This document shows positions 1 to 64,000 of a stretch of DNA of 64,000 bases, one piece after another. Position numbers and translations under genes: made by a program. Source of the DNA: Irpex lacteus. Its lineage: Eukaryota; Basidiomycota; Agaricomycetes; Polyporales; Irpicaceae. The notes beneath the pieces are model-generated. The model was not told the origin of the DNA. It made no database searches and saw only the letters and a list, made by a program, of their open reading frames with translations. Numbering within the stretch: the stretch's first letter is position 1; every line of letters begins with the position of its first letter. The stretch spans positions 1 through 64,000 of the forward strand of contig MQVO02000005.1 in the NCBI GenBank assembly GCA_001986395.2, read 5' to 3'.

Positions 1-3000
1 GGTTCTTGAAGACACTGAACATTCGAAAGAGACATCGATAGGCCTACAGGGATTTCAGAACGTAGAACTATCAGTAGAGGACCGATAAAAGTCGACAAAG
101 ATATCGGGGCAGTCGTGAATCGTTCGTGAAGAACGACGATAAAGACGACGATGTCATCGTCGTGTCACACCGATAACAATACGGACAGATATCGGGAGTT
201 GATTCAACGCACCTCTGCAAAGTTGGAGCCGTAATGAAATGACAATGAAGCATAAGAGGAATCCAGAAACTGGCCGGTGGTCTGGTCCTGAGGCCAGGCG
301 TCGGCGGAGAGCGAGAGCGAGAGCGAGAGCTGACCGCTGAACTGATTGAACAGCACATTGGGCCCGAGCCAGGGAAGAGTACCTTTTCTTGCGACGATCG
401 ACAAGCAAAAAGGATCCATGAGACGCGTAGTGAGGACGCAAGCGTTGCCCGTCTGCCCAAAGTTGGCGACACGCTCGAGCATGGCGGTGAGTTCCACCTG
501 ATAGAAGTACTCCCATCGTGAGGATCGTGTAATCCACGTTGCCCTCGTCTGCGGTCTTTGCCAGCATGTCATAGCGAGCGCGAAGTCCCTGCTCATAAAG
601 AACCTCCAGCGCGGATGCGAGTGGATAGGACGTCCATAAATACAATGAGGGGTACGCCTGCTGATTGGTAAGTATGTGAGGGTGGGTGGAACGTAAACAA
701 ACGCACATGGGGCCGAAAGATCACCAGATGTCGCCGCAGATTGAAGAAAACCTGTGGTCTTACCCACGCAGCGCCCAGCGTGCACAGGATCAGTCTGAAC
801 ACATCACTGAGCAATTGGTTCCAGCAGAGACATTAGCAACAAGAAGGGAAAACACGACGTGGAGTATCACAAACCTCGCATTCCGATGTTCCTCCTTCAT
901 AACACCGACGTCAATATGATACACGTTCTCCAACCGAAGTGAGGTGTTGATACTTGGCGTACTAAGCTTACTTTCCAACCGCCGAAACGGCCGTCCTCTC
1001 TGCTGAAGTCTGGTTAGGAGGTGATTGGCCGTAGACTTGTCCGACGCTGACTTGGCGAAAACAGCCGCAGTGGCTGCTGTCTGCTCAGCATGTTGAACAT
1101 CGTGGGAGGCCACATCGTAGCGCATCCGATGGATGGCGCTGTTATACACCTGGCAACTACCGCCAAGCAGCGGTCCCAGCGCGTCGTGCTGCACAGCTTC
1201 ATTCTCAGCGATCACAGAATTGATCTCCCGTATGACCTGGTCAAACATATCAGGCAGGGTCGTGCATTGATAATGTCCTAAATTCCCCAGGAACGCCTGA
1301 GGGTAAACATCGACGCGTCCAGCATTCGCCCATCAAAAAGCTGAGGAGCAGTGGAGAGGTTCATCATCATACCGCAGTAGTCCTCGTTAGGGACAGGCTG
1401 CCCTCCACGACGCTTGACTCGTGCGCCTGCGCCGGTGAAAACCAGATTCTCGGTAGGAGGGTCGTCATCATTTAACACGGGATATGTGTCGATGTCGATA
1501 GGTTGTCGGTTTTCGTCCAGGCCGTCGAAGAACTCTTCTCCAGGATGCTTCCGGCGGATATCCCCGGGGTCGACGTTGATGTGATTATGTGAGCGCTGAA
1601 CGCTGTAAGCATGACGGCCAGTTAATGAGTGTACGAGAGGTCATGCAAACACACTTACTTGAGCTCAGTCGCGAGAGCCAACGTGATGAAACGAATCTTT
1701 CCTAGATCACGATTGCCGCACCAAGCTCTACGGTCTGTCGGCGTAGGACGCAAATGCTTAAAGGACCAATCCTGGCCGTAAGACGCTGTGAAGAAAATGG
1801 GCATCCGCGTCCCAAGAGCACCTTGATAGGCAGCTGGCGCTGCGTCGTACCAGCGGGTCCATGTTCGCCGAATTGCATGGTCCCACAACTTCGCTTGATC
1901 CCAGTTGAGCTCCAAAGTTACACCCGAATGGTTTTTATCACTAAAAAGGAATCAGACCTAGTTCGATTCATGCGCCGACAATAAGCCAGAAATTTATCGG
2001 CGACCGCCCTCGTTCAGCCCAGTCAGCTGCATGCGCCAAAGCACATCCTCGGGGATCACGAGCACATCGTCTCCGATAACTTTCATGACATATATCGGCG
2101 AACGTCCATAGGTGAAATAGCACTTACAGCAAGTTTGTGTTGTCTTTGACGGTGTCCAGCTCATCAATGTTCCGCGGATAACGTTCTCCGGGGACATGGA
2201 TGTCGGCGATGCCAGCAACGTCCAGAGAATACGCAAAGAACATAAGCAATATATGGGCTACCGTAGAGTTGACGATGGCATCCTTCAGGCGCCCACGGGG
2301 TCGGCGCAGTCTCTAGCTGCACGTTCTCGGGAGCTTCACCAGCTAACCCGCACCACAGTTGGTCGCGAGTGAACTTGCCTATACACATCAAGGCCTTAGT
2401 ATGGTCAAACCCGAGACAGCTGTCCTTGGCAGGGAACGGTCGGAAGAGGCGCGTGAGACAGAGCTGGATACTGAAGCTTTGGTCTGGGCGGTCCACAGGA
2501 AGAAGGGCACCGAGCCCGATGTTGTTGGGGACGATCAGAAGAGCGTCGACATGAGACGTGGAGGAAGTGTACATCATATCCGGGTCGTTGTTTCGATACT
2601 GGTATTGGTCATCGACGGTGATTTTCTGCGCAGTCTGTAACTTACGAACGGCCGCCGTTCGTGCAACGCGACCTTCGTGTTGACCCCTGTAGAGAACATC
2701 GAGGCTGCCCAGCGTGACGCGCTCGGGTTTCATCTTGTTCATTGTTTGCAACGCAAACTGGCGATCGAGATCACCCTGTGATATGCCAAGATTGACCTCT
2801 TGTTGAGAAAGGGGCGAGTCGCTGGCAAAGACAGGATCAATGTCGGCAATGTCCACATAGTCATTCCGCTCCCGCAGGGAGTCGTCGCGCTCAGCTTCTG
2901 GCCGGCGCAGTACTTCCCTTGAGAAGTTGATAATATTATTCAGTCGACAGCTAGGCTTTTGCGAGACGGGGGAAGGAGCGGGATACTCACTGTACTATTG

Positions 3001-3028
3001 CGGATCTTATTTGTTGATTTTGTGACAT
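1..3028 (-). CDS. unrecognised multi-exon gene, 3' end beyond the window
   Basis: I do not recognise the product. The best start is ATG 3028 (MSQNQQIRSAIVQ); the gene runs leftward off the window edge. Readable exons are about 2930-2128, 1909-1659, 1602-875, 806-764, 657-213 and one beginning near 43. Most junctions have GT..AG sites, and the exons read as globular protein without membrane segments or repeats. Two introns, 2127-1910 and 212-44, are far longer than normal and each holds two copies of the 26-bp palindrome. At about 2300, 1330 and 510 the protein-like frame shifts without a convincing intron. At 510 a 40-bp intron with a weak donor could rescue it. So this copy is either frameshifted and decaying or my model is wrong there. 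It is the most downstream gene of a same-strand cluster with the ParB-like gene. Confidence 0.5.
82..195. repeat. 26-bp palindrome pair in an intron
   Basis: Two copies of CCGATA-N14-TATCGG, at 82-107 and 170-195, both with perfect arms. Both lie in the intron 212-44 of the left-edge gene. The first copy is followed by GGGCAGTCG, as is the copy at 6885. Confidence 0.85.
1975..2098. repeat. 26-bp palindrome pair in an intron
   Basis: Copies at 2073-2098 (perfect arms) and 1975-2000 (left arm CCGACA, one mismatch) lie 98 bp apart in the 218-bp intron 2127-1910 of the left-edge gene. Confidence 0.8.
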
Positions 3029-3552
3029 TTGGAATACGAATGTGGTGGTCGTGATGAGGGGAAGTGCAACTAGGGATGAACAAGCGACCCAGCTATATTA
3101 TAGTACAGGGCAGAATCGGAAAAATTTGCTGGCAACGGCTTCGGTTGGCTTAGGAGACTTGAAGAGCAGCCATCACAACGAGGCCTCGCGTAGTCATTCA
3201 CCGGACACCCAACATTTACCCCAGGCGGTGCCTCAATAGTTTACCGGCTGCGAGCTAATGCAGCGTGTTGGCTGTCAGTGCAAATTCAAGGATAGAAGAA
3301 ACATTTCAATATTCAAAACTACTAGTACATGAGGCGGTAAGGGCGGACGGATAGCGTGGGATAGTACAAGATGCGGCGGGAAGAGAGGATGACGTGTGAG
3401 AGCGGGGTGACGAATGCAATGCGATGCCGGCGGAGAGGACGATGACGAGGACGATGACGATGACGATGACGAGGATTATGGATGGCGACGATGAGGGCGG
3501 GAGGCGCACGTTCGAGGAGAGCGAAGGCAGTGTTACGAGCAGAGAACATAGC
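3029..3552. other. intergenic gap with GAC/GAT simple repeat
   Basis: The sequence between the start of the left-edge gene and the stop of the ParB-like gene. It contains a short GAC/GAT-rich simple repeat at about 3436-3476 and no copy of the 26-bp palindrome. No gene is supported. It must hold the promoter of the left-edge gene and the 3' UTR of the ParB-like gene. Confidence 0.5.
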
Positions 3553-6500
3553 CTACGGCTCCTCGGCAGAGATATTGGACCCGTCAGATCCGCCGCCTTG
3601 ATGAGAAAAGGAGGGAGAGTGTGGACGACGAGGATCGCCACCGCTCACGTCTGGCGACGACAGGGGAGACGAGTCGCTGTCGACTGGAATAAGGAGTGGA
3701 TGAGCGGGCGTGAGCACGGTGCGTCCGACACGTGGCGAGTACCACCTACCATCTTTCTCCGGCTTCTTCGAGTTAGCCCTTGACGATTGTCGCGTGGCGG
3801 GAGGAGTAGACAGTCGGAGATTCGAGCCTTCATCACAGTCGACGCAGTGTCGCTGTAGGCGTCCTCAGCTCGGCCACGTGGAACGCATGACCGGAAGATA
3901 CGCACCGTATCAAAATGATTTGGATTGGATTGTCGAATGCATGCGAGTGGATGGATATTAGTATAAAGATGGCATATGGAAGGCTCGTGACTCGCGCGAT
4001 AATTTGAACGAGTGTTATCAGGGAGGAGGGGACGCAATGAGAGCGACTGACCATCCCCTGTCCCCGATATCGTGCTCGACAATTATCGGGCAACGGATGG
4101 GGTTGATCGACAAGATATGCACTCACCTGAAGCTCTCGGAGGCATCGGGGTAGCTCCCTTCCTCTTCGGAAGAGGACGAGTCGACGCGGGAGGCTGCGAG
4201 CCACTGGGCACATTGTGCGAGCCTTCGACGTCGATTTCCATGGGGTCCGGAGACATACCCGTGCGAGAGGAAGCACCTGCCGCGATGGCATCCGCCCTTC
4301 TCTTCTCCTCGACGCTGAGTTTTATGGCCTCGGCGAGCTGCGCGGCCTCGCGTTCCTCCGCGTCCGGTTCCTCACGACTGCGTCTGATTGCCTCATCCAC
4401 CTCTGAGCGTTCCTTTGCCGTCCTAGCAGCCGACGATTCAGCGTGACGACGGGCAACCTTGGGAGGCGCATTTGCAGGTGCGTCGCCCATGGGAACATCC
4501 TCGTTCCTGTCGGCTTCGACATCCCGTAGATCCATACCCCCAATATTCAGCGACGGAGATAGATTAGGCATGGACCCATCCAGCTCATCCATCTGTGTCA
4601 CCTCAGAGCTCGAGGGAGTGTCCAGAGACGCGACAGGAGCAGAACGGGTGATCGTTCCTGCTCGAATGCGCTTGCGTGCATCTGAGTCGCTGGCCGGCAC
4701 TGCCTCAGACCTATCAGCGTCCTCATCGGACCCGGTCGTGGCCTGGAAGGGGCGCTTCGTAGAGTTTCGCTTCTTGAGAGCGCGGGACTCCTCGTCCGAC
4801 GAAGCTGTCGATTGTGGAGGTGCAGAACGTTCGGGTCGGCGACGAGGTTGACTTCCGGATGCCAAGCTCGACGACTGATGTGCGAGGGCTGCACCGCGGA
4901 CTGCAGCCTTTCCACGAGAGACACCAGGGCGACTTCCTAAATTTGGGCCAAGTTGAGTTCAATAGTAAGTGGTCATCGAATGGACTTACTGGACGATGAT
5001 TCAGCTGCGTGAGTGCGTTAAATAAAAATTAGTACAGTTTCTTGTGGGCGTAGAAATAGCTTACCGACTGCTTTTCCCTTTCCCTTTCCCTTCGCCTTAG
5101 CCTCGAGTGCCTTCAACGCTTTTTCTGACTCGGCTTTACGCGCCACGCGATACTCCTCGCCGATCTTGAGAAAGGGCAGAGAGCCCTTGACCGGGCACGG
5201 ATCTTGTACACGACGAGGGAGAAGGGCGTTGTCGAAAGGGACCGGTTGCATCTCGTAAACCTCCGATGCCAAGCTGGGGTACCTGTTGAGAATCGCTTTG
5301 CGGTCCGCTTTCTCAAGCTTCGGATGAGTGAGCACACCGCGTTGAAACATGAAGATGGCCTGGTCGATGATCGTAGACATAGCCTAAACAAAAAGGTGAA
5401 CGCGGTGTTATAACTCTCTGAGATAAGGACAGGAGACTTTTGCCACTTACTAAATGAAGGCTCGACAAGGCAGTCTTGAATTCCATAGTCGTTGACGCCA
5501 TGTCACTGGCCGACGAGGGCAGCCGTTCATATTGCGACGGGAGTGAGCTGGCGATGGAACTTGTGACGCGCGCGATGGCCCGCTTCATGTCCAGGTTAGC
5601 TACCCGCTTGTAGCGAGCGACTTCCGCCTCCATCCTCGCGATCGGTGAATCCCAATCGGGCACTACGAGGTCCTCGCGTGCGTTGTGCAGCCCATCTGGC
5701 CATGAGAACGGTGCCTTTGGATCAACCATGTGCGGTCGGAGAACGTCCTCGAGATCGTGCCGCAACCAGCCGCCGTCGTTGTGAGCAATGAGGCCTTTTC
5801 GATACGAGCTGATAACCTGTTCCTCCATGAGTGCGACAGGAAGCCAAAACTTGAGGAAGTCGGAGGCGCCATGGCTGGTAGTATGCCCCCATCGAAGAGG
5901 GGTACGAGAGAGCAGTGAGATGACCCGAGATGCTGGCTTCGTCGGGACCAGGTGATGGTTTTTGGTCTTTTGAGCCACGCTGATGGGAGCGGCGAACGTA
6001 GCAGCATCCTTGGACGCGCGGGCAACGAGTATGGGAAGGGGGTCGGGTAGACAGCCGAGCACATCGGCGTATTGAGCAAGATTGATCGGCGTCGGAGTCA
6101 GATGCTTCCTGAAGGCTTCCTGGCCATCCAGCACTGCCCCGTCGTCAACGTCATCATCGCCGACGATGGATGCGGCTGACTTTGCCTTCGCTTTCCTCGT
6201 CTTCATAGCCGTCTTCTGCGTCTTCTGCTTGGACTTAGCTACAACCTCCTCCTGCTCGAGCTGCGTAAGAGCTTTTTGCCAGCGCCATGCAAGATCTCCC
6301 TCGATATTTGGCGGGAGGGCAGCGATAAGAGCAGCGCGCTCAGCGTCCTTCTCCTCCTGGGTCTTCTTGCCCCGCTTGGGCTTGGGCATCTCATCGTCTT
6401 CGGCCTTCTTCTGAGCCTTCTTACGCTTTTTGGTCTCGCCCTTGGCGGGAATCGTCGCATGCGGCTTGCCATCGTCCTCGGCACCCTGGCCAGAGATGTC

Positions 6501-9500
6501 GATCACGTCACCCTTCAGCGCTCTCGTCAGTGTGGACCGTTTTGTCCAACGAGGGACAGGAGTGAATTCGCCACCGGGGCCAATGTGTCGTCCGATTGTA
6601 ACGAGATACAGGTCCTGGTCGCCCCACAGACATTCAGAGAGCGCGTCCTGGGCAAGGGCGTGAGCGTCAGGACTGATGCCGGCGTCCGGGTGACGAAGGG
6701 CCTCGAACATCATTTGACTGACGTCCTTATATGATGTGCCCCGCGAGCCATCTAAAGCATACAACGCGAGGGGGGCAAACCACATGGAGATCTGTGAAGA
6801 GTTCAGTATACACGAGTACGACGCAAGCCAGATCATAGAATGAACAAATGTTGAGGAAGGTAGCCGAAGACAATGTGCAAGACACCGATAACAAGCTGGC
6901 AAGATATCGGGGCAGTCGACTGTGACCACGACACATCTATCTCATCGCCCACCGGTATGTCAGGGGACATCTATCTCATCGCCCACCGGTATGTCAGGGG
7001 CACGGATAACGTGCTCCGTGGGGTCGATTGCCGGAACGGTGCATCACTCATGCTGTCCCCTGACACGTCCCCGTCACCGATAACGAGCTGGATAGATATC
7101 GGAACAGCGATAGAATGTGACTTACCTCCTTGATCGCGTCCTCATGGCCTTCCAATTGCTCGTGCGCTTGGTTTAACGAAGCTGCCGTTGGCAGCGGCCA
7201 TACCCCCTGGCGTGGTCCTATTGGCGCGAGAAACACAAAGGCACGTGTCGCCCGTATCTCCCACATTCGGTTCTCCGGAGAGCCCTCGTCCCCCTTCGCT
7301 CGACTCTGAAACACCTGGGAGACGGCGAACGCATAGTCGTGACGGGCGACGGCAAGTGCAGGGGCCCAATTCGATGTTCCAATTGATGGGCCGTCCATTG
7401 CCCCGAACGCAGTCATCCAAGCATCGTCAATCTCCTCGAGGAGCTCGGTCGTAATTCCCTCCATGTCAGGCGGATCGTATCGCTTCCCTCGGCATTTTTC
7501 CCGGATTACGCTTGCCTTTTGCTCCAGGTCGCGCAGCTCGTCCTCCGCTCCCTCCTCGTAACGGTCGATATCAACGGCGTCCTCCCAGAGGGCAGATATT
7601 TCGGTCCAGAGAGGCTCGATCTCCTCAAGGGGGCGATCCTCCGGCCGGAGAATCTCAAGAAGTACCTCGAACATCTTGCGCGTCGCACGTGAGAAGAGCT
7701 ATTGCACCAATGCATTCAGCCGTCAGTTTTCAAGCGGAACGGATGGGAACTGCCACGCACCCCACCCCAAACGGACATCATGTGCGCCCCGATCCACTTC
7801 TCTCGCGTTTCTGCTAGCTGTCGATAGTAGACGTCGAACCTCATGAAGTCTTGCACCCAAGAACGGGTGTGGCCTGTGGCCAGTGCGACGCCGAGAGTAG
7901 TGGGAACTCCCTTATCCTTCATCAACGCGACTGAGGCGTCCCATGCCATCTCGCGAGCCAAGTCTTTGCGTAGGGCAGTCTCTGCCACGGGTATTAACTC
8001 CGCCTCCAGCTCCTTCAGCTCGGCTGGCTGCGAGTCAAGCTTTCGCTTCAACGATTGAAGAAGCCCTTGAGCCCGCTCAAGAAGCCCGAGGTCGGCGTTG
8101 TCTGGATGGTCCGGGTCGAAATCGATGCCTTCTTCTTTTTCAACCGACGACACGCTGGGGGCATTGTCATCAGTCAAGTCGCCGTCGTATTTCTCCATCT
8201 CTTGCACGATTCCTTCCACTGCCTCGACTTTCTGGCGCAACCTGCCGCTAGTGATGGCATCGATTCGGGCGCGAAGGTCCTCCTCGCGAGCCATCGCGAT
8301 TTCGGCCGCTTTATGCTCATTCTTCATGTAGCGGCGAATCCAAGTGTACGCAGTTTCTTCCTCCGTCGACGCGAAATGAATGTCCTCGACATTCCCCGAA
8401 AGGTAGTCGCAGGCGGCATCGGTTAGCTTATCTGGGGGATATGTCAGATCTGGGGCACACTGAGGTAAATTCCACGCACCCTGAACATAGATCTTTAGCA
8501 GCCATTCCCCTCTATGCTTCTCAAGCGACAGCATTCGCTGGGCATGGCGCTCGGTTTTGACGATCTCTATCGTCAGTTCTCGGACTTTGGCCTCCTCCTC
8601 CTTCCACGCGGCGGTGCCCTTCTGCATGGTCGCAAGCCGCTGCTTGGCGACTGCGAGCACGGCCTCCAAGCGCATCATCTCACGCTCACCAATACGCTTG
8701 TCGACGTAGTCCTTCGCCGCCTCCACGTTGATTTTCATGGCCGCCACACGATGCTGGCCGCCCAGGGCAGCAATCTGCTTAAGGTCGTCGTTCAAGACGT
8801 CGGTCAACTCGGGGTAGTCGTCCAAGTTCTCGGTGAAGGTGGTGTGTGCCTTGCCCTTTACGAGGTACTTCTCCGCCACCATGATGGGGATGGCCGTGCG
8901 CTCCTCGCACCGTCGGATGCCATTGACTAGCATCGAGTTAGCCAGCTTCTCCGCGTTTGCTTGGACAAGGGGGCGGTTGTTGAAGGTGCCGAACTGGAGG
9001 GTGGGGGGGCCGAAGCTGGTGATGTTGAAGCGTGCGTATCCCCACAGTGCCGCCGCACTTTCGGCTTTGACTGCAGCCCCTTCGTTGCTCGCTTCGGCAA
9101 GCCCAGGCACTGACATTGTCTGATAACGCTTCGACGCAGCAGACTTCGCCTCCGCCGCGATCTCCTGAGGTGGAGTACACGAACATCAGAGCAAGCCGTT
9201 TCATACAGCACAATCTACACACCTTTTTGCCCTCGATGTCCATCGCCTCGTCCTCCTCGCCCTCGATGTCCATCGCCTCATCGTCCTCATCAACCCGCTC
9301 TCCGAACAGGGAGTCAGCCGTTGACTGGCCAACAGGTGAGGTCTCCTAAAATCACAGAACGTTGGTGTGAAAAGCGAGGTACAAATACAGAAAAGTCGAC
9401 CACTTACTTCAACTGCATCCCGTCCTGCGAGCTTTTCAGCCGCGTCCTGGCCGTCGACGTCCATGGAATCAGCGCGGGGCGCGTTCACGGAGTCGATGTT

Positions 9501-10210
9501 CATCGCGTCCGCCTGTGCCATGGGGACATGACATACTTAGCAAGTCGGTCGTTTACTAGTCGAGTACTTTGCTACTCACCCCGCCTGCACCAGATGCTCC
9601 GACATCCGTGGCCCCGGCCTTCGCCTTGCCCTTGCCCTTGCCCTTGCCCTTGTCCTTCTCCTTGCGCACGTCCTCGTCCTGGTCCTTGGCCTTGGCTTTG
9701 GCCTTCGTCTTCGTCTTCGTCGTCGTCGTCGTCGTCGGCTTCGCCTTCGCCTTCGGCTTGGCCTTGGGCTTGACCTTGTATTCATCATCATCACTTACCT
9801 CGCCCTCCTCCTTCTCCTCGTCGTGCTCCTCTTCATCTGAGCCCGACCCCGAATCATCCTCGTCCTCCTCCTCGTCCTCTTTATCACTCTCCTCCACGGC
9901 CACTCCCCTCCGTCCTTTCTTCGCCCCAGGCTGTACGCATACATATGTCAGACGTTTCCAACCGACTGTTTTGGTACATACCTTGCCTGGCGTGCTCTTC
10001 GCGGCGACCGTTTTTCTCCCAGAGGCCGGCGCAACTTTCTACAATCAATGGTGAGATGGTGCACATTGCAGTGAGAGCGTCTGTGATCTACCTTGCTCGA
10101 CGTGCTGGCAGTACCAGCCGCTTTCTTTTCCCTACCAGCCTACGTAAACTAGTAAGAAGACCCATCTGGCGTAGTACTATCGCTGCACTTACCTTCGATT
10201 GGTTAACCAT
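3553..10210 (-). CDS. ParB/sulfiredoxin-fold protein with tandem UIMs, about 1,800 aa
   Basis: A very large multi-exon gene. The start is ATG 10210 (MVNQSK). Small exons near 10130, 10030 and 9950 lead into an acidic and Lys-rich N-terminus (9903-9590), then short exons at about 9518-9405 and 9345-9225. The main exon ends near 7762, followed by about 7697-7126, 6791-5452, 5382-5060 and 4930-4137. The ParB-like region is at about residues 275-385 and contains GGQHRVAAMK near residue 369, the signature of the ParB N-terminal/sulfiredoxin fold. A coiled coil follows. Two perfect ubiquitin-interacting motifs lie near the C-terminus: VDEAIRRSREE and LAEAIKLSVEE (DNA about 4400-4296). Lys-rich NLS-like stretches suggest a nuclear protein. 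Known ParB proteins bind DNA and hydrolyse CTP, and sulfiredoxins use the same fold; the function here is unknown. Two introns (7125-6792 and about 4136-3860) carry palindrome pairs. The last exon is uncertain; I favour the Ser/Pro-rich frame ending at 3553. Confidence 0.7.
3996..4089. repeat. 26-bp palindrome, with a possible decayed partner, in an intron
   Basis: A copy at 4064-4089 has perfect arms. A candidate decayed copy at 3996-4021 has one mismatch in each arm but the same N14 spacing. Both fall in the long intron before the last exon of the ParB-like gene. The second copy alone would not be significant; its position next to the first is the argument. Confidence 0.7.
6885..7102. repeat. 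26-bp palindrome pair in a 334-bp intron
   Basis: Copies at 6885-6910 and 7077-7102, both perfect, lie in intron 7125-6792 of the ParB-like gene. Their spacers are related (both contain AGCTGG at the same place), so these two may descend from one copy. Confidence 0.85.
6933..7000. repeat. 34-bp direct tandem duplication
   Basis: Two identical 34-bp units, 6933-6966 and 6967-7000, lie between the two palindromes of the 334-bp intron. A later CCCTGACACG at about 7058 is close to the reverse complement of the unit end. Confidence 0.9.
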
Positions 10211-10714
10211 TTTCGCGATCGAGGGTTCAGTCTACTTGTTCGAGTTCGAAAGGTGGTCCAAGCGATGTGTAGATGGATGTAAGATGTCAAGTTTGATAGT
10301 GACACCGAACGCAGTTCACCGCTCTGTGACACGTCACACAACGCACATGGCTTTAGTCACGGGATCGTGACACACAGTGTTCGCTAACGAGCGAGATCGA
10401 CCGATAGCCAGCTGGGAAGTTATCGGACCTCGATCCCTGCTACCCCTCCTCGGCCAGGTGACGCAGTGATGGAGTTGAGTTTTACACGAGCCTTAGCCTG
10501 GTATTGATTGCTCTCACGAATAGCTCATTCAGTGTCGCACCTAGTCTCCGATAACTTGCGAGCAGGTTATCGGGCCCAACATCACGTCCATATCAATAAA
10601 ATCGCGGGCTCTTTCTCGAAAATGTAGACATCGATGCAATAAAAACTGATACAAGCGTATTATAACGATCTCCCTAACTTTCTTAACAGAACCACACCAC
10701 GATATTACGCAAGC
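10211..10714. other. intergenic region between the ParB-like and Cys-rich genes
   Basis: No ORF is supported. This is the promoter side of the ParB-like gene and the 3' side of the Cys-rich gene. It contains the palindrome pair at 10401-10573, listed separately. Confidence 0.6.
10401..10573. repeat. 26-bp palindrome pair, intergenic
   Basis: Perfect copies at 10401-10426 and 10548-10573, 147 bp apart, about 190-340 bp upstream of the ParB-like start codon. Confidence 0.85.
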
Positions 10715-12153
10715 TCATTCGTTATCGCCCGCCTCAAGCTCCCTGATGGTTTTTAAAACCTTGTCCGCTTGCTGGCTCATTTCTAGCTCTTGTCTGCGTA
10801 GATAGCGATACTCGTCTCGAAGTGCTGCGAGACCGGTTTTAGCCACAGGGCGGGCTTTATTCATCGATCTATCAGACATTGATGAGAAGCTGCGTGGCGG
10901 GACTAAAGAATATGCAGGTGTGTGGTTAGTATGTAACGGAAGCCGGTGACAAACAACTTACCGCCGTCCACTACAGCCGTCGAGGGTCCGGCTGATGCAT
11001 TCCTAGCAGAGGAGGAAGCAGAGGATCGTGGGGCCGCAGCTGCGATAGTTTCGCACGGTGAGAAATCGACCAAAGATCTCACCCGCCAAGACTTACTTGA
11101 CAACTCGTTATCTGGTGCGCGCTGCTTCGCCTTGCCTTTTTTATCACGCACGGACGTGATCGTGCGCCTCTGCTTTGTAGGTGACGGCGGAGCAGGATCA
11201 TCGTCGTCCTGCTGCCGCTTTTGAACAGCAGGCGCCGGAGGGATAACCTCAGGATACTCTGGAAACCCAGCAATCGCGCCGAACAGGTCCACAATGGCCT
11301 CATGTCGATAGCGCTCCTTTGGCTCACGGCCGCTATACGCACTGCATCCAGTATGCTGGTGGTTGCAATACGTGCATCTTTGAATCTTGACGTGCTTCCG
11401 ATCCAGAGGCAACACGCACGTTGCACGCGCAGAGTTGAGACATAATTCACACTGATGCCACCCCATGTTAGCCATTTAATGTTCAACAACTCGGCGACGA
11501 TTCCTAGCTCACCCGGTCGTCTCCTTTCAATACCACCGCAGCTCTCCCGATTTTCCACACCGTTCCCTGGTCGCCTGTAGGTTTGTGGGACGTAACACTC
11601 TTACCTTTCCTGTCGTCGCGCGGACTGCCATGCGACGAGGGTTCCTCGTCTTCTTCGAGTTCATCTTCCTCCTTTTCAGACGACTCACTCTCCTCGGTCT
11701 CCGGCACTATCCTATTCCTGAGACGTCTCGCCTTCCCTGGCGATGCGGGAGCTGTACTCCCCTCATAGTCACTGGCGCTATCACTCTCGTCCTCGAGTTC
11801 GTCGTTCAGCTCCTTCGACACGCCGTCGGAGTCCCTCACGTCGTTGACGATGTCCTCCTCATCTTTCTGGGGGTCAGGGACTACAATTTTGCCCAGGTCC
11901 TTACCTGACAGAGCGCGTGAGTTCAAATCCATGAGGAATGAGTGAACCGACCAGTGCCCGCGCGATTGCTTGAGCAAGGCCTGGGGGCGTCCCTTCACGC
12001 TTGGCGGGCATGATGGGAATCCTCACAGCATGAGCAGATAGAGCTTCCTGTGTGCAAGTTATTCAGCGAAATACGAATATGCTAATTACCTGCACTCACT
12101 GTGCTTCGTTGTGCACCCTGCTTCACCTTGGCTGAATTGGATGTGCTGGGCAT
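10715..12153 (-). CDS. six-cysteine Zn2Cys6-like protein
   Basis: A four-exon model. ATG 12153 (MPSTSNSAKVKQG) opens a short first exon, and a second exon encodes a Ser/Glu-rich acidic region (about 11990-11515). An intron with branch CTAAC and acceptor CATCAG leads to the cysteine region. The last exon ends at TGA 10715 after a Lys/Glu-rich helix. The cysteines are spaced C-x2-C-x7-C-x13-C-x2-C-x6-C (CELCLNSARATC, then CTYCNHQHTGC). This resembles a fungal Zn2Cys6 binuclear cluster with a long middle loop. Such clusters bind DNA, typically CGG/CCG triplets at fixed spacing. The region after the cysteines is Pro/Lys-rich and NLS-like. The gene sits directly upstream of the ParB-like gene on the same strand. 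Zinc binding and DNA binding are inferred, not shown; zinc clusters in other Agaricomycete families are possible. Confidence 0.6.
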
Positions 12154-12593
12154 TACGTTGATTCTAGTGTGATGCTCATGAACATACATGCAGGGGTAGA
12201 GTAATCATTGGCCTACATTGAAAGGACGCAGTGGTTTTTGCAGAAGAATGAGGCGATGGCGGAGGCGAAAGATGAGTGCGAAGGACATAATGTATAGATG
12301 AATTGCAGCACGTGTTAAACATCGCCGTGCTCACGTGGTCGTAATGCACGAGTCAACACGTGGCACTGCGCGGCAACAGCAGCGCGCAACAGCGGTCGCA
12401 CGATTCACTCAGCAACCTCCCCGATATCATGGTCGCAAGTTATCGGGGGCCACGCATGCGCCTCACAATCGTTTGATTCGCAGGTTTTCCCTCGGAGCTC
12501 AAAAAACAATACGAGTCGTAGCGCGTCAATCGTTCATGTCGTATACTATAGCACACGTTAGGTCCTAAAAATTGAATAATCCAGCGAAACACG
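12154..12593. other. intergenic region with one palindrome
   Basis: No gene is supported. It contains the single palindrome 12421-12446 and should hold the promoter of the Cys-rich gene. Confidence 0.5.
12421..12446. repeat. 26-bp palindrome, intergenic
   Basis: CCGATA-N14-TATCGG with perfect arms, midway between two genes. No partner is visible nearby. Confidence 0.85.
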
Positions 12594-13537
12594 TCAAGAA
12601 GCTGTCTCTTGAGCGGGACGATCTAGCATCAGGAGAGCCTGTCTCTCGATGAGTTCGATCTCCTTTTCATACACCTTGGCGATGAGCGTCATGTTAAAAA
12701 TACGCTCTTTCGCCCTCTCCAGTAACGATCGATACACAGCTGCTCGTATTCGCAGAGTCTCTGCTTCGGACTCGCGATTCATCCTGATAGGTAGCTTGGC
12801 AAGTATCGAGATTTTCTCGAGCTCCTCTTCGTGTGCGACATTCGTTATTGGATTGCCGACGCAAACGAACATCACTCCCGCACTCACCTTTCTTCATTTC
12901 CGTCGATACGCCGTACTCGTCGAACATCTCTTCAATCGCCTCCACAGTAATTGACCCTTCCAAAGGTGGCATTGTTGGCTCAAAGAGTGGTGTCCGCCGT
13001 GCGTACTCAGCCGCCCAAAAATACAGGCCGTCGTCTGTCTTGCTAACATCTTCGACAGCAGCGAGAAGCTCGCGACTAATCGACGGCTAGGGATATGTCT
13101 CAGCGCCTGAGAGTAAAAGCACGTTAATTGTCTTCTCGCTCACCTCGCGACGATTAACATCGCCTTTGTTGTCTCCTTCGCGTTCGAATTGACGATGCCT
13201 CGAAGTATTCGCATTTGCCTGCTTGGCACGAGAACTGCTTCCTGCCTGTTTGCTACCCGATGTGGGATATGCGCTTGGAACCTTGTCGGTCAATTCAAGC
13301 TTTCCACGCGCGCCCACTAGTACTCTGTAATCTTTGAACTGGTCCTGTTTCAGCATCTCCTGCGCTATCCTCCCCTGGGCACTCGCTGGAACGAGCCTGG
13401 GTGTTTTCTTCTTAGGCTCCCTATAGAAGCTATCAGTACAGCTTCATTAATTCCCTGAAAACGTACATGTCAATGCTGGATGACGGTAGCAAGCGAACGT
13501 TGGCCGGACTTAATCGATGGGCAGTATGGATACTCAT
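12594..13537 (-). CDS. hypothetical protein, about 260 aa
   Basis: I do not recognise this protein. The start is ATG 13537 (MSIHTAHRLSPANV). A first intron from about 13465 (GTACGT) to 13420 is followed by exons split at a GTGAGC donor (about 13145) and a GTGAGTG donor (12887). The stop is TGA 12594. The middle is basic and low in complexity; the C-terminal 75 residues are strongly helical, rich in Glu/Arg/Leu, and could form a coiled coil. The gene lies between the Cys-rich gene and the F-box/nucleotidyltransferase-like gene, with a palindrome in the gap on each side. A diverged copy of its first exon and first intron occurs alone at 19962-20105. Confidence 0.6.
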
Positions 13538-13720
13538 GGCAGGCTCTCACGCAGATGCTGTAGTACTGTATTGAAACCACGTGGCACTTGGGACTTGTCA
13601 TACGGGATGTCAGTACCGACAAAACTGTACTCAGTTGTATCTTCTAAGACAATATCGACGCGTTGAACCGCCAATCCATTGCTACGAAGCACTGTTGTAG
13701 CGGCTCAAGCGGGCCACTCA

Positions 13721-13746
13721 CCGATATCTGTCTCGAGAGATATCGG
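13721..13746. repeat. 26-bp palindrome, intergenic
   Basis: CCGATA-N14-TATCGG with perfect arms, in the 306-bp gap between two minus-strand genes. Confidence 0.85.
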
Positions 13747-13843
13747 ACATACCTTCAGTCTGTCGACGAGAATGGAGCGGAAACTGCCATGTAGCCAGCT
13801 AAGAGATGTCAGAGTTGCGCGCGCCAATCATTGTGACAACCGT

Positions 13844-15131
13844 CTAGCAGACAATGAAACGAGCCGACTCATTCACAGGGTCCTTTCTCAGCCATGCAAC
13901 CATTGCCCTGATCATTTCCTGCGTATTTCTGAGGCGTGAATGAGTAGCCACCCTAGTCTGTCGTAAACGCTGCACGTACTTATCTGATCCTGTGCTCGAT
14001 CGATACCCTTTCCCAAATACCTTCGCCCTCCTCAGTTCCTGAGATATTCTATACATCTGTTCCTTGATATCTCCGTCAACTCCGAAAATGGGATACATGC
14101 GATCCGCCATGTGCAGTGGCTTGGAGTTCAGGCGGTGGTGGTCGCCGGGCTTTAGTGAGAGAGACCAGGTGGTTGCGGACAGCGGCGAATCGTATGGCTT
14201 CCATGAAAGCTCGAGTGGGGAAAGCTTTATCGCCAAGCTGTGCTTGTCTTCAACCCAACGCACTTTGCGGTGTTGGAAGTGTTTGCCAAGGTCGTCATCC
14301 AGAAGTTGAATGTTGAGAAAACCGATACGCTGGTATTTACGCATGAGACCATCAATGGTGGCGTCTCGGGGCTTCAGCGCAAGGTTCAAATCCAGGGCAA
14401 GTGTGGCCGACGGGTATAGGCAGTACGCTTTCTCAAAGGTGATAAAGTTCAACGCGCAAGCTGAAATGCTCCAAATGTCAGTAGCATGTCATGTGACTGA
14501 AAAACATTCGCGTACTCGAGTCGAAGCTCAGAATCGTCTCAGCTGGTGAGCAGCGAACAGCAACCAACTGCACCCTGCGAGGGTGCCCATCGACCACTTT
14601 GATAAATTCAAAAACACCCAACACACCGTTGATATAGAAATTGGGAGTGTGGAGATGGGCTCGCATGCGTCGAACAGCATTCAGGAAATCACCGACGTGC
14701 CATCCATAGTTTGGAGCCTGCATGGACTGGTGCGCCATAGAATGAAGTCGAGCTCCGAACGGGCTGAACTGGTACCCGTTAACCTCCAACCAGGTCCCAA
14801 CTGCGGGAGCAGCTTCGTAGGACACGTATAGGTCGAGAGCAGGGCGTGTTCTGAAATCCACCGTGAAGAAGTTGCGTGCGAAGGACCCAGAGATTACTGC
14901 CCCGGTTCGTGCTTGCAGCAAGCGGAAGGCGTCCGGATGATTGAAATAATCCCTGAGACTACGATTGATTGAGAATCTGCGTGGAAGCACGGCGTCGACG
15001 AGTAGTTTCATGAAATGCGTGAGGCAGCGAAGGCGAAACAAATCAGGCACCCGGAGGTACTTCACGAGCTCCCAACAGAGCTCATCAATCATAACGAAAA
15101 GCAGAAACGGTGGCGGCGGAGACTCTGACAT
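13844..15131 (-). CDS. F-box-like / nucleotidyltransferase-like protein, 410 aa
   Basis: Two exons, 15131-14516 and 14460-13844, joined by a phase-1 intron with donor GTACGC and acceptor TTTCAG. The start is placed at MSESPPPP because it opens directly onto the N-terminal helical region; an upstream in-frame start at 15227 is possible. The N-terminus (residues about 10-50) is F-box-like. It is followed by ISGSFARNFF and LDLYV, the short G-S and D-x-D/Y pattern of a nucleotidyltransferase-like fold. This arrangement, with STCALNFITFEKAYCLYP just after the intron, is common in mushroom genomes. Whether the fold is catalytic is doubtful, because the usual second acidic residue is not clear. It is the most upstream gene of the same-strand cluster. 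Confidence 0.7.
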
Positions 15132-15429
15132 TGTCGTAGATGGAGGTAGAGAGGCAGAAGTAACGTGCATGCAGCGCACATCGTTCACAGTATTAAGAAA
15201 CATCGTCTTCGAGTTCGGTAGTCTCATAGTTACGCGTCATTTACGTGTAGGCATTACCGAAAACTTGTTGCCGCGATGGATATGTGTTGGATTGCTTATG
15301 TCACGTGGTCGTGAAAGACACTGCTTCCGACAAAGCAGTACCATCCAGCGATGCACCACTGGGAAAGGCGGTATTCATTTGAAAGTGGTGGGTACAGCTT
15401 ATGCACCTCTGACACGATGGAGGGGTCCG

Positions 15430-15676
15430 CCGATAAGTAGATAGTCAGCTATCGGTAACGCATGAGAATACAGCTGCAATGACAGCGTAATGAATTCGCT
15501 CTCTGAGCGTACGTCTTACTCAAATCTTATCTCAACCTACTTACATTCCGATGTAGAATCACGCACCAATTCTATTTTGTGCCTCCGATATTTGAACGCA
15601 GATTTATCGGTGAGACGGATGTCATGCCGGCACAAATCCGGCAGCTCCTGCCGATATGATCATAGAAAAATATCGG
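15430..15676. repeat. three 26-bp palindromes
   Basis: Perfect copies at 15430-15455, 15585-15610 and 15651-15676. The last two are 66 bp apart, similar to other pairs. Confidence 0.85.
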
Positions 15677-15781
15677 ACGAGGTCACGAGAATATACGACA
15701 CGTTCTCCAATCCTTCCCTGTGTCTTTATTGGAGTTGACCAAAAATTGTGTCGGCAGCTGGGTGAGCCCCCTCGTTCTGAC

Positions 15782-15813
15782 ATGCAACGGGGCACGTATG
15801 CAACGGGGCACGT
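15782..15813. repeat. 16-bp tandem duplication
   Basis: Two identical units of ATGCAACGGGGCACGT, at 15782-15797 and 15798-15813. A third GGGGCACGTG lies just after them. They lie next to the tRNA-like module at 15840. Confidence 0.9.
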
Positions 15814-15839
15814 GAGACAGGTGGGGCACGTGTCAGGGC

Positions 15840-15925
15840 TGTCCACAATTGCCCTGAGCAGGAGTCGAACCGGCGACTTCAAGTCGCGATTCTACTCCTA
15901 CGCCAAACGGCCGACATTCACAGCT
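15840..15925 (-). mobile_element. tRNA-like module (SINE head), copy 1
   Basis: On the minus strand the sequence reads GGCCGTTTGGCGTAGGAGTA followed by GGTTCGACTCC, which resemble the A box and B box of a tRNA gene; the closest pattern is tRNA-Pro. The acceptor arms do not pair, so it is not a working tRNA. Nearby sequence matches the other tRNA-like modules (CAATTGYGG-type flank). Confidence 0.6.
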
Positions 15926-16332
15926 GTGCGTATAAGCCTCTGCGTTAAGTTGAACAGCAGTCCATCAGTTCACTGCCCTGACACGCAAAGCATCGTATAA
16001 ATGGGGGTACACTTCACGTAGGCAACTGCTCAAGTGCCGAGTAGCCTCCTCAGCAGCACGCGAGGGCACTCACTCGAGTCTGCAGACCGGTCGCTCGGAT
16101 TAACTTATGCACCCGGCTGATAGTCATCTTCGGGAATACAGCTATGCATTGAGATTGCAGCACCATGGCATGTGTCGGCATTTGAATCATTAACAGACCA
16201 ATTTGCGACTATGACAAGTTGTCTACTTCACACTACTAGCAACACCAACCCAGCTAAGGTCCTAAGGTAGCATTGGCTCTGCCTCCCTTTTTCATACTGA
16301 GAATGAGTTGCGTACGGTCCCCACTCATGTTG

Positions 16333-16423
16333 CCGATATTCGAGCAGATTTTTATTGGTCTACTGGACGCTGAGGCATACGATGCCTCGAGTTCACGCCG
16401 ATAAAGCTCCAGCACAATATCGG
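16333..16423. repeat. 26-bp palindrome pair
   Basis: Copies at 16333-16358 (right arm TATTGG, one mismatch) and 16398-16423 (perfect), 65 bp apart. Confidence 0.8.
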
Positions 16424-17019
16424 CCGATGTCGTAAAACTATACGGCGTGTTCTTCCAATATTTCCTCACCACGAGCAAATGTCGATCAGAGGCTTCGGAA
16501 AGGCGCACAAGAGCAATCGATTGAGTGAATTAATCGCACAGTTAGTCAAGTAATCGCATAGTTCAAACCGGTTCTTTCCCTGCGGTAAAAAGTTCACTTC
16601 TTTGTGCTCGGCAGTATTCTCCGGGTTGAAGGTAAGACTATGAGAGCGTCGAAACACTGTTCAAAAATGATCATCTCCGCTACGAACAAAGGTATACAAT
16701 CGGCTGAATAGCAATCGGGAGTGCTCTAGTGCGACCAATCTCGGTCAGTCGCCATGGCGTTCCCTTTATGCTTACTGACAGGGTTCACTTTTCGACGGTT
16801 TTTTGCTCGGTTTTCGTGTGGAAAAAAGACTACATGTTCTCTCGAATTACAATGTTCTGTGATCTTTCCGAACATCTAATTATAAGGTGCTTTATCTGAA
16901 ACACGTTAGGTGTGTATCTTGATCCCTTTTTCACGCATTTTGGGTACGCTCTGATCTGCTTTTTCCCGAAGTGAGTGTCTTGTTGTTAGAATAACACAAC
17001 AAAAAAACGGACGGGGCCT

Positions 17020-17165
17020 GGAACATGATCCCATCAGCTGGACCTCCTTTGGTGAAGGAGGTCCACCGGACGAGGCATATGCCAGCACCGCCCATAATTG
17101 CCTCAACCGGGAGTCGAACCAGCGACCCTGTGTCGTGATCATACCCCTGTGCCAAATGGCCGACA
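17020..17165 (-). mobile_element. tRNA-like module plus hairpin, copy 2
   Basis: The minus strand has an A-box-like TTTGGCACAGGGGTATGATC and a B-box-like GGTTCGACTCC at about 17105-17160. About 50 bp downstream is a perfect 11-bp hairpin at 17039-17065 (arms TGGACCTCCTT and its complement, loop TGGTG). The hairpin flanks, CATGATCC on one side and GCCAGCACCG on the other, are shared with copies 3 and 4, but the stem sequence is unrelated to theirs. Confidence 0.65.
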
Positions 17166-17355
17166 TCGAGCACCTTTCGTCAATGTCTTTGTATTCAGAC
17201 TCTGCGTACTTCGGTAATATATACTCCATTCGATATCGGTAGAATTCAACGATGCAAGATGATGACTGCTTCTGGCATAAAGGGATAGCATGCTGAGATG
17301 GCAAACTGCCACATCCCACGCTTCTACACAATAAGGATAGCTCGCGTACTACATT

Positions 17356-17606
17356 CCGATAACATTCTGCACACGTATCGGGGTTTCAATAGGCGTTGTC
17401 TGACTTTGCGTTCGTGATTTACACTCACATTCCCAACAATTGTCCTGAACGTTACAGGAACCTCAGTCAATACGTGTGTTTGGGTGCTAACTGACACTCC
17501 AAGGCCACCTGAACACAAACCCAACTGAATCCTATGTACTTCTTTATACAGCAATGGAACTAAGTTTTTCCTGACGTGCGCCGATAATACCTCAGCATCT
17601 TATCGG
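17356..17606. repeat. two 26-bp palindromes
   Basis: Perfect copies at 17356-17381 and 17581-17606. The first belongs to the composite repeat. Confidence 0.85.
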
Positions 17607-17849
17607 CGCACCCCTCGACTTATTACTGTGAGGTGCTCATCCCTTTGATATATACTCCATTCGATATCGGCAGAATTTAATGATGCAAAACGATGGCTGC
17701 TTCTGGCATAAAGAGCCAACATGCTGGAATGGCCAACTGCCACGACTTCCGCTTCTACGCAACAACGATAGCTCACGGACTACATTGTGATAACATTCTA
17801 CCAATTTCTCCTGTCTTTTCGTCGGCATAAAACAAAAGACAGAATGGGG

Positions 17850-18025
17850 TCTGAAACATGATCCTATTTGGATGGCAAGCACGTGGTGCATGTGGTGCAG
17901 CACCGCGTGCGGGCCATCCAAATAAGGCATGCGATGCCAGCACCGTTCATAGTTGCCCCAATCGGGGATTGAACCAGCGACCTCATGTCGTGATCATACC
18001 CCTGTGCCAAATGGCCGACATTGAG
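17850..18025 (-). mobile_element. tRNA-like module plus long hairpin, copy 3
   Basis: An A-box-like and a B-box-like sequence (GGTTCAATCCC) lie at about 17955-18020 on the minus strand. A hairpin at 17865-17924 has a 12-bp outer stem, a 2x2 internal loop, an 11-bp inner stem and a 10-nt loop. It shares its flanks with copies 2 and 4. Confidence 0.7.
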
Positions 18026-18210
18026 CACCTTTCGTCAATGTCTTTGTATTCAGACTCTGCGTACTTCGGTAATCTATACTCCATTCGATATCGGTAGAAT
18101 TCAACGATGCAAGATGATGACTGCTTCTGGCATAAAGGGATAGCATGCTGAGATGGCAAACTGCCACATCCCACGCTTCTACACAATAAGGATAGCTCGC
18201 GTACTACATT

Positions 18211-18236
18211 CCGATAACATTCTACACACGTATCGG
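18211..18236. repeat. 26-bp palindrome in the composite repeat
   Basis: Perfect arms. The spacer differs from the copy at 17356 by a single base. Confidence 0.85.
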
Positions 18237-18427
18237 GGTTTCAATAGGTGTTGTCTGATTTTGCGTTGTTGATTGACACTCACATTCCCAACAACTGTGT
18301 AGAACGTTATAGGAACCTCGGTCGACACGTGTGTTTGGGCGCTAATTACAAGCCCAAGGCCACCTGAACCCCAAGCCCAACTGAATCCTATGTACTCTTT
18401 TCTATAGCATGCGCGTGAGTATAATCC

Positions 18428-18530
18428 AAGGTGCGACAAAAGTGCGACCATATGCCACAGAGTGCGACAAAAGTGCGACCAAGTGCGACAAAAAGTGCGA
18501 CAAAAGTGCGACCAAAAGTGCGACAGCGAC
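18428..18530. repeat. minisatellite of AGTGCGACAAA-type units
   Basis: About eight to nine imperfect units of a 10-13 bp motif, AGTGCGAC followed by A/C runs. It is bracketed by a direct repeat GCGCGTGAGTATAATC at about 18412 and 18551, which suggests that it expanded inside a duplicated segment. Confidence 0.85.
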
Positions 18531-18784
18531 GACGTATATTAGCTTATATGCGCGTGAGTATAATCTTAGGTGCTCATCCCTTTGATATATACTCCATTCG
18601 ATATCGGCAGAATTTAATGATGCAAAACAATGGCTGCTTCTGGCATAAAGAGCCAACATGCTGGGATGGCCAACTGCCACGACTTCCACTTCTACGCAAC
18701 AACGATAGCTCACGGACTACATTGTGATAACATTCTACCAATTTCTCCTGTCTTTTCGTCGGCATAGAACAAAAGACAGAATGG

Positions 18785-18965
18785 GGTCTGAAAAATGATC
18801 CTATTTGGATGGCTAGTACATGGTGCATGTGGCGCAGCACCGAGTACGAGCTATCCAAATAAGGCATGCGATGCCAACACCGTTCATAGTTGCCCCAATC
18901 GGGGATTGAACCAGCGACCTCATGTCATGATCATACCCCTGTGCCAAATGGCCGACATTAAGCAC
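18785..18965 (-). mobile_element. tRNA-like module plus long hairpin, copy 4
   Basis: The layout is the same as copy 3. The hairpin is at 18802-18861. One stem pair that is C-G in copy 3 (17880/17909) is T-A here (18817/18846), so pairing is kept despite the base changes. Confidence 0.7.
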
Positions 18966-19306
18966 CTTTCGCCAATGTCTTTGTATTCAGACTCTTCGTA
19001 CTCCAGTGTGTAGTTATTGAGAAGGAAGATTTTGTGCATAAGTTCTACTAGTGATACAAATGTTTTGTGTGCTGTGTAGACTCTTTCGGTGGTGACGAGA
19101 CCGCAAATCGAGTGCACAGAGAAGTCGACCAGAGCAACTTATATGCATTACTAATCTGACAGTAACAGTGCCAATTTCAAATTGTACTTATAGCACGTTG
19201 AAGGACAAACAGCTAATCAATAAGCAATACTCTTTCCGCTGATCGCAAATTTAACAGTTAATCGAGCTTGGAACCGAAGCACAAATAATGTTTTTCATGA
19301 CATGCG

Positions 19307-19538
19307 CCGATAATGCTTTAACATCTTATCGGTGTGGCCCTGCACTCATGACTGTGAGTTGCTCATCTCTCCGATATATACTCCATTCGATATCGGCAGA
19401 ATTCAACGATGCAAAACAATGACTGCTTCTGGCATACAGGAACAGCATGCTGAGATGGCAAACTGCCATGACTTACGCTTCTAGGCAATAAAGATAGCTC
19501 GTGTACTACATTCCGATAACATTCTACACACATATCGG
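19307..19538. repeat. two 26-bp palindromes
   Basis: Perfect copies at 19307-19332 and 19513-19538. These are the right-most copies with perfect arms in the window. Confidence 0.85.
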
Positions 19539-19961
19539 GGTTTCAATAGGTGTTGTCTGATTTTGCGTTGTTGATTCACACTTACATTCCCAACAACTGT
19601 GTAGAACGTTATAGGAACCTCGGTTGACACGTGTGTTTGGGCGCTAATTACAAGCCCAAGGGCACCTGAACCCCAAGCCCAACTGAATCGTATGTACTCT
19701 TTTCTATAGCATCTGTCAGCTCAACGTACCTTTTGTGTGCCAGCCTTCGACATAATTGCTCAGCAATTCTCAACAATTTCGCCGATGACCTTGACATATT
19801 GCCATTGGCGAATTGTTTAGACGTAACAATTGGTATGCGATTAAATACTTGCGACGAAATAGTACCAATCCAGGGTACAAGTATGCATTTTGCCAATAGA
19901 ATATGACTGTAACCTGTCCATAACCGGTAAGGTAACCGTGTCCTGTCAGCTCTTTCCTATA

Positions 19962-20105
19962 TAATCAGTACAAATTCATTAATTCCTTCGAAACGTACAT
20001 GTCAATGTTGGATGACGGTAGTAAGCAAACATTGGCCGAACGTAATTGATGGGCAGTATGGATACTCATGGCAGGCTCTCATACAGATGCTGTAGTATTG
20101 TATTG
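19962..20105 (-). pseudogene. duplicated first exon and intron start of the 12594-13537 gene
   Basis: About 140 bp closely matching 13432-13573. It keeps the start codon (20069, MSIHTAHQLRSANV), the GTACGT donor and an intron-like tail, but not the rest of the gene. After a possible acceptor (TATATAG) the frame stays open for about 50 codons of unrelated sequence. Confidence 0.75.
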
Positions 20106-20330
20106 CAATCTTATCTACATGGCTTATCTTATCTGTTGTACAGTTCATATAAGAAATGTGGTTACATGACATCATGACATTCTGAATATTACATAATCAT
20201 TCTGTTGGAAACAGTGCCAGCTCACAAATAATAAGCAGAATGTGGCACCATTATTTGTGGCACCACTATTTAAATTTATTTTGACTGACCCTGCCCTAAA
20301 TCAAGTGGTCTGTGCACAATTCCTGAAATC

Positions 20331-20338
20331 TATATAAA
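20331..20338 (+). promoter_or_regulatory. TATA box upstream of the small spliced ORF
   Basis: TATATAAA, about 250 bp before ATG 20583, is followed by a CT-rich leader. The GTTAGT and CAAAG sites between them could be a 5' UTR intron. Confidence 0.4.
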
Positions 20339-20582
20339 CTCTCACTAAGCATGCTCTCATCTCTCATCTTCACTCCTAAGTTGTGACTGAGCTAGCACAC
20401 TGCACAAGTCTCCCTAGTCATTCACAGTCTTGCATCATCTTTCACCTATCATCTACTCTGAAGTTCTTATTTCACATTAGTCATCAATCCAGGTTAGTTG
20501 ATATCTATTTTGTTGTCTCTCTGCTCACATTTTATCTCTACGCAAAGTTCCTATCTCTGTGACCACCTCTGAGCAAGTGAAT

Positions 20583-20849
20583 ATGACAGAAGTCAATATC
20601 AATATATCAGTGAGTTTTTGACAGAACAACCAAAGCACACCACTGATCTCATTTTATTTGAAGCTTAACAACCCTGCTCCAGTTTATCTTCATGTCACAC
20701 ATGGCAACATCAATGTTGCAGTGAACGTAAAGATCACAGGCAGCAAGACTGAGTTGCAATTCCATGTGAACAAATCAGTTGAGGATGTAATTATGGCTGA
20801 ACCGGAGCCTGAAGATGTAGAGATGACGGACAGCACAGCCAATAATTAG
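20583..20849 (+). CDS. small two-exon protein, 70 aa, function unknown
   Basis: Exon 1 (20583-20609, MTEVNINIS) joins exon 2 (20664-20849) through a 54-bp phase-0 intron with donor GTGAGT, a CTGAT branch-like site and acceptor GAAG. The protein is beta-prone in its middle (VYLHVTHGNINVAVNVKI) and has an acidic tail (EPEPEDVEMTD). There is no signal peptide and no known motif. The surrounding 20.1-20.9 kb is distinctly AT-rich compared with the genic parts, with a TATA box upstream. It could be a young gene, part of a degraded LTR element (the segment beginning TGTTGGAAAC near 20203 looks LTR-like), or chance. Confidence 0.45.
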
Positions 20850-23800
20850 AATGAGGTAAATACTTTAACTACTACCCTACACATAGTTCAGTAACTGAAG
20901 CTTACAGTAGATCTAGGTTCACGCACTAGGTAGAATGGTTTTGGTCAACAACAGTAGAGACAATGATCCGAGCTTGCATTAACTTACATTTTCATCAATA
21001 CAACTTAATACCTTTCATCATAAACTGTTGGACTTTCCATCTATGTGTTGCCATGCACCACAGTCCCCGACAGTAGAGAAATCACCACACAAGTACACCA
21101 CAGCCGGCTAAGCCGACGATTTTGAGCAGCTGCACTTGAGCAGGCAGAAATTCCGACTCGGCCCTGCTCGAGATGTCTAAGGGTAACCAAGCACCCGGCG
21201 CACTCGAGACATGGACTGCAGGGTGCGGTGTAGCCGGCTAAGCCGGCCAGCTCGTGGCTCGAGCAGTGGCACACGAGAGTGGCGGAATTTCCGGCAGCAC
21301 AACCACTAGGCGAGTGAGCGAGCTTAGACGTTCACGCCTACTCGCAAGTTGCACATCGCCGGCTAGGCCGGCCACCCCCGTCTCTCGTCTCGTCCAGCAT
21401 CAGGAGAGAAGTGATAGGTGCGTGAACCTAATGATGTGTGTCAGACGTAACGAGCATACATGATATTATCTATGCAGCGACGCACAGTTGATACTCCGAG
21501 CGTATGCCTCGTCAGATGGCCATACTCTGTCAACTCATCGCGTGTCACGCCTCCAACGTAAGTACGCGTCCGCCGTATACACGCGTGCTCAGACTTACCC
21601 GTAATCGGGCGACGACGCACGGGATCTCGCGTACTGGACTTTGGATAGAGCACGCGCCAGCGCAGGTGACGGCGCGAACGACCTCTCGACAGCTAGTCCA
21701 CTAGATCAGAGAAGAGAAGTCGGAGGCAGAGACGTTGTGCGTCGAGTGCGTTGGTTTGACGAGCGTGAATGAAGGGGGCTCTGTCGAAGAAGAATGGGGA
21801 GACATGTCAGTTGTTGTGTCGTGGAAGGGCGCAAAAGCAGAGAGCGAGAACGGAGAATCGGGGCGTGCAAGGGAATGGATAAAACGACGTGCGGGAGGAC
21901 AACGACGGCGACGGCGAGATGGCGACCCAATTGAATAGAATGACATTGGATGGTGCCAGCGATACCGGCAAACGCGACCGTGCCAGGATGCGACGCCGTG
22001 AGGGTGAACGAAAGAGCGGACCACGCATGAGACGGGGTGCGAGGATGAAAGCCAGCGGAGGGCGGGCAGAGATGATGAATGGAGTGGGAATAGGGCAAAT
22101 AGCGAGCGAAAAGGGGCACGGAGAGAGCAGGAGGGTGGGGCACGAGGAGAGCAGAAGGGTAGACCAATGGGGAAAGAATATGACGAAGTAAACAGAAAGA
22201 AGGTACGTACTTGGCTTCGACAAGGACCCTTCCTTTGCTGTCCTCTATGCGACCCGATTCCCGTACCTCCCTTTTCCTGCCTCCTTGCCCATTGACGAAG
22301 GTTTGAGAATAACGAACTGAGACTGGTTGGAAGAGGGGTTCGAGAGACGCAGGAGAAGAGGATTAAAAGTCCCGAGGTTGTAGAGGCGAATCGACGTTGA
22401 GCGAGAGTGTAAGCGAACGTCGATGTGGAAGTGGATGCGCGATGACTAGTGGCGGCAACGGTACATCGCGTCGCGTCGTGTCGTGTCGTGTCGTGCCGTG
22501 ACATTGCTGCTTGCCTTCAGCGGGACGAAGAGTAGAAATTGGAGAGGAATGTCGTGGTTGTGTATAGAACGGTCCGCGCCCAGAAGCACCATAGTGAACG
22601 ATATAGAGTTCTTCGTCGTGAGGGTGAGAATGCTCGCTCATTCATCTTGAACCAAAACTGAGAGATTAGTCGCGCTAGCTAACAAACACGGAGAACGTAC
22701 GCACTTGCGACCTTCGACTACGCATTGCCCGTCGTTCGACTCCTGCGTCCCATCTTAATCCACTGAGGCTTGAGTTGCATCGAGGAATCCAGGCCAGGTC
22801 GTAGGGTTTTGAAGGCACGGCGTCGAGCGAGGAAGTGGCTAGTTATCGTGCAAAGAAGCAAGCAGGGGAGATGAGGCGAGGTGAGTGGATAGGAGAGCAG
22901 AGGAGAGCAGAGAGGTGATCATCGTCGCAGCTGCGTGCAGGTGGTCTCAAATTCGGGACAAGTCGTCTTGTTGGCCAGCGAACGAGAGGACAGACAGAGT
23001 GGTTGCGTTGTGTTGTGGTCGTGGTAGAACGGTAAGATGCGAGGTGCCCGGCCGATAAGTCTGGTTCAGAACATAGACAACCTAGTCCATGGTCCCGGAG
23101 TAGAGACCGCTCGACGGCGGATGAATGGAAGAGGAGTGATAGTCAAGGCGACAGCGGTGGGGTGCGAACAAATCCGAATGTCGTCGACACGTTCGTGCGG
23201 GCCGTCGTTGTCGTTCGCCTCGTCGCTGTTGGTCGATGGTATACTGACACCGAATCTACTGCCCTTATCCGGATGTTCATCACGGTTGTATAGTGAGGAC
23301 ACAGGAATGCCTGTGCGTGTTGGTTAGGATGAAGTTGTCGTCTGTAATCTGAGCTTTACATACCGTTTCAGGTTTTGCGGACTGACAAACACGAGTGCAG
23401 GAGACCGTCGAATCCGAGGAGTTGGTGAAGGTTGCGGACAGGCGATCGGATATTTCAGTGGTGTTGGATTGCTGAATTGTGCTCGTTGCTCGGAAGCGCT
23501 GTGACAAAATTCCCGTCAACTCTTACGGCGCCGTTCGAGCTGAGCACACGAGCTCAGAGCAAGCTCGTCGTCTGCGGTATGAGACGTGGCGTGAATATGC
23601 GGCCACTGTGTGCACGAGTACGTACGCCAGCCAACGGTACCAGCCATCGAGCCATTCAAGTGTCTCAATTCATAGACACCAAGTTATAACGTGTGCGTAG
23701 TGGCTACCGAGAGCATCCGCGATGTACAATTACTTACGCACTTCCATGAGTCGAGAGACGAGTGTTGTCGATCGACCTCACTCAGTATGATACAAACTTC

Positions 23801-23920
23801 CGAACTGAAGCATCTCTATTTTCCCAAATTCAACCGCATACAAACTATCCTTCAATTCTCTAATCCGTTTCCTCACAACGCACGACAACCCCGCCCTCGT
23901 CACCGCCGAACCCAATCAAC
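20850..23920. other. gene-poor stretch with low-complexity sequence
   Basis: No convincing gene. It contains three GCCGGC palindromes (21103-21373), a TCGTG pentanucleotide repeat near 22471-22500 and purine-rich sequence at 21.8-22.2 kb. A minus-strand ORF at 22363-22641 (MSEHSHPHDEELYIVHYG at its start) might be part of a gene, but no upstream or downstream exons join to it convincingly. Confidence 0.4.
21103..21373. repeat. three GCCGGCTAAGCCGGC-type palindromes at about 130-bp spacing
   Basis: Copies begin at 21103, 21233 and 21358. The middle one is a perfect GCCGGCTAAGCCGGC. Sequences between them, such as GGAATTTCCG and AGAAATTCCG, also recur in inverted form, so the 270 bp looks like an imperfect repeat with internal symmetry. 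Confidence 0.75.
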
Positions 23921-24575
23921 CTACGCACCATCCAACAACGCCGCCGCCTTCCTCGCATTCGCCTTATACGTCTCCACCGCCAACTCCAACCCCCTAATCT
24001 TCTCCCTCGCCTCCCTCAGCTCTCCACTGAGCTTCTCGTTCTCGATGCGCAGGGCGCCGAGTTGGTTGTCGGAGGCGGTGATGACGGGTGGTTGGGGCGG
24101 TGGGAGGTCTGACGGGGGTGGGGTGAATGTGTCCTGCGAATGAGAGGTAGAAGACGATGATTGAGTGATTAGTGGACAGTGCGTTGAGGAGAGAAGTAGG
24201 AGAACGTACCTCGAACGCAAGTGAGCCAGACCTCGACAGGGCACTCGTCGGCTCAGGCGCTTTAGGCGACGCAACGACGGGTGGTTCAGGCGTAGCTACC
24301 GAGACCGGTGCAGCAGGTACGGGAACGGGTGCAGTCGCCGTCCTCGTAGGCGTGGGCAACGACGTCGCAGAAGCAGACGCCGACACCGGAGCAGAGACAG
24401 CAGCGGTAGGAGCAGGGGTGGTGATGGCAGAGGGAGCCTGCCCGGAGGATATCGCGCCGTCTTCGAGTGAGACGAGCTTGGGCGGGGCGGTTTTGCCTGC
24501 GAAGAACTCGCCTGCTGTGAGGGCTGGTTCGGAGGAGGGTGCGGGTGGGTAGATGTCCGATTGGAAGGAGTCGGA
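23921..24575 (-). pseudogene. coronin C-terminal fragment (actin-binding protein)
   Basis: Two exons, 24575-24210 and 24133-23921, are joined by a GTACGT..CGCAG intron and encode about 192 residues. The first begins FQSDIYPPAPSSEPALTAGE and continues to a GKTAPPKLVSLEDG stretch, which matches the conserved post-propeller segment of coronins. A Pro/Ala/Thr-rich linker and a C-terminal heptad coiled coil (NQLGALRIENEKLSGELRE) end the protein, as in coronin. Coronins bind F-actin and Arp2/3 through a WD40 propeller of about 400 residues, and none of it is present upstream. The preceding exon should lie above 24575, but that sequence is CT-rich noncoding DNA followed by unrelated repeated exons. 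I call this a 5'-truncated copy; an assembly break is the alternative. Confidence 0.65.
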
Positions 24576-25051
24576 CTGTGTGGTGTGTGTTAGTAAGGGT
24601 TACTTATGTGAATGACAACAGGAAATAAAAGCGGCGGAAGTGGGGAGAATGGTGATGGATGCGAAGGAGAGTCAAGGGGAAGAGTCGAAGGAGAAAGAAA
24701 CGATGTAGGGCGAAAAGTGGGGGGGGGAACGAGGGAACGAGGAATGGACAAAAGTCGAAATGAAGATGAGAGGAGCAAAGCAGGGCGAGGAACGAAGGAA
24801 ACCGAATAATTGAGATGTAGCGAAATAGTTAGGCGGATAGGCCAGCCATCTCGAGGTGCGTAGTACGTATACGAGCCGGTTGGTACTTAGTGCTGCGAGA
24901 CGATTGACGGTAGGTCCCTGTCACAGGGACGCACAGGTGTGGTCTTGGAGAGCGAACAAGGAGGGAGTATTCAGTTGTCGTCCGCGCGAGGTGAAGGACA
25001 ATGCGGAGCGAGGGCGAATGGTGAGTGGCGGCGTTGGGTGTACAGTGCGTA
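24576..25051. other. noncoding stretch above the coronin fragment
   Basis: On the minus strand this is CT-rich and includes a run of nine C (GGGGGGGGG-type on the plus strand near 24720). No coding exon is supported. Confidence 0.4.
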
Positions 25052-26830
25052 CTGTAATATAAGCATATATGTGAGTGAATGCTCGTGTGTGATTGAATAT
25101 ACTACGCACCTCTGAGGACCCTTGAACCCGCTTCCCTCTCGCTTGATCCTCTCCTTCCCTTGCATCCTAGTCGGCCGTCGATGGCTGAGCATGAAGGCTC
25201 CGACGTCGAGAAACAAGCGAACATAGTCAAAGCGTCCGACTGAGCCTTCATTCCCTTGGGCACTCCATATGTCCTGTACCACAGGCACTGCCGTGAGTAA
25301 ATGCTCGTATGTGAATAAACGTGTGTCGTACCTTTGAGTGATTTGGATGTATTACCCTATCCCCGCCCATGTATACTGCAAGTTCCGTCGTATCGTAGAG
25401 TCGCGCAGTCGGCGAAGGTGACTGCGTGTGGAGGAAATGTACGCGAAAAAGGACCTCGCGCAGGTTCTCGTCATCTCGTTGTTCAATCGCTCGTCGTTGA
25501 TGGATGCGAGTGTGCTTCCATAATGCGTCGTTTCGGTGGGGATTGTATCCTGTTGGTTGGTATGCAGACGATTATTGGAATACACAGGCGACGATGGTCC
25601 AAGAATCCGCGTACGCCTTCCGAGCCATCCCCTTGGGCGCGTCATATGTACTGTTCTAAACGCGACGATGAGTGAGTGTCCATACGCGATTAGATGTATC
25701 ACGCACCTGTCCAGTACCGTTAAACCTGCTATGCTATGCAGCGCGTAATTCCCGCTCGCGTATCCTCCCCATTCCCTTATATGTTTAAGTTAAAGCCAGT
25801 CGGTTGTCAAGGGTCAACTATGAAGGCTACGGCGATAACGGAAGCAAAGGCGAACGAGGGATCTGCACGAACCTCCATTTCCTTCATTGTGCCGTACGTA
25901 CTATACTCTAAAAACGACGGCGAGTAAGTGTTTATACGTATATGAATGTACCACGCACCTTTCAACGTCGTCTGAGTCCTTTATGCACACCTCACATCTC
26001 TCACTCATGTCCCTCTAGGCTTCGTCACGTTGTCGGCGAGCTATTTAGCTGGTTGCGATGATGGGAAACGGCGACTACGGAGCATGAGCGAACATGTCCG
26101 AAGTATTCGTGCAGGTAGTCGTCGTCACTTGCTTTCAAGCTGCCATCCAGTTGTTTGTCGTTGAGTCGCTCCGGGTTGACTGCGTGAGGGCATGCTGCCG
26201 TGATACGTTCTTGCTGTCGGGGTATGGTATCTCGCTGGATGGGGCGTAGACGGCGATGAACTTGCCTGCATGGTCGTGCTATCAGTGAGAACGCCAACTT
26301 CTCGAGTTCGGCGTCGTTTGAAACTAGTCCGGGTTCGACCTTGGTGGTAACTGAGCTTGGCTTCATAAGTAGCTGCGACATATTGTCGAAATGAGACAAC
26401 AATACGTACCGACTCACGCAGTTGGACGTTGATTCCTATGACCTTTAGTCGCGACCGCGTCACTTCGAAACTCAGCTCGTTACTGCCACGCTCTGACGTA
26501 TTGGCCTCTAGGTTTGCGTTGTGCAGCTCGATAGTCGGTGCGTCCTTCATAGTTGCTTACTTTGGCATGAAATAACCTTAGCCGTGCTTTCAATGACAAT
26601 CTGTACATAGTAGACCGCCACCCGACTCGGACTGACTAAGAAAGTACGGCGATTAGTAAATGAGACCAGTGATGGTGTCGTCTGACCCCACTGAAAGTAA
26701 GACTTACCTCTGCGGCCACATAGGCGGTATATCAGACACCGTGTGCCGGGCACGCTACTCTTCACGATGATTGTCCACGGAATCAACACGCAAATCAGCG
26801 CTGTGATATGGCACGACGGTAAGGTCTCTA
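25052..26830 (-). CDS. multi-exon gene or pseudogene with repeated exon-intron units
   Basis: Not recognised. Four introns of 56-58 bp at 25052-25109, 25274-25331, 25651-25706 and 25901-25958 are related in sequence (donor GTGCGT or GTACGA, a shared middle, pyrimidine-poor ends in AG). The exons between them are also related; for example, GACATATGGAGTGCCCAAGG and TACATATGACGCGCCCAAGG begin two of them. Above 26000 come better-preserved exons. One (about 26540-26405) reads DAPTIELHNANLEANTSERG and continues to LRES, then another (about 26335-26270) continues with VEPGLVSNDAELEKLAF. DTIPRQQER...ERLNDKQ near 26200 resembles DTIPTETTH...ERLNNE near 25520. The lower units contain stops, so this looks like a decaying gene with tandemly duplicated exons. 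Confidence 0.4.
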
Positions 26831-27077
26831 CGGGTTTTCAAGTCATAGCTCGTTGTGTCGAGGTGGGAAATCAGGCCAGTCATGAAGACCACATAGCATA
26901 GCCAAGAATCGTAACATACGCAAAACATACGTGACGGTACGCTGATGAGAGACAACGAGCGCTGGAGAGCAGGTGGGAGTGGTCTGGGGTCCTTCCCCCG
27001 CCGATCACCGTAAACACGTGAAAGAGAACGCGAGCTGGTACGTACTGTGATTGTAGACTTGGACCGGTGCAGCGACT

Positions 27078-27083
27078 TATAAA
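27078..27083 (+). promoter_or_regulatory. TATA box of the thiolase gene
   Basis: TATAAA lies 54 bp before the thiolase start codon, with no other ORF between them. Confidence 0.5.
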
Positions 27084-27131
27084 GCTCGTGCATCCCCAAC
27101 CACCCCAACTTCAAACTCATCGTCTACAGCC

Positions 27132-28738
27132 ATGGCTTCCATTGCCCAACGTATCTCTAACTTTGCCTCGGGCTCTGCCAAGTCGCGCGTCACAGCGCAG
27201 AACGATGACGACGTTGTCATCGTCGCTGCTGTCCGTTCTGCCATTACAAAGGTTCGTCTGTCGTCTATTAATGCATTATGACACGTGCTTACATTTGTAC
27301 AGGGTAAAAAGGGCGGTTTCAAGGACACCTACCCCGATGAGATTCTCTCAGCTGTCCTTCGCGCGGTCTACACCAAAGCCTCCCTCGACCCCTCACTCAT
27401 TGAGGACATCTCTGTCGGCAACGTCCTCCCACCCGGTGGAGGGGCCTCAGCGGCCCGCATGGCCGCTCTCGCCGCTGGTATCCCCAACACCAGTGCCGTC
27501 AACACTGTTAACAGGCAGTGCTCGTCAGGTTTGACTGCCATCTCACAGATTGCGAACGAGATTGTAACGGGGCAGATTGACATTGGTATTGGTACGTGTC
27601 ACATCTTGTCTACCATCCCTTTTCCCTTCATGCTGCTTCTCTTCACTTTCCTCTCCTGCCTACTCCCTCGTCGTTCGCGTCCGGAGACACATTCATCTTT
27701 TCCGCGGTGTCATCCCTTACTGCAGTGCACTAGGCATAGCCCTGTCGCGTTTGTGGATACGTTCACACTTCACATTCTTCTAAACCAGTCCCATCAAGAA
27801 CTGGTACCCTGCAGCTGCTGACGTCCATCGACAGGTGCTGGTGTCGAGTCGATGACGCACGGCTACGGCGCAAAGGCCATGGCCAACTCCTTCTCCGAAA
27901 AGGTCCTCGCCAACCAAGAATCCGAAGACTGCCTCATCCCCATGGGCATCACCTCCGAGAACGTCGCCGCCGCCTACAACATCACCCGTGAGACGCAAGA
28001 CGCCTTCGCCGCCAACTCCTTCCAAAAAGCCGCCGCCGCCCAGAAGGCCGGCAAGTTCAAGGACGAGATCGTTCCCATCACCGTCAAGATCGTCGACCCC
28101 AAGACGGAGAAGGAACACGAGATCGTCGTCGACGCTGATGATGGTATCAGGGACGGCGTCACCGCGCAGAGTCTCGCCAAGCTCAAGCCCGCGTTCTCAC
28201 CCACTGGCTCAACACACGCCGGTAACGCCTCACAAGTATCCGACGGCGCCGCCGCTGTCCTCCTCGCTCGTCGTTCCGTCGCCAAACGTCTTGGTCTGCC
28301 GATCGTGGGCAAGTACGTGACGTCAGCTGTCGTGGGTGTCCCTCCGAAGATCATGGGTGTCGGACCAGCCTTTGCCATTCCCAAGGTACTCGAGAAGACG
28401 GGCTTGAGCAAGGACGACGTTGATTTCTGGGAGATCAACGAGGCGTTTGCGAGTCAGGCGGTTTATTCGATCCAGACGGTCGGCATTCCGTTCGAGAAGG
28501 TGAATGTGAACGGAGGTGCGATCGCCATTGGGCACCCACTTGGATGCAGTGAGTCGACTTTGTTTACTTCTTAGTCGGTTCTTGTTCTGACTGAAGATCT
28601 TCTCTTCTTGTAGCTGGTGCGCGACAGGTCGCTACGGGTCTCAACATCGCCAAGCAGACGGGTGGCAAGATCTTCGTGACGAGCATGTGCATCGGAAGTG
28701 GCATGGGCATGGCTGCTGTCTTCGTCAGCGAGCAGTAG
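27132..28738 (+). CDS. 3-ketoacyl-CoA thiolase, 415 aa
   Basis: Four exons: 27132-27251, 27303-27591, 27835-28548 and 28614-28738. All introns are GT..AG; intron 2 is unusually long (243 bp). The protein has the thiolase active-site cysteine in NRQCSSGLTAISQIA, the NEAFA motif in EINEAFASQAV, GGAIAIGHPLG with the catalytic histidine, and the second cysteine in CIGSGMGMAAVF. Length and motifs fit the degradative thiolase of fatty-acid beta-oxidation, which cleaves 3-ketoacyl-CoA to acetyl-CoA. Fungal peroxisomal thiolases are usually imported through an N-terminal PTS2. Here the corresponding segment, RISNFASGS, lacks the required H/Q-L pair, and the C-terminus (SEQ) is not a PTS1. So peroxisomal location is likely by family but not supported by a clear signal. 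Confidence 0.92.
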
Positions 28739-29509
28739 AGTCACCTGCATCTCGCTTTCGTCATTCTACCACTACTTGTTTGTGTCGCTGTGTGATGATG
28801 TATTTATGTCGTGAAAATGTTGTGTACTATGATACTTTTTGGATTTATCGACACTTGAGAGTGTGCATACAACATGGCCTCCTTGGACGAGCATGACAAG
28901 AAGCGCCTTCTGTGCCTTCTCTCATATATACCACGACCACGATGCACGACCGAGCGCTGGGTCACTTGGCTTCCCCTCTCTTTCGTTACTCTCTTAGTCT
29001 TGGGCCGAGTATCTTGCTTAATCTCCTCGAGAGGAGAAGCTGATCGAGTTTGGTATGTGGCTGAAGCGTTGTACTAGGAAGTACGATGAGAACGCTGATT
29101 GTATGCGCTCTTTCGATGAATAGGACATCCTACAGCAACTCCCGTCCTTCGCGGGTACTATCTCACAGCAATAAGTATTCTGAAGGAGTCAAGCATCCAG
29201 GGCGAGTACTCGGACACTCTGTGGTTCTAGGACGACACGCTGTTGTATACCGTGGACTTCGGGGATCGCAGAGATTGCATCCTGACGGTGCGTACTTATT
29301 CGAGTTCACGCGTGCGCAGCGTGTACGCGTACGCGTATGTGCCTCGTGCTGACTCGGACTTCGTGTATATATCAGGCTGTCGCGGGCGTAACTAGGCTAG
29401 CTGGCACCCTCGAACGAAGGCTTCTGGGTCTGTAGGCACCGTACTCGCGTTCCGACTTTCCACCACCGAGACGTGTCAACTCGAAACGCCACCGACTTCA
29501 AGTCTCAAG
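28739..29509. other. intergenic, thiolase 3' side and F-box promoter side
   Basis: No gene is supported. It includes an alternating ACGCGT-rich segment near 29310-29340. Confidence 0.5.
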
Positions 29510-31217
29510 ATGTCTACACTTTCGCCGAGTATGAAATCCTTCATCAACGATGTACCCGACGAGATCCTCGACCTGATTATTCGCGCCGCATCCCTTGAGC
29601 CCCCTCGTCCCGCCCCGGTCAAGAAAAGCGACCCTGCCGTGCCCAACGTGTCGCCTCTCGCCTTCGTCAATCAAGCCATATTTGCTGGGTCAAACTCCAT
29701 CACCGCTCTTAACGACGAACCTGCCGACTCCGAGGGTCGAAGCGATCCGGGTACGATGAACAGGAGGAAGCTGCAGCTGCTCGGACAAGTGTGCGTGCGT
29801 TGGTATAACCTGACTTTGCCGTACATATGGAGCTCTGTGCGACTTGTCCAGAAGCACCTCGCATCGTGGCAATCTCAATCCCAGACTGCCAGTGCGGTGA
29901 ATGGGGAGGGCGAGGAGGAAGGAGAGAAACTCAAGACGTTCTTGGATCTGCTGCAGGCTCGGCCGTTGATCGCGAAGCTAGTCGAGGAGGTCATCTTCCA
30001 CACCTGCGAAATGAGCATCCACACGCTCGCGACCATCATCAACCTCCTCCCCAACCTGCGCTACCTCGTCCTCCGATCGACGTGGATCCAACCTGCGCAT
30101 GGCGTCTCGGATGCGAATTCACTCGAGTTGGCACGCATCGCGATGGGAGGACAGTCACGAACGTTGGAGAACCTCTATTTCGACTACAATTGGCACGAGA
30201 CGCGGTACGACCAGGCAATCATCGACATCATGTCGTTGTTCACCGCCGTAAACTCTCTCTACCTCACGATGGAGCCTCTCTTCAGAGACGACGTCGAGCC
30301 AGTAAAGCTGGACGTGCCTGAAGGCTTCCTGCGTGAGATGAGGGTACGCGAGTTGACGGTGCACCATCGGGTGAACGCGATGCGGCCTTGGTACACCACC
30401 TTGTTCCGCCAGCTGGACGTGCTGAGCAAGTTGACATGTTTGGAGATCGCGTGCGAGATGATCGACTTGGACGCGATAGACACCGTGGGCAAGTTGATTG
30501 AGGCCGTCGCACCAACCTTGGAGGAGCTTTGCTTGTGCGTGAGGTGGTCGTGGGCGGGTCTGCCAATTCAAAACCTTCCTCGATGTACGTCTTTCCTCAT
30601 TTCATCGCGTTTCCATACCTTCTCAAACGTAATGTTCTTTCGTAGTCGTTGGCGCAGAGCCCATTTCGCTCCCAACCAACGGTGTTGCAGATAGGATCGA
30701 AGTTCTGGATATACTTCGCGACGCTCTCAGCGTATGCGATGCCTTGCATGGACTCCGGTTGAAGGTACACAGCACTGGCGCGGATTACAAGGCGAGGAAC
30801 ATGGGATGGATGGTCTTGGCCCCTAGCCCAGACGCACCCAACATCGCACCACGAGACTGGCTCGCCACCGTCGATATTCTCACCTCGCTCCCTCGCCCAA
30901 GCCAACTCAGACATTTCTCCTGCTCGTTCTGGTCGGACCGGTGGACAGACGACACGAACTACGCGATAAGTAAGATACGTGACTTCCCGTGGGTGCCGTT
31001 CCGGGAGACGTTCACGAGACTGGATGGACTTAGTTCGGTTGTGGTGTGCTTTGCGGATTATGCGCCGGGAGTGACGTTGGTGGACGTTGCGGGGGATATT
31101 GTGAAGGAGGAGCTGAGGGACTTTGGGGTGGTGCTCAGGCAGGAAGGGTCGAGTGCGTTTTATGTGTGCGAGCAGAAGGAGTGTCGGTGGCGTGCAGGGC
31201 GTTATGTCGCGCGGTGA
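29510..31217 (+). CDS. F-box protein A, 548 aa
   Basis: Exons 29510-30584 and 30646-31217; phase-1 intron. The N-terminal F-box includes VPDEILDLII and, after a linker, VCVRWYNLTLPYIW. The centre has LRR-like stretches (LLPNLRYLVLRSTW) and the family signature SLFTAVNSLYL. After the intron comes a DALHGLRLKV segment, and the protein ends YVCEQKECRW, the C-x4-C-x-W tail shared by most relatives in this window. F-box proteins recruit substrates to SCF ubiquitin ligases; no substrate can be named. This member has the longest linker inside the F-box region. Adjacent relatives follow on the same strand. Confidence 0.85.
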
Positions 31218-31892
31218 GTTTTGGGTCTTGCGACTCGTGTCGTGCTCGCGTTACTGATGAGAGTCTTGATAGGGATTGATGATTCGAAGAATGTACAAAT
31301 TGAAGCTTGACAAGGCGTCGCTGAGGGCCCATGCCATCTTGTATAACTGATCTAGGACTGTACTCATGTCATGACGCAAGCTGAATTTTCAGAGTCCGGA
31401 AGTCAAACTTGGTTATTTGTGGTGCATCGACGGAGCTCATTATCAGTGGAAAAGCCTGTATAGTATGGTATTCACAAGCCCTTAGTGCAAACAGCTCGAA
31501 TTCTGGGGTCATTGGTAGTCACTTGAAGCGCGAAATTCAGCCCATACTTCTTGCATGGTACCTGGCCAAATGCATAGAAAGTGAAAAATTGATGAGCGAA
31601 AACGTAAATTCACTCAAGCAGAACTTGCAAGGGCGCTTATAGCCTCTTTCACTTCCTTCACCGCGACGACTTCGACGATTCCGGTCACTCTGACGCATTC
31701 AACCAGTAGGTCACCTGTTATCAGTCCAGTAAGTGGATTGCCCATCGATACAATCCGTCTCTTCAGACGTCGCTCAGCCGGGGCACTGGTTTCAGGGCTT
31801 TATAGCTCACGTAGTTCCGAGTTGTACGCACGGTAAGCATCGATCATCTCGCTGGCCTTGGATTGCTAAAATTATCGATAATATCAAGGTCG

Positions 31893-33403
31893 ATGGCGCC
31901 AGCTCATGCAATAGAGCTTCCCAGAGAACTACTGGATATTATCGTTGAAGAAATCAATCCGCTATCTTCTCTCACAGCCTTTCTTGGCGTGAACAGAAGT
32001 GTAGGGCGATTTGTGCGCTCTCTGTCGACCTTGCTAGCGTTCAGCCTGGTATGTCGCCGTTGGCATACTGCTGCTTTTCCTCATATCTTCAAGTGTCTGG
32101 TTCTCCCTCCGAAACGAGAGTCAGCTCTCAGTGATCTGATACTGTTCCTTGCCACGAATCAACATGTCGCCGCGTCCGTACAAGCTTTATGCCTGTATAC
32201 CCACTTAGTCAACATGCAATTGCTTCACGAGGTTATTGACAGCGACATGCTCCCTCATCTTCGATACCTGGTATCCGATATTACCTGGGAGTACGACAGC
32301 CCTCTCGCTTGGATAGGTCAACCGTTCCGTGACCCTCATACGCAGACGACGCTCACGAGAACACGTACCCTCGAATGGCTGAAGATTGACAGTGGCACCA
32401 TGGGAGTGCATTCAGCTACCATTATATCCGACACCATCGCGTTGCTTGGGCGTTACGCCGTCATTAAAGTTCTCGAACTCAGCGAGTTCATCAGCATATG
32501 GTCTGTTCCAAACGGCACCGTGATACGCATGTCTCTCCCGCGAATTGATGAGCTCAAGGTCAAGCCCAAACCGTCGTATGCCGTCGCACTATTCCGTAGC
32601 ATAGACGTGCTTTCGTGTCTGAATCTCGGATGCCTCAGTGTTCGTACCACAGAGTTCTCCGACCTTGAGTGTCTGAACGAGCTGCTGTGCTTGGTCGGCG
32701 CAAAACTTGCTCATTTGAGGCTCGAAATTTTCTGGCAGTGGGCACCTTACATTCGGGCAGGACCCTTTTCGCGTACGTCCATAATATTATTCATTCTCGC
32801 CTTGCGCTTCTTTGCAAATAGGTGTATCTTCCGAGAGCTCAGACGCTCTTTAACTCCCATTATCCACGTTTCCGGGTCAAGAGATTTACTGATCTATTCC
32901 CGCTATGATTAGCTAGGGATCAAATTGTTCACGCATTGGAACGAGGCTTTGCTTCTTGCACAAGTCTTCATGGCCTGCAAATCTCAGTCGCTATCAACTG
33001 GATAATCAAGCTCACCTCCTTCTTGACTGACTTGCATATGGCCGAAGAATGCTGGCTCATTCCCCTCGACCTCACATCTTTCATACCCAAAGCTGGTATC
33101 TCTCGCCTCGAGTACCTTGACTACAAGATATGTGCATGGAAATGGGGATGGGAGTTTTGGTTTGACCTTGAGTTGAGTGCGACTGCGTGGGAGCGGTTGC
33201 GGGAGGAGTGCCGAAGAACAGGTGGACTGAAATCGGTCCGAGTTAAAATGCTAGGTGGAAGGCACACTGAGATGTTTCATAACCAGGTACATACGGAGAT
33301 GAAAGAGTTCGAAGGAGTCGTCAGACGTGGCGAGAACAGCGAGTACGTTTGCGAGGAGGAGCATTGCCGATGGTCAAAGAGCAGGAGAGAAGGGGACTCG
33401 TAG
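31893..33403 (+). CDS. F-box protein B, 456 aa
   Basis: Exons 31893-32772 and 32913-33403 are joined by a 140-bp phase-1 intron (GTACGT..GATTAG), longer than the roughly 60 bp in its relatives. The start is at MAPAHAIELPRELLDII, directly at the F-box; LVCRRWHTAAFPHIF follows. The second exon opens with a DQIVHALERGFASCTSLHGL segment matching the other family members, and the tail is CEEEHCRW. The extra intron sequence (about 80 bp) contains a more typical acceptor at 32823 that leads to a stop, so mis-splicing would truncate the protein. Confidence 0.8.
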
Positions 33404-34015
33404 TCTCGAACCGACGAGGAGTTGATGTTGATAACACCATTTCTTGTAGCTCTTATCCCTATGTTTTTAACTCGAACACGAACACGTATATGACTACACA
33501 CTTGATGCGCCCAACTTCATCCACTTAAGTACTTCCTCTGGTCTGAGTACTCGTAGAAGCACTGTCACGGAGATTACTCCTCCAGCGATGAAAGGCAATT
33601 ATGTCTACAACGTCGCAAATAATGTAGTACACAAATGAGCGAGCTTGAGCCAGAGCGTTCACCAGTTCACGACGCGGCCACTGGTAGGTGAATTACTAAG
33701 GACCCCTGACACCTGCTGAGCCTCACGTTCAAAAGACCGATGCGCGCTTCTTTCAAGGCTTCTTGGTCACCACAACCAGTTACCACTCAAAGAACTCGGT
33801 GACCTCTGACCAGTCACTCACAGATATACAGCGTACAGATATACCTGTGGATTATTTTCTTACTTGCGAACAAGTTTAAGTACGTTCCGGATCAGCGTAG
33901 GTCTCTGTTCTTTTGTCTGCTATATACCACTTAGGCTTGTTGACGCTACCTTGGATCCTTCTCAGCGACTGTCACATATCTGCCGCTGCGCTGTACTCGT
34001 CTGGCAACACGAAGC

Positions 34016-35617
34016 ATGAGTACTCCCGACGCTGAACCGGCGCTGTCTTCGGATAACAGCGCCACGTCACCGTCTCCACAACCACCAAACGTCGAGCGCA
34101 AGGAAGAGGTGCACGACGTTGGATCGAATGCCCCAGTAACGAGACTCCCGGATGAAATATTGGACTGGATTATAAAGGATCTCAAAGCAGATCCAAACGG
34201 TCTACGGTTGCCCTTCGGCACAGGCGTGAAGCGCTTCAACGCTGATATGCTATCCTGCTCTCTTGTCTGTCGACGATGGCGCCGCATTGCATTGCCCTAC
34301 CTTTCTTATCGGCATCGTGTCGTAGGTTTCTGGGGCGATTGTCATGACGCGTTGGAAGACCTTTCGGACGATGAGGACAATATATTCAACTTTCTATCCG
34401 AAACAATCACACCACTCATTCGCGAGCTAATCTTTGATAGCTCTATTCTACCTCTTTCGGCACTCAGCTGTTTTCTAACACTTTTATCTCGGCTGCAGAC
34501 CGTTGAAATTACTCGTACTCCGATTGTTGGATACGACCAATGTGTGGACCGCGGTGAAACCTTCCGTATTGACCGCGTCGAGTTCTGCCCCAGTGGCGAA
34601 GATAACAGGCTTCGAGATTACGCGGTCAGCCTTCTTGAGCTGCTGACCCTATTCTCGGAGATTGGAACCCTTTGCCTTGCTGGAGTCGGTTTGTCGGACG
34701 AGGATTATAGGGGAAGGGATGACGACGAAGATGAGGATGTGGATCATAGCGGGAGGATTGTGGAAGCAGTGGAACAAAGCTTGGTTCAAGGGTTGATTAT
34801 ACGTGGCCTTCAACTCTATCATTCAAACTACATGCACATTTACCACTCTGCCCTTTGCTCTCATCCGGATATTCTCATGCACGTCGTTTGCTTAGAACTT
34901 ACCGGAGTCGGCTTTGCGACCAGGGAGTATGGCACTATAACTTCCTTGTTGTCTTTGCTCGGACCCAAGCTTCGCGAGCTTACAATAAACTTCCGATGGT
35001 TGTGGAATGATCCCTGGTTCTCGAAAGGACTTTATTATTTGGTCTCGAATAGTGAGTACCCTCATACTCTAACGGTAAGGATGTGCCGGCTGACGAACAT
35101 GTTTACGATGAAAGTCAAAGATGACATTTTTGACCTGCTCAAAGACCCGCTTTCCGCATGCACGTCTCTCCATGCGCTTCGACTCTCCATGTCAAGTTCA
35201 ATAACGCTCAGCCACACTCAAAGTCTTGAAGACCGGAACGCTACAGCCGTCGAGTTCGCAGTTGAGGACTGGACGCTCCTGGTCCGAATGATCGATGCAG
35301 TACGCAGCGAGAAATTAATCCAGGTAGCATTATGCTTTTGGCAAGAAGTTGAGCCATGGAGCAAACGCAAGTACTGCTCTCGCGATTCTGATTTCCACGA
35401 GCTCCCCTGGTCCATGCTCCAGGACGCTTGCCGTAGCCACGGCAAACTCGAGTCTATCGCTATCTCGTTCGCGGAAGACGCACGCAAAGACGACGAGCAG
35501 GTCGGTTTGCAGTGCATTCGGGAGCAGATGAAGGAGTTCAAGGAAGCCATCGCGCTCGGCGAGTCGGGCGGATTCGATACGTGCAGGGAGAAGACTTGCC
35601 CGTGGTACAAGCCGTAG
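34016..35617 (+). CDS. F-box protein C, 512 or 533 aa
   Basis: The reading frame is open throughout. A 63-bp intron (35052-35114, donor GTGAGT, branch CTAAC/CTGAC, acceptor GAAAG) sits at the phase-1 position where all its relatives are spliced. Its length is a multiple of three, so both spliced (512 aa) and unspliced (533 aa) forms are open. The F-box is at RLPDEILDWIIKDL and SCSLVCRRWRRIALPYL, followed by LLTLFSEIGTLCLAG, an acidic loop (DDDEDEDVD) and LLGPKLRELTINFRW before the intron. The tail is CREKTCPW. There is an N-terminal Ser/Pro-rich extension of about 40 residues. Confidence 0.85.
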   Translation: MSTPDAEPALSSDNSATSPSPQPPNVERKEEVHDVGSNAPVTRLPDEILDWIIKDLKADPNGLRLPFGTGVKRFNADMLSCSLVCRRWRRIALPYLSYRHRVVGFWGDCHDALEDLSDDEDNIFNFLSETITPLIRELIFDSSILPLSALSCFLTLLSRLQTVEITRTPIVGYDQCVDRGETFRIDRVEFCPSGEDNRLRDYAVSLLELLTLFSEIGTLCLAGVGLSDEDYRGRDDDEDEDVDHSGRIVEAVEQSLVQGLIIRGLQLYHSNYMHIYHSALCSHPDILMHVVCLELTGVGFATREYGTITSLLSLLGPKLRELTINFRWLWNDPWFSKGLYYLVSNSEYPHTLTVRMCRLTNMFTMKVKDDIFDLLKDPLSACTSLHALRLSMSSSITLSHTQSLEDRNATAVEFAVEDWTLLVRMIDAVRSEKLIQVALCFWQEVEPWSKRKYCSRDSDFHELPWSMLQDACRSHGKLESIAISFAEDARKDDEQVGLQCIREQMKEFKEAIALGESGGFDTCREKTCPWYKP

Positions 35618-36672
35618 GATGGTTCGCGTCGTCTTCGCGAAGAATAGTCTGGTACGTTCTCTCCTTTTCATTACTCCTTATGTCCCGGATTCGTTCAAGT
35701 TCGACGGCGCGAGCTAATTTACTCCCGTCATCTACTCTTCCTCAGATGGTTTCACTGGCAGGAAATCTGCAATCGTGCTCGCGCGTACGAAAAAGTAGGA
35801 GCTTGCTCGATCGTAACGTACAGTAAACAACTCATTCGAGCAGAGTATGCATATGCGAGCGCGAGCTCTCTATAATTTGGCTGTGCACGCCAGCACACTG
35901 CACGTTTGCCTGGTTACACATGTATTCTACTTCCCTGAGGTTGCATCGTTTAATGTTCATACACACATCATGCCATGTCGATCGACTTCCATAGCATACA
36001 CCCTCACGCATTACAAACACATAAAGTACCTACGACAGGATAGCAGAATTTGAAGTCAATAAATAGCTCGGACGAGACGAGGTTGGTCAAGAGGCCGACC
36101 AAGCCCATCATGACAGCGCTGACTAGACGTACTACACCGATAGAGTACCTACCAAGAAACAGACGATCATCGATAGTCGATAGACAGAGCAGGACACTAG
36201 AGTCTAGTACAGTCACGAAAGGCCTCAAGCCTCAGAGTTCGATACACTAGACTAAGGAGTCGAACAGGAGCAGTGTCGAGACGGGTAGAAAACAGACAGA
36301 CAAAGAGACGGTCAAGAACGTCAGGAGTAAGGAATAAGAGGTAAGGAGCGAAGGAAGGAAAGAGAGAGAGAGCGCGAAGGAAAGCGAGAGATAATATAGA
36401 ATAAACAACGTAGAGACGCAAGGGACGCTGTCGTCGTCGGAGATGCGGTATGGGTAGTGTATGTAATATCGTCGGGGTTCGAGGAAGGTAGTAGGTGGTA
36501 GGAAGAGGAGTCGAGGTACCCCAGGACGCATACCGACGATGACAGCTTGCGTCGAGAAGAAAAGAAAAGGTCGTTAGGATATTAGTGGATATCATGGGGA
36601 AGGTACGGTATGGGAACAGGGTCTATGCTCCAGCGGGAGACAGAACGCGCCGCGTTAAAGGCAGTTGACCAT
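35618..36672. other. intergenic between convergent genes
   Basis: About 1 kb without a supported gene. It contains a GA-rich tract at about 36335-36400. Both flanking genes end here. Confidence 0.5.
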
Positions 36673-39166
36673 TTACTCATTCGCAACCTGCAAACAACGC
36701 CCGTCAACCGTCAACACTACCCAGTCGCAGAGGTTCTCACGAACGCACCTTCAAAACCCTCCTCCCAGCATACCTATCATCATCCTCATCGTCCTCCTCC
36801 TCCTCGCTCTCCTCATGCTCATGCTGGTGTTGATCGAACCTATCACGCGTAGGCGACGCACTAGTATACGCCGCATACGGGTCCTCCCCAACCGACGTCG
36901 CACTGCTCACCGGTCTCGCTCCTCCTCCTCCTACCGCTTGCTTACCCTCCACCGACCTCGCTTGAGCTGGATACTGATACTGCGGTGGGGGAGCCTGTGC
37001 GTTCGACGGCTGTCTCTGCGGCGGCGCTGGTACAGGAACAGGTGCAGCAGGCGGGTACGCACTGTACTCGTATGGGTTGTACCCGTCCTCTTCGTTCTCT
37101 GCAGACCCGTGCCCATGGCCACTCTGACTGCGACTTCGACTGTGCACGGTCCCTTGAGACCTCGCCGTCGTCACTGCCGCTGCACCTGCACCTCCAAGCC
37201 CAGCAGCAGCCAAGATACCCGCTTCTGCCCCTCCCGCACCGTACGGCTGAGGCTGAGGCATAGGGTTGTAGAACCCACCGACGGGTACGCCCGCAGCGTC
37301 GTGGAACGGATCTTGAGGGCCAGGTACAGGTGGGACGTTCGCATAGCTCTGAACAGGCGGGGGTCCTGCGAAGGCGTTGTACGGCGTGGTGGTGCTTCGA
37401 GCTCTGTTCAGGCCTGCAGCGCCTACTCCTGCTGTGTTCCCGTTTGCGTTTGCGGTGGTGGTGTTCCAGGGATCGGCGACGGGTCCTCCTGGGTACATCG
37501 ACGCTGCACCATAACCTGCGGCAGCACCGGCTCCTATACCTGCTCCTACACCTGGCAGCTCGGACATTCCATAACTCTCGTACCCCGCAGGCTGCATCGG
37601 AGGTTGGTTGTACAACGCATCCACGCCAGACGAAGTGGTGTGCGTAGTATGGTGCGTCGTGTCCGTGTAACTCCTCCCTCCACCGCTGCCTCCACTTCCT
37701 CCTCCACCTCCGCCACTGCTCCCATACACATAATCTTCGTCGTCAAAGTCTCTGAAGTCGGGAGGCGAGGCGTGTGCGGCTGCTGCGGCCTCTCGAGCGG
37801 CCTCTGCGACGTCCTTGTCGAAACGTTGGGCGCGGCGACGGCGGATGGCGTTGGTGACGAGGGCAGTGATTATTACGAGGACTACTAGGCCAACTACTGT
37901 GAAGACGCCTGCTACGGCGCCGTGGTTTGAGAAGAACCTATTGGATGAGAGGAATTAGTCGAGTTGTAGGGATGGTTTAGAGGTGTGTGTGAGCTGTGCG
38001 CGATTCTAACAAGTGACAGACCATAATCTATTTTGTCCGCCCTCACGCATGTGCCATACCAGAGTACACTCGCCAACGTGCGAGTGGAGGTTGAGAGCGC
38101 GCAAAGGACTTATCAGTAGACCTGGTGCATAGTAGCCAACCCACTGACTCCGCACTGGAACATGTGAGGGACCCCATTCCATCGCGAACAGGCTTCGCGA
38201 TGACGAGACACATGCACCGAGCCCCATAAGCGCTCTCGGACGCTGTCACATGTGTCTTCGCTAGCCGAAAAGCTACGACTCTGGGGACGAAGGGGAGCAC
38301 GAACGGAGACGAGCACAAACACGACAGTGAGAGAAAGAAAGGCGTGAAACACTCACCCTTTGCTGGTCGCCCGGTCCTGCGCAGATGTCGCTGCGCTTCC
38401 GTTACTGGTCGTCGGCTGAACAAGACTTGTCTGCGTGATCGTAACAACTCCGCCATCAGAGTCTGTCGAGGGGAAGATGGTCTGCGAGGGCGTGAGCGTC
38501 GGTGTGGCGATAGTTTGACTTGTAGATGTCTGAGAGGACGAAGAGGTCGAGGAAGAGGTCGAGCTTGAGGTGGAGGAACTAGAGGACGAGGATGAGGAGG
38601 TCGAGCTAGAGGTGGACGAGTCACTACTTGTTGAAGATGAGGTGTCGGTTGGCGCAGAGGCACTTGCAGAGGAGGTGTCAGAGGAGGAAGACGTGGAGGT
38701 GTTAGAGGCGGGTGGGCTGGGTGTGGGTGTGGGAGTTGCGCTGGTGGTCGTAGCGCTAGTCGAGGTCTCCGTGCTATGTTGCGAGTCGTGAGCGTCGCAT
38801 GGAACGTTCAGCGTAGAGCATACTCACGGTAGCCCAACGGGGGGGAAGGTAGCAGTCGGTAGAGTCGGTATAGCTGCGAGTGCGTTAGTACTTTCCGGGA
38901 GACGAGATGACAGAGAACTCACAGATACCGCCCTGCCTGACCCGATGCCAGTGTGTCATGGCTACCAATAATTTAGAGTTGTCTCGGTTAGTAGACGACG
39001 GCGACGGTGGTGGTGGACATGTAACGAGCGTGGGTGGTCGAGCACTTGTATGGTCGAGCTCGTTGTGTGTGACGATGACGAGAGGTCGTTGGTCGTCGTC
39101 TGAACAAGAGTTGTTGTCGAGATCACATTGACCACCATCAAAACTTGTCTCCAGCGTCTTTTTCAT
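36673..39166 (-). CDS. Mid2-like single-pass membrane protein
   Basis: The order from the N-terminus is a Ser/Thr-rich ectodomain, one transmembrane segment and a long cytoplasmic tail. Exons run from about 38790-38356 (Ser/Thr-rich), then after an unusually long intron (about 415 bp) a segment with AGVFTVVGLVVLVIITALV as the membrane span, followed by RRRRAQRFDKDV as a stop-transfer and a Gly/Pro/Tyr-rich tail. A final intron (GTGCGT..TTGCAG) gives the C-terminus LKVANE at TAA 36673. Ser/Thr-rich single-pass proteins of this type act as cell-wall sensors or surface glycoproteins. The N-terminus is not resolved: I see no signal peptide, and exons above 38850 can be read in two frames. The start at 39166 is tentative. 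Confidence 0.65.
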
Positions 39167-39270
39167 ATGATTGTTCTCGATCACGCGAGGGAGGACCCCA
39201 GACCACCCCTTTCCGTACGTACCGTGACCGCGACGTCGACGCGTCTTGTGCTTGCACTCCGTCCTATAAC

Positions 39271-40326
39271 ATGTCTTTCTTTGTGTCGTCGCTCGAGGTC
39301 GTTAGTAAGGAGCTCGCACAACCTGACGCAGATTATAGCATCACAGAAGGATTTTGTTCCGTAATAGTGAGTGACAGCTCGCAAACGACGTGTCTTGCAG
39401 TAACTGACAAGGGTCCCTTCTACTCCAAGAATAACTATCCTAATTTCGTTGAAGATACTCCAACTATTCGTAATGCGCTTACCACGGTCATAGTCAGTGC
39501 CCACCGTGCGTGGTCTCGTATGCCCGAGAACATTACCGCTGCGTTCTCCGCCGCTCTCGCAAAGATTCACTCACTCATCCAGGCTCTCGTAACGAGCCCT
39601 GGTGCCTCTCACGATCTCATCGCCGCGGTACTGGCATTGAAGCTTCTGACGCCTAACAACAAGCCCGCGCCCAGGTTGCCCACTGCTCCTGCAACCAGCT
39701 TTCAGAATCCAATCCCGATCGAAAACGACGAACGCCGGCGAAGTCACGGCGCTGGCCAGCAAAACCGGATTGGACATGGCATGCTCCACGACGACGACGA
39801 ACGAGGCGGTCCGCGTTTTCCTGCTCCGCCGCCAATCCATACGCGTACCACACCACAGGCAGTCACATCTCGCCCGCCGTCCAAGTCCGTTCTCATTGCC
39901 GCTGTGAATGCTCGCTCTCCCTCGACAGTTCTACGTGTTGCTCCATCTTCGTCGCGGAAAAGCGAAGTGGAGCAGAGCAAGAGGTCGGGGAAAGGGAAAC
40001 AGAGGGAGGAAGAGAAGGCAACAGAGGACTCCGGGCGGGATTCAGCGGCGAGGAAGCGCAAGGGATCGACCGTGATGGCGGAGGGCCCTGCGAAGAGAGT
40101 CAGGTCTGGGATGGGGAGTTGGGGACAGGTAAGGCCCCGGATGAGAAGTTGGGAGCAGGTAAGCTCTGGGATGGGAAGTTGGGGACCGGTAAGGTCTGTC
40201 ATGGGAAGTCGGGGACAGGATCAGGACGGGGAAGCAGCGATGGCGGTGGTTTCTGCCAAGGGATCAGGACCTACAATGACGAAGATGAGGTTGAAGCCGA
40301 GGATGGTGGTACTCAGGGAACGGTGA
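39271..40326 (+). CDS. hypothetical protein with 10-residue repeats, 351 aa
   Basis: Single open frame from MSFFVSSLEVVSKEL, chosen as the first methionine at a globular-looking N-terminus; the frame is open further upstream. Residues 1-130 are mixed alpha/beta without a known motif. The middle is Pro- and charge-rich, with a Lys-rich NLS-like part (SGKGKQREEEKA). Near the C-terminus are four imperfect 10-residue repeats of the type RSGMGSWGQV, encoded by 30-bp DNA repeats. The gene diverges from the Mid2-like gene across about 100 bp, so they may share a promoter. The C-terminus may change if the GTAAG sites in the repeats are used as splice donors. Confidence 0.5.
   Translation: MSFFVSSLEVVSKELAQPDADYSITEGFCSVIVSDSSQTTCLAVTDKGPFYSKNNYPNFVEDTPTIRNALTTVIVSAHRAWSRMPENITAAFSAALAKIHSLIQALVTSPGASHDLIAAVLALKLLTPNNKPAPRLPTAPATSFQNPIPIENDERRRSHGAGQQNRIGHGMLHDDDERGGPRFPAPPPIHTRTTPQAVTSRPPSKSVLIAAVNARSPSTVLRVAPSSSRKSEVEQSKRSGKGKQREEEKATEDSGRDSAARKRKGSTVMAEGPAKRVRSGMGSWGQVRPRMRSWEQVSSGMGSWGPVRSVMGSRGQDQDGEAAMAVVSAKGSGPTMTKMRLKPRMVVLRER
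40102..40221 (+). repeat. four 30-bp in-frame tandem repeats, three with splice-donor-like ends
   Basis: Units 40102-40131, 40132-40161, 40162-40191 and 40192-40221. The first three end in CAGGTA or CCGGTA and are followed by AG, giving GTAAG at 30-bp steps. Confidence 0.85.
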
Positions 40327-41540
40327 ATCAACAGAAGACCTAAACGGCTACGGAGGGCTGTGTTGGAACGCCCTGATAGCCCCTTGCTCAGAGAGCTTCG
40401 GGAGTTGCGGCGGGACATGGAGGGGCGGCCGTAGTTTGGTGAGAACGGGGATGAGGGTGAGGAGTATGTTAGTGGGCTGTGAAGCTGCGCTCGAGATGTT
40501 TCTATGTCCGTCGTTGTTAATGCTCACGGTGTTTCTTGCGTTGTCTAGTATCTTCTGAGGTGATCACTCTTCCAGGCAATCGCTTCGCGATGAGCCCCGG
40601 TGCCTCTTGCCGCGTTCCTGGCTCTGCAGCCTCCGACCCGCTATCTCAATCCAAGCTCACGTCCCACCATCAACGCTCGGCATTGCTCACTGCTCTTACC
40701 GTAAACATAGCCCTTGCGACTAAAAATGATGAATGCGGTTCCACCTACATACGAGGACTGGTTTGCGTGCTATCAATCATCGTAAGGGTAGCGTATCCGG
40801 CACACGGTGGTTTGCATACCGTCTATAGGGCTACTCAAGTAAGTCATGTTTACTACAGTGGGGACGGACGATACTGCATTGCGGCTCTGCCCTACGAGGG
40901 CACTAAACACTCAATGTACGTTGTTCGCAACTATCACTTGCGATACGACTGACGCTAGCCTCTCTACCAGCTATGACACGCAAGTCTCTGTCGTTACGCA
41001 AGGCAGCAGAAGCTCGAGTGTTAGGCCATTCTGGTACACTTGCAAGTTCAATGGCCGTTGACTGGTACTTCGTAAGTGGACGCACAGTCAATCGCTTGCC
41101 AGGCTGCTGACTTCTCTACCTCAGCCTGAGTAACGAAGTCGCTAGTGGCTGCCAATAGCGGACATCGTTTCCAGTATGGATGACACTGTGACTGATGACA
41201 CCGCTCAGTACGTCCCAGGCTCTCATGCTGCACGCGTCGAAGCCAGCGTGACTTATTGGCCTCGGTCGTGAGTGTTCCTTGCTACATCTGGTTGCAGTAA
41301 TCAATATTCGACGTGGCACGCTCACATCTATACGATGTTCTAGACTCCAAAAACAACTCTGTGGCAGTAATCGACCACCATGTATACCCACGGATCGATC
41401 ATTTGTTAACGCCAAGGTTGACACCTTGCGAACGTAGGGACAAGTTCTCCGCCATGCTCGGACGAGGACCGTATAAAAACAGCGTTCGCTAACCTGCTGT
41501 TGTAGGACACACCCTCTCTAACCAGCCCCCTATACCGACC
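40327..41540. other. intergenic, promoter side of the secreted peptide gene
   Basis: No gene is supported; the ORFs here lack coding character. The TATA box of the peptide gene is at 41472. Confidence 0.5.
41472..41478 (+). promoter_or_regulatory. TATA box of secreted peptide gene 1
   Basis: TATAAAA lies 69 bp before ATG 41541. Its paralogue has the same motif 90 bp before its start. Confidence 0.6.
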
Positions 41541-41940
41541 ATGCACAGATTCGGTTACCTGTTTGTGGTAGCCTTCGTAGCAATCGTGTCTTCCAGTGGC
41601 CTCGGACAAGCGCAAGAAATTGCGAGTGTCCACGATCGTACCTACAAACGCTCGGACTGCTTTCCAGGTAAGCTCGTTCTCATGCATCTACGATCGACGA
41701 GAACAGGTTGATTCAATAGTTGCATCATCTCCGTACGCTATCAGGCTGCGACAACTGTACCGGTATGTCTTGGACATCACGAAGGCTGGACACACAACTC
41801 ACGACGACCTTCTTCTTCTCTTACGCCACGCTCGTGCAGTATGCTCCATCGGGTTTGATGAATGCGAGACTGCTGGCGTTCCGGATTCTCAGTGCAGGGA
41901 GGAATTCGGGTTCTGTATAACTCACTGCACGACCTTTTGA
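41541..41940 (+). CDS. secreted, Kex2-processed eight-cysteine peptide 1, 81 aa precursor
   Basis: Three exons: 41541-41667, an 18-nt microexon 41745-41762, and 41840-41940. A signal peptide is clear (MHRFGYLFVVAFVAIVSSS, cleavage about residue 22-25). A short pro-segment ends in a dibasic KR at residues 36-37, the site of Kex2-type proteases. The predicted mature peptide is 44 residues with eight cysteines spaced C-x3-C-x2-C-x2-C-x6-C-x9-C-x6-C-x3-C. The microexon supplies two of them (GCDNCT). The paralogue at 60984-61402 has the same exon sizes (18 and 101 nt), the same phases and the same cysteine spacing, which strongly supports the model. Small secreted cysteine-rich peptides act in fungi as effectors, antimicrobials or signals; which applies here is unknown. 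It is not a hydrophobin, since there is no CC pair. Confidence 0.82.
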
Positions 41941-42621
41941 ACTGTTGCGTGTGAGTACACTCGTTTCTATGTGTCGGCAGACCTTTTCTAATAGCAGATA
42001 GATCACCATAACATGCCCATGTCTTGACCAGATTATAAGCAGTACTGTGGGCCCCTTCAATACAAGCATTTACGTTCTCTCAGGTCAAACATTGCACAGG
42101 CGTGGGATCGTGGCAGTGAGCGTCGAGACTTGATTGATTCGCTTCTTCAAAATCAAGCCGACTGTGCGTTTTTTTTTTTACTTACTTGTTGTCCTTGTGC
42201 TGCACTGTTATAGTCTTCTGCATCCTGCAAACAAAGTCCCAGGCTGTCTGCGCCAACACAGTGACTGGTTGTGCGTCAGGGGTCTTCGCATTCACGTGTT
42301 CGTGAGAGTCCGGTTTGTCCATCGATGGCTCGATAGCTCTCAAACGATCTGACCTCAAGCTTAATCTCTACAGGTTTGGCCTTTTCCATCGGTACGTTCA
42401 CCCGGTTACCTCGCTGATCTGATGCATAACTAACAGTCATCGTCGACACATACAACACCAGGTTCCACAAGCCTGTGTCACACGACGCATTGCTACATAA
42501 CAGAGTACGTCGCATTTTTGAGCCTAACTGGAGCGTGTAATCGTTGACCGCATCTCACTATCGTGCTTCAGTATTGTACACGACACGAGAGGCCTCTCAA
42601 AGCACCACGTACTCATTGTCG
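41941..42621. other. intergenic between peptide gene 1 and F-box D
   Basis: No gene is supported. It includes a T11 run near 42170. Confidence 0.5.
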
Positions 42622-44356
42622 ATGGAGGTTGGACAATCAAACACAGAGCTACCGGAAGAAATCCTGGAGGCGATCATTCAGCGACTTGGACCCCGACCCG
42701 ACCTGCATCCTAGATACTTCACAACTACGCTCTCATCTAAACGGCACTGGACATCATGCTCCCTGGTCTGTCGACGATGGCGACGAATCACTCTCCCATT
42801 CCTTTTTCGCCGCATTCGAATATTGGGCGAGGCTCATAGCCTGGACGAGAGGACTTGGGAAGTCCGTGATGCAGCCTTCCGTAGACGTCTACGCTCCTTG
42901 GATACGGAGACGAACAGGATTATTACGCACATCCGAGAAGTTACCATCGAAAACGAAGTGCTACGACTCTCCACTGTTCGTCATCTGGTACAGTCACTTC
43001 CTCATCTACGATCGCTGGTCTTGTCCAGTGTGACCTTGGATCGGAAGACACATGGCTCCCTAAGCGTCGATGTCCCGGGGATCCTCTCGTCCGCAACTCG
43101 AGAGCTCGACCACCTCCTGTACTACCCACCTGACGATGCGAATCACGCCGACAGCACGACTCCCGAGAGCTCTTACAACTTGACACTCCTCGAGCTCCTC
43201 TCTCTCTTCTCGGTAGTAGGAACCCTCTGGATTGAACACGATCTATCCCTCGCGGAACTTAACTGGCATGACCCCGGTACTCGAAGGCTCCAAACGATTG
43301 CCTCGCAACTGACTCCCAGCATTCGTGACCTTAGGATTCACGGACTCTCTGTCCGCAGTCTGAGCCCCTCTGGCATGCCGCCATACTATCGCATTCTCAA
43401 TAATGACCTTGGTCTCTTTCGCAGTCTCAGTTGCCTTCACATCAATAAAACAACTGCAACGAAGCGCGAGCGTGGTCTGCTTAACGCGCTATTACTATCC
43501 GCTGGGCCTACACTGAGTGAACTGAGGCTTGGGTTTCGCTGGCAATGGTGCCCTATGAACTGGTATGGTTCAGAAGACATACTCCAGATCCCTAGCAGTA
43601 CGTAATCCTACTTTTTCTCACATTCTTCCGCCGCTTATGACTAGGACCTGGTACTACATAGTCAGAGAGGGTGTGTTTTCGCCCTTGCATGGGGGGTTCT
43701 CAGCCTGCACTGCTCTGCGGACCCTTCATCTCTCAGCAGACATCGGACTGCCGGAATGCATTGCCATATTCGACACTGCGACTGCCACTGGAATTGCAGC
43801 AGAAGACTGGCTGAGCCTGGTCACGTTGGTCAGCCAAGTGCCTAGCAAGCAGCTTACACACCTCTCGTTACGTTTCTGGTCCAAAAACTGGGAATATCTC
43901 CCACTTGACGGCGCTTTGATTCAGCCATACCACTGGCAGGCCAATGACGAAGACATCAAAAACCGTGGCGCCGCGACTGGGTCTAGGATGCCTGCGTTTG
44001 CCGCACGTTGCGCCGTACATACGTTTTCTTGGTCCAGACTGAGAGCGACATGCCATCAGTTCGCTCGTCTCGAATCTCTGTCTGTGTACTTCGCACAAGA
44101 CGACGATGTTCATGAACAAGGAATGGATAATGATCCTTCTGGAGGACAACGAGTGGTCGCTACTAGTAGTCCGACTCATGGCCAAGGGTGGATGTCCCTG
44201 TGCGTTCGTGTCGAGATGCACGAATTTGCACGCACACTGCGCCATCCGGGAGGGTCAGAAACGTCCTTCGCGTATGGTGAGGGGACTGAGCCGTGCCGAT
44301 GTTGTGATCGTCGACGTGACGTGGTCTCATTGGACGAGGAGACTTCCATTCTTTAA
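42622..44356 (+). CDS. F-box protein D, 556 aa
   Basis: Exons 42622-43597 and 43662-44356; phase-1 intron (GTACGT..ACATAG). I chose the acceptor at 43661 because the earlier TAG at 43634 leads to a stop, and because the joined frame recovers the family segment ACTALRTLHLS. The F-box is LPEEILEAIIQRL with SLVCRRWRRITLPFLF, then LLELLSLFSVVGTL and LGFRWQW before the intron. The tail is degenerate: the usual C-x4-C-x-W is replaced by EPCRCCDRRRD. The stretch before it is also longer than in its relatives. The gene follows the secreted peptide gene on the same strand. Confidence 0.8.
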
Positions 44357-44591
44357 GCCTCTACTAGACGGTAAGTCCGTTCCACGTTACAACTTGTTAG
44401 GGCATGCTTAACTGACACTCTGTCAGATCTCGCACTCTTACGTGAACAGCCTCAGAGATTTGCAGATACGGGATACATGTCAATTAAGTACTAATAAGAA
44501 TGACACTGTTTGTGTACTTGAGACCTAATGTTAAGACGAGAGAAGTCGAAAGCAACCCTCAAACACTCTAGATATTCTGCGGAGTAAAACA

Positions 44592-46511
44592 CTAATGCCA
44601 TCCCTCCCAGCTCGCGTACTTAACTAAATACTGATCACGGGGAGATCCTCCCATAGCGAGGTCATGAACCACCGTCGCGAGCCCCGCAAAGTAGCTTTGG
44701 AAACTGACGACACCTTCGTAGGAATCTACAAGCCTTGGGTCCTGCAATAGTTGAAGCTCTAAACTCTCTAGGAGCGGTGCCTGCCCGATACGAGACTGAA
44801 GGCACTCCTTGACCACTTCGAGGTACACTGTGTCATCGTCGTTGTGATTGCACAGAGGATTGTCGCCAGCGAGGTACGTTGTCACAAAACTATGCGCTTC
44901 GTCTAAGCCCCCCACCCACATTGACAAATGTTTTAATCGAGGAAATGCCGGTGCTCGAGGTTCTGTGAGTGGCGAGAAGGTCCACCCCGAGATGTTACGA
45001 CAAGCTAGGAGGGGTAAGAGAGCTGTGGTCGCCAACGATCTGACGTACACCGACGTTGCGTTCGAGCATTTATCGTATATATCATGCCAGAGTTGATAGT
45101 CGACGACGATGTCTGTCGGGCCTCCTTCGGGTGCCAATGTATCCTCAATATTAAGGATTTCGAGTTTGACCAGGGGAAGTGCACTAATCAGAGGCACAAG
45201 GCAATTGTGTCTGTGAGGGTATAACCCAGGTGCGTCGGCCCTTGTCAGATGCATCAAAGATATGCGTAGGGCCTCGCGATTAGCTGCGTGCGTGAGTTGA
45301 GATGTGCCAGGCTGTTCCTGTAGTTCAGGGACTTCGTGCAGAGCTTGTATATCGATAGATTCGTAATCGATCTCGATCGATAGTTGGGTTACTGGCGAGG
45401 GCAGGGAATGCGTGAATGACGAAAGAAACCCTGTCAAGGAGCGGTAAAGCATCTGGGTCTCGTTCATCGGCTTCGGGATAATATTGCAAGCAAAATCAAA
45501 GACTTGTAGCTTTGGAGCCTTGAGCGTGTTGAGCAAAAATGAGCAGTCATCAAGCACGCGCTGCATGATTCGAAGGCAAAGAAGGCGATTAAGTATGATA
45601 GGAAGGTTGTCACTGTCATTCCCAGTTGAGCTGGGTGGAAGGGCGTTCTCGAGAATGATTGTTTCAAGGAGCGGAAGATCACGAAGACAGCGTGCTATGC
45701 CTTGGGCTGAAGACATGGGCAGATCTTCTGTCAGTATGCTGGAATGGACAATGCCTTCACCCCAGAGTTCTTCGACGTTGTGTAACCAGTCGGTCCGAAT
45801 ATACGGTTGTGTGATGACCAGGGATGTCAGGGAAGGGAGACGAAGGGAAGACCAGGAGCCATAGAAGCCTCGCAGACACAGGTTACGGAGATGCGGCGCA
45901 TCAGCCGCAAAGCAAGGGTCTGGGAGGGCAAATATCCTGTTCGGCGATAGTATATGTATGTCCAGTTTGCTGAGACGCGGTGCAGGGTCATTGAGTAAAA
46001 CGCGGAGGAGCCGTCTCCACGCCACGGCCCTGGATATGATCGAAAAGCTTCCTATTCTCTGTAGCCTATGCGCATCCATCATAATCGCACACGCGTCTTC
46101 CACCGCCTGTGAGTTGCGTGTGGGGACTGGGACGAAGCGAACCTCCACTTGAATGGGTAGACTGCCAGACCGTCGCAAGAGCTCTGAGAGCCACGACGCA
46201 GATTGTTCAGAGATCTGAGCCATCGTCCATAACACGGGATACCCAAGAGCAACGTCACGCAGACGGCGGCAGACATGCGTGACGTTCACCCAGCCTAAAC
46301 GGCGGTGTGCCAGTGAAACTTGACTCACGGAGCGTGCGGCGACTCGGAATAGGCAGAGTGGAGATAACTTTGCGAGATACAGTAGGAACATCGATAATAT
46401 TTCGTTGTTTAGCAGGAGGAGCGGCTGAAGGGCGTTATGTCGGGCTCGTTCGAGCAATTTAAGTCCGGCTGAGCTAGTCTCAGCGACAGACGTCTCGAAA
46501 TCATCGTTCAT
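44592..46511 (-). CDS. F-box protein E, different subfamily, 639 aa
   Basis: A single uninterrupted frame. The start is set at MNDDFETSVAETSSAG; an in-frame ATG 30 bp upstream is possible. The F-box is LLLNNEILSMFLLYLAKL, followed by RRLGWVNVTHVCRRLRDVAL and YPVLWTMA, the W-x-x-V-x-x-V-C-R-x-W/L-R and P-x-L-W pattern of the most common mushroom F-box subfamily. Leucine-rich stretches follow to the C-terminus. It lacks the C-x4-C-x-W tail and the phase-1 intron, so it is not a recent relative of its neighbours. Its 5' flank (46640-46795) lies inside the inverted duplication described below. Confidence 0.85.
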   Translation of the reverse strand: MNDDFETSVAETSSAGLKLLERARHNALQPLLLLNNEILSMFLLYLAKLSPLCLFRVAARSVSQVSLAHRRLGWVNVTHVCRRLRDVALGYPVLWTMAQISEQSASWLSELLRRSGSLPIQVEVRFVPVPTRNSQAVEDACAIMMDAHRLQRIGSFSIISRAVAWRRLLRVLLNDPAPRLSKLDIHILSPNRIFALPDPCFAADAPHLRNLCLRGFYGSWSSLRLPSLTSLVITQPYIRTDWLHNVEELWGEGIVHSSILTEDLPMSSAQGIARCLRDLPLLETIILENALPPSSTGNDSDNLPIILNRLLCLRIMQRVLDDCSFLLNTLKAPKLQVFDFACNIIPKPMNETQMLYRSLTGFLSSFTHSLPSPVTQLSIEIDYESIDIQALHEVPELQEQPGTSQLTHAANREALRISLMHLTRADAPGLYPHRHNCLVPLISALPLVKLEILNIEDTLAPEGGPTDIVVDYQLWHDIYDKCSNATSVYVRSLATTALLPLLACRNISGWTFSPLTEPRAPAFPRLKHLSMWVGGLDEAHSFVTTYLAGDNPLCNHNDDDTVYLEVVKECLQSRIGQAPLLESLELQLLQDPRLVDSYEGVVSFQSYFAGLATVVHDLAMGGSPRDQYLVKYASWEGWH

Positions 46512-46639
46512 CGTATTCTGAGGTAGAAGCCTCATAAGCAATGGTGCAAAGATATCACATAAATGGCGGTTAACTCACCTATAGACAGGTCACGATGACG
46601 GTTAAGGTCGTAGTTTGAACTTTCAAATCGGGATGCAAC

Positions 46640-48740
46640 CTGATAGACGCTAGTACAAGGACCCCGAACCACTCCCATCCGAAGGGTTGATGGCGGCCAA
46701 AGTTGAGCTTGAACCATATCAAGTACCACCGTGACTGAGGTCGTACCATAACGCGAAGTAAGGGCATTTACATACGCTTGTTGAGTTGTACTCACGACGC
46801 AAGTAGCTCAAGACAGATAGAACATTCTAATTGGGGCGTTACTAGGTATGTGTTTCTTCGCTCGAATTCCAGGTGCGTGCCACAGCGCCGATGCCAGTGG
46901 TACTTATACCCAGCTCGCTCTGAAGGTCCTCCGTAGCTCTGTTCATTGAAGCGTGCATCTTGAGATTGCTCAGATCCATAACGTTTCTGACTACACCTTA
47001 TTGCACGTATAGGGCTCATTTCAGCGTAGCTCGGAATCGGTCGAGGACGGTGTCGAAACGGACGAGAACGAAATCGAAACCCAAGGCGAAAGTTTCTAAG
47101 AACATGCCATACCTTCCCGACGAGATTCTGTCCCTGATTATTGCCGCCTTGTGTCCACCATGCGCTCGCGCACTCAGCGGGCAGCCTCTGATATCGTACA
47201 TTCGCTCTTCTATCCCTGGTCTGAGGCAGAAAAAGTATCTGGAAATATGCTCTCGTGTCTCTAAGCGATGGAGAAGCATCACGATATCGTACCTTTTCAA
47301 GCATATCGTACTCCTGTCTCGTCACGTCCCGAAACTTATCCCTGGAAGCACGGATACTGATACCAGAAACTACGACATCAATCATAGACGAATGGTCTCT
47401 ATGATGACTACCGTACAAGCCCTCACCCTCCGCCACTACATTGTCGACCCACACACACTGTCTGCGGTTTTATGTTGCTTCCCCAATCTGAAGTATCTCG
47501 AACTGGATCGTCTTCGCCTAGGACCAGCCTTAGGAAAGTATGGATCCATCAGCCTTCCTCCCAATTTCCAGAATTCGGATATACCTATCAAGACGTTGGA
47601 CAGGCTGACGTTCAAACCAGACATGAACATCAGTCCCGGTGTTAAACTTCAGGTTCTTTCTTACCTGCTCCGATACTTCAGTGTCGGTGTGCTAGAGCTG
47701 CGGTCGTTTGGTTTTGGGGGCTTTAACCCAAATATTGCCACAAGCGAATTCACGCACGACTTCTCGCAGGGAGTAGCTCCCGAAATCGAAGAGCTAGATA
47801 TCGAGATCATGACACCTCCTTTTCTTTCTCTCCTCAGGCGCAGCTTGTGCAGTGCCACGATACAGCCGAAGATAACATGCCTTAGCATTTATCTTTCTAT
47901 GTCGCAGTTGGATTTGGATCACTTCAACGATCTACTGCTTTCGATGGGTCATAACCTTGGGGAACTTAGCTTAAGGTTACGTTGGTTGTGGTCTGAAGAG
48001 GAGGTGGACGCTTCCGAGAGCGACGACAATAGCGTATTCGGTATGTCTCCTCACTTCTTCCTCACTCCTTTCTCCTTGCCAAGTATCATGCCAGTACTTC
48101 ATCTCATTAATAATCTCGTACTTTGAAGATGCCAGTGGCGACCACGACACAGCACCATCGATGCGTGTTTCTGCGGCTCTTCGTACAGGCTTCGCAACGC
48201 TAGCAAAGCTGCATGCCTTTCGCCTCAACTCATGCAACGGTATAGAATGCACGCCCGGTATCGCAGGACGCGTCGCACGACACTCCCTCCATCTCGCCGC
48301 AGGCTTCATACCGCTTATCCCCACAGCCAACCATCACCGTCTCCACGCGGAGAGGGCGGCGAGTTCAATGCCTGACATAAAACTTAAGCATTTCGTCATG
48401 CAGTTTTCCTTGCAATGGTACTCGTGCTTGGCGTTCAGTGAGAGCGAACTTCGACAGCTCGACTGGTCTGCGCTTGAACCAGGATGGAAGAGTCTTCGGT
48501 CACACCTCCGTAGATATCTCTTCCCTTCTGCCGACTCGAAGAGCTTGAGCGCAAGCACGATCTATGTCTTCTTCTGCCACGGAAAAGCAATGCAGCCATG
48601 TGATGATCAAGAGATCAGACAGCACATACGAAACGCGTTGAGCGAGTTTGGCAATGCCCTAGACGCAGGCGAGGAAGGCGGGTATTGGGGTTGTAAAGAG
48701 GAAGGTTGTAGGTGGTCGAAGCGGATGAATTACTAAAAAC
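46640..48740 (+). repeat. inverted duplication, left copy
   Basis: This segment, including F-box gene F and about 400 bp upstream, matches 58166-60230 in inverted orientation. The noncoding upstream part is recognisable by GGATGGGAGTGGTTCGGGG and by TGCACGTATAGG near the start. Confidence 0.85.
47104..48736 (+). CDS. F-box protein F, 514 aa, N-terminus shortened
   Basis: Exons 47104-48040 and 48129-48736; phase-1 intron (GTATGT..TTGAAG). The first in-frame ATG is at 47104, directly at the F-box (MPYLPDEILSLII). In the paralogue at 58166-59849 translation starts 27 residues earlier with a Lys/Arg-rich tail; here that ATG is replaced by CGTAGC. The basic codons are still present upstream but without a start. 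The F-box includes CSRVSKRWRSITISYLF. The centre has LRR-like parts and LGELSLRLRWLW before the intron; the tail is CKEEGCRW. Losing the basic tail could change location if it acts as a nuclear signal. Confidence 0.82.
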
Positions 48741-50455
48741 GAGCTGTTATGTATGGGAGCAAGCTCTATGGTGGTACGTCTCCGTGAGATTCTCAGTTAC
48801 TTATTCTACCCTAGCACGTCTGACGCCATTTGCTTGCTAGCCTACTTTCGCACTGCGGTACAGCTCGCGCAGTGGTCGTTGTTAATAATCTTGGATCTAC
48901 TACGCTCTTAATAGTACATTCAGCAACTTCCAGGATGGAGTCATTATCTTCGAGAACACGTCGACTGCCTCAACATATATATCACAGCAAACTACATGTG
49001 CACTATGCAGCGAGAAGTACATTGGTACGTCTTCATCGTATCGATATCTCTGGTAATAAGCTGCACGTATGATCATTTGGTCTCGTATATCTCACTGTGG
49101 TGCAGCCTGTTGAAATTTAGTCACTGGGACCAGCGAGTGCTCGAATGTGAGTACCTGGGCTTGTTTGGATGCATGACCGAATCCTCACGTTTCTATGTTA
49201 TAGGGGAACGTTTGACGTAGGCAAGCTATCTCTTGATTGCATGATACTAGTAGCATGAAGTGGCTTGGTGTTACAGTCACAACTGCTGAGCGCAAAGTAC
49301 CAGGCGCCGTCAGGGCATCACTCCGTTGGAACCGATTTCGATAGGCCTCGAGCTACGCAATCAACAAGGTACTTTGTGGTACGGAATACACAGCACATTT
49401 GCTAGTTGTTCTCTCTCCCGTGTTATAGATCGATATCTGACACTGTGGCATTCATCTATACAGTCCTCGACATACAGGCACTACCGATGCTGGATGGAAC
49501 TTGAGTCGTTCTATCAAACGAAGATACTCTGCGCTACCCTGTGCGGTGGCCTTATGTGCCAGGTGACAACCACCACTTTCCACAGCTCTCTCTGCCGGGG
49601 GTGTAGCGGGTTCTAATCAAAAAGTGAGCATAGTAAACACTTCGTATCTCCGAAATCATGATCCTGTGTACTAATCATCACTACTCGGAACAGTGCCGCT
49701 CAAGTTCAAGTTTCTATGTCGGATAGTCTCAGGACATAACCGCTGCAGACTGTACAGCTCTCTCCTTTCGAGGCGATGGCATCGATATCTACTGCCACCT
49801 ACCGTCTAGACCCATGATCGTATGTCAGTCAAACCGTGCGTGAGCGTGGGACTGATCTGCGGTGCCTACTGATCCCTCTCCCTGCATCCCACATACACCG
49901 CAACGTGCGATCATTATCACACATCACACCTCCCCATCTGACCATCATGCATCAGCATCATCAGATCCTTCTCGAGCCAAACTTGGCAGCCAACCTCCCT
50001 CGTTTGGGGCTTGAACTGTATGTCAGTGTCGGAGGTGACGGTACTTGTGTGGCGTGTCCGTTCTTACCTCCATGTACCGGCGGGCTCTCCCACCACTGCC
50101 AGTACACAAATTCGAAACTCGCAAGTGGTATTGATATCACCAGTCGAAGGCCTACTCAGGCTCAGGGTGCCAATGATTAGAAGAGACGTTCAATCATTGC
50201 TGTGCCAGTGCGGTGACGGCTGAACGGTACGTCCATGATCGCGCGCATGCATCAGGCTACGCAGAAGTCCACTTACGCAGTTGGAAGTTCACACCCATAG
50301 AAATGCGCATATAGATTGCGCATTGGGCGGCGAACATTAATCAGCCCGTGACGGCGCTCGGGGCGTGTGGGATGATGACTGATAGCGAAGGGTCCTCTAC
50401 TCGGAAAGAAGCAGCCTTTTATAATTAAGTATGTGCACGCACGCATGCTATAATT

Positions 50456-50625
50456 GAATTAATTAACGGTATAGGGTGCGGTAGAGCGGTAGCTCAGTTA
50501 ATTCGGAGAAGACGTTCTGGAACTCCAGGCAGGACTCTGCGATCAGTATGTGGTAGTCGGATTCGCCGTGGCCACGGGGGATGTCAATGAATCGAGCCAA
50601 GCGTGGGCTTCGAGCCTAGGACAAT
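50456..50625 (-). pseudogene. short protein-like fragment
   Basis: The minus strand reads RLARFIDIPRGHGESDYHI and continues open to SELTELPLYRT before a stop. It has good codon character, with a possible acceptor (TCCTAG) in front, but no joining exons. The family is not recognised. Confidence 0.3.
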
Positions 50626-51949
50626 GGATACGAAGAGCCGGGCGTTGTAGCTGGAGAACTTGAACCGTGCGGGATATGCAGAGGGTACGATTGCTTTATT
50701 CGCAGCGATATAATTCTCATCGGTGTTTATAAGTCATACAATATTCGGCTCCTGAGCTGATGCTGATAAGCATCGGCACGTCGGTCGGTCGTATGTCGGT
50801 TCAGTCTGCATCCGTCAATACCAGTGGATGTATGCGTCGTCGGAGCGGGGGCTATAGCCGTTCACGCTACTACGGTCCCACAGCAGGCTATTTATCAATT
50901 TCACGCAAGCCCAGCGTCGGTCTTGTAAATACGGTTCGTCATTTCTATTATGGAGGTCGGTCACCGATTAATGATTGAGGGCACTCCTGTACTATATTAC
51001 TAACGGCAATTAAGTGCTCACCGCTATCGTCCGAGTGGTGTCTGTCTTTGCCGTCCGATAGCTCTTGTGCTTCTGTCATCCTAGGTGTCTGAAATCAAAT
51101 TACTATTGGAGGCTTAACGTGATGATTGAGACCGCGCCGAAGTCGGGGTAAATGGCTATTATCCAAGTCACCAGATATCCAGACAGTCGGATAGCGAGAT
51201 ACATAGATAGCTAGAAACGCTCTCCACTGATATTGATGTGTACGTACAATGTTTGATTAGCTTTAGAAAAGCGGAAGTTAGGGATAGACTCGAATTTGAA
51301 CAACATGAGAATCAACGGTGCTTAGCGGTATGGCAGGGACGAGGGAGGAATAAGCACTCCCCGCAGTATAGATCTCGAACTCGTAGGTAGAGACCGACTC
51401 GTTCGTGAGGTAGACTATAGCCCGAGTGTGTACCGCACATCCGTACCATACCGCAGAGTAACGTCGACCCCCGACTTCGACTGGAATATTAGCAATATCA
51501 GGTTCGACACCACTGGCATCTCTCTGTTCGTATCTCCCATCTCGCGGTCACATCTCGTTCGTATTTCCACGGTCGTATCTCGTCGTTCGTATCTCGTAAC
51601 CCCGACCCGTCTATCTCGGGTCACTCATCACCCATCACCCATCATCAACTACCAGCCATCACGCATCATACAACGTACAGCACATCATGAGAACTTGAAG
51701 AGAGCTCGGAGGCAGGCTGTCTGGAGGGCGAGCTTATCAGCTCGACCCTGCGTGCGTGCTATCATGGCTTCCTTGTGAGTGTGCGAGCGTGTGTGACGAG
51801 ATGAGCGATGAGAGATGGGAGGGAGACGGGAGATGCGGGATGGGAGATAGAGCTTGCAGTCGGAGGGTTAGGGTGTTGGTAGTCACAGTCGATAACTCGG
51901 TGATTCCAGACTCTATTGCCTCGACGAAGTAGTTTGTGAGGTCTAAGCC

Positions 51950-52545
51950 ATATAGCACCGTACGAGTCGTATTGACAGCGCACCATGATCCTGACCTGCT
52001 AATCCTAGGCCTAGGAGACACGGCTGTACGAGTCGGACGTACAAGCCTGGCTGTAGCTCACGCAGATACAGATCCACGAGACTCGTCTCATCCTCGACAT
52101 TCGAACGAATCCTGTACAATCACCTCACTTCACCTAGATCCCATCAAATCAGCACACCGTCGCGGGAGCCTCGTACGTACTCACCTATCAATACATCACC
52201 CACGAGATCCAGAGATTCCATAACGTGCGTACGTACGTATCTTGATTCGTGATTCCGTTAATTGTTAGAGGGAGTGGATGATATGAGCGTGGGGAGTGAT
52301 CTGCGCGTGCTGTGCTGAGCTTGTGATGAGGTGAGGCGAGGTGAAGCGTACGTACGTGATGATGGGTGTCATGTGCGTGACCACGTAGACGTACGTATCG
52401 ACGAGTCGCTGGAGAGCTTCGTGGCGTTCCAAGTCGCCGTACGCCTTGTCAAAGTCGGTGTTTTGCAACTGGCGACTCACGACCCGACGAACGCACAGGC
52501 AGGAGCCTGCGATCACATCATGCATCAACGTCTGCATATGGGAAC
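51950..52545 (-). CDS. possible two-exon unknown protein
   Basis: Exon 1 from about 52540 reads MQTLMHDVIAGSCLCVRR and on to THMTPIIT before a GTACGT donor near 52357. A long intron could lead to the acceptor TTGTACAG near 52115 and an exon reading RSNVEDETSLVDLYLREL, ending at a TAG near 51945. Both parts look coding, but the roughly 240-bp intron is long. No motif is recognised. Confidence 0.3.
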
Positions 52546-54617
52546 CGGGCAATGAAAAATTGGGGAACGAGGGGACCGATCGAGATAAGTATCCATGCAG
52601 ATGGGTCTGATCATGAGACTGGAGAAAGTGAACTCTAAGTAAGTAGGGTAAGTAGGGCGAGTAAGGACGGCGAAGTTAATTGATTGAGAGGACGAACTTT
52701 ATCGGGCACTGGGGATATCGAATTCGATGCGATGGTGTACGAGGGGAAGGCGGTAGGTGCGAGCGATGTTCTGCGGGGGTTGGAGACGATAGAGTGCTGT
52801 GGTAAATGCCGGCGGGTGTAGAGAACGATATAGTACACCGAGCAGCGTACACGGAAAGCGAGTAGCTAGTACCGGTTCGATTGCCTAGGTCGGCGTTTTG
52901 CTTGGTCAGTCGATACGCATACAGTCTGATGGTCCGGCTGTGGCGTTGCCCTTATCAATTACGAAGCTACGCTGCGCGTGCACCTCTGAATTTGAAGGTT
53001 CAGTTCAATTACATGTACGATGGTTCTTTGTTTGTTCGTTGGTAGGGAAGGACACTGGCGCGGTGGGAGGAAAGACTTGCTGCTTCTGTATTGCCAGGCC
53101 ACGCGCATGGTCATTGGCTGGCTGGAGAGGGTTCGAGGATGATTGGATTGTATTGGGCGATGGTTGTGAGGCTAAGAGTGCGCGGTGAATCAGGAAGATT
53201 CAAGACAGAAGGACAGAATGACAGTGAGGCAGCGCATCATCAGGCTACCATTCCTATCAGCGAGGTTGTCGCGTCAACGGGATGGATGGGAAGGACACAA
53301 TACTATACGCGTACGTGATTCCATTCAGTCAGGCCCATTGAGTGAACTAGGTTCAGACGGTAGGTGGGGTTTCCATTTCAAGTCGGAGGGTGGGCGATGG
53401 GCGATGGGAGATGTGATTGATTGATGACTGATTTGATTCCACTTGCCATTTGCATTTCGTGGGTGTGTGTCATTCATTCCGGTTCAGTCGGCGCAGGGGG
53501 AGGATTGCGTTTCCGATGATGGCATGGGTAACGGCATTCGTGGGTTTGTGTGGCCGTTGGAAGACAAAGAAGAAAGAAGACGGGAGGAGGTGGGGAGGTG
53601 TTTGACGTGTCCATACGATGCACATATGCACGGTGCGTGCTTGGGTCCGAAGAGTGCGGTGGGGTGGACCTGGCTTGCGAGGAACCTTGGGACACATGTC
53701 GGGAAGAGAGCGGAAGCTTAATTAACGAGAATTCAGGGAAGGGAGCGCAGTCGCGCCGTCTGAACTCATCGACGACGGACGGTGCTGCGTCAGTGGTGAG
53801 AGCAGCCATCGAGATTTATGGGAAGACAGAATCTAGCAATCACTTATTGCAATCTCGTACATGAATCGAATACAGTCGACGATGAGCTGGAAGGGGGTCA
53901 AGGAGGTCAGGGTCGGGATGATAAGGTGAGCTGGGGGGAAGGCTTCACCCAGTGTTCCTTGTTCTCTCCACCGTCGTGGCCACAGCTGCAAGGCACGAAC
54001 ACCGCGCAGGGCTGTTAACGTTGCCATCTGATGGACATCTGATAGCCATCTGATGGGGGAACATTTCCCCCGGCGATGCGCCGTGTCTCTCCCGTCGTTC
54101 AATGGGCGGCGTGTGGCCAGAGCCCCATCGCCGGATGATCCCCGGAGAGAACCGGGTGATCCGAAACGCTGATGGGGCAACGTGTTTCCGCATTTGGGAG
54201 AAGAAAAAAGCTGCAAAGCGACCAGGGTTCGGGGGCGTGAGAAATTTGATCAGCGGCCACGAGCCCTCGGTGCGATCAAAAAGTCGTCGACGCCCGTCCC
54301 CCCTCTCTCTTTCTCTCTCTCGTCTCGCTGTCATCCCGACGACGACCGCAACGCCCGCCCAACGCCCCGCACAGCCTCTACGTTGCTTCCAACGCGTGCG
54401 AGCGAGCCCAGCGACGCGAACGAGGTGAGCCAGGACGCGTGCCGTGACCGTGTTCTCTCACGGCAACGAGGCATCAGAGCGGTCACTGATGATTGATTCG
54501 TGGGACAGGTTCTGGCGCATACAGTCAACAATATTCGAATACCCAACCTCTCGGTCAATCTTGCTCTGCGTCCTCCTTTAGGCAGCACACATCACACAGA
54601 ACCACTCGTGGCCCACG

Positions 54618-57302
54618 ATGTACGTCTGTCTGTCATGCTCATTCTCGTGCCGGAACTCTATCAATTCACCCATCAAATAACACCCTTGTATTCTCCAGGT
54701 CGCCTCGCCATTCCCCAGCCCACTCTCCCCCGCCGCAGCCTCCCTCTCCACCTGTCAGTGCGGACAACCGCAGTGGAGACAAGCCCGTCGTCGACAACAA
54801 TAAAAAAGACGCGACGTCTGCGCCAGCTCAGCAACAACAGCAGCAGCAGCAGCAGAGCGTGCCACAACACCAGATTGACCCCGCCCTCAGCGGTCCAGGA
54901 GGTGATCCTCGGTCAAACCAAAACACCGCCAACGCCAACGGCAACAGCGCGAACCACGTCAGCTCAAACGCGCCGCCATCGCCCGTCCCATTGCACTATC
55001 ATCCAATTCCCTTCTCGCTGCAGGAGAACCGCTGGGTACGTCAAACCTTGCCTTTGTGAATTCCACATCTTCCCATTTCCGTCCAGAGCCTTTCTATTCG
55101 AACTTCCGACGACACCGTTTCATTTGATATCCTCTTTCCCTTTTCCGTCTCTTGATTGGTCCGCGGTCACTGATGATTCCATCATTCCCTCTCTCGTTAT
55201 GGCATGTGCCAATGTCCTTTGTATAGCAGCAACAGCCTCCTCCTCCTCCTCCGCACTCCCAGCCTCATCATTCGCAGTCCCCCGCGTACGGCGCAGCAGT
55301 ATTTCAACCTCACAGGTACTCCCACCACCATCACCCACCACCTCCTCCGTCCCATCACACACATCACCACCCCCACCATCCAGATAGCTACCCCCATCCC
55401 AATCATCATCATATGCCTCACCGCGTCGATTCCCAGGACAGGTCTGGATCTATCAGGTAAGCCCCGTTGATCTCGTTTTAATATTCGCCTGCGCATCGCC
55501 ATCTCCATCAGCCCATCTCGCCCACACATCACTCATTCATCTTCATCCGCGTTCCTGTTCGTTCTATCATCATATCACAATCAATTCCCGTTATCATTTC
55601 TCGTCTTCCAACTTCTATCTTCTCCGCCAACGGTCAACGAGCAGTTCCCCCATCTGACCACTTGTTTGCGCGCTCTTGCCTTTTGCCGCTTGACAGCCAC
55701 AGGCCAGACGACCGCCCGTACGATCAGCACCCGGCCTCTTCCCACCCATCACCACCGCCTATCGCGACACTACATAATTCGTCCGCCCAACCCGTGGACA
55801 GCGCCGCCGCGTCGTCTATCACCTCTGCGTCTCCTCCTGTGCGTTTTCCTCTCTCTCACTCAATCACTCTTGTTCCCGACCACTCACTGCTCGGTACTTT
55901 ATAGCTCAATCAGAGCCCGTACTACTCTGCACCTCCACCACCAAGCGGTCCAGGCATGCACTCGTCGTACGGATATCCCCCGCATGCGCGGTACCCCGCT
56001 CAAGATCCCAACGGGCACGCCCACCCCATGGCGTCGGCCCAAGCCCAGTACCCTCCATCGTCCCACTACGGACCACCAGCGGTAGGTGCCCCCGTTCATC
56101 TGTCCACACGAACCATCCGGCCGACGTACGTTGCTACCCCTTCTTCCGCTGACTCCCATCCCTATTATACTTCGCCACCGCCGTCTGCCGTGCCACACCA
56201 GCCGGCATATATCGTCCACACAGACGATGCGGCGACGAAGCTGAATGATAGGGTCAGGAGGAAGTGTTATAATTGTAGGACGACGGATACGTCTACCTGG
56301 AGAAGGTCGAGTCTCACGCCTGGCAAAGTGGTAAGTCGCGTTCATTTTTTTCACTCTTTTCTTTTGTTTGGAGCAAGCACCATCGACGACCGAGTGTCGT
56401 CGATTGTGTTTGACCGCGTAAACACGATCGGACGAGCCGCGAACAACGCATCACTCCCATCGCCACGGGATCTCAGATTACAATGAGATTGAGGTGGGGA
56501 TGGGCTGAGCCGGAGTCCGATCGTGTTGATGTTGGCTGTTGTTGTCGTTTTTGTTGTGCGTGCGTTGACGGGACGCTGATGATTGCCTTTACGCTCTGTT
56601 CTCCTTGCCCCTGCACGTTCCTCTTCTCTCCAACCCTGCACATCCTCGCCATCTATTGCACTGCGATCATCACCGGTCTACCTCCATCATCACACCAACA
56701 TCGACGCATACACATAGCTCTGCAACAAGTGCGGACTCTTCGAGCGTACCCACTCCCGCCCCCGCCCCGAGCAGTTCCCGCACAAGCGCGGGCCTATCGT
56801 CACCACGACCTTCAAGTCGTCGAGGTCGCCTCCGCCGCCATCAGGCTCGTCGTCGTCGCGTCTCCCCCCTATCAACCAACAGCCCCCTCCTCAGCCCCAG
56901 CATCTACCCCCGCATCATTATGATCACCCGAGCATCACGGGGTTGATCCCCAGGCAGGATGGCAATGGCGGTCCGGGTGGACCTCCTCCCCCTCCCCCAT
57001 CTCAGCAGCAGTACGCCTCTGCTCCTCCTCCCCAGCAGAACTCGTCTTCCTCTGCGTCCGCCAACGCCTCTGCTCAGTCTGTCGGTGAGGCAGCTGCGCC
57101 TGCCACCACGAAGGTGGAGAGCGCGAGCATCGGGAGCTTGTTGAACGGGCCTGGTGCGAGTGGGAACGACGAGCGTGTGCAGGCAGGCACGAAGAGGCCG
57201 CTGAGCCCTGGGTCGAGCCCGAAGCAGGGGCAGAGGTCGCCGCCGTACGTCTACCAGCAGCAACAACAACAGCAGCAGCAGAGGGCGGGTGCGAGTGCGT
57301 AG
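54618..57302 (+). CDS. GATA-type zinc finger transcription factor, 573 aa
   Basis: Seven exon pieces: 54618-54619, 54699-55035, 55227-55456, 55697-55838, 55905-56330 and 56718-57302, plus upstream leader. The GATA finger is split by a 387-bp intron: CYNCRTTDTSTWRRSS before and LCNKCGLFERTH after, giving C-x2-C-x19-C-x2-C, followed by a basic tail (RPRPEQFPHKRGP). The N-terminus is Gln-, His- and Pro-rich; the C-terminus is Ser/Pro-rich with a Q9 run. The protein should bind GATA sites in the nucleus; the target pathway cannot be told from sequence. All junctions keep frame. The start codon appears to be made by splicing: AT at 54618-54619 and G at 54699. Upstream, the same frame has a TAG at 54579. 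Confidence 0.85.
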
Positions 57303-58165
57303 GTCGTGATGGACGCTCGAGAAAGTAAATTCGAGAAGATAATAATTTGAGGCTGATATCGTAGAATTTTCTTTTTGTTTCGATGAGTATTCGTAGTGCT
57401 AGTTGCTAGTTGCTTGATAGTGTCCGTGCTTCTGTCCGCGTAGTTCAGTCCCGTTTTAGTCTGCCAGTTCAGTGCTTCCTCTTGTCGTTTGTTCGTCTGC
57501 TCGTTTGCTCGTTCGTGCGTTTCTTTCTTGGCCCAGAGTCAAGTCGAAAGTCTGACTATTCTCCCCTCCGTACCCTATCCCCGTTTCGTTCGAATCGTGC
57601 GTCCCCTCCGACCCGTTGTAACCCCCCTCTCCCTTTGCCTTGTTGTTCGAGCGAGTCATCGAACTTATCACTGCTACCTGCTACCGCTACATAGTCACTG
57701 TCTTTAGTCGATTTTATGTACGTGCCGCTTCTTTGTGTATATTTTTATTCTCTCCGATCTGCTCAAATGTTCAATCAAGTTCTAGTTCTAGTTCGACTTC
57801 TACTTTCGCGAGAGTGCTCAAGTATCCTTGTACCTCCGCCCTCAGTGCCCGGGCCTGGCCTTGGCCTTGGACCTCAGTGTCGGAGAACGCGGTATGTGAT
57901 CGCTGGTAAGTACGTCCGTCGCGTTCTACTCACCAGCGTCTGGTGACTTGCATCCCAACTACGACCTGGCATTGACTATAGGTGAGTGAACGGCTATTCA
58001 TGTGGTATTCTCGGGTCGTTTACTAAATGGAACTTGTGCTATAGAATACAATGGAAGTTTGCAGTCCTCTTGATGCCGAGAACAGCTTAGTAGAGGAGAA
58101 AACATATGTGGACAGACCACCGCCGCAAATTAACACGGCTGACCCTCAGGCCTCACCGCTAGCAC
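57303..58165. other. 3' region of the GATA gene and convergent intergenic DNA
   Basis: A T-rich presumed 3' UTR near 57360, then no supported gene up to the stop of F-box G. Confidence 0.5.
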
Positions 58166-59849
58166 TTAATTCATCCTCTTTGACCACCTACATCCTTCCT
58201 CTTTACAACCCCAATAACCGCCTTCCTCGCCCGCCTCGAGCGCGTCGCGAAACTCACTCAACGCGTCTCGTATATGCTGTCGTATCTCTTCATCATCACA
58301 GGGCTGATTGTCTTCGCCATGGCAGAGAAAGACATGAACCGTTCTCGCGTTAAAGCCATGGTTGGACTTGACGGAAGGGAAGAGGTGTTGACGAAGGTTT
58401 GATCGAAGTTTCTCCCATTCTGGTTCAAGGGCGGACCAGTCGAGTTGTCGAAGTTGGCTCTCGCTAACCGGAACGAAAGCGGAGCCCTTGGTAGACCATA
58501 AGTAACAGTACCGCTGCATGGAAAATTGCATGACGAGGTGTCTGAGCCCAGTTCCCTCTCGTACTGAATCTGGCCTCTCAGCGGCGTCGAGTTTGGGATC
58601 GTGAACGGTCGGGAGAAGCGGGATAAACTTGGCTGCGAGACGAATTGCTTGTTGTGCGACAAGAGCTTCGGTGGAGGATATGTCTTCTATAAAGCTGCAT
58701 ATATTCAGGCGTAACGCGTGAAGTTTGGTAAGCGTGGCAAAGCCTGCACAGAGAGCCGCAGGTAGAAGGATACCTGGTGCTGCATAAGATAATGGATCAT
58801 AAGACGTTGAGCGATGAGAGACTGTTGAAAGTAAGGTGACGAACAGACGTACCGCGTTCGTCATTCGGGTTCTTTATGGACCATCCAGACCACTGCCACG
58901 AGATTCTCAAGCTGAGTTCGCCGAGGTTGTGGCCGAGGGAATATAACAGATCGTTCGTGGATGTGAGTACTGATGAGAAACAAGGTCCGGATATGTGCAA
59001 GCTCAGGCGTGTTATTCTGGGCTGCACGTTACACCAGCTGTACGTGGTAAGGAAGAACGGCACATCTCCCTGAAAATCTAGTTCTTCCGCTCCTGCAATC
59101 TCCTCTTCCAGGGAGTCCAGTGTGGATTGCTTGGTGTCGTCGCGATAGGATTCCAATCCACGTAACTCTAGAGTATTGACACTGAAATGCCGAAGGATGT
59201 TGGCAAGAACCCGGAGTTTCTCTTCAGTACCACCATTCGGATCTGGCATGAAGGTCAGCCTATCCAATCTTTTGGCCGAGGTATCTGAGCTCGAGTATGA
59301 AGAGTTGGACGGAAGGCCTACAACCTGAGGCCTGCGCTGCGTAAAAGGCTCCGACAGGTGAAAGCATTCCAGATCAAGATACTTCAGCTTAGTACAGTAT
59401 CCTAGAAGTAGAGACATTGTGTCTCTTTCGACGACGAAGTAGCCGCGGAGAGTAAGAGCCTGAACGCTGCTCAGAATGGCAGTCATCCGCCTAGTATGAC
59501 TGGCGTCGTTGTTCTCGGTGCCCTCAGTGAAGAGTTCTTCGAACTGAAAACCATGGCGACGATGAAGGACGATGTGCTTGAAGAAATACGGTATTGTGAT
59601 AGATCGCCATCGCTTCGAGACAAGAGAGCACGCTTCGAGATGTGCTTTCGATCCCGCGCCAGCAAGAGCAGTGTAGGATATCAAAGGCTGGCCGCTGCAC
59701 GAGCGAGCGTTTGGTGGACACAAGGCCTCAATAATTGGAGACAATATTTCGTCAGGAAGGTAGGGCAGGTCCGGAGGAGCTTTCGCCTTGAGTTTCGTTT
59801 TCGTCTTGGTCCGCTTAGACCGTGACGCCGTCCTCGATCGTTTCGCCAT
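58166..59849 (-). CDS. F-box protein G, 536 aa
   Basis: Exons 59849-58853 and 58779-58166; phase-1 intron (GTACGT..ATGCAG). The start MAKRSRTASRSKRTK gives a Lys/Arg-rich tail of about 27 residues, NLS-like, then LPYLPDEILSPIIEAL and CSLVSKRWRSITIPYFF. LGELSLRISWQW precedes the intron; the second exon contains ATLTKLHALRL and QLRQLDWSALEPEW; the tail is CKEEGCRW. It is the inverted-duplicate partner of F-box F at 47104-48736 and keeps the original start codon. Confidence 0.88.
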
Positions 59850-60230
59850 CCTGAGATGAGCCTATACGTGCAATGAGATGTAGTCAGAAGACGTTATGGG
59901 TCTGAGCAATGTCGAGATGCAAGCTTCAATTAACAATGTAGTTACGGATGACTTTCAGAGACAAGCTCGATGCACCGCTGGCATCAGCGCTGCGGCCGGC
60001 ACACATGTAATTCAACACATACCGAGTTGGAATATCCTGTCTGTCTGTGGCTAATTGCGTCGTGAGTACAGCTCAAAAGGTGTATGCAAATGCCCTTGCT
60101 TCGTGTTAGGGTACGACCTCAGTGGTACCTTGCAATTGGTATGGTTCAAGCTCAACTTTGGCCGCCATCAAACGTTCGGATGGGAGTGGTTCGGGGTCCT
60201 TGGACAGACCACGTGGACACAAGCGGCAGA
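58166..60230 (-). repeat. inverted duplication, right copy
   Basis: Matches 46640-48740 in inverted orientation, including F-box G and about 380 bp of upstream DNA. The copies are separated by about 9.4 kb. Confidence 0.85.
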
Positions 60231-60983
60231 GTGCGTCGTTCAACTTGACTCTCGACATCCAATACCGCCACCTCGAAGGCCGTTAGGCCCTAAGTTACCT
60301 GAGCACGTAGGTGTCCTATGATGTATCATATCCTGTGTATATCTGATAATTTGCTGACTCAGAGAGACTGGGTCGTACTCGACTCGGATATACCCCGTTA
60401 GACAGCCAGCCCTAGGTACGTACTTAGTTTTATGAGTCTTACTTATATACACTCACAGCCCATATCGAATGCAGTTTGTAAATACTAGGTTATAGGTGAT
60501 CTTATACAATGTGCTACATATTTTACTTGGGAGACACAAATGGTCGTGCATCGGCTGCAGCCGCTTACTGTACCTTGGCATTCACGCCGATCTTCATTTC
60601 GTTGGATGCGAAGACGATGCAGGATAGGCCTAGGTGGGGTCGATACCGGCCCCTTTGATTCTCTACTGGTTCGTGTGCACGTCTTGTCAACAGGTGAGTG
60701 GCGCTCGATTGAACTTATAAGGGCGACTGTATTCACTGCGCTGCTATCTGTTAGCTGGCACTGCCAGTGTCTTGTCATACTTGACGCTTGCTCCGCCGTC
60801 TACGCAGGTTAAAGCTCGCGGGTTTACGTGTATCGTCAGAGCGGTGAGCGTCCTGCCGTAGTTCTCAGCTAAAATCAGTCAGGTGGGTGCCAGTATAAAA
60901 TCCCTCTCCGTGCGTTCAGTAGTCAGCTGAACATTACCTCCAGGACCCCCTCGCGCTATTCAACTACCATCCGTACTAGTAAC
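60231..60983. other. intergenic, promoter side of secreted peptide gene 2
   Basis: No gene is supported. The TATA box of the peptide gene is at 60894. Confidence 0.5.
60894..60900 (+). promoter_or_regulatory. TATA box of secreted peptide gene 2
   Basis: TATAAAA lies 90 bp before ATG 60984. Confidence 0.6.
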
Positions 60984-61402
60984 ATGAGGAGCCTAACTCT
61001 TAGGTTGCCGTGTATTATAGGCTTCCTGCTATCTGGGATAGTCAACGCCGCACCCTCAGACCATAGTGTCCTCAGCTTCGGCAACGCGGCTCTTCTGGGA
61101 AAACGACAGCATTGTTCCCCAGGTGAGTTCAACTTCACAAGGCTAGCAGAATAGTTCCTCACCATTCTCAATCAACATTACGGTGCCCGTTCATAGGTTG
61201 CACAGATTGCAGCTGTATGTATTCTCTACGAGCCAGCTTGTAGGCTGTCGGATGTGTATATACTTGTATGATTTGATGTACTGACTTTCCTCCGTGCGTA
61301 GTTTGCTTCCCAGATTACCAGGATTGCCTACGAGGTGGCGTGGCGATGGAGCAGTGTCAAGAGGAGTTTGAGGAGTGTTTCAATTTCTGCACCGGGGAAT
61401 GA
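60984..61402 (+). CDS. secreted, Kex2-processed eight-cysteine peptide 2, 85 aa precursor
   Basis: Three exons: 60984-61122, an 18-nt microexon 61197-61214, and 61302-61402 (101 nt). A signal peptide (LRLPCIIGFLLSGIVNA, cleavage about residue 22-23) is followed by a pro-segment ending in KR at residues 40-41. The mature peptide is predicted at 44 residues, the same length as peptide 1, with the same spacing C-x3-C-x2-C-x2-C-x6-C-x9-C-x6-C-x3-C. Outside the cysteines few positions are shared: the Pro-Gly before the second cysteine, and Gln-Cys-x-Glu-Glu-Phe near the end. So structure is kept while sequence diverges. It lies between two minus-strand F-box genes, 19.4 kb from its paralogue. Confidence 0.82.
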
Positions 61403-61662
61403 ACGTTGAACGGTCTGAGCTCGGGACGTGGCTCAACTTCGAACTATGTAATACTAAGTTATGTAACCAATTATATAGTTTCTTTGGACATCGTTGGATT
61501 CATGATTGACGCACGAGAGATGTTCACGCTATCTAAAGCAGAATTGATGACCACGGAGTAACCGTACGTGATTAAGAGATGAGTATATAGTAAGAAATTA
61601 TTGTCAAATCACTTCTCGTTCAAAGGCTCCGCTCCGTAAACATGGACACGCTCCAAGTGTGT

Positions 61663-63164
61663 TCATCGCCGTCCACGCCATTGACAGCCCTCCTCCTCGC
61701 ACAAGAAGAACCCTCCCTTCTGCCCACGTGCTACAGCGTCATCGAGTTCTTTCAGAGCGTGACGAATATAAGGCTGATCTGCTGAGAAACCCTCGAAATC
61801 CCGCTGGCCAGAGAAGAATACTTTGAGTGACCGGAGTTCTCTAAATTGACGACACAGCATCTGCAAGAAGGAAAAATCAAGGAGTGCAGCGCTATTAAGT
61901 GCCAGATTCTCCTCGCAATCACCGGACATGGGGCAGTACATTACCACCAGGTGCTTCATCTTGGGGCCCGTGGGCAAGAGAGCGATCATGGCGCAGGCAA
62001 CCAACCAGCCGTACTCGAGAACTGAGGGGTAGTGGTCGCCATAGCCGTACGGGTCGCGCTCGTCGTCGACGTCGTCATCATCCGATAAGGACATTTCTGC
62101 AGTCATCTCGAGTCGGAAGCCGTGTAGAGATTTGCACGCGCGAAGTCCAGTGGATAATGCGCGCACAGCCATGTCTTTACCTAGATGTCATTAGTTAGAT
62201 AACACGACGAAGAATATAGCAACGTACTCGGAGAGGCGTCATCTGAGTCTAATTCAGTCCAGTCCCAGAGACGACGGAGGTCCAAGTGAAACTCGCCAAG
62301 TGTTGCGCTGGCCATGTGGAGAACATCGTTGAGGGCGCTTAGGGGATTCGTATTGGTTCCAACTTCACAGGCGACGCTGAGACAGGTAAGATGATCAAGA
62401 AGGCCAATGCCCCCGAAGAGTTGGAATACTCTTGGCGAAGTGGTCGAGTGGTTGGCGAGATCCACTGAGGGAATTTGCGTACTAGTCAGTGCTGGTAATC
62501 CAGATTCGGCTGCGACATGCAGCTCTTCCAGATAGTCAGGTAAGTCCAGGAACTGCAGCTGTCCAATCTCAGAGAACAACGAGAGTACATCTGCTAGAGT
62601 TCGAACGAACTCGCCCTCGGTCTGCTGCGAGACACCGCCAGAATATTGAAGCTTGCCAATCGTCAAACTTGCGTTGGACGTAGCGTGTGGAACCACGGTA
62701 ACAGTGGAGAGGCGTATGGTGCGCAAGCGCGGCAAAAGTTTCAACGCTTTGTTGACGTCCAACACGAGATGGTAGAAACAAGCTTCTTGGATGACACTGG
62801 CAATCTCTGGCTTCTTGGCCAGCCACTCGAGGAATTCGAGAGCGCGTGACGTTCCCGATTCGTCACCGTGGAACAAAGGTCCAACACATACACGATAGAA
62901 CAGATGTTGGAGAGTAAGTGTACGCCAACGACGGCAAACCAGAGAGCATTTTTGTAACCTCCCGACGTGGGCGGGGTCACGGTATCTGTTATTATCGTAT
63001 GAGTGCCGCGGTCCCCCAGAAAGGCTCACAATCGCGGAGAGGATGTGGTCGGGTAGCAATGGCATCGGAATGCAGGCAGGTGGAGGCTTAGGAGGGGCTG
63101 TAGTCGGAGCCAGAGGCTGAGACGCAGCCTTGGACCGCTTGGACCGCTTGGACCGTTTCGACAT
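61663..63164 (-). CDS. F-box protein H, 484 aa
   Basis: Exons 63164-62228 and 62180-61663; phase-1 intron of only 47 bp (GTACGT..ATCTAG). The start MSKRSKRSKRSK is a tandem basic repeat, NLS-like. The F-box is PLLPDHILSAIVSL, with CSLVCRRWRTLTLQHLF after a short insert. LADVLSLFSEIGQLQFL and GEFHLDLRRLW come before the intron. The second exon has the family segment CKSLHGFRLEM, an acidic loop and the tail CEEEGCQW. Confidence 0.87.
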
Positions 63165-63922
63165 GATTCACCCTAAAGAGAAATATATATTCAGCGCATG
63201 ATTTGGTCAAAGAGATGTGTGAGGTGAAAGCGCATGAAGAAGCTATGTATAGAACCAACGGTCAGCCTGCAAGCACCACTTCGATGCTGGCAACTGCCGC
63301 ACGAACAACTTGTTACAGGTAACAATGAAGACGATGTTGTCGCAAAGAACCAGAGAACAGCAGGTATATTTAGCACGTACCAGAAAGAGACTTGCTATCT
63401 AGCTCCAGCACAGGTGTATTGCACGAGAGACTCAGAGTAGAGACTGTTGGCACTTATTGCTACGTGGCCAAGGTCAAGTTCCAGTCCGAGTCTGAGTTGC
63501 CTGCCGCTGTGACCTTGCAGAGCCTCGGTGCCCGCGGAGCGCTCTTCCCCGCATGATTTCAGCGCTTCAAACTTTCTTTGCAAGTTAATTCGTAACATTG
63601 ACCTTGCTCGAATCGGCCAGCATGAGCTAAACACGGTACTGTAGTGGACAATTTAATCGTCAACGTTCAAGGATCAAGTAAGTTCGAGTGGCGCGTCATA
63701 CATGATAATGCAAGTTGATCTTGTTTCGAATTCTTCTATGTAGCACACGAAGTCAAGCCTTTTTGTATACCGTGCCTTCGCGCCCACTACAAAGGTACGC
63801 TGACCACTATCGACATTGACCACCTAAGCTAACTCGGAGCAGCAGTTGTAAGGTGATCTCGCCTCTTAGGTCAGAGGCGTCGATAGCAAGATCGACATTC
63901 AATGCTCAGACTATCGGAGACG
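63165..63922. other. intergenic between divergent F-box genes
   Basis: No gene is supported. F-box H starts at the left side and F-box I at the right. An imperfect match to the 26-bp palindrome at 63892-63917 (two mismatches) is expected by chance. Confidence 0.5.
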
Positions 63923-64000
63923 ATGATAGTATCAGAGTTACCCGTGGAAATCATTGACATGGTCCTCAGTGGACTGTGCGCTGCGGACCAGATACATGCA
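63923..64000 (+). CDS. F-box protein I, 5' fragment
   Basis: ATG 63923 opens MIVSELPVEIIDMVLSGLCA and runs off the window. SELPVEIIDMVL fits the start of an F-box, as in the relatives nearby. Only 26 codons are visible. Confidence 0.6.
   Translation, partial: MIVSELPVEIIDMVLSGLCAADQIHA

Follow-up and report, generated by a model that had tools for sequence, protein, structure and literature searches.

Telomere-adjacent element at the left of the window

The window, the whole 64-kb stretch of DNA analyzed here, starts at base 1 of contig C185 and opens inside a repeated element whose leftward continuation lies on C184, C112, and other contigs. The conserved genes of this 16-type element are on the minus strand, and its parts in the window are as follows.

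1-18410, minus strand: 16-type telomere-adjacent element; right end ..CTCTTTTCTATAGCAT at 18410; left part on other contigs
18568-19712, minus strand: second 16-type tail, left-truncated; same right end, at 19712
19710-19965, minus strand: truncated 17-type tail; right end ..CTATATAAT at 19965; 90% to C184 3401-3656
1-2994, minus strand: gene G, upstream exons; continues to about -1711 on C184; without a Pfam family
5021-9185, minus strand: gene P, exons P4-P1; 7719-9185 holds a GGQHR stretch; without a Pfam family
10718-12022, minus strand: gene Z, candidate reader of the palindromes; splicing predicted from sequence
11507-12022, minus strand: predicted acidic part of gene Z
11344-11451, minus strand: zinc-cluster-like motif of gene Z
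10718-10957, minus strand: coiled-coil-like segment of gene Z

DNA searches returned many genomic copies of this region. We fetched or located copies on 12 contigs longer than 100 kb (C14, C28, C32, C51, C53, C54, C58, C60, C67, C185, C187, and C308); on 10 of them a copy lies at or near the contig end with its right side facing the interior, and the copies on C187 and C308 are short and internal. CCTAA tracts of at least 90 bp, interruptions included, stand at the outer end on C32, C53, C58, C67, C112, and C184; none was found there on C14, C28, C51, C54, or C68, and TTAGGG x3 was not found. We weigh these tracts above contig ends as evidence, because repeats also break assemblies. The 17-type element of C67 extends from the telomere tract as far as a right end near 25.6 kb; the 15-type element on C32 measures about 22.4 kb, and the 16-type about 23 kb in a composite read over C112 and C185. 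The host of the palindromes described below is a repeated element of ∼22 to 26 kb near chromosome ends, with ∼20 palindromes per element. The multi-copy telomere-adjacent element, the intron sites, and the sister subfamilies are all absent from the first-pass annotation of this DNA.

The right ends of the types are alike (..CTCTTTTCTATAGCAT, ..CTCTTTCCTATATAAT, ..CTTCTTTCTTTATAGAAT). A pattern search of the fetched loci gave 25 matches to the right-end motif (17, 5, and 3 per type), followed by 23 different ten-base sequences. The right end is precise, and it faces the interior of the chromosome. Three right ends are stacked in the window (18410, 19712, and 19965), and older copies are left-truncated where the next right end joins; we infer that a defined right end was joined to broken chromosome ends. 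In the tail (17-19.7 kb), duplicated units carry palindrome sites along.

Palindrome sites in the window and the genome

A pattern scan of the 64 kb found 20 perfect copies of CCGATA-N14-TATCGG, all inside 82-19538, and none in the remaining 44 kb, as the first-pass annotation had stated; its count of 19 perfect copies recognized the family but overlooked the site at 19371. The one-mismatch palindromes that it gave at 1975 and 16333 and the two-mismatch one at 3996 are present, and the scan added four further two-mismatch matches (12784, 17645, 18582, and 63892), making five. Allowing up to two mismatches, the window has 27 matches versus a shuffle mean of 2.02 (maximum, 5; 100 shuffles). The sites, to which no strand is assigned, are listed below.

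82-107: perfect palindrome, in a predicted intron of gene G
170-195: perfect palindrome, in a predicted intron of gene G
1975-2000: one-mismatch palindrome, in a predicted intron of gene G
2073-2098: perfect palindrome, in a predicted intron of gene G
3996-4021: palindrome-like, two mismatches, pattern scan
4064-4089: perfect palindrome, between genes G and P
6885-6910: perfect palindrome, in a predicted intron of gene P
7077-7102: perfect palindrome, in a predicted intron of gene P
10401-10426: perfect palindrome, between genes P and Z
10548-10573: perfect palindrome, between genes P and Z
12421-12446: perfect palindrome, pattern scan
13721-13746: perfect palindrome, pattern scan
15430-15455: perfect palindrome, pattern scan
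15585-15610: perfect palindrome, pattern scan
15651-15676: perfect palindrome, pattern scan
16333-16358: one-mismatch palindrome, deleted in the C54 copy
16398-16423: perfect palindrome, pattern scan
17356-17381: perfect palindrome, pattern scan
17581-17606: perfect palindrome, pattern scan
18211-18236: perfect palindrome, pattern scan
19307-19332: perfect palindrome, second tail copy
19371-19396: perfect palindrome, not in the earlier list
19513-19538: perfect palindrome, second tail copy

The genome searched (44.3 Mb, 317 contigs) is eukaryotic and, judging by its short introns and F-box genes, presumably that of a fungus, probably a basidiomycete. Across it, the N14 form occurs at 148 sites, the first 50 of which were listed individually, versus 3 for a reversed-pattern control. 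In the spacer-length test, set beforehand, spacers of N0-13 sum to 29 sites (control, 19) and those of N15-30 to 20 (control, 14), together 49; on these genome-wide counts, the motif is not evenly spread and its spacer length is not free. N13 accounts for 16 of the 29 shorter-spacer sites, and 13 of these 16 are on C14, C32, and C58, contigs that bear a related 15-type element. The earlier assertion that total length never varies therefore holds inside the window but not beyond it, since related elements of the same genome use other spacers and a near-copy of site 7077 on contig C117 has N15. Fixed spacing around a free interior, and confinement, were borne out. The palindrome family is real, specific, and conserved, and it belongs to the telomere-adjacent element.

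Three subfamilies with different spacing

Two related subfamilies, with identities of about 35-65% in conserved protein segments, have a version of the site of their own. Measured as the gap between CCGAY and RTCGG arms (for the 16-type, within window positions 1-18500), spacing is 16 in 18 of 21 arm pairs of the 16-type and 17 in 23 of 31 pairs of the 17-type (C67), while the 22 pairs of the 15-type (C32) include 12 at gap 15 and 6 at gap 16; in 300 shuffles of each of the window, C67, and C32, no gap rose above 3. With both 15 and 16 among the gaps of the C32 element, the spacer code is a loose one; a site on C51 shows gap 18 at the place of gap 17 in C67. To the left of the window, a stretch of C184 holds five gap-17 pairs and one gap-16 pair; we read the gap-17 pairs as belonging to a 17-type element whose tail was joined at this place. 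Arms of the 15- and 17-types extend outwards (G or CG, then TT), those of the 16-type not clearly. Half-sites are 20-22 bp apart from center to center, about two turns of DNA. The spacers of one element are unrelated to one another, whereas its arms and spacing stay constant. The one-base gap difference among the three groups suggests a separate DNA-binding protein as the likely reader of each.

Among the 16-type copies, changes affect 7 of 600 arm positions, 30 of 700 spacer positions, and 273 of 5908 flank positions (Fisher test for arms, p 7e-4 versus spacers and 7e-6 versus flanks), which puts change in arms about fourfold below that in spacers or flanks, an inflated contrast whose true size is smaller because the copies share ancestry and perfection in the window was the basis for choosing sites. 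Indels number 7 in arms, 8 in spacers, and 6 in flanks, which does not favor the sites, and one deletion at the imperfect site 16333 in C54 accounts for five or more of the seven arm positions. The dimer-binding logic of the first-pass annotation gains support from arms conserved relative to spacer and flank and from sister elements that have their own spacing. Its recombinase alternative looks unlikely, because about 20 equal sites would cut the element apart.

Sites in shared non-coding gaps

Fourteen conserved coding segments delimit 13 gaps, and in all three subfamilies the same five gaps contain sites and the same eight do not. None of the 14 conserved coding segments contains a site; one C32 pair, at 20074, which has gap 15 and lacks the outer extension, shares bases with a conserved ORF segment beyond the 13-gap set. 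Gap length alone is not decisive, since one gap of 122-218 bases is without sites. Three of the five site-bearing gaps have GT..AG borders at matching places and look like introns. By eye, the introns of the subfamilies no longer align, yet the same gaps are used; intron sites come as pairs or triplets with no obvious tandem unit, whereas the tail units are duplicated, and further inverted repeats lie between paired sites in several introns.

Element genes and a candidate reader

In a cross-comparison, genes G, P, and Z consist of conserved minus-strand coding segments with roughly 35-65% identity between subfamilies. No convincing Pfam family was found in the conserved genes. Pfam scans of about 80 ORFs (10, 10, and 60; exons mostly of about 100 aa or more) returned no transposase, ParB, helicase, polymerase, or reverse transcriptase family, and one of the 60 ORFs gave an F-box match (E 3.2e-4). 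The first-pass annotation had also linked the palindromes to ParB. A 466-aa ORF at 7716-9116 (minus strand) contains the GGQHR stretch, which we take to resemble ParB-type domains; Pfam and a PDB profile search found no ParB/Srx domain in it, its AlphaFold2 model is poor (mean pLDDT, 49.8), and the ParB link is not supported.

Gene Z carries the cysteine motif C-x2-C-x7-C-x13/14-C-x2-C-x6-C, which occurs nowhere else in the six reading frames of the 16-type or the 15-type element. All six cysteines are kept in the window, C32, and C51 copies; the C67 gene has one Cys changed to Trp, although the C67 sites are kept. Runs of a/d heptads in a hand-chosen downstream segment were equalled in 6, 46, and 3 of 2000 shuffles. 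The Pfam Zn_clus profile did not match gene Z. A genome search with gene Z gave 19 matches, one of them weak (C151, E 0.0024), and the other 18 are on contigs with element sequence (C170 outside that inspection). The palindrome contains a CCG-N20-CGG triplet pair, and zinc-cluster dimers are described in passages of PMC5559640 as typically reading CGG pairs. Given the six-cysteine motif, the coiled-coil-like segment, and the reading of fixed-spacing CGG triplets by zinc-cluster dimers, the gene Z product is a candidate reader of the palindromes, and the reader is probably encoded by the element itself.

Interpretation

The explanation that we favor, tentatively and at close to an even call, is that the palindromes in non-coding gaps, among them introns, are each bound by a dimer of an element-encoded protein, predicted to be that of gene Z, which would mark element DNA and probably keep it both open and expressed. 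The sites, the spacer of each subfamily, the shared gap positions, the arm conservation, and the precise right end are seen directly in the sequence. A dimer of the element's own zinc-cluster/coiled-coil protein would bind each palindrome, its zinc clusters reading CCG...CGG triplets 19, 20, or 21 bases apart, a distance that its coiled coil and linker would fix. Binding along the whole element could then counter silencing, as VANC does in VANDAL, and the one-base spacing difference may keep the subfamilies apart. A broader proposal, which we find doubtful, is that a new telomere-riding element superfamily caps broken chromosome ends, tags its DNA with dyad addresses, and uses spacer length as a key, the zinc-cluster dimer of each subfamily reading no spacing but its own, element-wide and introns included, so that rivals stacked on one chromosome end would stay separately controlled.

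Alternatively, the sites might serve mobility or copying, with a transposase, partition, or replication protein (P or G) gathering or copying the element before its right end joins a broken chromosome end. This would suit the precise right end (25 motif matches, then 23 different ten-base sequences), the truncation of older elements where a new right end joins, and the fact that genes G and P are as widely common to the subfamilies as gene Z. We nevertheless consider it unlikely, since sites occur all along the element, introns included, rather than clustered at one end, and the about 80 mostly longer ORFs scanned include no transposase, ParB, helicase, or polymerase family.

Location at chromosome ends is what binding by a host factor (a subtelomere silencer, insulator, or telomere-capping protein) would predict, with the element having gathered its sites. 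Three spacings that coexist in one genome and track element subfamily make this quite improbable, as do the 148 N14 sites (control, 3) and the few at other spacers, by which host loci are hardly used. Complementary arms and the position of several sites in introns could point to hairpins at the RNA level, acting in splicing, in small RNA, or as export signals, a reading that we give very little weight: G-U pairs in mismatched arm pairs of the 15- and 17-types show no bias (24 in the transcribed sense versus 27 on the other strand), beside 312 Watson-Crick pairs and 88 mismatches of other kinds; the loop is free in sequence, yet its length stays constant to within a base; and sites lie between genes too. 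Least probable of all are passive passengers without present function, spread by element copies that multiply all sites and by duplicated tail units (17-19.7 kb), because a single element combines unrelated spacers with constant arms and spacing, conservation is higher in arms than in flanks, and the same gaps are used though subfamily introns no longer align by eye.

Comparison with known systems

Dispersed palindromes and a GGQHR stretch reminiscent of ParB-type domains are shared with ParB-parS, from which the element differs in an ORF with neither a Pfam nor a PDB match and with a poor model; the site architecture presumably differs from that of parS as well. Yeast Y′ elements are chromosome-end repeats adjoining telomere tracts. 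Subtelomeric RecQ-helicase elements of Ustilago, Magnaporthe, and Agaricus are described likewise in parts of PMC7473861. The present element also adjoins telomere repeats; unlike both, it has no RecQ/SF2 helicase family in the ORFs scanned, a precise right end with many different sequences following it, and dispersed palindromes. The telomeric retroelements HeT-A/TART and MoTeR occupy chromosome ends as stacks of left-truncated copies that all face one way, as seen here, but no reverse transcriptase family appeared in the ORFs scanned, and the precise end here is found upstream of the genes. Compared with Zn2Cys6 transcription factors, gene Z has unusual cysteine spacing (x7 and x13/14) and leaves the Pfam profile unmatched, and the element's triplets are 19-21 bases apart, farther than in classic zinc-cluster examples. 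The likeness, as far as the passages of PMC5559640 describe these factors, lies in six cysteines in near-canonical order, a coiled-coil-like segment, and CCG/CGG triplets at a fixed distance.

In layout, the element resembles the VANDAL/VANC system of Arabidopsis; judged by sequence, it is no member. According to parts of PMC5735166, the motifs that VANC proteins bind lie in non-coding DNA of their own transposon, introns among it; parts of PMC5735166 and PMC10398659 describe VANDAL motifs as diverging between related elements; here, too, short element-specific motifs occupy non-coding parts, introns included, and differ between related elements. In contrast to VANDAL, the ORFs scanned (10, 10, and 60; exons mostly of about 100 aa or more) include no MULE-type/Mutator-type (VANA) transposase, the sites look by eye like paired fixed-spacing dyads rather than tandem-repeat motifs, with duplications only in the tail, and the element is telomere-adjacent, its reader and effect putative. 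If our reading is true, three subfamilies in one genome would allow a direct test of dimer spacing preference and of ∼20 sites changing together, and the chromosome-end joining of telomere-adjacent mobile DNA without a known enzyme would become an object of study. Chromatin self-labelling via dispersed non-coding sites, as in plant VANDAL, would then have evolved a second time, in a very different kind of organism and at its chromosome ends, and the variable would be dyad spacing where VANDAL varies motif sequence.

Repeats at the right ends and in the flank

The junction between the element and its flank carries one copy of a 145-base direct repeat whose other copy lies within the element (window 13432-13576 versus 19964-20108, 89% identity). 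Past the stacked right ends, the flanking sequence at window 20104-24000 recurs at several contig ends with 68 to 85% identity. A GTGCGACAAAA minisatellite and the phrase GCGCRTGAGTATAATC also adjoin right ends, at window 18425-18530, at the start of contig C53, and on contig C187. Short pieces of the element tail are also internal to two long contigs, C308 (∼1.834 Mb) and C187 (∼0.742 Mb), and possibly represent old fusion or repair sites.

Further palindromes and an open reading frame

By eye, paired intron palindromes often enclose a further inverted repeat, as at window 6885-6910 with 7077-7102, at window 82-195, and in the gene P intron of the 17-type element on contig C67 (12154-12390 on its reverse complement), where two sites flank a long inverted repeat. 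CCGGCT-N1-AGCCGG, another small palindrome, occurs three to four times in flank stretches of C58, C28, and C53. The near-unchanged sequence with CCGATA-N29/30-TATCGG on five contigs (C28, C157, C221, C262, and C295) is a different repeat.

One open reading frame of the window contains a stretch that we take to resemble a ubiquitin-interacting motif:

4083-4865, minus strand: ORF with the stretch EEREAAQLAEAIKLSVEE

Telomere repeat

At the outer ends of six contigs (C32, C53, C58, C67, C112, and C184), the telomere repeat is (CCTAA)n, that is, (TTAGG)n, which is the arthropod type of telomere repeat. Three tandem units of TTAGGG were not found in the I. lacteus genome. TTAGGG is reported for most of 21 Basidiomycota examined (PMC10100673).
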